In this document: in pieces, positions 1 to 64,000 of the stretch
How the letters are laid out: each line of letters starts with the position of its first letter
Position numbering within the stretch: position 1 is the first letter of the stretch
DNA from: Novakomyces olei
Lineage: Eukaryota; Ascomycota; Novakomycetes; Novakomycetales; Novakomycetaceae
Assembly: GCA_016906335.1 (NCBI GenBank)
Contig: JADEYG010000007.1
Location: 186,001 to 250,000, forward strand
Reading direction: 5' to 3'
DNA: 64,000 nt
Position numbers and translations under genes: made by a program
Notes under the pieces: generated by a model
What the model was told of the DNA's origin: nothing
The model's input: the letters and a program-made list of their open reading frames with translations, nothing else
Database searches by the model: none

Positions 1-202
1 CAGTGCCGGTCGCCTCGCTCACAAACGGCTGAGGGCCGTACGTGTCTGTGTCTGACGACGACGACGACGACGATACTGAGGCTGAGCGTCGGTCGGCAGA
101 CCGACGTGAGCGGTCCAACTGCTCCCGCACATTCGACTTGGCCGGAATTGGCTGCTTGCCGAAGCCTGACGGAAGGTACGCTCGCAACTGCTCTTCGTCC
201 AT
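1..202 (-). CDS. N-terminal part of an unidentified gene, cut by the window edge (possibly WDR70-like)
   Basis: On the minus strand an ATG at 202 opens a frame that stays open for 67 codons to the window edge. The peptide starts MDEEQLRAYLPSGFGKQ, continues with a basic Arg-rich stretch (RSRRSADRR), a run of seven serines encoded by the trinucleotide repeat at 52-72, and then DTDTYGPQPF. A short SFGK/GFGK motif, a charged linker, a Ser/Asp-rich tract and a YGP-type motif is how WDR70-like WD40 proteins begin, so that is my guess, but no WD repeat lies inside the window. The codons are GC-rich like those of the neighbouring genes and unlike the spacer from 203. It is divergent from the J-protein gene at 464 and shares the TTAGGG-bearing spacer with it. 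Confidence 0.5.
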   Translation of the reverse strand, partial: MDEEQLRAYLPSGFGKQPIPAKSNVREQLDRSRRSADRRSASVSSSSSSSDTDTYGPQPFVSEATGT

Positions 203-231
203 GCCGTCAAACTGCAGTTGGCGATAGTGAT

Positions 232-360
232 GGATTTAGGGTTAGTGATAGTGATAGTGACAATATTAGGGTTAGTGATAGTGACAATATTAGGGTTAGT
301 GATAGTGGCAATATTAGTGATAGTGATAGTGATAATATTAGGGTTAGGGTTAGTAATATT
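232..360. repeat. TTAGGG-containing minisatellite in a divergent promoter
   Basis: TTAGGGTTAG occurs at 236-245, 266-275 and 290-299, and a doubled form with two TTAGGG units at 338-353. The copies are separated by GTGATA/GTGACAATA units, giving an imperfect repeat of about 24-30 bp. It lies between two divergent genes, 34 bp from one start codon (202) and 111 bp from the other (464). The G-rich strand is the plus strand throughout. It is probably a binding array for a telobox protein, not telomere debris, because the unit is not 6 bp. Confidence 0.7.
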
Positions 361-463
361 AGATTTTATAATTGAAGGGTTAATTAATAGGATTAACAGG
401 ATTAATAGAATATAGGCAGAGTGAAGAGCGACACTCGGATCAGGTGCTATTCGCAGACGGGCA

Positions 464-1786
464 ATGGCGCAAAATGAAAAGCCGCGTCGCGTAATAGACA
501 CGCGGCTGTTTGACGCTTCTTACAGGCGGATAGACTGTGAGCAGTGCAGAGCGACTTTAGAGTTTCTGCCAATTCAGGCTTCGGCGGTCGACGAGGCAGT
601 CGTGTTAAAGTGCTGTCAGTGCGGCGCACTGCTCGCGCCGCCCGACACGTCACCAAAGCCCTCGTCAAAGCCCTCGTCAAAGACCCCAGCGGCCCGGCGC
701 AAGCGTGGAACGCAAGAAAACCCTATTGAATTAGAGTACTATCACGTCTTGCAGGTGGATGCCACTGCTTCAGCAAACGAAATAAGACGCTCTTACCGCC
801 GATTGGCGGCCGTTGTGCACCCCGACAAACCCGGCGGGTCGAGTGCAGAATTTTTCAAAATATCAGAGGCCTATTCGGTGCTGTCAAACGAGGACTCGCG
901 GCGCCGGTACAATGAGTTTGGGAAGGCTAAAGGCGATAAAGCGTCCGCTGCATCTTCTGGACCAGAAGGCAGTGAGGTTGTTGACATGGAGGCCTCTTTG
1001 GCACAGGTTTTTGGTGGCGGGCAGCATGGGCTGTGGCACGATATCGTTGGGGACTTTAGCTTTCTACGAGAAATGAGTGATGTCATGGTCGACGAGACTG
1101 ACGATGAGGAAGGGGACGCGGGGGCTAAAGAGGAACGGGATAAGGTTAGAGAAGCACAGCGGCAACAGCGGCGTGATGAGGAGCGCCGTCTACGCTTGGC
1201 CACTCTGTCTGATAATCTGAGGCAAAAGCTTGATACTTTTGCCATGAGCGACGATTTACCAGCCTTTACGAAACGGTTCAGTCAAGAAGCGCAGGACCTG
1301 AAAGCAGAGTCGTACGGGACAGAGCTCTGCCACGTTGTGGGGCAGATATACGCACTGCAGGCCGCATCGCACCCGCTTAACCCTAACGCGAGCACTTGGT
1401 CTTTGGCGTATCGGGGGTACGTCGCCTCCTTGCGGCTAAAGACGCGTACAGTTACAAGCACCTTTTCCGTTATTCGTAAAGCTTACGCTGTTAAACGCGC
1501 GTTTGAAAAGCTGTCATTAACAACAGAAAAGGAGGCAGATGAAAATGTAAAAAAACAGTTGGAAGAGGACGCGGCAAAGGCGGTTTTCGAGGCGACTTAT
1601 GAGGGCATCCGAAGCGAGCTACTTGGCGTGATTAGCGAAGTGTGCTCTACTGCATTAGCAATCGAGGCGGACCGGGTAGCTGGTATTGCTAACGTTTCGC
1701 ACGATGAACTCGTACAAAGACGAGTCATTGCTCTCGAAACATTAGGCAATATTTACCAGGCAGTGCAGCCAGATCCGGCTCCGTGA
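464..1786 (+). CDS. J-domain protein with DnaJ-X domain and N-terminal CxxC pairs
   Basis: Single-exon gene of 440 residues. The J domain spans roughly residues 90-155 and carries the HPD signature (VVHPDKPGG) between helices II and III, followed by the ISEAYSVLSNEDSRRRYNEFG helix III-IV region. An acidic, Glu/Arg-rich helical stretch follows, and a C-terminal region of about 170 residues resembles the DnaJ-X domain of Caj1/Djp1-type cochaperones. There is no Gly/Phe region and no CxxCxGxG zinc centre, so it is a class C J-protein that would stimulate Hsp70. Residues 24-57 contain CEQC and CCQC, which look like a zinc ribbon. The start is the first ATG after the in-frame stop. The next gene, POL3, is convergent. 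Confidence 0.85.
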   Translation: MAQNEKPRRVIDTRLFDASYRRIDCEQCRATLEFLPIQASAVDEAVVLKCCQCGALLAPPDTSPKPSSKPSSKTPAARRKRGTQENPIELEYYHVLQVDATASANEIRRSYRRLAAVVHPDKPGGSSAEFFKISEAYSVLSNEDSRRRYNEFGKAKGDKASAASSGPEGSEVVDMEASLAQVFGGGQHGLWHDIVGDFSFLREMSDVMVDETDDEEGDAGAKEERDKVREAQRQQRRDEERRLRLATLSDNLRQKLDTFAMSDDLPAFTKRFSQEAQDLKAESYGTELCHVVGQIYALQAASHPLNPNASTWSLAYRGYVASLRLKTRTVTSTFSVIRKAYAVKRAFEKLSLTTEKEADENVKKQLEEDAAKAVFEATYEGIRSELLGVISEVCSTALAIEADRVAGIANVSHDELVQRRVIALETLGNIYQAVQPDPAP

Positions 1787-2246
1787 TTCATCAACTCTTG
1801 AGAGCTTTGGCCTGTCAGTTGACACACTATAAGCCAAAGAAGCTAGGATCTACTAAAAGATTAGACGGCTTTAATTTTTTAGCATCCTGACGCTATGAAT
1901 TTTTTTTTTTAAATATAATCTTATATTTTTTAATTTTTTTTTTTTTTTCAGGTTCTTTTATTGGTTTTCATTCCTTTAATTTTAATCTTTAATTTTTATT
2001 CTTATTTTTATTTTTTTATTTTTAATTTTTAATTTCTTAATCCCTGAATTTGAGTCTCCAAACTGAATTATATATATTTCTTTCCGTCATTTTCTTTGGT
2101 TTCCTTGTTCTATAATGATGATTATGCATTTCTACATACTCTTGCAAGCGATTAGGTTCTCCGTCATTCAAGGCTAATTGATTATATACATACATTATAA
2201 TTCGAAGCAATAGGCATGTCACACACCATGCAGAGTCCCCGTCCCT
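1787..2246. other. Convergent spacer, T-rich
   Basis: This is the 3' flank of both the J-protein gene and POL3. It has long T tracts (about 1900-2040) and no convincing ORF or RNA gene. The tracts suit polyadenylation regions for the two converging transcripts. Confidence 0.6.
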
Positions 2247-5200
2247 TCACCAGCCGAGCACCTTTTCATCGAACCGATGCAAGGTCTCCTCCATACTATT
2301 CATATCCTTTTGTGCCTTTTTCCGCATATAAAATATCGGGCAATCACGTGAAGTGCAGAGCACATCCTGGTGCAAGCTGCCCTGGCAACGCTGGCACTGT
2401 GTCCACAGTCTTGCAAACCTTACTTCTAAGGCGTTCGACTCCACTACGTGCCGCTGGTATATTTCCCCTACCCGTGACTTGCAGTTTTCACAGACTGCGG
2501 CTTTGCTGCCCTTGGGCAAAGGTGTTCGACACCCGAGACACAAGGCAGATTTTACAGCAAACTTCATAAGCCCTCCAATAGACGGAGCAGCGACGGAAAT
2601 AACTCGAGTATGATCACCAGAAAGAAGCGAGTTTGCCTTCTCCCCAAGAATCGGTTCAAATATACGTAAAAGCGGATTGGCCAGCTGGTTGTCAAGGTAG
2701 TATTTTGTATCAATCGGAATATTGTTCTCCAAAACAAATATCGGGTCTTCTGCCCGAGAGTGCAATTTCTCACCTGTTGCGCCTTTTATAATTACATAGG
2801 CCACTCGATCGCCCAACGCCGGAGCCGATCCTGCATCGCGCTTGCGCATCCGCTCAGCCAGTTCCACGTGAGCCTGCTTGGCCGTATAATCAGACTTTGA
2901 TAGGGCCTTTGTGATAACCAGCTGCGACATGTCCACCCGGTTTTGCAGCAAGTCCGATATCGTATCCTTTGTATACTCCATCGCCGCATTTACATCGCGA
3001 TCAACAAGCATCTTGCGCAGTGCCGTTTCAATAACGTGTGATACAAGTTGGCAATTGTCCCGTCTTACTGTTTCAATGCCTTTTGCATCCATTTTGTCAA
3101 ATTTATTTGGGTTTGTCCAGTACAGTCCAGCGTACCTTTTCTTACTGATCAGCAAGTAGGGGAAGTAAACCTTTTCAAACTCGAGTTTGATCGGTTTGAC
3201 AAACTTGCTTGATACATAGTTGGCTGCCTCTTGTCCCAGCTCCATCACCCGCGGCATATCCTTGACACCAAACTTTACCATCACGGAATCAGTATCACCG
3301 TAAACCACAGTAGCATCAGCCTCATAACCATTTGCGAGTGTGTAATGAGCTTCCACTTCTGCCTTTGTCTTCTCAATCATTTGCCGCCCGTAAGCAGTGA
3401 CACTGGAGGAGATCGGCAGACAAGGCAGCTTGCCGTTCGTTGCACCTGTGAATCCATATACTGAGTTTGCAGATATTTTAAGAGCGAGCTGACGGCCGTC
3501 AAGGACAGCTCGCTTGAAGGGATCTGTCTCTTTTTTAAGATCTGCTTTTGCTCTCTTGCGTGCACCCAACAGATCTTCAAAAATTGTGGGCAATAAGCCA
3601 CGCCGGACGTTTGTTGTCACAAAGCAGTCTATAAATAAGTATGATTAAAACATTTAACGATAAAAAATTCATAAAATTTAAATAATCCAAATTTACACAA
3701 CTCACCTCCGTTGGGTGTAACGGTATACTCTTCGTCCTTTTTCAGTTTCTGCGCGGCAATAACTTCGGGCGACAGCAGTGTCGTGTAGCAAAGATTGTGT
3801 GCCATCATGATGCTCGGGTACAAACTCGTGAAATCAAGTGTGGCTATCGGTGTGTCGTAATAGCCCTTTATGGGCTCAATTACAGTGGCACCCTCGTACT
3901 GCTCGTCCCCTCCCTCACTCTTTATATTGGGGACAACCAAGTCCTCAGCCAGGGCCTTACGGTACAGCTGGGAGATAACTTTTATTTGCTGGCCGCGTGA
4001 CAGCAAATAGTTGAAAGGCACACCAGTAACACGGGCCATCTCCGTGTAATTCACAAGGCACATTAGTTTGTCCATTAGACGCTGGGGTAGAAAGGCGTCT
4101 TTTAAACAATAAACAGCGAGACGCCGCCGGGATTCTGGTGTGCCGTTTTGCAAATCTGTAATAATAGAATGATGCACATCCTCCTTTTGTTCACCCAAAA
4201 ATTGAGCGCACACAGAATTGAGAGTGTATGATCTGAGCTTGTAGTCCCGCTGCACGACCTGCAGCATATCAAACTGAAGCCGGCCTTCCATGTTTGTGGT
4301 TTTTGATTCACGTGTGCCGTATGCTTTAGAGGAAAAAGTTGTCTCTTTAACCTCTGTTTTTTGTCGAGTTATACGGCCTAGAAAGGGGAAGTTGGATGCC
4401 TTTAAATGCGCAGCTCGGTCGAGCAAGTAGGGCAAATCAAAGTTGGCCGAGTTGTATCCAATCACAACGTCCGGATCGACTTTGCGAACGAAATCTGCCC
4501 AGTGCTCCAGCATTGCACGCTGGTCCGTATGCTCAAAGATTTGAGTGCCCACAATTTGTGCACAGGTATCGATAGTGAACACGTTCCGTACAAAAGGCTT
4601 TGACTGGCCATGTGTGGTCACAATATTGGCGATCTGGATCACCGGATCAACTTGAGGCTCTGGAAAAATGCCGCGGCGGCCAGCGCATTCGATATCAAAA
4701 GAAAGAATACGCAGTGGTGCCATTTTAAGCCACTGGCCTTCAGCGGCATGGGATACGAGGCGGGTCCAGTGCACGGAAACTTCAAGCTGGCAGTTTGAAA
4801 TCTGAGCGTGTTTGGGTACAAAAGAGTACCGTCCAGCGGGTAATTCGACCCAGTTCATGCCGAGTACGCCTGTATCGATCATGAACCTTAGTGTGTAGGC
4901 GATATTGCTTTCAAAAGTCATTTGTCCACCGTTGAAAAAAGATTCAAACCCAAACTCTCCACGCTCAAAGAACCCACGCACGCGCACCATCTGCCGTGGA
5001 TCAATGCACGTGATCTTGAGAAACGGAGACGGCTGGTTGCCACGGAACCCGTACAAGTTCTCCTTGAATTTTATGTCCACCTGCTGGACCGCGTTACCCG
5101 AAAACTGGTTGAGCGCACGATACAGTCTTTCTACCGCATCCGTCCGGAATCCCGGCGGCGCTGCGATGTAAAAATAAGGGTAGAATCCCGTCACTGTGCA

Positions 5201-5599
5201 AAGCACCGAGTTTCCGTTCCCAGTGACGCCAAACAGCCGTACAACAGGCCCACTGGCCTCGACCGCCTCGTCCGCTTCAATCTGCTGGAACACTACCAAT
5301 GCGTTAGATCGCTATAGCCGCTTTTTTATAACGCCAAACTTACCCAAAGGCTCCCTGTCTGCTGCGAGCGGTGGCACATCCGGCCGCTCCCACGCCTGGT
5401 CCACCTCCGCCGCTGCACCATCAGACTCCCGCTGACTCTGCAGCTCTCGAGACAGCGAATCCAACTCTGCCTCAAACGAGCTCTGTGTCGCCGACAGTTT
5501 AGTGCGTTTCATACCACCGTCCGCTTGAGGCGTAGTGTTTTCAATGTCGCGCAGAGGCAAAGACTCTTTTCGCTTTTCGCCCGCTGTATCAGGCGCCAT
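2247..5599 (-). CDS. POL3: DNA polymerase delta catalytic subunit
   Basis: Replicative B-family polymerase with 3'-5' exonuclease. Exons by splice signals: 5344-5599, 3706-5292, 2247-3628, giving 1074 residues, close to the usual 1,100. Visible motifs are Exo I ([12 protein letters not shown]), Exo II ([14 protein letters not shown]), Region II ([14 protein letters not shown]), Region III ([16 protein letters not shown]) and Region I (VYGDTDSV). The C-terminus has the CysA pair (CLGC...CENC) and the CysB cluster (CQRC...C...C), the latter known to hold a 4Fe-4S centre and contact the B-subunit. Intron 1 is 51 nt with a CTAAC branch point; intron 2 falls inside TPNGD before the palm domain. 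The N-terminus is short, basic then Ser/Glu-rich, and carries a PCNA/NLS-like basic KRK. Confidence 0.97.
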
Positions 5600-6322
5600 T
5601 TTCGTTGCCTAATCACGACGCGTTTGTCTTTGTCGCGTTGTATTCATTGCGAATTAAATTACTGGCGAAAATGGTACTGTATTGTAGTCTGTACATTAAT
5701 TAGAGTAATGTGTAAGTTACTGTACTGTAATATTAATGTGGTGGTAATGTTAGTATTGTACTCGCCGGTACAGACAATCAGTATTATTTGCAATTGTCAA
5801 AGTATGAATCCATTACCCCCTCATACTACTTCGCTTACTCTTCAAATTCAGATACGTCTATTGCGCGTGTCTGGTCTTTGTCTTTAGGTTATTGGATCTC
5901 ACTTTGAACATACATCGTTATGTATACACTGTAATCATTACAGTGTCATCAGTATAGACTGTAGTCACAGTATTTATTAGTCGATACGGCCACTTTACGT
6001 AATATAGTGCAATTTACTTACTGCAGTACTGATAGCAGTCTTGGCTGTCTGCCAATATACTGCGAGCAACGTATAAAAATTACGCTACAACGCGTGTATT
6101 GTGCGCCAAGCGATCAGTTCCAATACTTTTTAATCATTTTTTAATTAGTTAAATAATAGTTTGTGTACAAAGCACACAAACCCCAAATTCACAGACGAAT
6201 CCATCGCTTTCACTCAATGGCTCCTACTGAACGACTGCGCCGCTGATGGCTGAGTGGCAGTAGTAAAGGGAAAAAAAAGGCACAATTTCCAAGTCCATTA
6301 TATTTTTGTTACTATTGCTTCG
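5600..6322. other. Divergent spacer between POL3 and the palmitoyltransferase gene
   Basis: AT-rich region with many short inverted GTA/TAC motifs (5690-6010) and no open frame that looks coding. The POL3 start is at its left edge and the DHHC gene start at its right. I see no telobox or tRNA here. Confidence 0.5.
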
Positions 6323-7794
6323 ATGCCGCTGGTAATGCCGCGTTTACCGCGGCCACTAGTACAGATCGGACGGTTGCTGCGCGTTATCTGCAGCTATATG
6401 CCTTTTGTAGTCGTCGTGACTTTTGTAACGTTTGGAGGATTGACGCTGCTGTCGCTACACGTCCGTCACGACGCAAGTGTCTTGCGTAAGTTGGTACTGC
6501 CCTCACTCGCTGATCTGTTGAAGGGTACGGTGGACTTATTATTACGCTTTTCCTGTACTGCCTCACAGTGTGGACGTTTTTGTTCTCTATTTTCTGTGAT
6601 CCTGGCTCGCCTTCTGCTTCGACAGCCACTGCCGTAAGTCGTCCTTCCATCCACATTCATCACACGCAGCTAACGGCTTTTTCATAGCACGGATACTCGC
6701 ACTTGCCGACGCACAGTGAGCCGATATCTGTGCTTGTAAAGGGCGACGGTCGCCAGCGGTTTTGCCAAAAATGTCAGTGTCAAAAGGTGAGGCATTCAAT
6801 ATGGGTTTCAGCGTCTTTTACATGTGTTTTACATGTGTTTTACATGTGTTTTACATGTGTTTTACATGTGTTTTACATATTCTAATACACTGCCTGCTGC
6901 AGCTATTATTCTCATAATCTTGTTGCTAACCTCAGCCGGACCGTTCCCACCACTGCAGCTCGTGCGGTCGCTGTATTCTCAAAATGGACCATCATTGTAA
7001 GAAGGCATGCGCACTCTTGCATCGCTAATCTCATAGGTGTCTGGCTGGCTACATGTGTAGGTCTCCGTAACCAGCGGTATTTTGTCCAGTTTTTGGTGTA
7101 CGTTTCCCTATTCGCCCTGTGGTGTTTTGCCAATACTGTGGGAGCCGTGTTTTTTTTCTTCACAGACGAAACGGGTCTCGATCAAATGATCTCCATAAGC
7201 TGGCTCATATGCTGTGTTTTGTCAGGCACACTCGGCCTGCCCATACTGTTTTTCGCGTCTTACCATGTATGGCTCGTGATGCGTAACATGACGACTATTG
7301 AAAACCTGGAAAAAAGCCGCTACAATATACGGCAGCGTGGCGCGTTTGCTACGGCTTCAGACAGGCTGCAGCATATTACTAGACGTCCACGTTTCGCACA
7401 GCCAACCAACAGCAGCGGCAACTACTCTCGTGCAGGCGACAGTAGTCGTGGAGACGAGGCGAGCGTTGACGGGGAAGACGACGACCGTAAACTGATCGGA
7501 AACGCGTTCGATGTAGGCCTTTGCCAGAATTGGGCACAGGTCATGGGTTCGAATCCGATACTGTGGCTCTTCCCGGTGGGAGGCCCGTTTATGGACGGTT
7601 GGTACTGGCCAATAAATTCACGCGCACGTGACGCAGTAGCGCGCAATGTGGAGCGGCAAAAGTTGAGAAACGAGACCCCACAACAACACAAGGTTGAAAA
7701 TGTTCCTCATAGCATGCGGGGTTTAATGGACCAGGCTCTTGAGCGGGCTGAGCAAGCGACGGGGCGTAATGACGGTGATGAAGTGAGCCGCTAA
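6323..7794 (+). CDS. DHHC-type protein S-palmitoyltransferase
   Basis: Five exons (6323-6485, 6524-6633, 6688-6786, 6936-6996, 7037-7794), 396 residues. Two N-terminal membrane segments precede CDPGSP, then the Cys-rich domain [19 protein letters not shown] and the catalytic DHHC, split by a phase-1 intron after the first base of the Cys codon. Two further membrane segments and the TTIE motif follow, then a C-terminal NPFDxG/NWxxxxG-like segment ending in a hydrophilic tail, as in fungal Pfa3/Pfa4-type enzymes. The enzyme would attach palmitate to cysteines of membrane-associated proteins at the vacuole, Golgi or ER. The usual DHHCPWxxNCVG reads [12 protein letters not shown] here. Introns are 38, 54, 149 and 40 nt. 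The second is preceded by GTAAGT; the third contains an 11-bp tandem repeat. Confidence 0.92.
6816..6880. repeat. 11-bp tandem repeat inside an intron
   Basis: Five perfect copies and one partial copy of TTTTACATGTG, inside intron 3 of the palmitoyltransferase gene. Each unit contains the palindrome ACATGT. The repeat accounts for almost half of this intron, the longest in the gene, and is probably a recent expansion. Confidence 0.9.
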
Positions 7795-7964
7795 TAAAAT
7801 TAGAGATGACAGTTTTGAATTAAAAATTTTATTGCTTCTTCCTACAAATGTGTGAGCCAGGTAGACTTGTTCTTTTTATATAATAGAATTTCTTTTCTGC
7901 ATGATTATCTGGTATTAACGTAGTACATTAATTTCTATGCCACGGCTACGCTCGGACTGCTCCA

Positions 7965-9520
7965 CTACTGGCTATGCGCAATGGCAAACTCGTCAATGTA
8001 AGCAGCAAGCTTGGTAGCGTCACCCACAGTAATAGCATTATACAGAGAGATACGGATACCGCCGACAGAGCGATGGCCCTTTAGATTTACCATTCCTCGA
8101 TCTGCTGCGCCGGTAAGAAATTCAGACTCGAGCGACTCTGTTTGTAGACGGAAGGGAACATTCATACGGCTGCGAGCTTTTGGTGCCACTACGAGACGGT
8201 ACGTACTTGGATGCCGTTCCAACGCAGAGTATATAATATGAGACTTTTCTGCACTCAGTCGCTCAACCGCCTCAAGGCCTCCGTTTTTAAGCAAAAGCTC
8301 AAGGTACAAGTTGACCTGGTGTAGCGGTGCAATAGGCAAAGTATTGTACAAGGAATTGTTTGCTGCTGTTACGCCATAGTCCATGACAGAGGGAGCAACT
8401 GGGATGTGTGCTGCGTGTAGCTCGTCTATGCTGGATCGCGATTCAATAATATCGTTTCGGACAATGACAATTGTTATTCCAGCTGGTCCCGCGTTCTTCT
8501 GCGCTCCTCCCTGGTTGATTGTCAGATATGTTGATTTAAAAAATGAAAGAATAAATGGAAAATGAACGACAAGACGAAAAACAAAGGGCATATTTTGGAA
8601 AGAAAAAAGTCTAATTAGACCAAAGTAATAGGAATATGATTAGACACAAGCTGTACGTACATATAAAATTGCGTATTTAGAAACATCTACTTTGCGAGAG
8701 AAAATGTTGGATGAAATGTCAGCGACCAAATCAGCATTGCCCAGATCCGCCGGTGGTGAAGGGAACTCTACTCCGTGCACAGTCTCATTATCGCAGTAGT
8801 AGACGTAAGCAGGGTCCTCGCTTAGATCCCAGGAATTACGCTCAGGCAGATCCGTATACGCACCAAAATGGGCCTTGCTGTTGGTTACAACGTGTACTGG
8901 CACACCGACTCGCCGAGCCTCGTCACTCGCACGTGCCGACCATGAACCTTAATAAACATTAGTAAAGGAAGCAAAAGAAGCAAGAGTGAGAGAAAAGGCA
9001 AGAAAATCGAAAATCAATTGGTGGAAGGCACTATATAGCAGCTGCTGCGAAAAGAGAAGCGTTCTGAGAGAATGAGCTCAATCAAAACTGTCGGATTACG
9101 CAAGAAAGGATTAGCTGAAACACGAAAAGCATTGGCAAATTATAGAGAGCAGTCGGGCAGTAGTGCTGTTGAAAGCAAAGGTTAAACTCATAATCAGACC
9201 GTACCTGTGATAATGTAGTTTGCTGTGCCTAATTTGCGACGGTGTGCAATCAAATTGTACGCCACAGCTGCGAATTGAGAAGAGCCGCCGCCCTGCATAA
9301 AAAGGACAGAGTAATTATCCGGCACTGACAACAGCTCGCGCACGTTTCGTTTGGCCGCCTCTACAATCGCAAGCGCATCTTTTGATCTGTGCGAAATTTC
9401 AGACACACCCATTCCCAAGCCATTGTAGTTCAACAGAGCAGCTGCTCCCTGTTCTACCACCTCATCAGGTAAGGCACTTGGACCTGCGCCAAAGTTTATC
9501 ACCTCGCTGCGTTTAGCCAT
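7965..9520 (-). CDS. SER1: Phosphoserine aminotransferase
   Basis: Second step of serine synthesis: 3-phosphohydroxypyruvate plus glutamate to phosphoserine, PLP-dependent. Exons 9205-9520, 8661-8947 and 7965-8510 give 382 residues, the normal length. The N-terminus NFGAGPSALP, the substrate loop MQGGGSSQFAAV, the PLP-lysine motif GGAQKNAGPAG and the C-terminal GHRSVGGIRISLYNA are all clear. Introns are 257 and 150 nt, long for this genome. The first carries an ORF on the opposite strand (see 9072-9185). The start is the only ATG before NFGAGPSA. It converges with the palmitoyltransferase gene, 170 bp apart. Confidence 0.97.
9072..9185 (+). CDS. Candidate 37-residue small protein nested antisense in a SER1 intron
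   Basis: An ATG at 9072 opens 37 codons ending in TAA at 9183-9185, wholly inside intron 1 of the phosphoserine aminotransferase gene on the other strand. The peptide begins MSSIKTVGLRKKGLAETRKA, is basic, and could form one amphipathic helix. TATATAG lies at 9033-9039, 33 bp before the ATG. The stretch is less AT-rich than the other introns, and the host intron is unusually long. I do not recognise the peptide. It may be a chance ORF; no homologue was searched for. Confidence 0.3.
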   Translation: MSSIKTVGLRKKGLAETRKALANYREQSGSSAVESKG

Positions 9521-11228
9521 TGAACCTGAATAAATTATTTATCGAGCTGAAGATAAGATTTAAATCGCGATAAATGTCATAAATTTGCCCCTTCGACTTT
9601 GCGCCGGTACGGTGCTTAATACCAATGTCCGGCCACGATAATAAGTAATACACAACTCGATAGCTGTGGCATGCCTAATATAAATGAGTGCATATTTATT
9701 GTACTTGAGAGATATACGTCGTGCCTTTCGTTGCAACCGTTTTAATATTAGAATAAAAATATTAATATTAATAATAATAATTTTAATGACCGTGCTTATA
9801 ACCGCGCTTATGACCATGCCGGGACGGACAGCTATTGACGCTGGTCTTAAGCCTTACTATGATTAACTGGAAGGTATACCGTAACAACGATATTGCCCAT
9901 TGTTGTATCAAGAACGAACGAATTGTGTATATGCAAAGCAACGACAGCATTAATTATCGTGCCTATCTGTTAGTGATGCACACAGCATGCTTTCAAGATT
10001 ATTTGTTAACATAGACAAATGCATTGCTGTTTGACCTTTTGGCAATTGTCGTCCCCACTTTTCCAATATAAAGACAATCTTATCAAACACCGTTCTCATG
10101 CTGTGGAAAGTTTACTCAGTCCAACTCAGAATATGATAATAATCATTGGTTCAAACTAAAAAATTAGGGAGAATTATATTGGTATAACTAATGGCAAGCT
10201 TGATTTTGGTCCGCAGCTCACAGGGTTGAAAGGTCTATTAACTTTGTGTCATTATGTGCCTATCATACGCAGGTCCCTTAAATTGTAAATATGGTGAATC
10301 ACAATCTCTTCCTTTGCGGTCGACTACTGGCAAAAGATTTGCTATATAATACATAGTAGGCGCAGTCAAAGGGCATACGTAGGATATACGTATTACGGTG
10401 TGTCCAAGGAGGATGGTCAAGACGTAAAATATTAGATATCTGTACTAAGCTTTACTCAAATACAAATTTCGCATAATACATTGCAAGTATATTTCTTTCT
10501 GTACTATTATTATTTGTTCTCGGAAGGCTTCCACAAAATTTATAAGATTCACCAACAAGTCCTATTTCTAAGTAACGGGTCACAGTCACGTGTCACGTGA
10601 TCGCATCGCACGTTAACGCGCTTGCAAGACAATCGGTGCCACTTGGCCGGTTCATGAGCGTTGAGAGTCCAGATCGGGATAGCAAAATTATTGCATAAGT
10701 AATACCGCGGGGCATATTTGTTTATCGGCAATCACTCGCCGACAGGTACTATGTGTGCATCTTTCCGTATTAGGTAATTTTGCGACGTCAACAACTACGT
10801 CATCGATTATAACCGCGTCGGACGTGTCATAAACAAACCAATACATAATGATTATACAAGGACCTTTGGAATGATTATAAGCTTTCGCATGCGTTTCGCA
10901 GCGTCGTTATATGACGAAAAGTTTTAATTAAATTGCTTAACCATGGAAATGAAACTCTCAATGTATTACAGAAAACAGCAAATAAATAAATTGCGCGAGT
11001 CTTCTGCTTATGCCGATGTCTTTATAATCTTTAAAAAAGCAATAGATGAATAATTGTCCAGGATTGCATATTGCATGCTCCCAGGCCTTCAAAACCCGAA
11101 GCCTCTCAACAGCTATGTATATAAACTACAGAGTTAACTTTCAAACATACAATCTGCAGTATAAACTTATTCGAGCGATAATACGAAAAGTAATAAGAAA
11201 AAGGCAATAGAAAAATGAAGAGAACAAA
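9521..11228. other. 1.7-kb AT-rich spacer without recognisable genes
   Basis: This is the 5' flank of SER1 and the 3' flank of the Zn2Cys6 gene. ORFs are short and look random on both strands. The one ordered element is the TCACGTG pair at 10586-10600. No tRNA A/B boxes were found by eye. Confidence 0.5.
10586..10600. promoter_or_regulatory. Tandem TCACGTG (E-box/Cbf1-type) pair
   Basis: TCACGTG at 10586-10592 is followed at once by TCACGTGA at 10593-10600. CACGTG is the core bound by fungal bHLH regulators such as Cbf1. It lies about 1.07 kb upstream of SER1, whose pathway feeds sulfur amino acid synthesis, so a link is possible but distant. Confidence 0.45.
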
Positions 11229-12894
11229 TCATGCGCGACGCGGTCGGCCTCGCGACTTCCCCCGGCCGCGAGTGCTGCCCGATCCATTTGCACTCCCGCG
11301 CCCACGACGTCGAGGCTGAGAAACAGGAGCCGCCATTGCACCCTCAGACGCACGCGACCCCTCGCTGATAACAGCACTAGCACTAAGGTACGCTGCGGCA
11401 GAAGAAACAGTAGACACCGACGAAACAGAAGTATTCCGCCGATGGCAATTGCCTCCACCGTTAATCATACTGCTATCGTCATCGCTCACACATTCGTCCT
11501 CGCATCCAGCATCACGACAACGTGAACAAGGCCGTTCACGGTCACAGCCTTTCTTTGATTTTTTACAGCGCCGGCATCGTGGCCGGACAACTCCATCAGC
11601 AGCGGCACACAGCATTCGTGCACGTCTTACTGCCGGGGCAGGCTGCTTAGATATTCCGAGTTCTCCGACAGAATTAGGTTCCAATTTCTGCTCATGCTGT
11701 CTTTCAGCAAAAGATCTTTTACGGCCGGCGTGCTGGCAGGGAGGATAAGGTGAGATGCTGCGCCCATAGTCTCCCTCATTTTCCGACTCGTCGTGGGAAA
11801 TATTAGCATCTGAAGTTGTGTCAGAATGTGCCCCACTTCCTCCCGCTGCAGAGGCAGACACACTTCTTTCAGCTTCGACTTTGTGCCGAGACAAGAATGG
11901 TGAGCCTAAGCCTGCACCGGCATAAGCGTCGCCATTTGTGCTGTTTGAGCCGATTGTGGATCCGAAATTAAAAGCTCCGTACGCTTTAGCGTTATGGTTA
12001 AGTCGATTCTGCTGTTGCGGCAATTCGCTCTCCGGCGATTCACGTTTAACCGGTGAAGCACCAAAAGATTCACCGAGACGAATCAACTGCATCGCCACAT
12101 CCTCATCGCTTATCTGTGACACGGTAGTAGGCGCCGGTGTGGCGAGGCCACTAACGTTGCACCATTGACCGCCAGGATGAGTATAAGAGCTCCATTCAAG
12201 TTTGCAGTTATTCTCCTTCGCACCGTAGCAACTATCCGCGGGCGGAGACAAGTTCGGGATTTCAGGCGGCAAGTAACCTTGTGCGGCCGTATGCGGCTGC
12301 CGAGAGCCATAGTTGAGCGGCATAATTGGTAAAGTCTAGAGGGTTAGATTTCACCGTCAATGAAATTGTAAAGACCGACGTGGACGGAGAGAGGATCCGC
12401 ACGAAAAAAAAAACGCAAATTCATAAAGGAGAAAAGTGAAGAGTGAAAAAATAAAAGAAAATAGCAATGGGAGAGTAGGGCGCCAAGGCAAACACGGAGC
12501 CAAAAAGTACCTCTTGTAAAGTTGCATGGCGGGAAACACCTGCGCCTTCTCTCGCAGTGCCCGGAGACCCAAACCGCCGCATATAAGCACCAGTCACAGA
12601 GTGCGACGGAGGCGGCGACAAAGGAGCCGAGCTCCGTTGTTGTCGCCTTGTCGCTGCTGCGGCAGGTAAGCTCCCAGCGGCACAAGTGCTGGAAGAATGC
12701 AAAGGTGCAAACTCCGAATCTGATGCTGAATGGTGCTCGCGCATAGGCCGCACGGCAAAAGTGTTGAAAGAGCCGGCGGCAGGGGTGTTTAAAGAGTTCA
12801 AACTGGCTCCAGCATAAGGACCATTTGCAAAAGTATTGGTCGCATTGGAATCGAGTGCGGCAGCGGTACCGGCCGCCAAAGTACCCGAATCCAT
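11229..12894 (-). CDS. Zn2Cys6 (fungal binuclear cluster) DNA-binding protein
   Basis: Two exons, 12511-12894 and 11229-12335, joined in phase 0 across a 175-nt intron with a CTAAC branch point; 496 residues. The cluster CRRCKKSKKGCDRERPCSRC followed by a further Cys lies in the C-terminal third, instead of the usual N-terminal place. The protein is otherwise low-complexity: Ala/Ser/Asn/Gly-rich N-terminus, acidic serine patches and a C-terminal Gly/Arg tail ending RGKSRGRPRRA, which contains an AT-hook-like GRPRR. No fungal-specific transcription factor domain is visible. It is probably a nuclear regulator; targets unknown. Start: the first ATG downstream of stops, encoding MDSGTLAAG. Confidence 0.8.
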
Positions 12895-15800
12895 GTGAGA
12901 AAAGGTATGAACAGAGAGCGAGAAGAACAACGAAAGAAATTGCGACAAAACGGAAAGAAGCGAGAGGGGAACAAGTACAAGAGGGAAAGAGTGAGGCAGT
13001 TTTGTAGGTGTGTCGCCTAAAGGAATTGGAAAAAGTAATTAGGAGTGCAACGGTATTTCAAGTAACGTTACGGGACCGGAACGGGAGACTAGGGATCCAC
13101 GAATGATGAGTACGCTGGCGGTAATAAATACGTCTATACAGAATTGGATGAGGTAAACACAGATGTGATTAAAAGTATGATAGCTTTGGAGGCTTTAGGG
13201 GTGCCATTGTGTTTTCGACCCTTCCGGGAGTCAATCCATCTCCGACGCCGTGTACTAGAGTATTGTATTGAATGGAGTCCATGGCCGACAAAATGCGGTT
13301 TTGATACGTTTTACGTACATATACTCAGTTTGGAATACACATACATAGGAATACGGCGTATATAGGACTCTTAGGGTATAGAGAGCGTATAGGTTATACA
13401 GACGCTTGTTATTGGCGTATACACGTTTTAAATTAGTATTGGCTCATACAAGTCTACGTATATCCGCATGCCTTTGCAGCATGAGACAAGAGGTTTATGT
13501 AGCAGCAGCGTATGGGTTTGGCTTTTAGACGAATTGAAAAGCTTAACGCGCGCTGTTCGTTGTGCCGACAAAGGATCGTAGCTAAAAGCTATGAACTATT
13601 AAGCGGCCCTGCTTTTAATAGGCCAATCATCTTGACAGTAATATCAATCCGGACAAGTTTAAAATCAATAGAAGAACAATTTAATCATTATGCCCATAAG
13701 CATACTGCGCAGAGCTTGTTGAGGTCCAGATATGGAGTCAACACGTCGTGTTGAATGTCTACATGTGCGATAACACTTTGCATACCGCAAAAGGTGGTGT
13801 AACGAGGGACCAAGCATTGGCGTTAAGCGATGATGGCTGATCGTGGACCAGATGGGGGTCGATGTGGTGAGTAATCAGCATTATCAGTATTACTGCAAAT
13901 GTATTATTCTTATTAATTCGTGGACAGGAATCTGTATAAATCTGGTGGAATACACGAATATCGCCCCCCTTTCTGTACTTCGTAAAACGAACCAAGACTT
14001 TTTAATTATGTGCGATTGTCTGGATTAATATATGCAAATAGTATACTTGGAAAATTAGTGTGCTTTTAACGCTTGTGCCTCACTGCTAAAATTAGCCCCC
14101 ACTAAATTACTTGTCATAATCAAAGGTCAGCCTATGAGATTGTCGAAGTCTTACTTTGGAAAATATGCTCGCAGGAGGGAATCGCTGCACGAGAGTGACG
14201 TGAAAGTTTCGATTTGTCCTTTGAGTCGAAGGAATCTTGTTCATCGATGCCAAGTTTCGTCGTCAAATATAAATAAGTATGTAAGCAAATCCAGCGATTA
14301 GAAACAGTGGCTGCCAGCTTTCATATTATGGTGGATTTAAGATACGGGACTTGGCCCCAGTATTTGATACGCTCAGCACGATAACTCGCATTATATATCT
14401 TCGCGCTATTGAGCTCTGAAACACATGATACTACAACCAGCATGTACACCTGATCTGTGGGACAAGTGCATGGCTATTTTAAATCTCATTCGCAACCTCT
14501 CAAAGTCTTTGACATATTTTGCGTATAAATATTTGTCAATTGTAGAACTTGATGTATAGCCGCGCCACCTTTCTGTTCTAATGTATTCCAGAAGTTCACT
14601 GTTACACCTCATAATACATTGCGTAGATTATACGGGGATTACCGCCGGGCTCGGTTACTTTACAGCCATCAAACGCTTAGCCGCTGCTGTTAACCTGCTT
14701 TCACAACAATGTATACATGTACGATTCAAATTGAGACATTTATTCAAAGTGCTTTTAGGAATTTTTTGCCCAAGGCAGGAGAGAAAGTATTGGTGCTAAC
14801 TAATGGGATGGATAAAGGTGGAAAACAAATAGCTTTTGGCGTCGCTAGTACTTTGAATTGGGGATGTATAGCAATCCTCTTACTTTTGTGTTTAAGTAAC
14901 TTTGTAGAGACGGCAAGAAGTAAGGAAACATAAAATGTTATAGAATTGTCATGGGCACAGTTTCCCCCAAGCGGTACAAAACGTCCATAATTTCAAAATT
15001 CTGGTAGCTTGGACATAATCCAATAGCATTTTGAGGATTGAATAAGGCCTGCACGCAGTCTAACTACTTTAAAAATGCTGTTCAACGGATAGAGCTAGTC
15101 TTGTATTATAACCGCAAGTCAGCTATAATGCAGTGTTTGAATGTACTATTATCGGCTTCTAGTGCCAAAGGATATCTCTTACAAACAGCAACAGTTCGCG
15201 GTCACGTGCGTGCTAGTGAAAACCCTGACGTTGCTACAGTGCCTTTAAAATAATAAAAGCAAGTGTGAGTATTATGAGGTTCTCCTTCGAAGCGGCCGCA
15301 CTTGTCTAACTAAAAACATGCTGGAATAACGTGGCGCGCTTTCTGCTTTCAACGCCAATAAAACAGTCAAGCTTGTACTGGTCCTCTACATAACCAGCAA
15401 TATGCCATCGCTAGATAGATGTTTAAATTACGAGATTTAGGACTCAATTTATGTACTGTGCACACGCATACTGACGCATTATTTACCAACAATAATACTA
15501 CAATATCTTCTGGCGTTATATGTATAGCGTTGCCATTATCATTCTGGTACTGCGATTATACGCTTAAAGTGTTATATATTTTTAGATGGACGTATAAGAC
15601 TGTCACTATATTATTTATTGTTTTTCTATTATTTATTGTATTGTTTTTCTATTATTTATTGTATTGTTTTTCTATTATTTTTTATTGTTTTTCTATTATT
15701 TATCGTTACTACATATTTGTTGTTTTACCGTACTATTTACATTTTCGTGTCGGGGACCACGACTCGACGGACGCAGGATCTACCTTGTGTCGTTGATTTC

Positions 15801-16243
15801 AATATAGAGTTGGAAGCAAGGTGTTCATCCCTAGATCCGTCGCGTTTCTTTCGAATTGTCAAGGTGATATACGTCGTGTAGGCCCTTGGCGGCCTCTCTC
15901 TTTTGGCCTAGTCGTGGTATTATTTGTCGTTTGTTTTTAATTTGGCAAAATTTGGTCTTTCCTGAATCACGTCGAATCCCCAACCCTCTTCTTGACCATT
16001 TGAAGGCATCTACAAAGAATCAATGGCATTGGAGTGTTTATCGTTATTTTTAATAGACGTTTGTTTACATTCCTTCTAACACTATAGTCGCCGTTCTTTA
16101 CATTGCTATTCTGTGCAAACAAAGGATTATACTCAGTTCTAACGGATTCGATATTGAGTAGCATTGTGGGCGGATCACTCATTTGCTGGGCTATTCATTT
16201 TGATTATTCCTTCCAATAACGTCCTGTCTTTGGTATCCGAACC
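12895..16243. other. 3.3-kb gene-poor spacer
   Basis: The largest gap in the window, upstream of both the Zn2Cys6 gene and the B-cyclin gene (divergent). ORFs of 60-125 codons exist (for example 13144-13365, 13512-13754, 14709-14933) but none has a recognisable domain, splice structure or compositional break. A degenerate T-rich tandem repeat sits at 15608-15704. It may hold long 5' leaders or regulatory DNA for two regulated genes; I cannot support any gene. Confidence 0.5.
15608..15704. repeat. T-rich tandem repeat of about 22 bp
   Basis: Four imperfect copies of a unit built from TATTGTATTGTTTTTCTATTA, about 540 bp upstream of the cyclin start. Low complexity and probably of no coding meaning. 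Confidence 0.75.
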
Positions 16244-18102
16244 ATGGCCGTAAGTCCTTTGCATTTCCCTCTTAAATAAAACAATGCTTATATGACAGAA
16301 TCGTCGCCATGGTGCATCATTAGCTGCCCTTTCGGCCGCAGCAGCCGCAGCGGCAAACGGAAATCAAGATGAAAATGCAATTCCGCTGGAACATCAACGC
16401 CGTGGTGGCAAACTTTATGCAAAAGATAAAATGCAACAGACCCTTCCTTCTCAAGCACGTAGAGCTGGACTCGGTGCTGCACAGCGCGTGGCGCTTGGTG
16501 ATCCTAAGCCAAACGATAAAGTTGAAAGGCCTACTGTAGTGCAAAAAGACTATACGGAGATGAATACAGGCATAAGGAGCAAGGCTGCTCGTGTACCACT
16601 GGCCACGAAATCTACGGTAGTTGCATCATCGTCTGTCGCGGAAAATGAGGCGGCAGCTCGGTATGACAGGCTGGCAAACAAGCCAGGAGCTATGAGAGAA
16701 ACTGCTCCCGCTATCTACCAAGACTCGCCTGAAGTTTACGAGTATCATCAAGATCAAGTCGTCGTTGCTGCTCCACAAAGCACAATGGATGTGGATACGG
16801 AAGAAGAGCAAGGTGGTAGTGGTGGAAATAGTGGTATTGCTGACAGCGACGATTTTCGATCAGATTCGTTCACTGACGAAGCGTCTTCCACAGACGCGTC
16901 GCCTAATGAAGGCTACGAGACGCGTGATCCTACGACGCGTCCCGTCCGACGCCATGGCGATGCCACTGCAGTTGTGGGTAGAAAAAGCAGAGAGTCCAAG
17001 AGAGAAAGAGCCGATGGTGAAGCTGCTGCTGCAATTGCTAGTTCTCAAAGCTTTATGATTCAGCAGAGAATAGCAGCGCTGCCAAAGTGCACGGGCAGAC
17101 CTCGTTGGACAGAGCTGGACCAAAGGCATATTGAACAGGCAGCGCAAGCGTACGTAGACCCGGATGCTGAAGAAGAAGAGTGGGATATAAGCATGGTGAG
17201 GGAGTATGCTGATGATATCTTTGAGTACATGCAGGCTCTGGAGCAACGGTTTGCTCCTGACCCAACATACTTGGCTTACCAGACAGAATTAGAAGGTTCA
17301 ATGAGACGAATCCTTATTGATTGGCTGGTACAAGTGCATGCTCGTTTCCATCTTTTGGCAGAGACGCTATTTCTTACTGTGAATATAATTGATCGATTCC
17401 TTAGTGCTCGGCATGATACAGCCCTAGGCAAGTTTCAACTGCTTGGAGCCACTGCCTTGTTTATCGCAAGCAAATACGAAGAAATTCAGTGCCCTTCTGT
17501 GGCAGAAATTGAGTTTATGGTGGACAAAACGTATACACAGGACGAGATAATTGCATGCGAGCGTCACATGATCTCTGTGCTCAATTTCGACCTAGGCTGG
17601 CCAGGTCCAATGAGCTTTCTTCGGCGAGTGAGCAAGGCAGATGATTACGACGTGGATACCCGGACATTGGCTAAGTATATACTGGAGGTGACCATTATGG
17701 ATGAACGGTTTATAGGCGGCCATCCGTCATACCTCGCTGCCGCAAGCCATTTTATTTCGCGAAAAATGCTGAAAAAAGGCGAATGGGTAGGACCGAACTA
17801 AAGGACTTTGCTCAATGCATACGTTTTCTTCTTTTTTCTTTTAAATTTGAATATTTATTCGCAACGTTCTCACTGTTTTGATGTTTTCCTTGAAGGATTT
17901 GTATCTAACCTGACAGACTGATGCACACGTACATTTGAGCGGATACACTGCGCAAGTTCTGGAGCCGGCCGTGGAGACATTGCTTGAATGCCTGCGTGAT
18001 CCAATGACACACCATCGCGCAATTTATGAAAAATACGCGGAACGCAAATTTAAGCGGGCCAGCAAGTACGTCGAGGCCTGGTTCAGTGAGCACTCTTCGT
18101 AA
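16244..18102 (+). CDS. B-type mitotic cyclin
   Basis: Regulatory partner of the mitotic CDK. Exons 16244-16249, 16299-17786 and 17917-18102 give 559 residues. The first exon holds only ATG GCC; the second continues in frame with an Ala-rich start. A destruction box RVALGDPKPN (RxxLxxxxN) lies near residue 64, for APC/C-dependent turnover. The N-terminal half is acidic and Ser-rich. The cyclin box begins at RRILIDWLVQVHARFHLLAE and continues with NIIDRFLSAR and FIASKYEEIQCPSVAEIEFM; the last exon supplies the C-terminal cyclin fold (LSGYTAQVLEP). Intron 2 uses a GTAGGA donor. The subunit of its own ligase, APC11, is at 55602. Confidence 0.95.
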
Positions 18103-19368
18103 TCATCGTCATGCATGTCAATACAGCTTTTGGACTTTTTTAGGCCCACTGGGGCAATTGTCTATATTATTCTTTTCGTTCCCATTATAATCCTGTTTAA
18201 TTAATTTCTGAAAGACTTCACTGCTTTGCGTTCCCTGCAGACGTGAAACAATAAAATGTCCTATTAATTTCCTTGTAAAATTGCCTGCCGGCTGGCCTTT
18301 AATAGGTACTACTTACTGCTATTACAAAGTAATGATCGAGTATTGCGCCAAGTTTTTTTAGCACCAATTTAGTCGTATTGCTAATGTATGATTCGCAGAT
18401 TTTAATATTATTTATTCGCAGATCCCATCTTTGACGAGCGACTGGCACATTACCAGTCAAGATATTGAAAACAGCCAGACGCGGCCCATTAGACGGACGG
18501 GTCTGCGTCCATAATAAAGCAAATGTTGGATAGTAGCCATGACTCAAGCAGACGACGACCCAATTTTGTTGTATATTTGCTGTGCGCAGCCCTTTCTGAG
18601 ACACTGGTAATATAGTCACCAAACTACAGTTCAATTGCTTCTTTTGCTTGCTCTATACAATTTAATGCTCAATTGCCATTCCCAATAGCCACCTTGCTTT
18701 GGTTTGCATTATATAAAATTGTAATTCTTCTCCTCTTGACAATTTACCCCCTTGTCGCCGGGCAGTCGAGTGCAACAGTCGTGACTCAAAAGTCATGAAT
18801 ACGACACACTATGCAGACATTGAGCAAAACAAAATTCTAAGACTGTGAAAAGTATCACGTCCACAGAAGAATACTATACGGCGAATACACCTAGCAGCAT
18901 AACAAACAACGAAAACTATTCAGACTTCTGGATGCTTCTGACGGGAGATTTGGGTCCTAAAATTACGGGTCCAGCGATCCAATATTTTAATTTCTTCATG
19001 TATTATTATTTTTATTATTGTATAATTATTTCCACTCTATTAATTTAATTGTAATATTATTCATCTCTATTGGAGTATTGTTTTTAGTGTACCAGTTTGT
19101 GTTTTTAGTCATGATACATAATAATATCCTGCAGTGCACACGATTTCCCTTTTTGGTCAAGACAAGGTGCTAAAGGCGCTTTGCCTTCTTATGCCCCATT
19201 GCCTTGCGCGCTGACCTTTTGAAGGCGCATTCTCCCCTTCGTTTTCGGTTGGCTCCCAAAAACAAGGCCTGAAAGCCAAGAAAAGGGCAAAAAGGGGACC
19301 AGAAAAATTGGGGATAATACTAGATTTTAGCGGGGTTTGCCGGCCCTGCCTGCTCGCCTTTGCAAGTC
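18103..19368. other. 1.27-kb spacer without a supported gene
   Basis: This is the 3' flank of the cyclin gene and the 5' flank of the RasGEF gene. A GC-richer island at 18420-18540 has a 111-codon minus-strand ORF (18299-18634) and a short plus-strand frame, but neither shows a family motif. Positions 19160-19330 are GC-rich and purine/pyrimidine-biased just before the RasGEF start, as expected for a leader. Confidence 0.45.
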
Positions 19369-22300
19369 ATGGCACCGGCGGACGCCGACTTGCCTCACCA
19401 GCATCGGCACCAGCTTGTGCCATTAGACAGTAGCAGTCAGCAGTCGCAGCCGCAGCAGTCGTTGCCGCAGCAGGATACAGGCGGCCATGTCTCCGAAAAC
19501 GAGCCGAGCGACTCTTTGCTTAGGAAAATGCTCTCGGGGTCGGAGACAGTGCAAGCACTGTACAATTTTAACAGTGAAAAACCCAATGCGTTGGCTCTCC
19601 AGGTCGGCGACATTGTGCTTGTCATTGACAAGTTGGCTTCTGGCTGGTGGAATGGGAGATCTGCTCGCGGTGTCGGCTGGTTCCCATCGAATTATGTCTC
19701 GCCTGCCCGGCCTTCGGCTACACATGCCTTTATGGCATTATTGAAAGCGCAAGTCTACCTTTTCTTTCTTCTTCTTCTTCTTTTCTTTAGATTGTATTAT
19801 TCATTTTATTTTATTTTATAAGTTTTATTTATTTTATTTTTGTTTAATTTAATTTAAATTTTGTTTCTTTTTGATATTTAAATGATATTTAAATACTGAC
19901 TGTGTGAAGCCTGGCCAACGAGGATGATGAAGAAATTGGCATTGACAGAGACGGGCTGAATCGTGTAATGCACCGAGTTTCACGTGCATCTGTGGCCTCG
20001 AACGAGATACAAATAGAGCTTGATGTGCCGACAGCTCCGTCTGGTCCAACAATCGGATCAGACGACCAGCCTCAGCAGAATCAGGGTGCGGATGATCTGG
20101 AACCTGATTTTCCTATCGTTTATCATATTCCACAGGCAACTCCAGAGGGCAAGATTTATTACTATAATACTCAGTCCGGAACCGCGTCATGGTCCCTGCC
20201 TTTTCGCAAATTCTCTTCCGCAGATACTCCACCAATAGAACCGGAGCACCGTCACGTTAATTTCACAACGATCATGATGCCGCCAGCACTGACACCAGCC
20301 GAATCCCCACCAAACAACCGGCAGGATATGCAGTTCCAAAAGGACACGAGAAGGTACATTGCCGAACAAAAACCAGAGACAACAAAGCTCCGTGATGATT
20401 TGGGAACGCCAGCTGTATCGTCGCGAGAAGAACGGTCACAGCATAGTACACGGCCCCTGTCTCGAGAGGTTTTGCAGCACAAGCCTCAACAAGAAAGGCC
20501 TTTAGAGCAGTCAAGTAATAATCACAACAACATAGCAGAGGAAGCGCCTGCCTTGGGGTCTCCGTTTGAAGCAAAATCATTCTCACAAGCGTTTTCATTC
20601 TCCCCCTCACAGTCTCCCGGTGGCCACAAGAGAACAAACTCGCCCAGCTCCTTATCATACCGTCGGAACCGTTCACCATCGGCTCCGATTCCCGCACCTG
20701 CAACCTCTTCCCGAGCAGGAGGCAGATCAGCACTAGTGAGACAAAACACGGATCTGACGATTGATCTAGCTGCCGCCCGATCGGCCAGCGGAGTCTTGCA
20801 GCCATTGGCTTACGACGCAGACGCAGCCTCTGTCCAAGGACTGAGCCGTACAGTCTCGTCCGTTTCCACAAACAGTCTAATCGACCCGGCAATGCTGGAC
20901 TCGGTGGACGGGGCGGAGGCCAATTCTGGAGCCGCCGGTGCTGGTTCTGCACCGACTGGGAATAAACGGGCAAACAGGCAAAGGCTGTCTTTGTTTAATA
21001 GTAGCGGCGGCAATAATAATAATACATCTTCTGCTGACGGACGCAAGTCAGCAGCCACTGGCAGACGACAGGGCAGTTTACCCTTTTTAATACAGCCGCC
21101 AGCACTGGCAGACGTGTTTCCTCCACTGGCACCAGTTAGGCCGTCAGTAGCCTACCTCGAGTTTCTGCGGCTAAAACTGGCAGCGGATGAGCAAATGCAG
21201 AGTATTAGAGACTCGATCAGACTGCTGCAAGAGACAGAGAGCAGTGGTAGTATAGAGCCACAGCCTTTAGAGCCCTATACTTGCCTGGTACAGGAAATGC
21301 AGACAATTGTACGTAACGTGCTCGTGGGTACAGGACTAGTACATAATTCGCTATGGGACGAGGCCGCCTGGGCACGGCCGGGCAGTCTCCAGGACACAGG
21401 TTTCCCTCGCCGGGGCAGTGATGGGACGGGGACAGGCGAAGAGTCAGAGAATCTGTCTTGTTCAGACGAAGCCCAGACAGCTCGTGCACTGGCTATAAAG
21501 TGTCTGCTGTGCTGTGGCCACGTGCAAGCTGCCCTGTTGCAAGTAGAGCCTGACCAGGTTGCAAAGCCTACATCCACATCCACATCCACTTCTCAAGGCA
21601 GCGGGAATGACGTGATGGCTGAAGACGAGATCCCTCCAAACCTGTATGCTCTCGAGCAGAATGTAGTTGGGCTGCAGGAATCCTTTGCTGCCGTCGTTGC
21701 ACTGCTGGAAATGTATACAAGTGCAGACTCGGTAATGGCAAGAATTGAGCCTGGATTTGTAACTGAGTCAGGCGGATCATCACGGAGTAGTACCAATTTT
21801 ATCAGCGGTGCTAATACGGACCGGTCACCGTCAATCGGTATCTTTCTGCTGGCACCAAGAAGCCCCGATGAGCCTAAACTGTTCTCCGATGTTATTGCCA
21901 TAATCGACTCGGTCCAGATCGAATTAAATTCGCAGATGCGTTCTTTCCAGCGGCTGATTGACAAGACAATAACCGCAACCACAACAGGCGAGCTGAGCAA
22001 CATTGACGATTCCCCTATGGCTTCGCCTCTGGCCTGGCTGGCCAGATATGCGCAAACAACGGTAAACATAACAAGCCGCATGTTACTGGCTGTCCGAGAT
22101 ACGGATGACGTGATTAGTGTGGCAGTTACAGATGTGTCAGAGGCCTCCGCCACCTATCGCGACGTGTCCCGTAGCAAACAAGCAATCTTGCACAATATGG
22201 CACTATTCATCCTGGTTGTGCAAGACGCGTTACGCCTGCAAGACGGGATGGATAAACGCGTAGACCGTGTAGCTCGTTTACGTGCTGCACTAACAGAGAT

Positions 22301-24488
22301 TCGTAGAGTCCTAAAGCCTCTCGGCAAATCTGTCGCCCGGCTGGCTATGGCGATGGAGTTTTTGCTGGAAGAAACAGGGAGGAAACGTGTTAAAGTGCCC
22401 TCTATGGGCACTAGTGGAAGCGTTAGTGGGAGCGTTAGTGGAAGCGACCATGAAAAGCTTGAATTTACAGCCGGCCATCAGCCAAATAATTCTTCTTCTT
22501 TTTCGACACTCCTCTTTGCTGCCTCGAAAAAGCACGAGTCTCCAGTGACGCCTCCTCCTCCTCCACCACCACCACCACCACCTCCACCTCCAGCGGGCGC
22601 TCTGAGATCCGCCTCTGGACAAGACCAGGCGACTCCCGTGCTGGAGCCGGCTAGTGCCGACTCAGAACACCCTGACTACTCTGCTATGGACATTGCGTCG
22701 GCCCGGTATGCGGGTGCAGTTAAAGTGAGAGTGGCACTTGGGGTAGCCGGAGATACTGCCGGTATGGGCCGGGAAAGATTTGCTTCTCAGGGTGATGATT
22801 TAATAAGCAATGAAATCCTCCGTGACCGGCTGGCTCGGATTTCGGACGCTGATAGATCGTCTGATTCATCGGCAGCAGCAGCAGCAGCAGCTGCTGCTGC
22901 TGGCAATAGTAGTACTGGATTTGTATCAACTGCCTCTGCTGCGCTGAGAGGTCCTCGTCGAGGTGGCCCTACGGAGGTTATCAGGCCCTGGTTCCTTGAT
23001 CCTGAGCTGGAGGGGGATATTAGCTACAACCCTGATGGCAGTGTACGTGGAGGCACGTTAAAGGCACTGGTAGAAATGCTGACAAGGCATGATTACCTGA
23101 GCCAAAGTTTCTACCGTACTTTTCTCTTGACCTATAGCACATTTACAAATTCCTTTGTACTGGCAGGCCTTCTTATCGATCGGTTTATGATTGCTCCACC
23201 TGCTGGATTAGAAGCAGCTGATGCAAGAGTCTGGCGGGACAAGAAGCAGGTGCCCGTACGGCTGCGTGTATTCAATTTCTTAAAGACTTGGCTGGAAAAG
23301 TACTATATACCAGCGCCCGATGTTGCCCTTGACTTGGAGGCGCTGACGCGAATACGTACTTTTGCAATTCAGGAAATTGCAAAGTACCTGGCGGGAAGCA
23401 ACACGATTGTTCACCTGGCAGACGCACAATTGGCCCGTGCCCGACAAGCTTCTTCTGGTGGCTCTTCGGCGATAGGCAATAATGGAGTACTAAGGTCGCC
23501 GGACTCTGATAACAGCAGTGTTTCCAGTGCTTCAGGATCAGCAACGCCTCATACAAGGCTTCGCCGGATGGTTATTAACTTGTCTTCCTCTTCTCCAGCT
23601 CCTTTGCTGCCTAAAAACTTGCGTAAAGGCTTTCGTCTTTTGGATATTGATGCCACCGAGCTGGCGCGCCAGCTTACAGTAATGGAGAGCAATATCTATA
23701 ACCAGCTACAGCCATACGAGTGTCTCAACAAGGCCTGGAGCCGGCAAGACAGCCTTCACAAGGCTGAGCATATAAAGGCAATGATCTTGAACTCGAATAG
23801 GGTATCACTAAACATTGTTGCACACTTGGCATGCTAACCTTAGATTACCGGCTGGATTACAGAGTCTGTTCTAGAACAGAACGATGTCAGACGGCGTGCG
23901 GCACTCTACAAGTATTTTGTTACGGTGGCGGCGGTATGTCGTAACTCCCTTTCCTCTACTAACAGCTAGAAATGCCATGAGCTCAACAACTTTTCGACAC
24001 TGACGGCAATAATATCCGGGCTTAATAGTGCGCCAGTGCATCGTTTAAAGCGGACCAAAGAAATGGTCAACAGCAAATCACATGGCATTTTAGATCAACT
24101 TAATCAGTTAATGAGCCCAACTCGGAATTTCGGACAGTATCGTGAAGTTATGAGATTACTGAATCCTCCGGCCGTACCATTTCTTGGTGTCTACCTGTCA
24201 GATTTGACCTTTATTGAAGACGGTAATCCGGGAATGATAAAACAATCACGGAACTTGATCAACTTCCACAAACGCACAAAGCTGGCTGAAGTTATTCGAG
24301 ATATTCAACAGTACCAGTTCATGCCCTACAATCTGCAGCCTGTTCCCGAGATCCAGGCAGCGATTCAAGAATGGCTTGAGAAGGCTAAAGATATCGGGGA
24401 ATTGTACGATATAAGCCTGTACGTGGAGCCACGAGAGCGCGAAGACGAGAAAATTGCGCGACTTTTGAGTGAAAGCGGGTTTTTGTAA
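19369..24488 (+). CDS. CDC25-like Ras guanine nucleotide exchange factor with SH3 and WW domains
   Basis: Four exons (19369-19748, 19910-23801, 23844-23933, 23970-24488), 1626 residues. Order: SH3 at about 61-115 (ALYNFNSEKPNALALQVGD, then GWWNGR and GWFPSNYV); a WW-like module (KIYYYNTQSGTASWSLP) whose first Trp is not obvious; a long Ser/Pro-rich middle with an uninterrupted 14-Pro run and an 11-Ala run; RasGEF-N (GGTLKALVEMLTRHD...FLLTYSTF); and the catalytic RasGEF domain from LARQLTVMESNIYNQLQPYE through NSNRITGWITESVL, STLTAIISGLNSAPVHRLKRT and PFLGVYLSDLTFIEDGNP. It would load GTP on Ras upstream of cAMP or MAPK signalling. Intron 1 is GC-AG (donor GCAAGT), confirmed by phase. Start: ATG at 19369. 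Confidence 0.95.
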
Positions 24489-24747
24489 ATGAAATGGATG
24501 ATACCTGCGGCAAAAAGGGATAAAGATTCGAGTTGTTCTATCTCAAAATGTACACTTTTGCCGTGCTTTGCATTATTCGAATATGAAAAATTACTTTTAT
24601 TTCTTCTTACAATATAGTTCTTGAAACAGAAGCTTCGTGCATGTAGGATTGTAGTCATACTGATGCCTTGCCTATAGTTAGAATGGTCGGGAAAGCAGCC
24701 ATGCGTTTCTCAGTCGTAATTATTGTTTTGATATTTGATCTAGAATT
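24489..24747. other. Short convergent spacer
   Basis: This is the 3' flank of the RasGEF and RNase H1 genes. It is AT-rich and nothing else is seen. Confidence 0.5.
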
Positions 24748-25868
24748 TCAATACTTCTTGCCGACACCCCCCACGGCAAGCCGATCCGCTTGCTCATTAC
24801 CGAAAACACCAGCATGGCCTCGGACAACACAAACCTCAACCACCTTAGTTTGTCTTGCGTTTCTTTCAGTATCTTGACCTGCGCCTATTTCATTTTCAGC
24901 CTGAGCGATTTTATTAACTGTTTGATCGTAGAGGTCACATAGCAGAGTGACCAAGTCGTGATTCAGAACAGGCTTGCCCGTACTTGTAAGCCAATTATTG
25001 CGCTTCCAATGGTGTCGCCATTCCATCACAGCATTGCGGGTATAAGTCGAGTCTGTAACGATCCTCAAAAGAGGCCAGGGACGGATTAAAGGGCAATTAT
25101 CGCTATCTTTATTCATCTCAAGGTATTGCTGAAGAGCTCTAACGATGGCCTATACTTATGAGTAAGGACGTAAAGGCAGTCTTACCGTTAGCTCGGCCCG
25201 ATTGTTGGTTTGTATATCACCCCTTAGAGGTTCAGAGACATTACTTCAAGTCAGCAAAACACTAGCAGGCGAAAAGCAGTCGAAATAAGTATGTGAATAA
25301 TCCTATAGAAATGTAACGGGGCAAACGACAATTGCAGAAATAAGTGTAACCTCCTTCATGTATGGCAATTATTCATGTATGACGGGTAACGCTTAAACCA
25401 ATACAAAAGAGCAACAAACAGCCACATCTTAAAACAAACTCACTATTTATTATCGTCGTTCCAAAACACACCGACGCCACCAAGAGCACCACGTTGTCCA
25501 TTGCTCACACACGCTCCGTCCGTGTATACAAGCAAAAACTGATCCTGATCGTAAAGAAATCCATCTGCTGAAGTCTTGGGCACAATCGTAGCCGTAATCG
25601 TAACTTGCCGTCGCTTGGTGTTTTGAGCACTGATACTTAGCCGACGTTTGGTGCCTGTCCGCTCTGATTTTGGAGTAGAACTGCCCTTAATAAAGTCCGC
25701 CGCTTCCGTGTGGGACTTGAATTTCTTGAAAAGTGCTCCAGAAAAACCGTCTATTTGCGTCTTGCAGGAAGTCCTTATCGTTTAGTATACGACGAGACGT
25801 AGATTGTACCAGTCAGGGTAAATACCGGGTTTGCGGCCTTTGGCAACGGCATAAAAGGCGCTTGGCAT
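24748..25868 (-). CDS. RNH1: Ribonuclease H1 with hybrid-binding domain
   Basis: Cleaves RNA in RNA:DNA hybrids (R-loops). Four exons, 25810-25868, 25444-25773, 25186-25243 and 24748-25149, 282 residues. The N-terminal hybrid-binding domain reads FYAVAKGRKPGIYPDW, then IDGFSGALFKKFKSHTEAADF. The RNase H fold has all four acidic ligands: the D of YTDGAC, the E of NNRAELTA, the D of VTDSTYTRN and the D of GNEQADRLA. An insertion of about 25 charged residues precedes the last strand. The host-type HBD shows this is the cellular enzyme, not a retroelement remnant. Two of the three introns are only 36 nt. It is divergent from TFC3, and the shared spacer carries phased teloboxes. Confidence 0.95.
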
Positions 25869-26396
25869 ACGCGTCACTCTGACAGCGCGCAGCACGCGGA
25901 CAATCAATCGCGTAATGTTCGCTAACTAGTTGTGCATAAGACGCGATGCCTGTCCTCTATGCGTATGCGTATCAGTCTAGTACTAATAGCAGACTGCGAT
26001 AATATGGAAACAATGGATTACGGCTATCATGACGGGAAACACAAGATTCCCCTGCTAATGATGGATTTCATTGCCTTGTATTCAATTTGGAGACAGCTAA
26101 TATTTGCCAGTTGGAATTGATAAATTTACTGACCCCGGATAATCAAAGTGCCAAGTCTACCTCCGCAAATGCTGTATTTGCAAGCCAACTAACCCTAACT
26201 AACCCTAACTATGTTCTGATTGTGAATTGTGTAAATGTAACTACAAATCGTAGGCTAGGGCTAAGATTAAGTTAGGGTTAATATCATAAAGGCAGGAGTA
26301 TCGCTATATTTACCTTTATTGTGTCGGCCACAGGTCTTCTTTCCCAATCGGCGATACATGTGTACAGGACAATAGAGCCTTAAGGCTAATGCCGCG
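25869..26396. other. Divergent RNH1/TFC3 promoter spacer
   Basis: 528 bp between two divergent start codons. It contains a phased telobox pair and a further single box (separate entries). No ORF looks coding. Confidence 0.6.
26188..26212. promoter_or_regulatory. 10-bp-phased telobox pair
   Basis: AACCCTAACT at 26191-26200 is repeated exactly at 26201-26210, flanked by CT and AT. It is 185-210 bp upstream of TFC3. A further GTTAGGGTTA lies at 26271-26280 in the opposite orientation. Confidence 0.75.
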
Positions 26397-29300
26397 ATGG
26401 ACAAGGCAGTCGCCTTTGTCATCCAAAATATCGCTTATGATGGCGGCGTTGGTAAGTTGAATATATATTTGAATATCGAACTCAAAAGTCAGGATGCACG
26501 ATAGCACGAGTGAACGTGTTTACAGATGTGTACTTTGCACAACAGAATTCACAAGTGGACGATTCACTACGCGAGTATGTTCTCAAGCAAGTGCTAAAGC
26601 ATCCGTGCACTTTGGTTTACCGTCCGCTGCGGCAGAACGCTAAACAGCTGGACGATTATGAAACAATTTCAAATGATCAGGATTTATTAGGAGACACATC
26701 GGTGCTCATTGGGCTTACGTTTTCAGAGCGCAAAGCCATCTTGCTTGGGCGCGATGCAAACGATAGTATTATGACGGACATGAAGTGGCAGGCTTTGGAA
26801 GCGATTGCACGCTATCGCGGCGGTGGTGATGGTGGCATCGGCCAGAAAACAGTAAGAGACTTGGTGGGAGATCAACCACAAAGTTTCCCTCAGAAAATGG
26901 ATGAGCTTGCCGAAGCAGGCTTCATTGTTAAGCACCGGTCTGGTCTGGGAAAGTCCGATCGATTCACATTACAACTTGCTTGTTTTGCAGCCAACGGTGG
27001 TGCTACTACCACGTCTTCGCTAAGGCAATTAGAGACTGCCGATGGAGGTGTTACAGAGGAGGAGGCACAAAACCGTATTTTGGCTGCACTTCGTGAGGCT
27101 CCATATAATACTTTACCTTGGCTGCGACTACGAGTGCTTACAAGCCTCCAGCCTTCAGCACAATTAGCTTCCGGGTTACGGAGAGCGCATAATGCCCGAC
27201 TGACTCTAGTCTGCCAAATTTTGGAACAGCAAGGAGCGATTAAACGGTTCTGGTTTACACGGCCTGATAAAAGTGGAGGCGACAGATCTTCAAGAGTTCT
27301 ACTTTTACAGCTTACGGAGCGAGGAGGCGCTGCTGCAGAGAGCCTAGCGGAACAAGCACAAATTGCGGCAGCAGACACGGAAATTAGCGATATTAAAGAA
27401 GAGGAAGATGAAGAGGAACCTGTACTAGAGTCTCGAAATACACAAGACGCCGATGAAGTTGTGGAGCTTGATGATATAGGATTTCAGCGTGACTGGCCGA
27501 TTGATGCTCAAATTTATCGTTTAGTTGGAGAAAGTGGCCAAACCGGAATTTCTACTTCCGCTATAAATACAAAGCTTACGGGCCGTCGACGGGAGGGTAT
27601 AGTTAAATATGCATACCGGGCCCTGACTGATTTTTGTTGCTGTAAACTGGCGCCGGATATTCCTGCAAGCATGCACGAGTGCTGCCATGTCAAGTTTGTC
27701 AAGGAGCAATTTGGCAAAATTATAGAGCGAAAATTTCTCCTGGCTCCAGCCTTCAATCTACGAATGAAGATGGCTAGTGCGGGAAACGATGCTTTGCCAG
27801 AGATAAGCATGAAGGATTCATTCGGTGCTTGTGCTTTCCGTGAAGTAAATCCACGTTCGCTGGCTGAATCATTGTCTGGAGAGGCCAATAAAGTGCCAGT
27901 GGCTGGAAAAATGCGTAAACAGGGCACTGGAGAGCTGGATTCCCCACCAATATCAAAACGGACACAGCGAGGACGGCCTCGAAAGGATGCTGCTGCAGCA
28001 AGAAATGATTTGGAGACAGAGGATAGTGGTCCCGGTGAAGAAGGGTCGGGTAAAGCAAAACTTTTGCCAGTAGAATCACCGATCCAACGTGAATCTGTAC
28101 CTCTTAGCAACAGCCTTGCAAGCCCTGCAAGCCTTGCAGGCCCTGCCAGCCCTGCCCTACTAGTTGAAAGCCAGCAAAAAAGCAGGGGCCGGCCTCGCAA
28201 GTTTCCGCAAAATTACAATTATCGTATGAAACGGCCATACACGGAGGAAGAATTGGAAGCACGGAGGGCCACTGAGGAGCAAGCAGAAAAACGCCGGGCG
28301 GAGAAATCAGAGCTGCATCGACAGGCCTCGCTCAAGGCTCAGCAGACCCTGGCTGAGCGGCGACAGAGAACTCTAAAGGGCAATATGGATCTGGAGGAAT
28401 CAGAGCAAGTAGTCTCAGCGCCCTCGTGTTCATCAGAATCTATGTCTTCGCCAGGAGGCCGGCCTCGTCGGGCAGTGCGGATGCCACAGTTCCGTCAAGA
28501 AAATTTTATCGAGGCCATAGCCGATTTAAGCGATGACGAGGAGAACGAGGCGCGTGACCAATCACAATCACGCGAAAATTTGGTATCAGATTCAAGGCTG
28601 ATTGGCCAAGTAAACACAAACAAGAATGGAAAGGGGTACACTGAGAACAGTGATAAAGGCAACAGAGAGAATAGTTTTATATTGCCCACGAATATTCAGC
28701 AACAGGATCCGGCTGAAGATGAATACACTGATGCAAAAGACAATGGGAGTAGTGCAACGGCGACCAACACTGGCCATACTCCAATCAGCAATTATCGTGA
28801 TAATTGTAAACATAGTAACGGCGCTGTCAGGCCCTCTCTGCGAGACAGACGTTCAGGCAATGATGCATCATCGTGGACAAACAATTTGGCCCTCGTTGAC
28901 CGTCGACAGGCAGTTCTTTTGGCGTTGCAAGACTTGGACGGAGTCGCGGAAATGTCTCCGGCTTTTTACGATCGCGTGGCTGATCAATTAGCCTCAAGAA
29001 TTGCCCTGAGAGATCAATTAGCCGCGACTTTTCGTATTGATGCTAGAACAGTGCGCAATACAGTCACCCATCTGGAACAAACAGGTGACGTCAGACGCAT
29101 TACTCTTCAAGGACCCGTGGTGCTAGATGCAACGTCCGCGAGACAACACAATCATCGTCGACATATGGTTGCCCTGGCCAGTGTCGAGGACGAGAACCAT
29201 CCGGCCCTTGAAGCTATGCGTGCTGTTTTACGAGGCACTCGACCAGAAAGCACTGGTGCCAAACCAGACCTGACGGCAGAAGAGAGAGATCTTGCGTCCA

Positions 29301-31298
29301 AGGCTGTTGCTTCTGCTCGGCCAAGTAGCAGTGCGAGCCTTAGAAACAAAGATGCAAGCTATTCCTTAGACAGCGAGGCCACTTATTCCCGACGTGGTTC
29401 GACGACAAATAAAACTGCTCCGGGTTCAGGTTACACGGCGAGTGATAGTGGATCTGAGTATGAGGAACCTACCGCTAAAGTTCGCAAATCTAAACCACAT
29501 AAATCCCTATCAAGTGAAGCTAAAGTGCCTGCGCTACGAAGGCAAGCACGTGTCCGTCGGGAAATAAGCGACCGAAGACGGCGTGAGCAATTGACGACAA
29601 TTAAGCACGAAGAAAATGGCATCGCAACCGACGCAGAGCCTTCGCAATTGCCTCGATCTGCCGGATTGGCTTCGTTGACTAAACGGACGGCTATTTCAGC
29701 TGAAGCAGAGGCCTTTATTGTGCGTGGTGTCTCCATATTACACGTTTTATATGGACGCGGACCTTCTCATCGTGTGCCCTGGTCGCAGATTGTTCCCCAT
29801 TTCCCTCAGTACGAGCCCCACGAGCTTCGTATGCGCTACAAGGTTCTCTCTGCCCGGCCAAGATATCGGGCGATTGCCCAGTTTCTGGCTTCGTATTTTC
29901 CTCGAATGTATAGCACTCTAGTAGCACAGGGCCGATTGGACCAGGCTCCGGAGGACTCTGCAAGTTTGCCCTTGGAAGAGTACGTTGCTGCCTCTAGTCT
30001 GGCTATTGCTCTTCCATCAGACGAGGATAATGACGCACAGCAGCAGCATGCTATTGGCCTTCCACAGACACTCGCAGAACTGGAATCTCATTACGTCGTA
30101 GAGCCGGATCATAGTGCAATTGACAATGTGCCCGCGACTTTCAAGTCGGCCGTGGGAAAGTATGGTATTATTCTAGACGAGAACTGCTCCGTGCGTAAGA
30201 AGAAGCAAGTTCTTCAAGATTCAGCCGATGTTGTCGATTTAGAATGGAGTTTTGTTGGTGGACAAGGAAATCAAGGAAATCCGGATGTGGCCTGTCAAGA
30301 TCGTTTACACACTGAAACCACAAGAAAACCCGGAAAAATTGCTCTTGATCGTGAGGCGCAAGCAATTGTCAAATCGCTGATGCTGGCTCCGGCCAGTATG
30401 AACCAGCCAGAGCGGGCTCTTGCCCGGCTGCAGTCCCTGCAGGAGCAGGTGGACATGGTGGCTTTGATTAAAAGAATGCGAAGCTCGGACATTGTTAAGC
30501 GTGTTGGTGAGGATCGAAAAGTTCCTGGCAGTCAGTACGAGCCTACTGCCCGGTTTGCAGACCGACTCGAACGGTTAATTGTTCCGGTGGCCACAGTAGC
30601 GGCAGAGGCATCTGCGTTTTCTGTACGCGTGGAAAAGCAGGATATCAATGTCCAAGAGCTGGCAAGAGGAGGTGTTTTGTCTGTGCTTTTACGTACTGTA
30701 TTTACGGATGCAATTAAACTTGATATTGCTCGGCCTGTGTGGAGTGAAGGGCCAATGCTTGAGGCTTACAAGGCTAAATCGCTGGACCGAGAACTCATTG
30801 ATTTCCCTGTTGTTGCTAGAAAAATGCCGGCAACGTCTGGGCAACCAGGGCTGCCTTCAAGCTACGTTGAGAGACTACGAGTACCACCGCCCGCTGCGGA
30901 TGATGAGCGAGTCCAGCCTCAGTTTTGGAGGGCCTTGTGCGTGGAGGGTACGCCTTTAATACCAGGATTATGGCAGCGGCTTGTTTTTGCGCTAGTGTCG
31001 ATTGTGACTGCTCATCCACGAATACCGATCGTACGTGTGCATTTCTATTTTATTCTGTTGATTTTGTCTTTAGTTCGTATACACTTTTTCGTTGACCGTT
31101 TATTGAACTGAAGTCATTTATTTATTATTAACCGAATTTCTTTTCAGAATGGCTGCTAAATATCAGGAACGACTACAGCGAATGGTGGAACCGGTATTGG
31201 AACCTTACGAACTGCAAGCAATTCTCGGCTATCTTTCTAGTGTGAAGGAGCCGTTGCTGCAAATCAAAGACGGCCAAGTGGAGCCGTTATTATTTTAA
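26397..31298 (+). CDS. TFC3: TFIIIC largest (B-block-binding) subunit
   Basis: Recognises the B box of tRNA genes to recruit TFIIIB and RNA polymerase III. Exons 26397-26451, 26493-31030 and 31179-31298, about 1570 residues. Exon 1 gives MDKAVAFVIQNIAYDGGVG, joining in phase to CTIARVNVFTDVYF. Residues about 105-165 form the B-block winged helix (QALEAIARYRGGG...QKMDELAEAGFIVKH). Further winged-helix-like parts follow, then a disordered middle with three AT-hook-like GRPRK/GRPRR motifs near residues 510, 584 and 673, and a C-terminal helical part. The last exon is certain as coding, but its acceptor is less so: a GACTACAG acceptor keeps frame while the stronger CTTTTCAG acceptor 32 nt earlier does not. 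Confidence 0.85.
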
Positions 31299-31441
31299 AC
31301 TGAATTTGTACATAGAACAAGGATAAATATAGTAACGGGGCGTTTGATGGTTTTCAATATTTTGCTTTGTTTCAAGGACAGCGCATTGCTATGTAGAAGT
31401 AACTAACACAACGAGGCAGTGACGGAGAGGCGGAAAGCTTA

Positions 31442-31649
31442 ATGGTTATTTCTATGTCCAGGAAATCATGAGTGACAGCCAGCGTTTTTGAGATGGCAAT
31501 ATCCCAAGATAGTCAACCGCATTGCGGCACAGTACGTTAACTCTAACGAGGCTTATATATTTAACCTCTGGATGACCAAAGAAGCAGAAAAGATGTTGAT
31601 AAAAAAATACGATCACCATCAACTTAAGCAACAAAGAAGGATGTATTAA
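31442..31649 (+). CDS. Small spliced gene, about 57 residues, function unknown
   Basis: A coding-like frame at 31479-31649 encodes PAFLRWQYPKIVNRIAAQYV, then an acidic/aromatic stretch with NLWM, and a Lys/Gln/Arg-rich end closed by TAA. It has no in-frame ATG near its start and an in-frame stop just upstream, so it must be spliced. The acceptor GTGACAG at 31472-31478 joined to an ATG at 31442-31444 through a 34-nt intron (donor GTTATT, weak) gives an intact protein starting MPAFLRW. A basic, aromatic start followed by a helix suggests a small mitochondrial protein, but I do not recognise the family. It lies 143 bp after TFC3, same strand. The exon-1 model is inference; exon 2 is better supported. 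Confidence 0.5.
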
Positions 31650-31906
31650 ATTGTAGAGTAGAAAGCTTATTTATTTTAACTATCAGACTAAATTTGATTA
31701 GCTTGGTAAATATTTATTAATTACTAAAGTCCTCTGCGAACCCAGCGAGATAGATAGTCACCAATCGCTAGGCTCTTCAATTTTACGTATACTTTATGCT
31801 AGAAAGCTATTGAAGTTAATGAAAGATTTTTGATGTTTTAAAATTTTAAAAATATTTCTTTTATTTTCCGACGTATTTACTTGTTTTCATTTTACAATTA
31901 CGACGA
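31650..31906. other. Short convergent spacer
   Basis: AT-rich 3' flank between the small gene at 31442 and the small membrane protein gene at 31907. Nothing else is seen. Confidence 0.5.
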
Positions 31907-32128
31907 TCAGTCAGAAGCTTTGCGTGCCTCTTGCTCATGTACAGGCTTCGGAGTGTAGCCAAGTCGAAAGATAGCAGCTGTTAGCAAAGAGTAGCCTAGC
32001 AAGCTAACAGCAAATTTCTGTAACTTTGTTGGAGCAGCCTGACGTTGCCGTAGAGCCAAAATGCCGAGTGCACCGGATGCCCCTGCACCGATGAGTCGGC
32101 AAGACGTGCAGTCGTAATGTTCGGACAT
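31907..32128 (-). CDS. Small membrane protein of the DUF4536/DMAC1-like type
   Basis: Single exon, 73 residues. The N-terminus reads HYDCTSCRLIGAGASGALGI: a CxxC pair followed by a Gly-rich hydrophobic stretch. A second hydrophobic segment (FAVSLLGYSLLTAAIFRLGY) follows after a basic loop RQRQ, and the tail is charged. CxxCR(L/V)xGxG with two short membrane segments is the pattern of DUF4536 proteins such as DMAC1/TMEM261, a complex I membrane-arm assembly factor in animals. Membership is by motif and length only. It is divergent from the nucleotide-sugar transporter gene. Confidence 0.65.
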   Translation of the reverse strand: MSEHYDCTSCRLIGAGASGALGILALRQRQAAPTKLQKFAVSLLGYSLLTAAIFRLGYTPKPVHEQEARKASD

Positions 32129-32794
32129 GACCTTATTCCCTTTTCCGACTAGCGAATGTTTGAAGGAAAGTTTGCAAATTAATTAAGCAGTAGACAACTT
32201 GTAGAGATACTAGTCGGATTAACGTGAATACAACTAATGAAGTTGACAAGGCGCGGTTACGCAGACAGATCTTATGCCATTGCCGAACATAAGCGTATAG
32301 TTGTACGGGCCGTCACCGATCGTGCCGAGCGAGGTGCAGAGAGGGCTACTTTTGAAATGGACAATAAGAAATGGAAAGGGTTAGGGTTGGTCAAGCTGGC
32401 TAATTTTCATTTTACTTTTTTACCCGACTTCATTTTTTTCAATTACAACTTAATATTATTATTATTTATAGTACAGAATACTTGCCGTTGTCCTCTCTGG
32501 TAATAGAGGTAAAAAACCTTTTGAAACCTTCAATTAAAGATCAGTAACCCAATAACCCCGATTAAGTTCTTACTTTTGACTAGGAGATATTACCGTTCCT
32601 GCATTCAAGTTATTGGAAGGGGGGATTTATTAATAAAACACGAGACACGAAAGCCATATTCTCAGATTTCGGCAAATATATTAGGGTCATTTTTAAGCAA
32701 TGCTGCTGCAAGCGAAGGTAGCCAAGATAATTGTAAGACGGGACAGAAGAGACTGAACTATTAGAGCCGTCTGTCGTGTTGTCCTGGACGTATC
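32129..32794. other. Divergent spacer with a doubtful 88-codon ORF
   Basis: An ATG at 32237 opens 88 codons to 32503 (begins MKLTRRGYADRSYAIAEHKR). Its first 50 codons are GC-rich and Arg/Glu-rich, the rest AT-rich and intron-like, so it might be a first exon or chance. GGGTTAGGGTT, a single telobox, is at 32378-32388 inside it. The remainder is AT-rich with no recognisable content. Confidence 0.4.
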
Positions 32795-34057
32795 ATGTCT
32801 ACAAAAACCAGTGAATATCCGCTTGAACGCGTCACAAGTGGCCGTTCTACTTCTCCGCCTCGTTCAGATCACGATCAGACTCCTATCAGCACCGACACAG
32901 AACAAGTGCCGTCGCGAACGCGTGTCATAGCCACCGTTTGCTTTCATATCGCGACTGCTTCAAGTGTAAGTTCCATTGACGAGCGTTTAAGAATGAAGAC
33001 AGTGCTACAGCTCTTGCAAAATCTAGCAATCGACAATGGCACAGTCGCTAAAGATTTAGGTGACTTTAACGAACAAAGCAGCGTTAGATGCTGTGCGGGC
33101 ACCACTCACGCTTTTAGTGCTGCAAATGTTTATAAGCATTGCGTGCATGTGGGGCGCTTACGGTTGCGGCGTTGCAGGCAGGCCTCCCGTGTTATTAGAT
33201 GGAAAGTTATTACGCGTCTATGCTCCTTTGATTGCAGTCAAGGTCATTGCCCTTGTATCAAAGACGTACTGCCTTGCGTTTGTGGCTGCTTCGTTCTATC
33301 AGATCGTGCGAGGCCTGCTACTACCAATGACTGTTTTAATGTCGTACATGTTTCTTGCCTCCAAACCATCAGTAGCGTCTCTGGGACCGATTGCTATCGT
33401 ATGTGCTGGGTTCATATTTGGCATCCATGACCAGTTTGGCTCTTCTGTTGGCCTTGTTGGTGTTTTACTCGGGGTTTGGTCTTCGTTCACTACAGCTTGT
33501 GATTCTATCATTGTAAAAAAGTATACTTCAGAGATCAAAATCCCTGTGCTAGACATGGTTTATATGACGAGCGTTGGCATTGCCGTGTCACTTGTGCCAA
33601 TGATTCTGCTCAGTACAGAGACCGCGTTTTGGCTGGCTCCACGACAATATGTAGCTGCTTCATTACCAGAGGGCACGGAGTCAGAATCTTCAAACTTGTT
33701 GACCTTTGGAATTCAGGTTATTTTGTCCGTAAGAAAAGGCCCCAAGATTATTATTCTTTTATTATTTGCAATGCTTACACTGACCTTGCTCAGGGATTTT
33801 TAACTTTTCTTGTTAATATTGCCGCCTTTTTACAGATAAAGGTAACTTCACCTACGACTCATATGATCTCGACTGCGTTTCGAGGTATTTTGCAATCTCT
33901 GCTGGCAGTGCTATTGCTTCATGAGACGCTCAACCTATCAAAGTGGTTGTCAATCGCGGCTATTCTAGCCGGAACCGTTGCTTACACGTACGTAAAGGAG
34001 CTTGAACGACGTCGTAAAGAACGTATGACTGCGCCGACTATCCAGCATATTGCATAG
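32795..34057 (+). CDS. Nucleotide-sugar transporter of the SLC35 (GDP-fucose transporter-like) family
   Basis: Golgi antiporter that brings a nucleotide sugar into the lumen. Exons 32795-32965, 33060-33728 and 33794-34057 give 367 residues. A cytosolic Ser/Thr/Pro-rich N-terminus is followed by about ten membrane segments. Typical motifs are LTNKAALD after the first segment, SFYQIVRGLLLPMTVLMSYM, and near the end VTSPTTHMISTAFRGILQSL, the hallmark of the SLC35C branch. The exit motif is Lys/Arg-rich (KELERRRKER). The substrate cannot be read from sequence; GDP-fucose is the family's best-known one, but fungal members vary. Confidence 0.88.
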
Positions 34058-34539
34058 ATATCGCTTGCGGGCGATTTCCTTGTGCCCAATTTTGTATGTA
34101 CGTAAACCCTGCACATTTTGCTGTATAATCTATTGTATAATAGACGATGGGTGTACCTCTAGATAGTTTTGTACGAATCGATGTATGATAATTAATAATT
34201 TTGGAAAGAAGGATTGATAAGCTCTGTTTCGTCTCGAAAGAGTTGGATAAAATAACGATGAAAGAGTAAAGATGAAGTGATCAAAATGAGATAGTGAAGA
34301 CATGTCTGTCTACATGCGCTTTGTTTTTCGACTGTTGAATGCAGCAGCTGCACAGAATAAAGCGCGTTGCTGTTGGACTGATACACTTCTGGCACTGAAG
34401 AAAGAGTATATAATATCTTGTGGAGCACAATTTCCGAATACAGTAATGATAGTGATATTTCCAAGTAAAATATATAAAAAATTAAAAATTGAAAAATAAA
34501 ATACAAAATAAAAAATTGAAAAAAATCCTGTTGCCAGAC
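34058..34539. other. Tandem spacer between the transporter and PRMT3 genes
   Basis: AT-rich, ending in an A-rich leader directly before the PRMT3 start. A 65-codon plus-strand ORF (34302-34499) shows no features of a gene. Confidence 0.5.
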
Positions 34540-36246
34540 ATGAGCGAGGTGGGATTACAAGAACGAAAGGGCAAAGAAAGAGACGCAGGCGACAGGTCGG
34601 ATCTCAATGGCAAAAATGAACCCAGTCAGAGTCAAGGGCGCCACAACATTGGCCGGATAGACGGCAATGACGACAGTGATGAGATAGATAACGACGACGA
34701 TGAAGGGGAAGAGAATGATGATGACTGGACAGATTTTGAGGGAGAAGATGCCGTTTTCAAAGACTTGTTCAGTGATCGTACTTTTGCAAGCAAAGACGCG
34801 TTATTAGATTCTTGCCGGCGAGATCATGGCTTCAATCTAGAAGAGCATTTGAATCAGCTCGATGAGTTTAGTCGGATCAAGCTGGTCAATTACGTGCGTG
34901 CCTGTGTTCGCGATGGTATTGACCCTGCTCCAGGATTAAATGACGCAGTCTTCCTTGCTGGGGATGAATATTTAAAGCCAGTCCTAGAAGACGATGCATT
35001 GCTGTATAATCTGGCATCAGATGACGAAGACGAGGAAGAGCGAGACGCTAAAACATCAGATTCGCATGACAGTAAATTGCTTTCAGCTCGGCTCAAACGT
35101 TTGGAGCTGCAATTTTCAGAGTACCGTGATCGTGTGCGAGCAGTACTGGAAGAGCGTGAGAGCGCTGCCCCAGAAACTGAGAGCAATAGCAATAGCAAGC
35201 TTAGGGATAATGACGAGAATGACCGTCTTTATTTCGAGGCATATTCCTACAACGACATTCATGAAACAATGCTCAAAGACACACTGCGCACAGAAGCATA
35301 CCGTGATTTCATCTACGACAACAAACCTTTGTTTCGGGATCGGGTGGTTCTAGACGTTGGTTGCGGTACTGGCGTACTGAGCATGTTTGCTGCTCGTGCC
35401 GGTGCTCGACGCGTGTACGCTATAGACAATTCAGCAGTTATTGACAAAGCTCGGCAAAACGTTATGGACAACGGTCTCGACTCCGTTATCACATGCATCC
35501 GTGGGCGGATGGAGGACGTTGTACTGCCAGAACCTCAAGTTGACGTCATCATCAGCGAATGGATGGGGTATGCTCTTTTGTTTGAGGCGATGCTGGACTC
35601 TGTTATTAGCGCACGTGATCGGTACCTGGCGCCTTCAGGGCTAATCGTCCCGGGACAGACCAGCATTATGCTGGCCCCGGCCAATTGCCAAGAATTGGTC
35701 GGCGATACCATCGATTTTTGGCGTAATGTCTACGGGTTCCGAATGGACGCTATGCGCAGTGGCATTTGCGCAGAGCCCATTGTTCAGCACATGCCAGCTC
35801 ATACGCTAATGGCTCCAGCGCTTCCAGTACGCGAAATTGATCTCGCCCGTGTAACTGTATCGGATCTTGAGTTTACGGCTCCTTTTTCATTTACAATCGC
35901 CACGGACAATGAACCGTTACTAGCGTTTTATGTGTGGTTTGATGCTTTTTTTGTGCCGCCCACAGATACTGTCAACGGTACAAGCGTTGTGCTTACTACT
36001 GGTCCTAATGACGATGCTCGGCGTGCTACTCATTGGCGGCAAGCAGTTTTGCTGCTTGATCCAGAAACTGTGCCAGAGTATAACAAAGGGCTGCCTAGTG
36101 GCACAATTGTAGAGGGAAGTATTGGGTTCCACAAGGACAAGAAGAACCCGAGGGAGCTTGCCATTAGCGTTGACTACCGTGTGCAGATCGCAGGCGCCGC
36201 AATGGCCAATGATAAGGTACACGCACAATCATTTCACCTGCGGTAG
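34540..36246 (+). CDS. RMT3: Protein arginine N-methyltransferase 3 with a degenerate N-terminal zinc finger
   Basis: Type I arginine methyltransferase; PRMT3 orthologues modify ribosomal protein uS5 (Rps2). Single exon, 568 residues from the first ATG after an A-rich leader. The catalytic core has YFEAYSYNDIHETMLKDTLR, motif I VVLDVGCGTGVLSMFAARAG, the acidic post-I residue in VYAIDNS, and the double-E loop SEWMGYALLFEAMLD. The N-terminal region is very acidic (DDDDEGEENDDDW), then shows the PRMT3 zinc-finger region VFKDLFSDRTFASKD...HGFNL, in which the expected CxxC reads DLFS and the first His position is Ser. The fold outline and following LVNYVR helix remain. A coiled coil follows at about 185-225. 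Confidence 0.93.
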   Translation: MSEVGLQERKGKERDAGDRSDLNGKNEPSQSQGRHNIGRIDGNDDSDEIDNDDDEGEENDDDWTDFEGEDAVFKDLFSDRTFASKDALLDSCRRDHGFNLEEHLNQLDEFSRIKLVNYVRACVRDGIDPAPGLNDAVFLAGDEYLKPVLEDDALLYNLASDDEDEEERDAKTSDSHDSKLLSARLKRLELQFSEYRDRVRAVLEERESAAPETESNSNSKLRDNDENDRLYFEAYSYNDIHETMLKDTLRTEAYRDFIYDNKPLFRDRVVLDVGCGTGVLSMFAARAGARRVYAIDNSAVIDKARQNVMDNGLDSVITCIRGRMEDVVLPEPQVDVIISEWMGYALLFEAMLDSVISARDRYLAPSGLIVPGQTSIMLAPANCQELVGDTIDFWRNVYGFRMDAMRSGICAEPIVQHMPAHTLMAPALPVREIDLARVTVSDLEFTAPFSFTIATDNEPLLAFYVWFDAFFVPPTDTVNGTSVVLTTGPNDDARRATHWRQAVLLLDPETVPEYNKGLPSGTIVEGSIGFHKDKKNPRELAISVDYRVQIAGAAMANDKVHAQSFHLR

Positions 36247-36636
36247 ACGATTAACTTGGCTTGTGCTGAGTAGCTAGAGCTTTATAGGATTTTGGAAATA
36301 CGCTTGGCTTACTCATGCACCAAACATCATTTTTGTTTATGATCATGGTAATTAGGAATGCATCATTATTAATGCAATTGGGCTTCGACCGGTGTATAGG
36401 CTACTATTACTGAGAAAGATAAAAAATTGATCCATTTAAAACTTTTATGAATGCAAAACCGCATTGTCACTTTTGACAATTTTCGTAAACGCCAGTCGCT
36501 AGAAAACCCTAACTAACCCTAACATGTAAATTAACCCTAAACCCTGTTAGAATTATCCAAACCCTATCGTTCAAAGGCAAGTCAAGCAGAGTTATGGTCA
36601 TGGCTCAGCGGGCTAATGCCAGTAACGGGCGTTATA
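36247..36636. other. Convergent spacer carrying a telobox cluster
   Basis: Lies between the 3' ends of PRMT3 and the Sac gene. AT-rich except for the telobox cluster described separately. No ORF or RNA gene recognised. Confidence 0.5.
36505..36545. promoter_or_regulatory. Telobox cluster between two convergent genes
   Basis: AACCCTAACT at 36506 is followed by AACCCTAAC ten bases on, then TTAACCCTAAACCC at 36531-36544. This is the only phased telobox pair in the window with no known start codon nearby, so either an unseen transcript starts here or the motif also works at gene ends. Confidence 0.6.
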
Positions 36637-39332
36637 CTAGCCCCATAAAAGACGGGACATACGTGCCGTAAGCATCGTTGTCCATGGCTGCGTTTTGCGC
36701 GCCAGAGTTGCGTGATCTTGATCATCCACGTGTATAGACAGACGGCGGTGGCATGCCTTTTCATACACTTCAGCCATAACTGTATCAACCAGGGCCATTA
36801 CAAACGTACTGCTGCTGCTAGAGGTGCCTGGCTCCAACAGTTCAGGTTCGACCTTAACGCGCAAGTGTTGATCAGTATTGTAGTAAACAGTCAATCCGTA
36901 ATTGTCCACTGGGTCTGTGTCGCCAGGTAAAGCTGCCCGCGTATACAGAGGCCCATGCTTGACCAAAGTAACATCCTTCCATTCTATCCGTAATAACGGC
37001 AATATAGGTTCCTTGCTGCTGTTACTACTAAAACAACAGCAGTATAGTGCGGATGATGTCAGCAACAGTTCGCATTCTTGTAAAACTGGCACATGAACCT
37101 GCACGGAAGCGTTTGCCTCTATCATAAGCACAGCTGCAACAGTAATAGCGTCTTCTCCAAGATTCATGGCGAGTTCAAAACAGGCATCACGCCGCGCTTC
37201 ACGCTGCCGTGCTTCCCAATGCACTACGCTCGGATCAGGCGCTGCAAGTCGCCTCTCAAAGCGTCTAAACTCGGGAAGAGAACTAGTGACGTCCGCGTTT
37301 AACAATAGGTCCAACACTGCCTGGAGGAAAAAATCGGAAATCATGTTTTTAACTCCGCGTAGTGCCGAGTTTGTTGCATCCCGTAATATTCCGCTGATTG
37401 ACCGAACACCAGTCCTTACAAAATCACCTTTGAGAGCAGCACTACCAGCGTACAGCATACTAATACGATCACCGTTGTCCGCCCAGACTATACGAATTGC
37501 ATTAGTCATTAGTCTTGTTGAATGGATCACTCACGCTCGTTCATTACCGATAAAATCTGACCCGTCGCTCCACCGTTAGGAAAGAGAGCCTCTAAAGAAT
37601 CGAACGGTACAAAGGGTTGCAACTGTTGTGCCAACGCATATTTCGCTATCACGCTCTACGAATTAGTAAGCAACACTACCGACGTTTGCATACCTGCACC
37701 ACGTTTGTTCGATCAAGGCAGTCAAGACAATTCGTGCGTATTACGCCCTTTTGACGCATTTGTACAAACGTGTCTCCAAAAGACCACCAGCTTTGCTTCA
37801 TAATTGTGGGAGATAAGAAGCTCAAAAGCTTTTCTTTCAACGCCTTTACGTATCCGTGACGCCCTGTTTCGGCATGAAAATCAAACACGTCAACATGAAT
37901 GCCTTGACTTTTTGCAAGATCGCAGTACGTTTGCCCCAGTTGTGCTTCGCGGCCTGTGCTATTCATGAGGGAGAGGGGTACACATGGCCCATCATACGTT
38001 TGCTGTAAAGAACTAAAATGGCGACGCAAAAGGTGACTTAGTGTCTCTTTATCCCCAAATATCTCGGGTTCAGGATGCAGTGTCCAGGGCTCTTGACGGA
38101 AGAGTAAGGGCACTGAACCGCGAACCTGCACATGCGCATACAAATGCCTATCATTAGGCGTGATGACTTCAATATGCTGCACTGTCTCACAGAAATTTGC
38201 AACATTACCATCGAAATCAATACCCCGACGCTGGTACCGGAGCCCATTACGAGACCGGCTTTTTTTCGTTACCAGTATTACGTTCATGCTACACTCGCTC
38301 GTAATATCCACGTGCTGCAATCCCACGTATCCTTGCACAAGCCCAATAAAACATCTAGCGAGGCCTTCGCACTTACTTGACGCCACTGCAGCGCGTAGAT
38401 CGGTCAATAGAGGTGCATTAAACATGAACTCTTCCCGCCGGCAGTTGTTGCCAAAACTGTGGTAAAACTCTGGATTCATTAGACGAAGCATTGTAAGCAA
38501 GAGCCTTACCAGACGACGGAGAAAAGTAAAAAAACCCCGATGACATATATTCCTCTACAATAGCGAGAAACCGGCCCAGTAATGCAGGAACAGGATCAGA
38601 TAACAGGGTTGATGCTCTTTGATCGGCAGCTGCTGGCTCAGCCAGCGTATCAGCACTGACCGACGTGTGAATTCCGAGCCGTGGAGCCGTCATCAACCAT
38701 TCGCGGCCTCTTCGAAGAAAGACACGGTCAACAATGCTACTTTTGCCGGGGTGAACTTGAGATATAGAAGAGTGTGAAAAAGACGACAAAGAGTCTGAGT
38801 CTGAATCGTAATCGGGATCAGGCTGAGATTGAGGTTGCGATTGCGGTTGATTAGAAGAACCCGTAGATTTAATGGAACCTGCGACAGAATGATCCGTTTC
38901 ATTGCTGCTTAGCTGAGAAAGGGTTTCAGAAATGGAAGAGCTTGAAAGCGGCAGCAGTACAAGGCCTTGGCACTTGTAAATCTCAGAATGGACGGGCACA
39001 GGTAAATCCACAAAGTACTCTGCCTTTGTAATTACTGCAAGATACACGCGACAAAATCCGGCGTTGTTGTTCCACGTAACCGTACCCGCAATTCCATAGA
39101 TATCAAGCCGCGGGGACGCAAGTATAGTCAAATCTATTCACAAAAGAATTAGCAGCCATAGGCAGTATTTGAGTGTCGTACCACTATTTGCGACAGAAAG
39201 GCTGACCGAGTCGCTATCTAGAGCAATTGTATAAGATTCCCCACTCTTGTTATACCTTGAAACGACAAGATGAGTCGGGTGCCCGTCCGTATCCGTACCA
39301 ATAGCTGCCGACACTCGATAGCTGTGGTCCAT
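36637..39332 (-). CDS. Sac-domain phosphoinositide phosphatase (Sac2/INPP5F-like)
   Basis: Dephosphorylates phosphoinositides on membranes. Five exons (39182-39332, 38510-39133, 37694-38469, 37535-37655, 36637-37487), 840 residues, far longer than Sac1 (about 620). The Sac domain ends in the catalytic CX5R: RTNCLDCLDRTNVVQ, followed after two introns by NELWADNGDRISMLYAGSAALKGDF. The N-terminal Sac region has a low-complexity insert with QPQSQPQSQP and Ser/Asp repeats. After the Sac domain there is a PH-like region of the hSac2 type and no C-terminal membrane pair, which argues against Sac1 itself. Exon 4 joins at a GTGAGT donor in phase 1. Start: the ATG of MDHSYRV. Confidence 0.88.
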
Positions 39333-39947
39333 CAAGGATTACCATGTCTATGACATAAGCAAATGGACGCTCGTATATAACCTGCTGCAGCGATTACTCA
39401 TGTTGTAGTAGCAAATATGGTAGAATCAGACTACTTTTCCCCATAGATTTAGTATAAGCATATCTATATCTACTGCACTTTGTATGCGCCACTAGCGCTT
39501 TGGTATAGCCATAGTCGTAAGGTTTAGTCTATTCTCCTATTATATTGACGCTCAATTTGCCGTTTGTAGCACAGCAGCCATAATCGATCAATTATACTGA
39601 TTGGCTGATTCCGACAGCGATAGCCAACTCAATAAAAGACGTTGATTTTGGCGATTCAATCGAGGCGCCTTGAAAAAGGGACAGTCCGACATACCAAAAG
39701 TTTATTTTTACGCTAATCAAATCGCATGAGAGATGTTTGCACAATGTAAAGATTTAAATAAATAAATAAATAAATAAATGCTTTAAACTACCGACCTGTT
39801 TGCGCCTACATGGAAGCTACTTTTTGAAGGCTCATTGCCACTCAAACTTCATGCTTTTCCTTCCTAGCCATAGAGAGAATAAGAATGTACATTAATTTTC
39901 AGTCTTTGCTGCTGCATTGCACGCTAAAAAGTGTTTTCTTTATATTT
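39333..39947. other. Spacer with an AAAT microsatellite
   Basis: 5' flank of the Sac gene and 3' flank of the bS16m gene. (AAAT)n at 39756-39779. No coding signal. Confidence 0.5.
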
Positions 39948-40770
39948 TTATAGAAAGGCAAGATGACCTTCCGCTCGTGCTGGAAATCCGCGCGACTCTA
40001 AGATCTTTTTCGCAGACGCTTGTGACAATGGCCGCCTTACACTGCCATCCTTGTTGCGAGAAGGTAGCCTCACCTTATTGGAAGGCAAGGCAACACGACG
40101 AACCGCTTTACGCTCCGCGCGCTTCTTTTCACGTTTTCCGAGGGCTTCAAACCGAGCTCGAGCCTGTGCAACACGCGGATTCTCCTTTTTCCGTGGCTGT
40201 AATTCGAGTGGCCCTGGCTTCTCGGGTACTATTTGGAACTTTGAATCGTTAGTAAAAGGATAGAAAAACATAAATAAATATAGAGCGAGACATCTATGAG
40301 TCTGTAGACCACAACCAGAGTCGGTCAGCAATAATGCACTAGACTAAAAACCATACAGCTTGGCATGCTTAAAAGCTAAGACGTTGCAAAACAGGCATAA
40401 ATATCAAGACTTTACGCTTTTAAAAGTAAAAAAGAAAAGAGTTGGGGGAAATATCGGAATACCTTGGCCAAAAGCTTGTGTACAGGTTTACTCGCAACCG
40501 CTCCGACCGAAAGCCAATACTTTGCACGATCGACATTGAGTTCTATACTTTTAACTCCCACTGCTGGCATTGCTGGTTTCTGCAGATCTACAGGATACTT
40601 TGGCCGAGGATCATACTTCCCGAGCAGATCTAGAGGTTTGCAGTTGCGCCGTACACTAAAATCGTTAATTCATGCATACAACAACCTCCTCACTTGTGTG
40701 GTGTCACGACAATTTGGAAGAATTGCCTTCCGCGCACGCCCGTAGGCATCATGCGCATGCGCACTACCAT
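39948..40770 (-). CDS. MRPS16: Mitochondrial small-subunit ribosomal protein bS16m with a C-terminal extension
   Basis: Three exons, 40694-40770, 40463-40655 and 39948-40238, 186 residues; hidden from simple ORF finding because the first two exons are short. Exon 1 starts MVVRMRMMPTGVRGRQFFQI, the bS16 N-terminus (MVVRIRLxRxGxxxRPFY). Exon 2 has LDLLGKYDPRPKYP and DRAKYWLSVGAVASKPVHKL, matching the (L/I)GxYxPxP and RxxYWLxxGAxP(S/T)xxVxxLL signatures. Exon 3 is a basic extension of about 95 residues (RARFEALGKREKKRAERK) absent from bacterial S16. Intron 2 is 224 nt, with an ACTAAC branch point. Start codons of this gene and RLP24 face each other 334 bp apart. Confidence 0.9.
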
Positions 40771-41104
40771 ATTGCACTGTTGGATTTGCGATTATTGAAA
40801 TATCCTCAAATAAATTCTGCCAGCTAAAGCATGGCAAAGCAAACCAGGTATAATTTTACATGTAATATATAAAAATAAAAAAATAACAAAATAATAAAAA
40901 AATAAAAAAAGAATTATGTATATATATCTCTATTATTATCAATTGGAATACATTAAAAGTACAGTCCAATGTCAATGTTTTATTATATTATGAAATTCAC
41001 AATATTAGATGAGAATAAATTTTTATTGCCTGTCAAATGCTCGAATAAAAAGACAAAAATAAAAAATATAACCTGCTGGTCAGAAAAAACCTGCACAGGT
41101 AGCC
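40771..41104. other. Divergent bS16m/RLP24 promoter spacer
   Basis: Very AT-rich, with A-runs at 40871-40915. No phased telobox is present. It serves two ribosome-related genes in opposite directions. Confidence 0.5.
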
Positions 41105-41662
41105 ATGAGGATCTACAATTGCTACTTTTGCTCGGGACCCGTCTATCCCGGGCACGGTGTCATGTTTGTTCGCAATGATGCCAAAGAGTTTCGGTTTTGC
41201 CGCTCAAGATGTCATAAAAACTTCAAAATGAAGCGTAATCCTCGAAAGGTTGCATGGACGAAAGCGTTTCGAAAAGCAGCTGGCAAAGAAATGGTGTTTG
41301 ACTCGACACTTACGTTTGCTGCTCGGCGCAATATTCCCACTCGCTACAATCGTGATCTGGTGGCTAAGACGCTCAAGGCGATGGATCGTGTTTCAGAGAT
41401 CAGAGCTCGCCGCGAAAGAGTATTTTATCGCCAACGCATGGCGGGCAATCGCGAACGGAAAATCGCTGCTGCCAGAAAACTTGTGGAGGAAAATGAACCT
41501 CAATTTGCAATTACGTCCAAAGACCTACCTGCAAATATTGAACAGATTCCAAGTGACGCTTTGCTGGAGGAAGAAGACGAAATGGTCGTTGAACCTGAGC
41601 CTATCCCTATCGCAGTGAAGACCAAGAAGCGGGCAAAGGCAGAAAAGATGCAAATTGGCTAG
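41105..41662 (+). CDS. RLP24: Ribosome biogenesis protein RLP24
   Basis: Placeholder for eL24 on pre-60S particles, released by the AAA-ATPase Drg1 after export from the nucleolus. Single exon, 185 residues. It starts [20 protein letters not shown], with the zinc-binding CxxC and a second pair in [12 protein letters not shown]. The conserved [19 protein letters not shown] follows; the C-terminal part is Lys/Arg-rich after an acidic patch (EEEDEM), longer than eL24, which marks it as RLP24. Confidence 0.96.
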
Positions 41663-42284
41663 ACCGTTTATTGTCTTTTGATATCCCAAGTCTAGTTTGT
41701 GAGACTTTTCTATTTTATTCTATTTGATCATTTTGCTTTTTCTAGTTTTTTGTTCAGTCTCTTGGTCAATTACTTCACACTGTTCACCTTCGTTTTCGCC
41801 GGTGGTCTTGATAGAGTATTGTTGATTGCAACGATAAAAATTGGGTGTTGTATTTTTATATAATAGGTTTTGTTTAGTGATTCAAGCTAGGCACCGGATG
41901 CGCTGATGTGACTAATATATCACTTCATTTCAAATGCTCTGCCATATTCGAGATGGCTATTGATACCCATCCTAAATAATTTACTACGTATTGCAGCTTG
42001 GAATTTACCCCTTTGCTACTCTCACTTCATAGGAGATAGTAGTGCTCAAAGTACCGAGTAAGTACCGGCATAGGCAAACACTTTATATTGTAGCTCAGTA
42101 AGCTGGAACGTATCAACCAAGTCTCTTATACAGCCAAATTCCCTGACATTTATGTACAGACAAAGCCAATTGCGTGTCTTCGCACACGGCTTGTAATAAA
42201 GTATCTTGTGTCATACAAGTAATGACGTTTAGTCATTATTGTGTTATCAATCAAAACATAATTAGGATCGTTTATACTCTATAG
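41663..42284. other. Convergent spacer
   Basis: 3' flanks of RLP24 and the RnpA-like gene. T-rich after RLP24; nothing recognisable. Confidence 0.5.
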
Positions 42285-43529
42285 TTATCGCTTCTTTTGT
42301 ATTTCAGGCTTTTTTGCTGCCCGCTTTTCCGATTTTCGCTTCATTCCTTTTGGCGTCGGGTCCGGCTCGGTATTTTTCAATGATTGAGTTACCTCCCGTT
42401 CTGCTTCATCAAACATGCTTTGTATTATACGTAGTGGTATCGTATCCCCACGCCCAAATTCCCTGCTCCAAAGAGAATCCTCTGGCTTTTTTGTCATGCT
42501 ATTCAGGAGCACCCGGACTTCGTTCACTTGCACGTTTTTCTGCAACTGCCGCTTATTAGCGGTAATTCTTTTCGTAATATTTTGTCGCTTCTTTTCCAAG
42601 TCTTGAACTTCGCCAGAGCATTCTTGACGCCTGTGTTCCGAAACCATCAAATCTAATGGGTACAAAGCGCGCCGTACAGGCACAGAGTTTTCGTCTAAAA
42701 GAAGCAGCTCCTGCATACTATCACGTCGCTTAGAGCCGGGCAGTAGGCCGGCGAGTGGCTCACTTGGGAGCCCTGTTCGTTCCATTGCTTTAACATACGC
42801 CGATCGGAGAAGAGCAAACAATTTCTCAGTTGTGAGCATACCAACACTTTCATCCAGACGAATGACCATATCAAGCGGTGCTTTCGGCCACAGACCTTCG
42901 CCCCTGTTTAAGCTTTGCTCAAACATCCTTGCTATTACCTCTCTTACGCGCCTCCTCATAATATTTCGATAAATAGCTTTATTGCCGGTGCGTTTTTTAT
43001 TTGCAATAATCAAACAGCGGACTCGGGGTTCCTGAAAATATTCATACTTAACCGACATATGGTCCGGTAACACAAATAATCCTGCGGGTAGCATTGCAGC
43101 ACCGCGTAGACGAGCAGCCTCACATCGATAACGAACAAGAATAGAAAAAAATTCAGGGATAACGACGGGTCTCACTCCTCGCATTAACCCAAAATCTTCA
43201 TAAATCGCAAAATCGCACGCCCGAAAGCTCAACCCCTCTTTTGAAAGAGCATTAGCTCCTTGCTTTGAGCGATGAGGGTACTGATTGTGAGGGATAAAGG
43301 GCACTTTGAGATTTGAATCTTTTGAGAGTTGGGTCGTAGCCGTCTTTCTTTTCAATGCTTCACGAGCCCCTACTGCCGCGAGCTCATTCGCTGCGAGTAA
43401 AGCAGATCGTTTCCCCTTACTTGAAGCATTTTCGGCAGCTTCAGAGGCCGTACCTTGTGTATAAAGTCTAGTGCATGTAAAAAAGCGTTTGAAGAAGCCA
43501 GCACGTTTTGCGGAATGCATTAACCGCAT
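42285..43529 (-). CDS. Mitochondrial protein with a bacterial RNase P protein (RnpA)-like core
   Basis: Single exon, 414 residues. The N-terminus is rich in Arg, Phe and Ser with no acidic residue for about 29 positions (MRLMHSAKRAGFFKRFFTC), a good mitochondrial presequence. Residues about 160-250 carry the RnpA signature: CLIIANKKRTGNKAIYRNIM, then RRRVREVIARMFEQ, corresponding to the bacterial SKKxGxAVxRNxxKRxxRE motif, followed by APLDMVIRLDE (the strand after the RNR helix) and a closing helix LFALLRSAYVKAM. Bacterial RnpA is only about 120 residues; here it is flanked by an N-terminal region of unknown fold and a basic coiled-coil tail. Known fungal mitochondrial RNase P uses Rpm2, so this assignment is from motif only. 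It is divergent from CDC123. Confidence 0.7.
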   Translation of the reverse strand: MRLMHSAKRAGFFKRFFTCTRLYTQGTASEAAENASSKGKRSALLAANELAAVGAREALKRKTATTQLSKDSNLKVPFIPHNQYPHRSKQGANALSKEGLSFRACDFAIYEDFGLMRGVRPVVIPEFFSILVRYRCEAARLRGAAMLPAGLFVLPDHMSVKYEYFQEPRVRCLIIANKKRTGNKAIYRNIMRRRVREVIARMFEQSLNRGEGLWPKAPLDMVIRLDESVGMLTTEKLFALLRSAYVKAMERTGLPSEPLAGLLPGSKRRDSMQELLLLDENSVPVRRALYPLDLMVSEHRRQECSGEVQDLEKKRQNITKRITANKRQLQKNVQVNEVRVLLNSMTKKPEDSLWSREFGRGDTIPLRIIQSMFDEAEREVTQSLKNTEPDPTPKGMKRKSEKRAAKKPEIQKKR

Positions 43530-43645
43530 TTAATAGTACAAATTTCCATTGCTATTGGCCGTTGCGTTTGCGCTATCTACGCATGTGAAAGATACATTTG
43601 GGGACAAATATTTCAAAAAAAAAAATATAAACAAATAGATAAATA

Positions 43646-43690
43646 AATAAATGATAATAATAATGATAATGATAATGATAATAATAGCAA
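43646..43690. repeat. GATAAT microsatellite
   Basis: ATAATA/ATGATA units in the 269-bp spacer between the RnpA-like and CDC123 start codons. Simple repeat; no other content. Confidence 0.8.
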
Positions 43691-43798
43691 TAGTAATAAT
43701 CGTATAAATCAAGAGGGGTAGTATAAATAAAAAAACGGCAAATGACATTATGTAATTATGATTATAGGAGGACGTATTTAATCTTTTGTCAATTCTTC

Positions 43799-44878
43799 AT
43801 GAGCTGTAATGGCGACGAGCCGAGTGCAATAGACACAGAGACGCCGGAGGACCAAGTGCCGCAGGCGCCGAGGTGTTCATGTCAGGCAATTCTAAACTGC
43901 CAGTTTTCGTCGTGGTATGCTTTGTTCCAAGCGTTGACTCCCCGAGCACGCATTATTCGGCCGTTAAGTAAAGCGTTTGTGGACTATTTGTTGGCGGACG
44001 GGATCGTTTTGCCTGACGATGACGAAACTGACGCGGAACATGATACGACAGGAAATGGGAGTGACAGCGACGACGATAATAGTGCAATTAAAGCGCTATT
44101 ACAGGAGATGCGCCCAGAGCACGACAGAATAAAGCAAATTATTACAGAATTAAATGGCTCGGTTGTGCCAAAGACGAATTGGTCGACACCTCGTGATGCT
44201 GCATGGATGATTGCGGGAAATACAATGAAATGCACGTCTCCGTCTGATGTTTATTTGCTATTAAAATCTTCTGATTTTGTCATGCATGACTTGACTCATA
44301 CATTTGATGATTGCTACGACGGGCCTCTCCCTGTCCAGTTCGAGCTGGTGCTTAAGGAATGGTTTGATATGGTGCCCGCTATGGAGTTTCGTTGCTTTGT
44401 GCGCAACAGGCGCTTGGTAGCGGCATGCCAAAGAGACTATGCAAATCACTATGACTTTTTGGAGGATATGAACGGAGAGATTATTGACTCTCTCTCTGTG
44501 TTGGCCACGCCTCTCTGCCTCGAGTTTACCGATGGAGACTTTGTGTTTGACGCGTATTTGCAAAGATCCTCCGCAAATCGCGCTTGGCTTATTGATATTA
44601 ATCCTTATGCAGCACGAACGGATACTCTGCTCTTTACCTGGGCAGAAATTGATCACATTGCGGAGACACTTGGCGATAGGCTTCCAGAGCTACGCCTTGT
44701 CCCCTCCGGAACCGGTGCTAGTGGTGCCGGTTCTGGTGCTGCTGCCATGTCCACTAACCGTGTCCCTTTAGATGTGGTGTATGCCAGCCAGGGCCAGAAC
44801 GTGGCCGAGTTTGCGCAAACATGGCAAGAGATGCTGGCACAGGGCGTTCAGGATACGTTGGAAAATGGTCAAGTGTAA
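43799..44878 (+). CDS. CDC123: CDC123, eIF2 assembly factor
   Basis: ATP-grasp-like chaperone that joins eIF2 gamma to alpha, needed for cell-cycle entry. Single exon; 359 residues from the ATG encoding MSCNGDE, while an upstream in-frame ATG (43742) sits in the AT-rich leader and is less likely. Family motifs: CQFSSWYALF near the start, IIRPLSKAFVDYLLADGIVLP, KTNWSTPRDAAWM, DVYLLLKSSDFVMHDL, EFRCFVRNRRLVAACQRD and the metal/nucleotide site AWLIDINPYAARTD. The acidic loop DDDETDAEHD follows the IVLP segment, as in other fungi. Confidence 0.96.
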   Translation: MSCNGDEPSAIDTETPEDQVPQAPRCSCQAILNCQFSSWYALFQALTPRARIIRPLSKAFVDYLLADGIVLPDDDETDAEHDTTGNGSDSDDDNSAIKALLQEMRPEHDRIKQIITELNGSVVPKTNWSTPRDAAWMIAGNTMKCTSPSDVYLLLKSSDFVMHDLTHTFDDCYDGPLPVQFELVLKEWFDMVPAMEFRCFVRNRRLVAACQRDYANHYDFLEDMNGEIIDSLSVLATPLCLEFTDGDFVFDAYLQRSSANRAWLIDINPYAARTDTLLFTWAEIDHIAETLGDRLPELRLVPSGTGASGAGSGAAAMSTNRVPLDVVYASQGQNVAEFAQTWQEMLAQGVQDTLENGQV

Positions 44879-45059
44879 ATAGCGTGAAAGTCGGCATGGA
44901 GTTTAGTAAGACGAATAAACGTGCAACAGATTGCTTCAAATAGCCACGATGTCGAAAACCTAATTTGAGACCAGTAAAGATGAAATTTCATGAAAACATA
45001 GCGAAAATTTATGTATTTTAGAATATGAATTTAGATATGTAGCGCTTCATAAATACTTG

Positions 45060-45875
45060 CTAATTATCCCGCTTGGCAGATGCATAATAATTGCACAGCT
45101 CTCCCAATGGACTAGGCTCTTGTAGCAAAACCCAAGAGTCTGTAAGCGGATTGAACCACACACCACGCACACGATCGACTTTCCCCCAATGATTTTGCTC
45201 GAACCATGCGACAAGCTCTTCTGGCCGCACAAACTTTCGAAACTGATGTGTACCATGCGGTACTAGACGCAGTACTGACTCCGCTAGTGTAATAGTCAAT
45301 AATTGAGCCAATAATGTGCGTGACACTGTGGAGAAAAAAATACGGCCTCCTGGCCTTACAAGACGTGTTAAATGCTTCAAGAATGTGTGCGGGTCGTTTA
45401 CATGCTCCAATATTTCCATTGCCGTCACGATATCATACTCCTCGTTTAGCTGCTCGGGCAAAATGTTATCATACGAAAGATTATTCAAACTAGGGTCAGT
45501 CTGGCGATGTGCTTCAGCGACACGAACAGCCTGATCTGAGGCATCAATGCCGCAAACTTGTGCGCCAAGCCGAGCCATTGATTCACTTAGAATACCGCCA
45601 CCACAGCCAACATCAAGCACCTTTTTAGCTGCCAGCCACCTTGAAGGCTCAGTCTGATCAATCTCGCCAGCATCTTTGAGGACGCTGTGCATAAATTCAA
45701 GCCGCGAGGCATTCATTTTGTGTAAAAGGCGTGAAGAGCCGTTTGGGTTCCACCATTCTGCTGCTAAAGCATTAAAATGCATGACTTCCTCAGGTGAGGC
45801 AGTCGAGGAAGATAACCACCGCACACGCGAACATGCTCGAAGCGTGGCCGTCGGCCTTATTAAGCGCGAAAGCAT
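45060..45875 (-). CDS. COQ3: Ubiquinone biosynthesis O-methyltransferase COQ3
   Basis: SAM-dependent enzyme for both O-methylations of the ubiquinone ring, on the matrix face of the inner membrane in the CoQ synthome. Single exon, 271 residues. Presequence MLSRLIRPTATLRACSRVRW, then EEVMHFNALAAEWWNPNGSS, the typical UbiG/Coq3 start. Motif I is VLDVGCGGGILSESMARLG, post I is VCGIDAS, followed by YDIVTAMEILEHV and the substrate region FFSTVSRT, and VRPEEL. It is divergent from COQ4, 313 bp between start codons, with opposed teloboxes between them. Confidence 0.97.
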   Translation of the reverse strand: MLSRLIRPTATLRACSRVRWLSSSTASPEEVMHFNALAAEWWNPNGSSRLLHKMNASRLEFMHSVLKDAGEIDQTEPSRWLAAKKVLDVGCGGGILSESMARLGAQVCGIDASDQAVRVAEAHRQTDPSLNNLSYDNILPEQLNEEYDIVTAMEILEHVNDPHTFLKHLTRLVRPGGRIFFSTVSRTLLAQLLTITLAESVLRLVPHGTHQFRKFVRPEELVAWFEQNHWGKVDRVRGVWFNPLTDSWVLLQEPSPLGELCNYYASAKRDN

Positions 45876-46188
45876 TGCGATAGCACACGAGATTGTCTTG
45901 TTACGTATGTCTGTATTTTATGATGAAATCCCCGCTTGTATTAATGGAGCGATTGATTCAGGATTGTTCATAGTTCAAGAGATATAGGGTTAGTTAGGGT
46001 TTGCGCTCGACTCTAATCTTTAAAGTCCGTGTAGACCCAACTAACCCTAAAACGACAAGGCGACCAGGCAGAATATTGTTAGGTCAATGATTACCGTAAT
46101 TTCTATTAATTTAACCATTACATTATTATTGTATAATTTACGGTCTACACCTTATCATGCCATGAGCCATTGATTATCATCACCATCA
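45876..46188. promoter_or_regulatory. Bidirectional COQ3/COQ4 promoter with opposed teloboxes
   Basis: 313 bp between two start codons of the same pathway. TAGGGTTAGTTAGGGTTT (two boxes at 10-bp spacing) is at 45985-46002, 110 bp before COQ3. CTAACCCTAA in the opposite orientation is at 46041-46050, 139 bp before COQ4. Each gene thus has a box at similar distance and mirrored orientation, the arrangement expected of a shared control region. Confidence 0.65.
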
Positions 46189-46929
46189 ATGCGGCTCTAT
46201 CGACAATTTGGCACAGTTAAATCCGGTAAGCTATACCCTGATCATGTGCCGCTTTCTGTGCCGCAGCGTCTTCTCATGCTCGTTGGTTCTGCTACAGTGT
46301 CGCTTGCAAATCCACGGCGGGCCGATATGATTGCAGCACTTACTGAAGTGTCGGCAATGCCCTTCTTCTTACCACGATTGCATGCGTCCATGCTGAACAA
46401 TCCCACCGGCCGTCAAATATTACGCGAAAGACCAAGAATCACGAGCAAATCTCTTGATCTCGCTTCCCTGCGAGAACTACCTTTGGGCACAGTGGGAAGA
46501 GAGTACATTACTTGGCTTGACTATGAAGGCGTTAGTCCCGACACGCGTGATGCAACGCATTATATCGACAATGAGGAGTTAGCGTACGTTGTACAACGCT
46601 ATCGTGAGGCTCATGATTTTTATCACGCAATAACGGGCTTGCCTACGAATTTGTTGGGAGAAATTGCCGTTAAATGGTTTGAATGGTGCAATATGGGGCT
46701 TCCTGTAGCCGCTCTTTCCGCTATATTTGCACCCGTGCGTTTATCACCCAAAAGACGGAGGCAATTGGTTACTGAATACATTCCTTGGGCTCTGCGCGCA
46801 GGACCACATTGCCAGCCAATGATTAATATCTACTGGGAACACGAATTGGCCACACCATTAATGGATCTGCGCAAACGAATTGGGCTCGAAATGCCTCCCA
46901 ATGTCGCGCCAAAAAAGAAAAAGGTGTAG
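46189..46929 (+). CDS. COQ4: Ubiquinone biosynthesis protein COQ4
   Basis: Scaffold, and per recent work C1-decarboxylase/hydroxylase, of the CoQ synthome on the inner membrane. Single exon, 246 residues. It contains the metal motif HDFYHAITGLPTNLLGEIAV (HDxxHx11E) and the preceding GREYITWLDYEGVSPDTR. The basic C-terminus ends PKKKKV. The N-terminus MRLYRQFGTV is short, and no long presequence is visible from this ATG. No in-frame ATG lies closer upstream, so import may use a short or internal signal. Confidence 0.96.
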   Translation: MRLYRQFGTVKSGKLYPDHVPLSVPQRLLMLVGSATVSLANPRRADMIAALTEVSAMPFFLPRLHASMLNNPTGRQILRERPRITSKSLDLASLRELPLGTVGREYITWLDYEGVSPDTRDATHYIDNEELAYVVQRYREAHDFYHAITGLPTNLLGEIAVKWFEWCNMGLPVAALSAIFAPVRLSPKRRRQLVTEYIPWALRAGPHCQPMINIYWEHELATPLMDLRKRIGLEMPPNVAPKKKKV

Positions 46930-47249
46930 GCTTATAAGATCAACTTTAAAGATGAACACCGAGTTTATGAAAATCACATTTGGCTGTAGCATGCCTAGTC
47001 GTATTTAGTGTATTTATTTTATTGTTTATTAATGCTGATCAATTTTATTATATGTGAATGCTGTTACAAACCTCAAACAAATGGTCCACAGAAATGACTG
47101 CGACCATAGACCAAACCTTCGTCCGAGTATCGCGACCGTGAAAAAAGACACAAAAGAAATTTGAATAGAAATTTGCATTGACCGTCACGGTCCGTGTTGC
47201 TGAACCCTAAATCACACATCACCAACTTGATACTGTGTGGAAAAACATT
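46930..47249. other. Convergent spacer, may contain a last exon of the coiled-coil gene
   Basis: 3' flank of COQ4. On the minus strand 47050-47230 could contain a further exon of the gene at 47250 (see its entry). Otherwise unremarkable. Confidence 0.4.
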
Positions 47250-48944
47250 TTACCTGACGTCAACGCCAGAGAATTGCAATGATGAATCTGAAGCCGCCTG
47301 TGACACTGATGAATTTGCACTTGATCTCCGGCGAGTAGCATAGGCGTTGTATGAAGTTGACCGTTCAGAATATGGTGTGCCCGACAGCAGTGAAGTAGCT
47401 GTGGAAGACGGGCGTGAAGAAAAAGCTACGGGCACAGTAGAATGGCGTTGCACAAAGTCCATTGTAGCATTTTTCCAGGGCCGCAATTCTGCCAATTCTG
47501 CCCTTAGCCTCGAAATCTCTGACTGATGATTGCGTTCCTGCAATTCTACACGAATTCGCATGTGAGCCAAAGCTTCACGCAGAGCATTTCGCTGAGCTTC
47601 AGTATGTTCGTGCTGCTCTTGTAGCCTTTCGCACTCGCTTGTTGATTGCTGCACATTGTTTTGACGTAGAGTATTTAGGGTCGAGCGGTACTCGTCCACT
47701 GCCATTTTTGCAGCGTCCACGACCCGTGCGTAATAAGGCTCGCCCACAACAGCCGCGTCAGTCGGCAAAGGCTGCTGACAAAATTGCGTCACAATTTCCT
47801 CAACCTGGCCCAATCGTTCTTCCGCACGTCTCCGTCGCTCGCGTTCCTCTTCCAATTCACATTCGTAGCTACGATTAAGTTCGGCTCTCTCCTTCATAAC
47901 CGAAGACAAAAGCGACTGCATCTCCTTGTCCGAGTTAAAAACAGAGTGGTCGTATGGAGCGGGCCTTGCTGTCTGCATTGCCGGCTGAGAATTAACTGAT
48001 TCCTGGCTCATATTGTTGGAGGAACTACGCAGCCTTGGCTCATCCAAGCCTTGCTGGTTTCTGTTTGGCTGAGATTTAGATTGCCAGCGAAACAGTCTTG
48101 CCACTGTTGACTTGACTCCGGCCGGTGCAATTTCTCCACCCTTGTGCCCCTCAGATTCTGACTCTCCGTGGAAGACCACGGGGCAAGAATCGTTTGTGTC
48201 TGGCGTAATTGGAGATGGGCGTGCTTCTTCTGATTCAGAATCCGAGTCCTCTAAGCGCTGCTCCAGCTGCCCTTTAGCGTCTCCAATTCCCAGTCCATAT
48301 CCACCAGCGCTATTGTCTCTGCCCGCGTCTTCAGCCTCCGATACTGGGGAGGCCGGTGTCCAGTCCTCCGGCTTCCGCTCCAACTTATGGTCCGGGTTCC
48401 GCTCCGGGTTCCGCTCCGGACTGCCGCTGGTGCTGGTTTGAGCACTCGCTTCGAAACGCGAATTTACGAGCCGAGGAGTGTTGCCGTCGTGAGGCCATGC
48501 GTCCAAGTTACGCACCAAAAGGGGCGGCGGCGTTGGGTCAAATGTATGCTGCGCAGCTGGTGGCTGTTCAGAGTAAACAGACGAGATTGAAGATACTGGA
48601 GAAAAGGGAGGCTGAGCCGCTGCAGTTGTTGCTGACGGTGGTACTGCTGTCGCGGGTGCCGACGACGGGTCCGTTACTGGTTGGTGAATATTTAGTGGAG
48701 GCAATTTGCTCACAGCGTACGGGGACGGCAGTTGCGGGTACTGATGGCCCAAGTCGCGGTGAGACGATTGCAATTGTGCGTGGAAAGCCATAGCCGCTGA
48801 AGAGATGGGAACGAGTGTAGACACTGACTGTATAAGCGCGTTCGTGTTTATGTCGGAAGGACGTTCACGCGACCGAAAACTGCTACACCGACTTTGCGGG
48901 TAACTTGACTCTCTGCCGCTGTTGCTCTGACGTGCCGCATTCAT
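47250..48944 (-). CDS. Large Ser/Pro-rich coiled-coil protein, unidentified
   Basis: Open frame of 564 residues starting MNAARQSNSGRESSY. Residues 1-330 are disordered, Ser/Pro/Ala-rich with a short repeat ERNPERNPDHKLERKPED and acidic serine patches typical of CK2 sites. Residues about 350-500 form a coiled coil with Glu/Arg heptads (ELEEERERRRRAEERLGQVE). The tail is Ser-rich. I recognise no family; a cytoskeletal, polarity or septin-linked adaptor is possible. The stop TAA lies inside a GT donor-like CAG/GTAAAA, so the last codons may be spliced to an exon at about 47050-47220. It is divergent from the Mpv17 gene, with 1.37 kb between. Confidence 0.75.
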   Translation of the reverse strand: MNAARQSNSGRESSYPQSRCSSFRSRERPSDINTNALIQSVSTLVPISSAAMAFHAQLQSSHRDLGHQYPQLPSPYAVSKLPPLNIHQPVTDPSSAPATAVPPSATTAAAQPPFSPVSSISSVYSEQPPAAQHTFDPTPPPLLVRNLDAWPHDGNTPRLVNSRFEASAQTSTSGSPERNPERNPDHKLERKPEDWTPASPVSEAEDAGRDNSAGGYGLGIGDAKGQLEQRLEDSDSESEEARPSPITPDTNDSCPVVFHGESESEGHKGGEIAPAGVKSTVARLFRWQSKSQPNRNQQGLDEPRLRSSSNNMSQESVNSQPAMQTARPAPYDHSVFNSDKEMQSLLSSVMKERAELNRSYECELEEERERRRRAEERLGQVEEIVTQFCQQPLPTDAAVVGEPYYARVVDAAKMAVDEYRSTLNTLRQNNVQQSTSECERLQEQHEHTEAQRNALREALAHMRIRVELQERNHQSEISRLRAELAELRPWKNATMDFVQRHSTVPVAFSSRPSSTATSLLSGTPYSERSTSYNAYATRRRSSANSSVSQAASDSSLQFSGVDVR

Positions 48945-50313
48945 CTAACGTGCTCGAATGAGAGAAAAGACCGTTTAGCCTTTGTCTTGTGCCGCCGCTA
49001 CTGTTTTGCTGTCCCACTGCCAGATTCGAGCTTGGCTTTGTACAGTTTTGCTCAATACCTATTACTCTAACTTTGCCGAAACTAAAAAGTTGCTTTAGTT
49101 ATACTGCGCTGCCTGATTGTCAAAAGTGCAACGCTTTCAACGCCTGGCTCTTCTTTGTTTGCGTGCGTGATTTTTGCGATGGACAAGCTTTTTAAAGTTT
49201 GTCGACGCTTTAACGCCGGGGAAACGCACACAAAATAGCTCAGTGTTCAGCGCCAGTGGATTGCGGAATTTTGAGCCTTTCAAGTCCAACGATCTTGCCT
49301 CGCGCCTTTGTCTGAAGGGACAAGGAAGGTGCTATTCCCTCCTTTGTCTCGTCTGCGGTTACTGATGTTTACCCTTTTAGGAATACGCGTTTGCGCGGTC
49401 GCGTTTTGTTAGGGTTTTCAGGTTTATAAGAGGTTGAAATAATACAAGCATTTAAGGGTGCCGCTATTTGATGTATACTTGGAAAATATGTGTCATACAA
49501 GGGCGGTACAACTGATAGTCTCGTGTCTCAGGCTCGTATTTATCCATATATATTAAATTTCGTTATTGTCGTCGGCATGAATGAATGAATATGAGAGAAC
49601 GGGTCTGTATATCGGCCGTTATGCTGTCTACCCGCAAGGAAAAAAAAAAGAAAAAAGAAAGAATATCATCAACTGCTTTCTCAATTATATCGGATAATGT
49701 AAGCTCAGCAAGTGCATTGGACCACACCCCGCGTTGAATTATTACCGATTTCGAAGAATTAGTTTCAATTCGAGGATTAATTTCAATTCGAGAATAATTC
49801 TCAATTCGATAAATAATTTCATTTCAATTCTGGTACGTTTTACATGAAGGCCTCTTTTATATATGTCAACAATAACGAGAAATATGCGAGTTAATATGCT
49901 TAGGCAACAAGAAGAAATTTTGACGGTCATAACCCAAGTTATATAGTTCATCGTGATTGTTTTGCTCTTTGCTGAGAACCAGGTTGATAAAGTGAAACAA
50001 GTAATATTGAGTTTCACTTTCCACAAACTGTGTATTAAACGGTGTAGATGCTCACGTAAAAGTGTGCAAAAAGCGCACGTTTTATTGTCACGTGACAGTA
50101 TGAGGGTTATTTCTAGACACACACAAACTTTACGTCGCCGCACCGATACTCCATATTTCAAGCTCTCCACAGTAAAATATAAGCAGAATTATATTTGAAG
50201 CGCTAGCCAAGCTGTGACAAATTTAATTTCCGACTCAATTACCAGCTCCATCCATGAAAGGCTGACGGGCAGCATTTTGGCTTTCGCTTGGCTTTCGCAA
50301 AGCGTTTAGCAAG
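48945..50313. other. 1.37-kb divergent spacer
   Basis: Positions 48945-49370 are GC-richer and probably 5' leader of the coiled-coil gene. A single telobox TGTTAGGGTTTT is at 49407-49418. Degenerate TTTCAATTCGAG-like repeats occupy 49756-49835, and the palindrome TGTCACGTGACA is at 50086-50097. No supported gene. Confidence 0.5.
50086..50097. promoter_or_regulatory. Palindromic TGTCACGTGACA box
   Basis: Perfect 12-bp palindrome centred on CACGTG, 217 bp upstream of the Mpv17-family start codon. It matches the optimum site for fungal bHLH factors of the Cbf1/USF type. The flanking bases make it stronger than an ordinary CACGTG. Confidence 0.6.
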
Positions 50314-51193
50314 ATGCTGCGCCAAAAATTTCACGATCCTGCTTTATGGTATTTCTCTCAGTTGACAGTCTTAATTAACAAAAGCATCATACTTCTTTTA
50401 CTTCTCATAGGTCTTGTTTGCTACGCCGCGCTCGTTTATGACGAAATGTACAAAAGCCACCCATTCGTCACTATCTGTGTCAGCAATGCCTCTGCTGTTG
50501 GCCTATCTGACGTTCTTGCCCAAATATTATCTCGACCCGAAATAGCAAGTGGTTCCCTTCAAAGCCTTATTTTCTAACTTTTGCAAGTTACATCGCCGCG
50601 GCTACGAATCAGAGCGTACTCTGCGCTTTATGCTCTATGGATTTGTAATTGCGCCTTTTCAGAATGGCTGGTATCTTTTCCTAGCAACTGTGTTCCCCAT
50701 CTCTCGCGCCAAAGATACCATTAGCCCTCTTGGAGCTTGGCTACCCGTACTTTTGCGCATCGCGGCAGACCAGCTGATTTTCGCTCCTGCAGCTTTGTTG
50801 TTTTGCATTTCATTTACAGTAAGCATCTTTGCTCAGTGTGTATTCAAAAGCTTTGCTGATAGCGCAGGAATTTCTCAAGACGGCATCGATTAATGCCATT
50901 AATGAGAAGATTTCGAGTGTTAGTCTAACGCGTGATGACTATTATCGGCTGACAATCAGGATTACCGTACCGTACTGCGCGCCAATTATGTCATTTGGCC
51001 TGTAAGAAAACGAAACAAGATACATCTGACACTTTAGTTTATTATGCTGCTCAATTTTAAGGTCATGCCTTTAGAATACCAGATGCCATTTACACAGGCC
51101 GTCTCATTAATATGGTTAGTGGAATTTTGGATAATTGCTAAAGCGCAGGAATATCTATTTGAGCATGACTGGCAGCAATGCTCATCCCAGTAA
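50314..51193 (+). CDS. Mpv17/PMP22-family membrane protein
   Basis: Five exons (50314-50544, 50588-50818, 50868-50918, 50960-51001, 51038-51193), 236 residues. Motifs: MYKSHPFVTICVSNASAVGLSDVLAQ (the YxxxLxxxPxxT...GDxxxQ start), TLRFMLYGFVIAPFQNGWYLF (the RxxRxxxxGxxxxGPxxHxWY core), NYVIWPFIMLLNFKVMPLEY, corresponding to the NWxxWPxxQxxNFxxVPxxxR signature, and a final hydrophobic helix. Four membrane helices are expected, in the mitochondrial inner or peroxisomal membrane; yeast Sym1 is the best-known fungal member. Intron 1 is GC-AG (donor GCAAGT, 43 nt) and the last intron is 36 nt; frame and family alignment both need these choices. A hydrophobic N-terminal segment of about 15 residues precedes the family start. 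Confidence 0.88.
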
Positions 51194-51508
51194 AGATGCT
51201 ATTGTCTAGTTGGTTGAAAACGTACACAGACGGCGGTCTACTCGAATTTCCATCATATAATCATTATACACGAACAATTTGCAATTAAAAAGCAAAAAAT
51301 ACACAATTATAATTACTATATATGTGTTTTTTCTATATAATACATTTATACATACGTGCTTATAAGTAACAGAAATAAGCAGTATTAATTAAATAATTAA
51401 CGAGATAAATTTATTTAACATGTTTCTTATAGCAAAAGTGAAATATCAAACTGCGCAAGCTCGCATACAAAACTTTCTGGTCAAACACTTTTTCGATCAA
51501 CATTCGAA
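51194..51508. other. Spacer before the bL17m gene
   Basis: AT-rich with ATAT/TATA-like stretches at 51300-51360, probably the promoter of the downstream gene. No ORF. Confidence 0.5.
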
Positions 51509-52192
51509 ATGCCGTCTCAAGGCGTCTTACGGCGCAAGCTGTCACGCAAAACTTCACATCGGCATTTGATGTTGCGGAATATGGTCTCATCTCTGATTCA
51601 GCATGAATCAATTGAAACGACCTGGCAGAAAGCCAAAGAAGCCTCATGGCTGACTGACAAGATGATCACCATTGGAAAACAGGGTCGCGGGTACACGAAT
51701 GCTTGGCAGAGAGCTCAGGCTTTTCTTTTTAATCAACGTAAAACTATGCCAAAGCTGTTTGGTGAACTTGCGCAACGGTACCGCGACCGTGAAGGTGGTT
51801 ATACTCGAGTTCTTCGGATTAGCAAACAAAGGGCAGACGGTGCCGAATGCGCAGTACTGCAATTAGTTGACGGTTCGAAGGATCTAAGATGGGCAATGAC
51901 TACACAAACCGTATACCGCACACTGGTCCGTGGGCAGCCTTTAAGTAGTATAACTCTGCTTAACGTACGAAAGTGTACTCGTTTCCGGCCCAATGGTGAA
52001 GCTGAGTTTGAGAAGGAATTAGAGCGGTTGCGTTTAGAAGATGAAGTCAATAAACCAAGAGATAAACAATCAAAGCTCAATAGGGCTTCGGCCAATGCTG
52101 CACGTCATGAGGAAATGGAGGCACAGGGGAAGAAGGTTTTTTCTGCTGACCAGATTCGGATCTGGCATAAGAATAACCTGCGGCAGCTATAG
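51509..52192 (+). CDS. MRPL8: Mitochondrial large-subunit ribosomal protein bL17m
   Basis: Single exon, 227 residues. The start LRRKLSRKTSHRHLMLRNMV matches bL17 (RKLxRxxxHRxAMLRNxxxxLI), followed by HESIETTWQKAKE, the conserved (I)xTTxxKAKE segment, and the helix before GYTRVLRISKQRADGAECAV, which corresponds to GYTRI. The C-terminal half, rich in Glu and Lys, extends beyond bacterial L17 as in fungal mitoribosomes. No cleavable presequence is evident; bL17 itself is basic. Confidence 0.95.
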   Translation: MPSQGVLRRKLSRKTSHRHLMLRNMVSSLIQHESIETTWQKAKEASWLTDKMITIGKQGRGYTNAWQRAQAFLFNQRKTMPKLFGELAQRYRDREGGYTRVLRISKQRADGAECAVLQLVDGSKDLRWAMTTQTVYRTLVRGQPLSSITLLNVRKCTRFRPNGEAEFEKELERLRLEDEVNKPRDKQSKLNRASANAARHEEMEAQGKKVFSADQIRIWHKNNLRQL

Positions 52193-52569
52193 CTCAATGC
52201 TATACATGTATAAGATTAATGCATTACTAATATTTTTCAATTTATTTTAAATCATATCATCACCCGTCATCTTCGCACGGAGTAGTTTACACTGAAAGAA
52301 TTTTGAAAGGTACAACAATTTACCGTAAAAAGTAAATGATGGCGTCCACAAACAAACAATGAAATTTACTTTGTCCCTTTCTGCTTTAAATTCTACTACT
52401 CATTTCTCGATAAATCTCAATTATTGTGAGAGCCTTCACTTTACACGATAACGTATTTATAGTGCCACCAAAACGCAATGCTTAGCAAAGTAATCAAGCC
52501 ATTCATTAAATAAGTTTATTCATAACTCCAGAGTCCGTAAAAGCCTAAGCAAATGGTAACGGGTATCTT
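52193..52569. other. Convergent spacer
   Basis: 3' flanks of the bL17m and phosphopantetheine adenylyltransferase genes. AT-rich, no content recognised. Confidence 0.5.
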
Positions 52570-53758
52570 TTATCTTTGTTCCGCTGCAGCGGCGATGGCG
52601 TTGCGTATCATGGAAGAACTTATCTTGAGCTCTACCGGCGGCGTCTCTGAGTAAGGCGAGCTGGAACCAGACGTCAAGCGCGAACTAACAGAGGTGCCCG
52701 AAGAACTTTCATCCGATGATAAGCAGTCAATGCTGAAAACCTTGATTTCCGGCAAACCGCGCTCACGACGAAGCTCACAGATTTCGTCGGCGCCTGCTTG
52801 AGTCTCTCGGCTTATAACGAGAGCATCAATATGTGGATCGTAGGCAGTTGGACCATAAGTATCGCTTAGTGTAATAACGTCAACATCAATGTTGCAACGC
52901 GTATACTGTAAGAACCGTTCGGCCTGTTCTTTTCGATCTTCGAGTGACTGGATGAGTTCCGGGTGGTTTTTCTTACGTAATAAATTGTCGTCGCTTACCG
53001 CACAAATGACGCGTCGCGATGCTAGCCAGGCAGCCATAGTTAGCAAAATCTTATGTCCGCTGTGCAGGTGGTCAAAGGTCCCCCCCACAGCAACGACAGG
53101 AAATGCTTGACCTGGAGGGAAGTCAATGATTGGAGGTACGTTGACCTCGTCAAACTTTTCGGGTAGGAAATCCTGAGGATGAGGCTCAAGTAAGCTGGGA
53201 TAAATAGACACGGGAATAGCAGTCGAAGCAGTATTTGACTGCCTTCGAGCAAAAAGAAATTTATTGAGCAACTGCTCCTCTGGCCTAGTTAGAGAGAATA
53301 GAGCAAGAAAGAAATATAATGCAAAACATGGTAAACAAGTTTCACTGGTCCAAATCGGAATATATCATCATTAGGCACTTACGTCCTTTAGCAACGCAAA
53401 GCGCCTCCCACGACTGCTGCTCGTCAAGTGCTAAATTGTAACCACAAAAGTGTTCGAGAATTACTTGGACGGCCGGGCCGAGAAGCGAGTTTTCAGACTC
53501 GGCTGGAGCAGGTAACTCTCCGCCAATACTTTGCTCTCGATGCTGTGCAAGCGCATAGACCCTCGCCAGTAAACGCTGAACGGCATCAAAATCACGAACG
53601 CGATGGAGGGAGCGAAACAGCGGGCATACTGCTAGAATCGTGCAACAGCCGGCTTGCTGTGTAGATCTTATCGCACGCTGAATTGTAGGAGCCAACTTCT
53701 CCACGTCTGCCGGATCCTCCAACTGCATTACCAGCAGTGTAGAAAGGTAAAGGTCCAT
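52570..53758 (-). CDS. CAB4: Phosphopantetheine adenylyltransferase
   Basis: Fourth step of CoA synthesis: 4'-phosphopantetheine plus ATP to dephospho-CoA. Exons 53383-53758 and 52570-53279, joined in phase 1 through an acceptor GGCCAG; 361 residues, with an N-terminal region of about 125 residues before the linker. Nucleotidyltransferase motifs: AVGGTFDHLHSGHKILLTMA (TxxxHxGH) and, at the C-terminus, KISSSMIRNAI, the ISSTxxR-like ATP site. The middle has the VDVITLSDTYGPTAYDPHID segment of the family. A Ser-rich insert lies before the last motif. It is divergent from TIM22 with 819 bp between. Confidence 0.93.
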
Positions 53759-54577
53759 GATTCAATCGCTATGGCTGTCAGGGACGTGCTGCAAAAGAAA
53801 CAAACAAAACCGACTATATATTTTGTGGAGAAGCTTATCGCCGGAATTATTATACGCTGCTCCCCATTGTTATTTCTTTCGTACAGCGCAGTCTAATCAA
53901 ATCTTTATTGGTCCATAAATTATACTGTGTACTGCTGCATAATATATTAATTGTTTATATACGGTCCAATCACACATATTGCTGGCTGCTGGACTGGACC
54001 TCATAACCGGATATGCGTGGATAATTAAAAGTCGGCGCTGATTACACAGACTAGTGCGTTTGTTACCGGAACCTGCGGAACTTTTGCTTCAAAACTTATT
54101 TCTATATTTGCCCATCACTTTATGGAAAGATATAAGCATGTTTCAAGCGTGTACTATTTTATTATATCAATACATGATTCTTTATTTAAACTGTAGAAAA
54201 AGCGCTTGCAAGATATTGGCTTGTAGCAAGCTCAAGCTTTCTTAAAAATTTTGGTATTAAAAATTTCGATATAATTTGATCAACCGTCAAATGGTGACGA
54301 CAATTCTATAGCTTGCTAACTTGCACCTCATTTGGAACTAAACAGTTTGCAATTTGGTTCTTGCTATTTGAATATTATTTACAATTAAAAATAATAACTT
54401 CTCAGCTTGTTATTTTGCAAGACGAAATTAGATTGGTAGTTTGTTTCGAGCTTAGTGAATTATCTCCATTTACCCTAACTAACCCTATAGTTCTGGCATG
54501 TATATTCCGAACGTTAGATAAAAACGTATAATTCATTAAATGTAATTATTTTTTTTTCCAACCATCGTACTCGCAAA
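53759..54577. other. Divergent CAB4/TIM22 spacer
   Basis: AT-rich. The phased telobox pair at 54471-54490 lies 88 bp from TIM22. Short ORFs on both strands are not supported. Confidence 0.5.
54471..54490. promoter_or_regulatory. 10-bp-phased telobox pair upstream of TIM22
   Basis: ACCCTAACTA is followed at 10 bp by ACCCTATAG, 88-107 bp upstream of the TIM22 start codon. The C-rich strand is the plus strand. Confidence 0.65.
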
Positions 54578-55212
54578 ATGAATGCCTTCCCGCCGTTTGG
54601 GCAGTTTGGCGGCGGGTCTGGGCCACCACGGACGCCTTCCACGCCAGAAGATCAGGCGGCTGCTCAGCAGGAGACTATGATAAAGTTTATAAATTCATCG
54701 GCCGAGTCGTAAGTCTTTTCCTTTCTTTTTCGGCATATTGCTGTTCTACATATCGAACAATCGGTGTTTTGCTTATTTTTCAGATGTGTTTTCAAGTCTG
54801 CGCTATCTGGTGTAATGGGATTTGGACTTGGCGGTGTTTTTGGGCTTTTCATGTCGTCAATGTCTATGGAATCGACAGACAATAAAATATACGAAATGAA
54901 GTTTCGCGATCAGATGCGAACTATGGGTCGCGATATGGCGGGGCGCGCCTATTCAAGCGCGCGAAATTTTGGCTATATCGGTCTTATCTATGCAGGCACA
55001 GAATGCTGCATTGAAAGCGTAAGGCTGTTGAGAATGCTGTTTTGATTGACGTCTAGTACCGGGCAAAGAATGATATTTATAATGCATTTGCCGCTGGAGC
55101 TGCCACTGGCGGCATATTGGCTTATCGGTCAGGTCCTAAAGCTATGCTACTTGGCGCTGCTGGGTTCAGTGCCTTCAGTGGCGCTATCGAATATTACATG
55201 CGAATGGATTGA
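54578..55212 (+). CDS. TIM22: TIM22, pore of the carrier translocase
   Basis: Inserts carrier proteins into the mitochondrial inner membrane. Exons 54578-54708, 54784-55018 and 55057-55212, 173 residues. Tim17/22/23 motifs: [20 protein letters not shown], then [20 protein letters not shown] and [10 protein letters not shown], then [20 protein letters not shown], the signature RxxDxxxNxxxAGxxTG with Gly-rich fourth segment ([20 protein letters not shown]). The two Cys in this family's Cys-x-Phe (CVFKS) and the ECCIES segment are in place. Start at the first ATG, giving a Pro/Gln-rich N-terminus. Confidence 0.96.
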
Positions 55213-55421
55213 AATGTATATAGAATTATGACCAGAACATTTTACATATCGATACAATACCCACACTACTCAACATTTTTTCATCCGAATTGTTGCCAAA
55301 GATTTGTGCATGAAGTTTCCTGTAGTTTCATCTCCAATCCGGGCTTTGTGAAGAAACTGCAGCGCATTGGTGTAGCTCGAAATACAAAGCTGACGTTCCT
55401 TCAACGGTCGGAAATGTGCAT

Positions 55422-55440
55422 TAACCCTAACTAACCCTAT
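55422..55440. promoter_or_regulatory. 10-bp-phased telobox pair upstream of APC11
   Basis: AACCCTAACT followed by AACCCTAT at 10-bp spacing, 162-180 bp before the APC11 start codon and downstream of TIM22. It lies inside the 389-bp spacer 55213-55601, which holds nothing else recognised. Confidence 0.65.
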
Positions 55441-55601
55441 AAAAAAGATAATAATAGAATAATAGAATATAAACATGAATATAATAATATAATATAATAT
55501 TCGGGCAAGTTTGTTTACCACGCAATCCACATGCGTGCTTGCACATGCTTGCTCATAGCTAGATTGCCCCAACGCACGGTTTGTTAATCGTCCATGGTGG
55601 C

Positions 55602-55939
55602 ATGAAACTCAAGGTTAAAGGTAAATGCTAATATCATTAAATAAATGACTTATGATAGCCTGGCACAGTGTGGCCGTCTGGCAATGGAACACACCGTCGG
55701 ATGATGTTTGCGGGATTTGTCGTATCCCTTTCGAGGGTGCGTGCCCCGACTGCCGCTTCCCGGGAGACTCGTGCCCAGTTGGTAAGTATTCTGCGCTTTC
55801 AGCTCTGATGATAGTCTGGGGAAAATGCTCTCATGTTTTCCACTCACATTGCATTACAAAGTGGGTCGAGATGGAGAGTTCTAAGCAACAGTGTCCCATG
55901 GACCGGCAGCCGTTTGAGTTAGATGCTTCCAGGGTGTAG
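55602..55939 (+). CDS. APC11: APC11, RING subunit of the anaphase-promoting complex
   Basis: Catalytic RING-H2 subunit that ubiquitinates mitotic cyclins and securin. Exons 55602-55620, 55659-55781 and 55815-55939, 88 residues, the normal size. Reads MKLKVKAWHSVAVWQWNTPS, then DDVCGICRIPFEGACPDC, the SC before the PVVWGKCSHVFHSHCITKW core, and CPMDR: all RING zinc ligands present. The first exon has 19 nt. The second intron is only 33 nt, a multiple of three without a stop, so its retention would insert 11 residues between CPV and VWGKC. Conserved VWGKCSHVFH shows it is normally removed. Confidence 0.95.
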
Positions 55940-56436
55940 TTAAGATAAGTAATGCAGGGCTGAGAATATTGGAAAACCCAAAATTTCTGTGAACAAAAGT
56001 ATTGAAAAGCGGGTCGTTTGCCACATGCTAAAGGATATGAAATTCTTTTGAAGCCCAACTTGAATATCCTCTTTCTCTATCGCCTACGTAATATTGAACG
56101 CTAGATAATCATGTTTACTCTTGTATTCTAAATTGCGATTTGCAAGCGCTTGTTGAAATATTGCTCGACGTTTATATGACTTCAAATCAAATTTGAAAAC
56201 TGACTGGATAACATTTTCCACACAAAATCTTAATGTAAATTACTAGGTATAGAATCCCAATAGTAAAGGTCGGATATTCGAAATCTATAAAGTGACAGCA
56301 AATTTCTGTTGTAATCCGTTCAAGAAAGGCCGTCATATATCAAAGCCGGGCCACAGATTCGTTTTGGTGGTATAAATCGCGATGACACGGAGACGCTAAA
56401 ACTAAATTATCCTTCAGCAAACTAGTTGCAATCAGA
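55940..56436. other. Convergent spacer
   Basis: 3' flanks of APC11 and the RNA15 orthologue. AT-rich, no recognised content. Confidence 0.5.
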
Positions 56437-57483
56437 CTATAACGTCCCCATCGCTATAGACTGTCGAATCTGCATTATTTGTGCTCGCTCATTTGGACCG
56501 AGACTATTGATTTGATCATCTGTGAGCGCCATAACTTGGGCAATCAAGGCCGCCTAAAATGTAAGCATAACCAATCAGACAAAATATGTACATAAACACC
56601 AGTAATGAACATAAGAACAATAATTAAAATAAGCACAAAACCATACTCTTTGTTGATCGGCGGCAGCTACAGCTGCGTTGTGAGCACTTTGCGCACTTTG
56701 AGCGTCTTGCGTAGATTGTGGGTACTGAGCAGGCTGTGGAGTAGACGAAGTTGGCTGCGGAGTTGATGTGCTAACAGGCGGTACTGGTAGCTGAGGTGCA
56801 GCTTGTACTACAGATGAAAGCACAGCAGGATCAACAAGCTTCATCATTAGCAAAGCCTGTAGCACTGCGTAAGAAAGCTGTGGATTAGACTCGAGCAGTT
56901 GCCGAGCCTGCTCAGGTTCCTGATGTACGACTGCTTTTAGCTGTGATAGAATGTCCAAAAGCATAGGCGGTTGAAATGAAGACAGTGTTTTTGCTATAGA
57001 ATCATGTACACTCGTGCCTTCAGGAGGCATAGTTCCCGCGGGAAGTCCAGAAGGAAGCATATTAACGAATGGCTGCTGCGGAGCCCGAGATTCTTCTTGC
57101 TGCTGCAAATACTTTGCCGGTGGAGGATCAACGGCGATGCGACCGCCACCTTGATTTTGAGATATTTGCACTCGAAGTTTACGCGATCCAATCGTGTAGT
57201 CACCCAAGTTCCGAACTGCACTCGCCGCTGTCTCTGGATCTAATGATTAAAATCCTATTTACTTGCATTGCCATACCATAGTATTCACAGAAGCCGTAGC
57301 CTTTAGCGCGATTAGTCTCTGTGTCCATAACAAGACGAAATGATTTGATAGGCCCTGACTGCCGGAAAATGTCAATCACCTGCTCCTCTGCCATATCGTA
57401 TGGGATATTGCCCACTGTATACTGTCAGCTACGACAATTTGTAAACACATACCAAACACGACTGTCCCCTTTAGAGATGCCAT
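56437..57483 (-). CDS. RNA15: CstF-64/RNA15 orthologue, mRNA 3'-end processing factor
   Basis: Binds the U/GU-rich element downstream of poly(A) sites in CF IA. Four exons (57453-57483, 57277-57414, 56647-57239, 56437-56553), 292 residues. The RRM has RNP2 VVFVGNIPYD and RNP1 GYGFCEYYD, each split by an intron (37-38 nt). The hinge region [20 protein letters not shown] and LLMMKLVD binds Rna14/CstF-77. A Gln/Pro/Ala-rich stretch leads to the conserved C-terminal helices [20 protein letters not shown], which in yeast contact Pcf11. All three diagnostic parts are present. Confidence 0.94.
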
Positions 57484-57844
57484 CGCTGACACACAGCTCT
57501 GGCTTTGGCTGACGATAGCTGCGACAGGCAAGATTATCGTTGAATGATTATTATTATGGCTGAACAGTTGGTTATAATTAATTCTCGCATTAGCTTAGGG
57601 TTTGTTAGGGTTTAATATATTTCAATTTCTCGTTCGCCATACAAATTGAAAAATTTAAGCGTGCATAATCATTAAGGTTTAGTTAGTATGCCGTCATTTA
57701 TATTATATGGTTATATGGGCAGCCCCCCTTCGATTTTGGCTTATTAGTAACAACATACTTGAGGGTTTTTTTATATGGAACGATATCAGATCAAATCAAT
57801 CAGATAATTTCGTTGGGCAAAAACACGATTAAGAGCAAACAGCA
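57484..57844. other. Divergent RNA15/glutaredoxin spacer
   Basis: 361 bp between two start codons. The phased telobox at 57594-57614 is the only ordered element. Confidence 0.5.
57594..57614. promoter_or_regulatory. 10-bp-phased telobox pair between RNA15 and the glutaredoxin gene
   Basis: TTAGGGTTTG at 57596-57605 is followed directly by TTAGGGTTTA. It is 111 bp upstream of the RNA15 orthologue and 231 bp from the glutaredoxin start. The G-rich strand reads plus. Confidence 0.65.
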
Positions 57845-58828
57845 ATGCCGGCTAAGCTGCAGAGCATCGATGATCTAAAGGCGTTTGTGTCAAACAGCAG
57901 CGGCGCATTAATAGTGCTTAACTTTTATGCAGATTGGGCCGTGCCATGCCAGCAAATGAACCAGGCCTTTAATGAGCTGGAGCTTTTATTCCCGACCACG
58001 AAATTTGCAAATGTAACTTTTATGAGGAACAGCAATGGACAGTTTTGTTAATAAATAGGTTGAAGCCGAGCAAGCGGCTGATCTTTCAGAGAGCTTTGAC
58101 GTACAGGCTGTACCACTGTTTGCTATCATTAAGGTGAGATTGAACAGTCTAACAAAATTTATTGCTAATTCAATTGCCAGGTAACGATCGTTTGGCATTA
58201 GAGCACTTATTAATACTTTAGGTATTTCTAAGCATTTCGAACCGATTTTAACGTTATAGGTATCGCATACAGTGTATTCAGTGGTACTAACGGTATATAG
58301 GGCACACGGGTAGTAGCACGCATATCTGGCGCAAATCCTACAGAACTCCAAAAGACGATACAAAAGTACGCTGACTCGAATGGTGAAGCAGCTCCGTCCG
58401 CAGATGCAGCGGTGGTCGATTCACAAGAGCAGCACGCCGAAGAGACAGATAATTCAGGCGATATAAATGCACGACTAGCTAGTCTTGTTAAAGCCAAGCC
58501 TGTCATGCTGTTTATGAAGGGAAGCCCTAATGCTCCACAATGTGGATTTTCGCGGCAGCTGGTTGGCTTGCTGCGCGACCGTAATGTTCAGTACGGGTTT
58601 TTCGATATTTTACAGGACGACGATGTTCGACAGGGAATGAAAAGTTTTTCTGAATGGCCTACGTAAGTTGCTATTACGCACAAATTGAACTTATGTTGAA
58701 TTTTAAGGTTCCCTCAATTGTATATTGGCGGAGAATTCCAAGGCGGCTTGGATGTCGTGAAAGAAATGATTGAACAAGGTGAATTCGATCAAATAATAAA
58801 GCAGACGGAAGGGGCGCTGCTGCAGTGA
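57845..58828 (+). CDS. GRX3: Multidomain monothiol glutaredoxin (Grx3/Grx4, PICOT type)
   Basis: Cytosolic-nuclear Fe-S carrier in iron sensing and iron delivery. Four exons (57845-58012, 58059-58133, 58301-58662, 58708-58828), 241 residues, the usual size. N-terminal thioredoxin-like domain with WAVPC where thioredoxin has WCGPC; one Cys remains, as in other PICOT proteins. The glutaredoxin domain starts at [20 protein letters not shown] and has the CGFS active site (PQCGFSRQ), [16 protein letters not shown] and the C-terminal helix. In this family CGFS and glutathione bind a 2Fe-2S cluster between two subunits. The linker is acidic and variable. Confidence 0.95.
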
Positions 58829-58952
58829 TGTAGTTCTAGAGCATGCCTATTACACGGGGTTGACGTACCTTCTACTTTTTTCATGACATATCGTATTGTA
58901 TGCTTTTGTTAATTCTGGTTTTGACACATCTAAGCGCCAGTACCAATAATCT

Positions 58953-61049
58953 CTAAACTCGTTCTGTATCCGTAATTTTATAGGGGTCGTAAAGTTCCTT
59001 TTTAACATACTCCAAAAGCTGTACGTCGCTCATGCCTTTGATCTCCTGATTGCGACTTACACCGTCATTTACTGCTGCTTTTGCCACGTACGAAGAGATT
59101 ACGGAGGACAAATCGCGAATTCTACCCAGTTCCGGGTATATAAGCCCCGATTCTTGCTCACTGTCAAGCAACTGCGAAGAAAGAGCTTCCGACGACGCAA
59201 AAATCATGTTCTCTGTGACTACTTTGGCTTTTGAAATAATAGAACCATGGCCCAAACCTGGGAACACGTACATGTTGTTTCCTAGTGTCTGTTAGCATTC
59301 ATAGATTAGTTGTGCGTTCTTTACCCTGGCCAGCACGGTAGGTTTTGCCCTTGTATTCAACATCTGCAAATGGACTTCCGCTAGCAAAAATGACACGCCC
59401 GTCTGTATTCTTTATAGCACTTTCAAATGTACATTCAGATTTAGACGAGGGATTACTGAGCGGAAAAACAATTGGCCGCTTATTTATTTCACTCATTCTA
59501 TGCAGGACTTTATCCGTAAAAGCACCACCCTGTACCCGTTAGCCGCGTAATGTTTGTATTAAAAAATAAAATAAATTTCTGAAACTAAAATTGCATACCA
59601 CCGTCGCCAGCCCCACAAGCGCTGTAGGCTTCACGTAATCAATGATGTCCACTAGTTCTTTGTATTGTTTGCCATTATTGTCCTTGCGAGCAAAATACTG
59701 TTTGTGTTCCGGCAATTCGTCTCCTCGGTCAAATGTTACGAGTCCCTTGCTATCAACAAGCCAAATTTTGGCTCGTGCTTCGTCCTCGCTGATTCCAGAA
59801 TCTCTCATTATCCATTTTGCTAAAAGCTGTCCCACACCAACTGCCGCAGAGCCCGCCCCAAAAAATACAATCCTCTGGTCTGTTGACTCTGCATGTGGCT
59901 GGGCCTTCGACTGTATTTTGACTGCCGTCTGGTAGCCTGATAAAATTACAGAGGCAGTTCCCTGAATATCATCATTGAAACAGCAATATGTCTTCTTGTA
60001 TCGGTCGAGGTAAGCGAAAGCGTTTTCTGTTTCAAAATCTTCAAACTATTTTTGGGTTAGAAAATACAACAAAAGATACCAGCTCACCTGAACAACACAA
60101 CCCGGAAACTTCTGGTGCACGGCAGCCATAAATTCGTCCATAAACTCATGCTGCTGATCAACGGGGATTCGACGTTCTCTCAGCCCGAGATAAAGTTCAT
60201 CTTTCAAATTGTCTTCATTGTTGGTGCCAAAGTCGATAACAACAGGCATTGTTTTATGTGGATAAATCCCAGCACAGGCAACATACAGGCTCAGTTTTCC
60301 CTGCGGGATTCCCATGCCATTCAAGCCCAAGTCCCCCAGACCAAGAATACGACCACCGTCAGTCACCACTATGATGTCAGGCACTTGTGTCCAGTGCTGC
60401 AGAGCTTCGGCCACCCGGCCTTTCGATTTGTATGACAAAAACAAGCCTTCAGGGCTGGTGTATATGTGTGAGAATTTTTGGCAGCCTTCGCCTACTGTTG
60501 GAGTATAAACTAAAGGCGTATATTTCTGACGATAAGCATTTTGTTTCAAAGGGATAAAAATAAAATAATGAATGAATGAATGAATGAATGGCAAAATTAT
60601 TAAAAATCAGAAACATTACCGTAATATCGTTTATCAGTAGTTTGTAAAGTAGGTGAGGGCTACGAATACGCAGTTCAGCCTGTCAGTTAGATTGCTATTC
60701 TCTCAGAGTGTCTTACCAAATACTGAAACTTGGCGAGGTCGGTATCGCGCTCGCTCAACTGCTTTTCAATACGCTTTTTCTGAGTGGCCCAGGCCTCAAC
60801 AGAAGAGGGTAGAAGACCTTCCAAGCCGTAACGTCTGCGTGACGACTCTGAGAAGCTGGAGTCCATATTGTTCCATGTCATTTGTGCCACAGCGCCCTTA
60901 TCGGGTTCATTGGCGTCTCCACAGTTGAAATCGAGCAGATCAGACTGGCTGGAAGTTCCAGCCTCTCGGCTTCCACGAAACGCACGGTTGATATAGGCAA
61001 ACATGGTGCTTTTTGGCCGGAGCAGAGACTTTGAGCGCGCAGCAAGCAT
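58953..61049 (-). CDS. MAE1: Malic enzyme, NAD(P)-dependent
   Basis: Oxidative decarboxylation of malate to pyruvate. Six exons (60717-61049, 60620-60679, 60088-60525, 59599-60045, 59325-59529, 58953-59281), 603 residues. Motifs: YTPLVYTPTVGEGCQKFS, VTDGGRILGLGDLGLNGMGI (dinucleotide site), CCFNDDIQGTASVILSGYQ with the divalent-metal acidic residues, VFFGAGSAAVGVGQLL (second Rossmann glycines), NPSSKSE and NNMYVFPGLGHGSI. The N-terminus MLAARSKSLLRPKSTMFAYI suggests mitochondrial targeting. One exon has only 60 nt. Cofactor preference cannot be decided here. A single telobox lies 154 bp upstream (61203-61213). Confidence 0.95.
60567..60590. repeat. AATG microsatellite in a malic enzyme intron
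   Basis: Six AATG units in intron 2 of the malic enzyme gene. Confidence 0.85.
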
Positions 61050-61352
61050 TTAAAAGAAAGTCAGACAGAATTGAATAATACGCGCGTCATAGATAAGATC
61101 AAGTCTGGAGCATGCGAAGGCAATAAGTTATAGCAAGTAAATTTTTATCTGATCTTACTTGTGGCGAAAGAATTTATTCCCAGGAAACGACAGAAAGGAT
61201 GAGGGTTAGGGTTTATAATAATCAACGGTTTATAATAATCGACTTAGATCAGCTCTAAACATATGACGGAGCCGCTTGGACTCAAACTATCGCATTGACT
61301 TTCAAGAGCAAGATGAGATGAACTAGTGAAATTCTCAGTAATATTATTCACA
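61050..61352. other. Spacer between malic enzyme and the hydrolase genes
   Basis: Upstream of malic enzyme and downstream of the hydrolase (same strand). GGGTTAGGGTT at 61203-61213 is one telobox; nothing else is recognised. Confidence 0.5.
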
Positions 61353-62258
61353 TTATAAGCATAGTAAAGAACCCTGTGAAATCGCATTAATGGCATCGAC
61401 AAACGCTTGTGGAGCTTCTTGCGGAACATTATGCCCAACTCCTGGTAGTACCTTTCGTGAGTATTTCGCCTTGAAGTGCGCCTGAGCCGGATCGGACGAT
61501 TGAAATACATCCACTCCATTATCAAGCCCGTGTAGGTTGATACAGTCCACATTAATGCTCGGTATCTTGGCTATCTCCTGCTCAATATCATCGTAAGCTG
61601 GATCGCCCGGAGCGTTTCCATACCGATGACGGTACGAACTTTCGCAAACACGGGGAAAGTCTGGATTTTTCAATTCATTCGTAGTCTTGGTCAATGCTTC
61701 TTCATTAAACTGCCATAGCGGGGACCATTGATGCCACAGGAAACGGGTGAGGTCGTGAATATTATCTTTGAGGGCAGCGACACCCCGCTCGGTATGAAAA
61801 TAGTATTGATACCATAGTCGTGCTTCTAAAGCTGGGTCCGCTGGCTCGTTTGCTATAGCTATATTTTGTATATTGTAGCCCCCACACGAAACCAAACCAA
61901 TTACGCGCTCAGGCCAAAGAGCAGACACGATGCAAGCAGCACGTCCTCCCCAATCATAGCCCCCGAGTACAGCACGATCGATATGTAAAGCATCCATAAA
62001 AGCCAACAAATCCGCGCCGAGAGCACCTTGCTGTCCGGACCGAGGCGTGCTCTCCTTAAGAAAGCGGGTTGGGCCATACCCGCGGAGATGAGGTATGAGG
62101 CAACGGAAACCTTTTTCGCTTAATTGTGTACTGACACTGTCGTACGCGTGTACACTGTAGGGGAATCCATGCAGCAGAATTACAGGCAAACCGTCTGATT
62201 TTCCCCTTTCCACGTATCCTACCTTGAGCACGCCCGCATCGACCTGTTTGTCCGCCAT
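61353..62258 (-). CDS. Alpha/beta hydrolase of the epoxide hydrolase/dehalogenase type
   Basis: Single exon, 301 residues from MADKQVDAG; an upstream in-frame ATG would add 9. The oxyanion region reads VILLHGFPYSVHAYDSV and the nucleophile elbow GGYDWGGRAA, where Asp is in the nucleophile position as in epoxide hydrolases and dehalogenases. The catalytic His is in PGVGHNVPQEAPQ. The cap region has WHQWSPLW. No signal peptide is visible, so it is probably cytosolic. It is the least splice-rich gene here and resembles proteins common in bacteria, which could mean old transfer, though its base composition is similar to its neighbours. Substrate unknown. Confidence 0.88.
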   Translation of the reverse strand: MADKQVDAGVLKVGYVERGKSDGLPVILLHGFPYSVHAYDSVSTQLSEKGFRCLIPHLRGYGPTRFLKESTPRSGQQGALGADLLAFMDALHIDRAVLGGYDWGGRAACIVSALWPERVIGLVSCGGYNIQNIAIANEPADPALEARLWYQYYFHTERGVAALKDNIHDLTRFLWHQWSPLWQFNEEALTKTTNELKNPDFPRVCESSYRHRYGNAPGDPAYDDIEQEIAKIPSINVDCINLHGLDNGVDVFQSSDPAQAHFKAKYSRKVLPGVGHNVPQEAPQAFVDAINAISQGSLLCL

Positions 62259-62610
62259 AGACGGCAGACGGCTCGAAATGTGCAAATCAACTGCTCATCT
62301 TCCCCACAATAACAGATATGACTTGAAATTTTTATTATTATGCTAAATTAAGGCTCAATTAGCGAGTGGAAATGATGTATAGGCATGATAAGAATATGAA
62401 GCAGAATCTGTACTACATTGCAGCTCAATAGTACAGCAACAAGGTTACATGATCTATGGCATACGGCCGCTTTCTACAGGCAAAGGCCTGATCGTCCCAA
62501 CACTAATGTAAGGATCTCTCATTAGAGTCATACCTTTTGTATAGATAATGTAGGAGGTATTATTCCAAGATTGGCCTTGATTGACTTGGGACGGGTCTGA
62601 ACCACTGCAA

Positions 62611-62647
62611 ATTGTATCCGCATATTGTATCCGCATATTGTATTCGC
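62611..62647. repeat. 13-bp direct repeat
   Basis: ATTGTATCCGCAT twice in full, at 62611-62623 and 62624-62636, and once nearly complete (ATTGTATTCGC) to 62647. It lies 300 bp upstream of the prenyltransferase gene and could be a small factor-binding array. Confidence 0.6.
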
Positions 62648-62891
62648 CTACAGCGCGTACATAATCTAATTTATTTCGTCTAGTTGGAAGTAGCATTACC
62701 GTCACCCGTCTATATAATATTCTATGGAAGGCAAAAGGCCACCTTCGCCATTGACAACTTTCATTCAGAGTCCATAATTCCAGGATTTCACATCGTCCGC
62801 CTCATAAATATGCCCAAATAACTTTATAATATTGTGTTAATTTGTGGATTATAGTCGTCTGCTAATTAACATATAAGCCAAGTTGGGCCTT

Positions 62892-62899
62892 TATAAATA
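62892..62899 (+). promoter_or_regulatory. TATA box before the prenyltransferase gene
   Basis: TATAAATA 45 bp upstream of the ATG at 62944, followed by a GC-richer leader. Placement suits a very short 5' UTR. Confidence 0.5.
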
Positions 62900-62943
62900 G
62901 CACAGGTGCGCCCTTTAAGGGCCAGAACGCGAATGATTCTAAT

Positions 62944-64000
62944 ATGGAAGATGCCGTTGTCCAGAGCATATTAGATCTTGAACCAGAAGGCCCTAAAATC
63001 ACACCCATCAAGGCTGATGAAGGGGCTGATCCATTGGCTCCAATTGCCTATCCTACACAATATGTCGCAGCATCAGACGTTTTCCGGGGAATGATCAAGC
63101 AAGGCGAGTTCTCCAAGAGAGCCATGGAGCTTTGCAACTTAATTCTCAAATACAATCCAGCACACTACACTGCGTGGTAGGTTCGTTTTCACGCTTTTTG
63201 TTAAATAATTAGGGACTATCGTGCAAAGTGCGTGCAAAAGCTAAGAATCGATCCGCAAGACGAATTGCTATGGGCCCAAGCTATCGCGGAAAGGTCGCCC
63301 AAAAACTTTCAAATATGGCGCTATCGTCAAGTCATGCTGGAAGAATTAGGACCAACTGCAAATGTGTCTGCAGAGTTGGATTTCATTGGCGAGATGCTGG
63401 ATGATGATGCCAAAAACTATCACGTTTGGTCGCACAGGTATTGTATACTTGATGTCCCTAGGCTAATAAACAGGCAGTGGGTTTGCCAACGCTTTGAAAA
63501 ATGGGACCAGGAATTGGCATTTGTTGATCGGTTACTGGACGAGGATGTTTTTAATAATTCAGCTTACAGTCATCGCTGGCTCGTGCAAGTGGCTCGCAAA
63601 TTGGATAAACAAAACAAAGACAGTCAAAGTGCTGAAGTGTTTGATTTAGCCCAAGAAGTCGCTTTCGCTGTTCGTCGTATCAACAGTAAAGTAGACAATG
63701 AGGCGGCATGGAATTATCTAGTAGGGTATACATTTAGAAAGGATACAAAGAATACCGACTAATTCAGGTTTAGTCTTTCCCGGTTAAATGATGAAGCCAG
63801 CGAGAAAGTGGCAGAGGTCGCACGGTATTTTACAAGGAGCGTACCTGATTCTATGCACGCTTGGGACGCGCTCGCGCAAGTCGCAAATGGAAAAATTGAC
63901 GCCAAAGAACTTGAACATGTAAGCCAAAACGAATTTCATTATATTTGAAAACTAATTCAAAGGCATACACTAAACTTGTGGAAAAAGATTCCTTGCGAAA
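62944..64000 (+). CDS. RAM2: Protein farnesyltransferase/geranylgeranyltransferase I alpha subunit, 3' end outside window
   Basis: Common alpha subunit of the enzymes that prenylate CaaX proteins such as Ras and Rho. Exons 62944-63176, 63213-63437, 63474-63725, 63768-63918 and 63963 to the edge. The prenyltransferase alpha repeats are clear: LKYNPAHYTAWDYRAKC, then SPKNFQIWRYRQVML, KNYHVWSHRQW, NNSAYSHRWLVQ and NEAAWNYLVG, each with the invariant Trp/Tyr pair of the helix-turn-helix repeat. The RasGEF gene at 19369 encodes an activator of one of its substrates. The frame remains open at the right edge. Confidence 0.93.

What the first reader, a model, noticed from the sequence alone, without database searches (positions are those of the whole stretch)
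42780..43050. Nuclear gene for a bacterial-type RNase P protein with mitochondrial presequence
Seen: residues about 160-250 read NKKRTGNKAIYRNIMRRRVR with REVIARMF after it, then an LDMVIRL strand and a closing helix, in the order of bacterial RnpA (KKxGxAVxRNxxKRxxRE). The N-terminus is a good mitochondrial presequence. Known: mitochondrial RNase P of yeast uses Rpm2 plus a mitochondrial RNA, and animals use a protein-only enzyme; RnpA-type proteins are not the textbook fungal partner. Inference: this fungus keeps a bacterial-type protein subunit, probably with a mitochondrial rnpB RNA.
Basis: partly seen in the sequence, partly recalled or inferred. Interest (0 to 1): 0.75.

Follow-up and report, generated by a model that had tools for sequence, protein, structure and literature searches.

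The report
Fungal gene for bacterial-type RnpA protein
A fungus carries, in its nuclear DNA, a long protein containing the small protein part of the bacterial tRNA-trimming enzyme RNase P, probably sent to the mitochondria, where it could be the missing protein partner of the fungal mitochondrial enzyme.

Summary

No bacterial-type RNase P RNA was recognised in the genome or in the 72-kb, 12%-GC mitochondrial circle. Fungal mitochondrial P RNAs often escape general models (PMC10352661), so this is not absence. A nuclear RNase P RNA is present.

Most likely it is the protein subunit of mitochondrial RNase P. RnpA proteins are already known in prasinophyte algae and a jakobid, so this is a new member of a known kind in an unexpected lineage.

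The parts
42285..43529 (-). Intact 414-aa ORF, single exon, Met start directly after an in-frame stop; RnpA-containing protein
43452..43529 (-). Residues 1-26: candidate mitochondrial presequence (6 K/R, 0 D/E; 18-residue windows starting at residues 1-13 have hydrophobic moments of 0.27-0.78)
   Evidence: composition only, no targeting predictor run
42762..43169 (-). Residues 121-256: domain modelled with the RnpA fold (helix, three strands, long RNR helix, strand, helix)
42789..43034 (-). Residues 166-247: Pfam PF00825 Ribonuclease_P match, profile 37-107 of 109, 27.2 bits (cut-off 22.3)
42942..42977 (-). Residues 185-196: RNR motif AIYRNIMRRRVR (bacterial form A-x-x-R-N-x-x-[KR]-R-x-x-R)
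42288..42746 (-). Residues 262-414: basic C-terminal extension (34 K/R and 23 D/E over residues 260-414), no family match above cut-off; E. coli RnpA is 119 aa in all
   Evidence: PMC8509007 passage
41105..41662 (+). Neighbour: Rlp24 (L24e family), best PDB relative 8esq (S. pombe, species recalled); shows a fungal nuclear context
43727..44878 (+). Neighbour: D123/Cdc123 ORF, divergently transcribed from the RnpA gene

Best explanation
The gene encodes a nuclear-encoded member of the bacterial RnpA family. After import into mitochondria it most likely serves as the protein subunit of an RNA-based mitochondrial RNase P. By analogy with bacterial RnpA (recalled), its central cleft would hold the 5' leader of the precursor tRNA, and its RNR helix would bind the P4 region of a mitochondrial P RNA and help place metal ions, while the RNA does the cutting. 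SHOWN: family membership by profile and motif, and a compatible fold. INFERRED: mitochondrial location, partner RNA, activity. The partner is probably a strongly reduced mtDNA-encoded P RNA that I could not recognise.
Against: No P RNA found by RF00010 in the genome (best 9.5 bits, E 5.45, on contig C4; 16 of 181 first-look candidates scored) or by Rfam scans of the mitochondrial circle. The single-sequence AF2 model is poor (pLDDT 42.8) and finds no RnpA; the good model was made with bacterial RnpA rows, which lean it to that fold. No homologue in three protein searches, so no conservation across relatives could be tested. One residue is inserted in the GNA-V motif (GNKAI), and the full recalled signature fails at one position. 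One of my profiles did not separate it from shuffles and HHalign gave only 9.3% probability. Localisation was not tested.
Confidence: 0.68

Rival explanations
1. A true RnpA descendant that has been repurposed: a mitochondrial RNA-binding protein (for example in mRNA processing, decay or ribosome assembly) that no longer works with a P RNA. The long C-terminal extension carries the new function.
For: No P RNA recognised; strong divergence (27-29 bits to PF00825, where 31 of 31 bacterial genomes of one phylum sample gave 45-115 bits); basic extension of about 150 residues with no family.
Against: The residues of the RNR motif, which in bacteria contact the P RNA (recalled), are the best preserved part; no other mitochondrial RNase P candidate was found in the genome (without controls).
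Confidence: 0.2
2. Not an RnpA at all: an arginine-rich helix that resembles the RNR motif by chance or convergence.
For: Weak score over about 80 residues; the N-terminal part of the profile (1-36) is not matched; single-sequence fold finds no RnpA; one self-made profile does not separate it from shuffles; HHalign probability 9.3%; a three-sequence MAFFT alignment put the motif one step out of register.
Against: Curated cut-off passed and sole genome match; pattern core 1 in 100,000 shuffles; motif, following strand (LDMVIRL) and closing helix in the right order and, with 36 RnpAs, in register.
Confidence: 0.07
3. Recent horizontal transfer from a bacterium, or bacterial contamination in the assembly.
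For: Single-exon gene; bacterial family; GC and GC3 (0.461, 0.412) lie just below those of six other ORFs of the window (0.477-0.534 and 0.417-0.535).
Against: Lies between Rlp24 and Cdc123 with composition near theirs; 414 aa with presequence-like start and long extension; too diverged for any bacterial RnpA to be found in the protein searches.
Confidence: 0.03
4. It assists the nuclear RNase P or RNase MRP instead of a mitochondrial enzyme.
For: A nuclear RNase P RNA is present; basic C-terminal tail could carry a nuclear signal (not tested).
Against: Presequence-like N-terminus; the table of nuclear RNase P proteins of yeast and human in PMC8509007 (passage) does not include RnpA.
Confidence: 0.02

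Closest known systems
Bacterial RnpA / C5 / P protein (PF00825; B. subtilis 1a6f, T. maritima 1nz0, E. coli 7uo0)
   Different: 414 aa against 119 in E. coli (PMC8509007, passage); sequence identity 13-25% to the 36 RnpAs aligned; nuclear gene with presequence-like start and about 150-aa C-terminal extension; no P RNA found.
Nuclear-encoded bacterial-type RNase P protein of Ostreococcus tauri and other prasinophytes (Lai et al. 2011; seen only as cited in PMC4919922 and PMC7050145, passages)
   Same: Nuclear gene for a bacterial-type RNase P protein in a eukaryote; that one is functional with P RNA and complements an E. coli mutant according to PMC4919922.
   Different: Green algae with plastids; there organelle P RNAs are known. 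Sequences not compared here.
Mitochondrion-targeted RnpA of Andalucia godoyi (PMC7050145, passage)
   Same: Predicted mitochondrial, highly diverged RnpA domain, retrieved from the nuclear genome draft.
   Different: Jakobid protist with a bacterial-type mtDNA P RNA; here no such RNA was recognised. Sequences not compared here.
Rpm2, the protein of budding-yeast mitochondrial RNase P
   Same: Nuclear-encoded fungal mitochondrial RNase P protein role (proposed here).
   [quoted passage not shown] no PF08579 match in this genome, but no control rang either.
PRORP, protein-only RNase P
   Same: Would do the same job in mitochondria.
   Different: Different fold and catalysis (recalled); reported absent from fungi (PMC10941002, passage); no PF16953 match here, no control rang.

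Membership tests
Bacterial-type RNase P protein (RnpA, PF00825) | Profile match at or above the curated score | tested here: met
   27.2 bits, cut-off 22.3, E 4.2e-6; profile 37-107/109. No NCBIfam RnpA model was listed for it at E up to 10.
Bacterial-type RNase P protein (RnpA, PF00825) | RNR motif R-N-x-x-[KR]-R-x-x-R | tested here: met
   R188 N189 I M R192 R193 R V R196; columns R68 N69 R73 R76 of A3 invariant in 37 of 37 rows
Bacterial-type RNase P protein (RnpA, PF00825) | Full signature pattern around the RNR motif (recalled PROSITE-like pattern with [LIVMFYS] three residues before the A); not truly defining, see evidence | tested here: not met
   G stands at the first position because of a one-residue insertion; core of the pattern met. 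The full pattern also fails in 25 of 35 and 5 of 34 bacterial RnpAs compared, so it does not define the family
Bacterial-type RNase P protein (RnpA, PF00825) | RnpA fold | tested here: inconclusive
Bacterial-type RNase P protein (RnpA, PF00825) | N-terminal helix and first strand with the conserved central-cleft aromatics (recalled) | tested here: inconclusive
   Profile positions 1-36 not matched; a helix and strand are modelled at residues 130-141 and 151-154 of the protein, the helix with pLDDT about 50; the aromatics were not checked
RNA-based mitochondrial RNase P | A P RNA partner with P4 and the conserved regions | tested here: inconclusive
   No match by RF00010 in the genome or Rfam in the mitochondrial circle; uncalibrated P4 scan gave no candidate that stood out
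RNA-based mitochondrial RNase P | Mitochondrial location of the protein | tested here: inconclusive
   Composition of the first 26 residues fits; no predictor or experiment
RNA-based mitochondrial RNase P | Pre-tRNA 5' processing activity | not testable with these tools
   needs biochemistry or genetics
Rpm2 (PF08579) | RPM2 profile match | tested here: inconclusive
   the ORF's Pfam scan lists no PF08579; 0 matches in the genome, no control genome rang

The most novel reading that the evidence does not exclude
RnpA inherited from the alphaproteobacterial ancestor of mitochondria is the original protein partner of fungal mitochondrial P RNA. It survives in fungi such as this one and was displaced by the unrelated Rpm2 only in budding yeasts, where the enzyme was studied. 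This would close the question of which protein works with mitochondrial P RNA in other fungi. In this species it works with a P RNA so reduced that general models miss it, or with none.
Probability: 0.4. Interest if true: 0.75.

Novelty: new member of a known kind. Interest (0 to 1): 0.58.

Why it matters
Several fungal mitochondrial genomes are annotated with an RNase P RNA (for example in abstracts listed), but the only fungal protein partner I know of is the budding-yeast protein Rpm2. A nuclear-encoded bacterial-type RnpA in a fungus names a concrete, testable partner. It would extend RnpA in eukaryotes beyond jakobids and prasinophyte algae to the opisthokonts, implying that the bacterial RNase P protein survived in more lineages than documented.

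Tried and rejected
Homologues: three protein searches found nothing (full length, the 7999 best candidates scored, E up to 0.01; 145-aa piece, 39 candidates; residues 100-262, 398 candidates; both to E 10). I do not know how many fungi that database holds, so this is not evidence of uniqueness.

P RNA: RF00010 in the genome gave one noise match. Rfam scans of C6 1-95500 gave tRNAs, rRNAs, one group II intron and chance matches; three of the ten 10-kb pieces scanned alone with laxer filters gave no P RNA either. A home-made scan for the P4 strands was not calibrated and gave no convincing pair. Its two best plus-strand hits are the two copies of one place in the large-rRNA region, and the best minus-strand hit begins antisense to the last cox1 exon (positions compared by hand). 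GC-richer patches outside the listed frames, read by eye, are atp9, a short open frame, a tRNA-like piece, the start of the small rRNA region and dispersed hairpins. The spacer between tRNA-Met and tRNA-Pro, the place of the yeast gene as I recall it, showed nothing by eye.

Bacterial origin: the profile from the class of G020 scores higher (16.0) than the other profile (9.5). This hints at an alphaproteobacterial tie. Against it, the pattern core that the fungal protein has is in only 10 of 35 RnpAs of that set but in 31 of 34 of the other. The class is unnamed in the tool and I take it for Alphaproteobacteria from recalled RnpA features. The 35 are 30 loci of the 39 matching genomes plus five that I judged alike; the 34 are 11 of the 67 distinct loci, 22 of the 29 loci and the typed B. 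subtilis protein. No tree was made because so few diverged columns cannot carry one.

Species: not named. PDB relatives point to an ascomycete but not to one subphylum: Rlp24 nearest 8esq (231 bits), then 8i9r (216) and 3jct (211), which I recall as S. pombe, Chaetomium and S. cerevisiae. Cox3 is nearest 6giq and 6ymx (312 bits), which I recall as S. cerevisiae, then 282 bits or less for others.

Literature: searches (listings of at most 20 papers each) showed no paper describing RnpA in a fungus. The library lacks most subscription papers; only passages and listings were seen. Lechner 2015, Seif 2006, Daoud 2012 and Seif 2005 are not held.

Full report
What is there. The ATG follows directly on an in-frame stop. 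The neighbours are ordinary fungal nuclear genes: an Rlp24 (L24e) gene at 41105-41662 and a D123/Cdc123 gene at 43727-44878, both on the plus strand. Further off are DNA polymerase delta, a cyclin, a RasGEF, an arginine methyltransferase and Coq4. Base composition of the ORF (GC 0.461, GC3 0.412) is near to, and just below, that of six other ORFs of the window (0.477-0.534 and 0.417-0.535).

Is it an RnpA? Pfam Ribonuclease_P (PF00825) matches residues 166-247 at 27.2 bits, E 4.2e-6, over the curated cut-off of 22.3; no other Pfam family reaches its cut-off. A six-frame search of all 14.34 Mb finds this as the only match (E 8.5e-6). NCBIfam lists no RnpA model, and phmmer against the PDB finds no RnpA, so the likeness is remote. 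To test chance I built profiles from bacterial RnpAs and scored the protein against 2000 shuffles of itself and 377 other window ORFs. With 67 distinct gammaproteobacterial sequences it ranks first but barely (9.0 against 8.7 bits). With 41 mixed sequences it leads 13.4 to 10.5, while HHalign of the same alignment with the single protein gives the right register at only 9.3% probability, E 0.0035. With 35 sequences from one bacterial class it leads 16.0 to 7.9. With 34 others it is second (9.5 against 9.9), and with both together it leads 16.0 to 10.1. The RNR motif is complete: AIYRNIMRRRVR against A-x-x-R-N-x-x-[KR]-R-x-x-R. The recalled pattern core occurred once in 100,000 shuffles of the whole protein and in none of the 377 other ORFs; 41 of 69 bacterial RnpAs carry it (10 of 35 and 31 of 34 in the two sets). 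The full recalled signature, with one more position, is not met because one residue is inserted in the GNA-V stretch, but 30 of those 69 bacterial RnpAs fail it too.

Where it acts. The first 26 residues hold six K/R and no D/E. This fits a mitochondrial presequence, but no predictor was at hand. The genome has a recognisable nuclear RNase P RNA (RF00009, 74.7 bits, C2:1345555-1345892), so the nucleus has its own enzyme. PRORP and RPM2 profiles find nothing in the genome, but no control genome rang for either, so their absence is not shown.

The RNA partner. Contig C6 (96,084 bp, 12.2% GC over the 95,500 bases read) is the mitochondrial genome: a circle of about 72.35 kb read about 1.3 times, the two passes 99.9% identical over 23 kb. 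It carries cox1, cox3, both rRNAs and about two dozen tRNAs; nad, cob, cox2 and atp9 genes were named by eye from their frames. Neither RF00010 over the genome (best 9.5 bits, E 5.45, on contig C4) nor Rfam scans of C6 1-95500, nor repeated scans of three 10-kb pieces, nor a home-made P4 search found a P RNA. The MFannot paper states that fungal mitochondrial RNase P RNA will need several taxon-specific models and that sporadic presence may reflect missed identification (PMC10352661, passage). So the gap is not evidence of absence.

Mechanism. Bacterial RnpA does not cut; it binds the 5' leader of the pre-tRNA and the P4 region of the catalytic RNA (recalled; that the protein subunit lacks catalytic activity is in the abstract of PMC4835064 and the contact with the leader in that of PMC8447495, listings). 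The best-kept part of the fungal protein is the RNR helix. I therefore think it most likely that the protein is imported and completes an RNA-based mitochondrial RNase P. The chief rival is an RnpA descendant reused for other mitochondrial RNA work.

What is known. Nuclear-encoded RnpA is published for prasinophytes (Lai et al. 2011, seen only as cited) and Andalucia godoyi (PMC7050145, passage). For fungi, PMC4919922 describes a mitochondrial RNA subunit RPM1 with the unrelated protein Rpm2 (passage), and PMC9181182 says the RNA is kept in several fungal lineages, the protein often encoded in the nucleus, with more partners perhaps undiscovered (passage). Searches listed no report of RnpA in a fungus; the library is partial, listings are capped, and automatic Pfam annotation of fungal proteins may already flag such genes. 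I rate it a new member of a known kind in an unexpected lineage.

Noticed in passing
G000 contig C6 (loci L008-L017): Mitochondrial genome of about 72.35 kb at 12.2% GC, assembled as a 96-kb contig that passes the circle about 1.3 times (overlap 99.9% identical over 23 kb, gaps and no mismatches).
   Followed up: partly
G000 contig C6, e.g. 26239, 30258, 42907, 43750, 63083, 71270: 24 occurrences of TTTGCACC or its complement in one lap, some being the two arms of one hairpin; those read lie in short GC-richer patches, several near a CCTG-like tail: dispersed mitochondrial GC clusters of unknown role (read by eye).
   Followed up: no
G000 contig C6, cox1 at about 49527-59045: cox1 is split into five matching pieces by introns with long open frames, one intron of group II type; a TGA inside the best exon match suggests TGA is read as tryptophan.
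   Followed up: no
window 26456-31111 (+): 1551-aa ORF whose only Pfam match at E 1e-5 is DUF6581, a family of unknown function.
   Followed up: no
window 2247-5311 (-): DNA polymerase delta matches only part-length in 3629-5311; the adjoining ORF 2247-3644 may be its continuation beyond an intron (not searched).
   Followed up: no
L100 (G000:C2:1345555-1345892): Nuclear RNase P RNA gene of this fungus, 74.7 bits to RF00009.
   Followed up: partly
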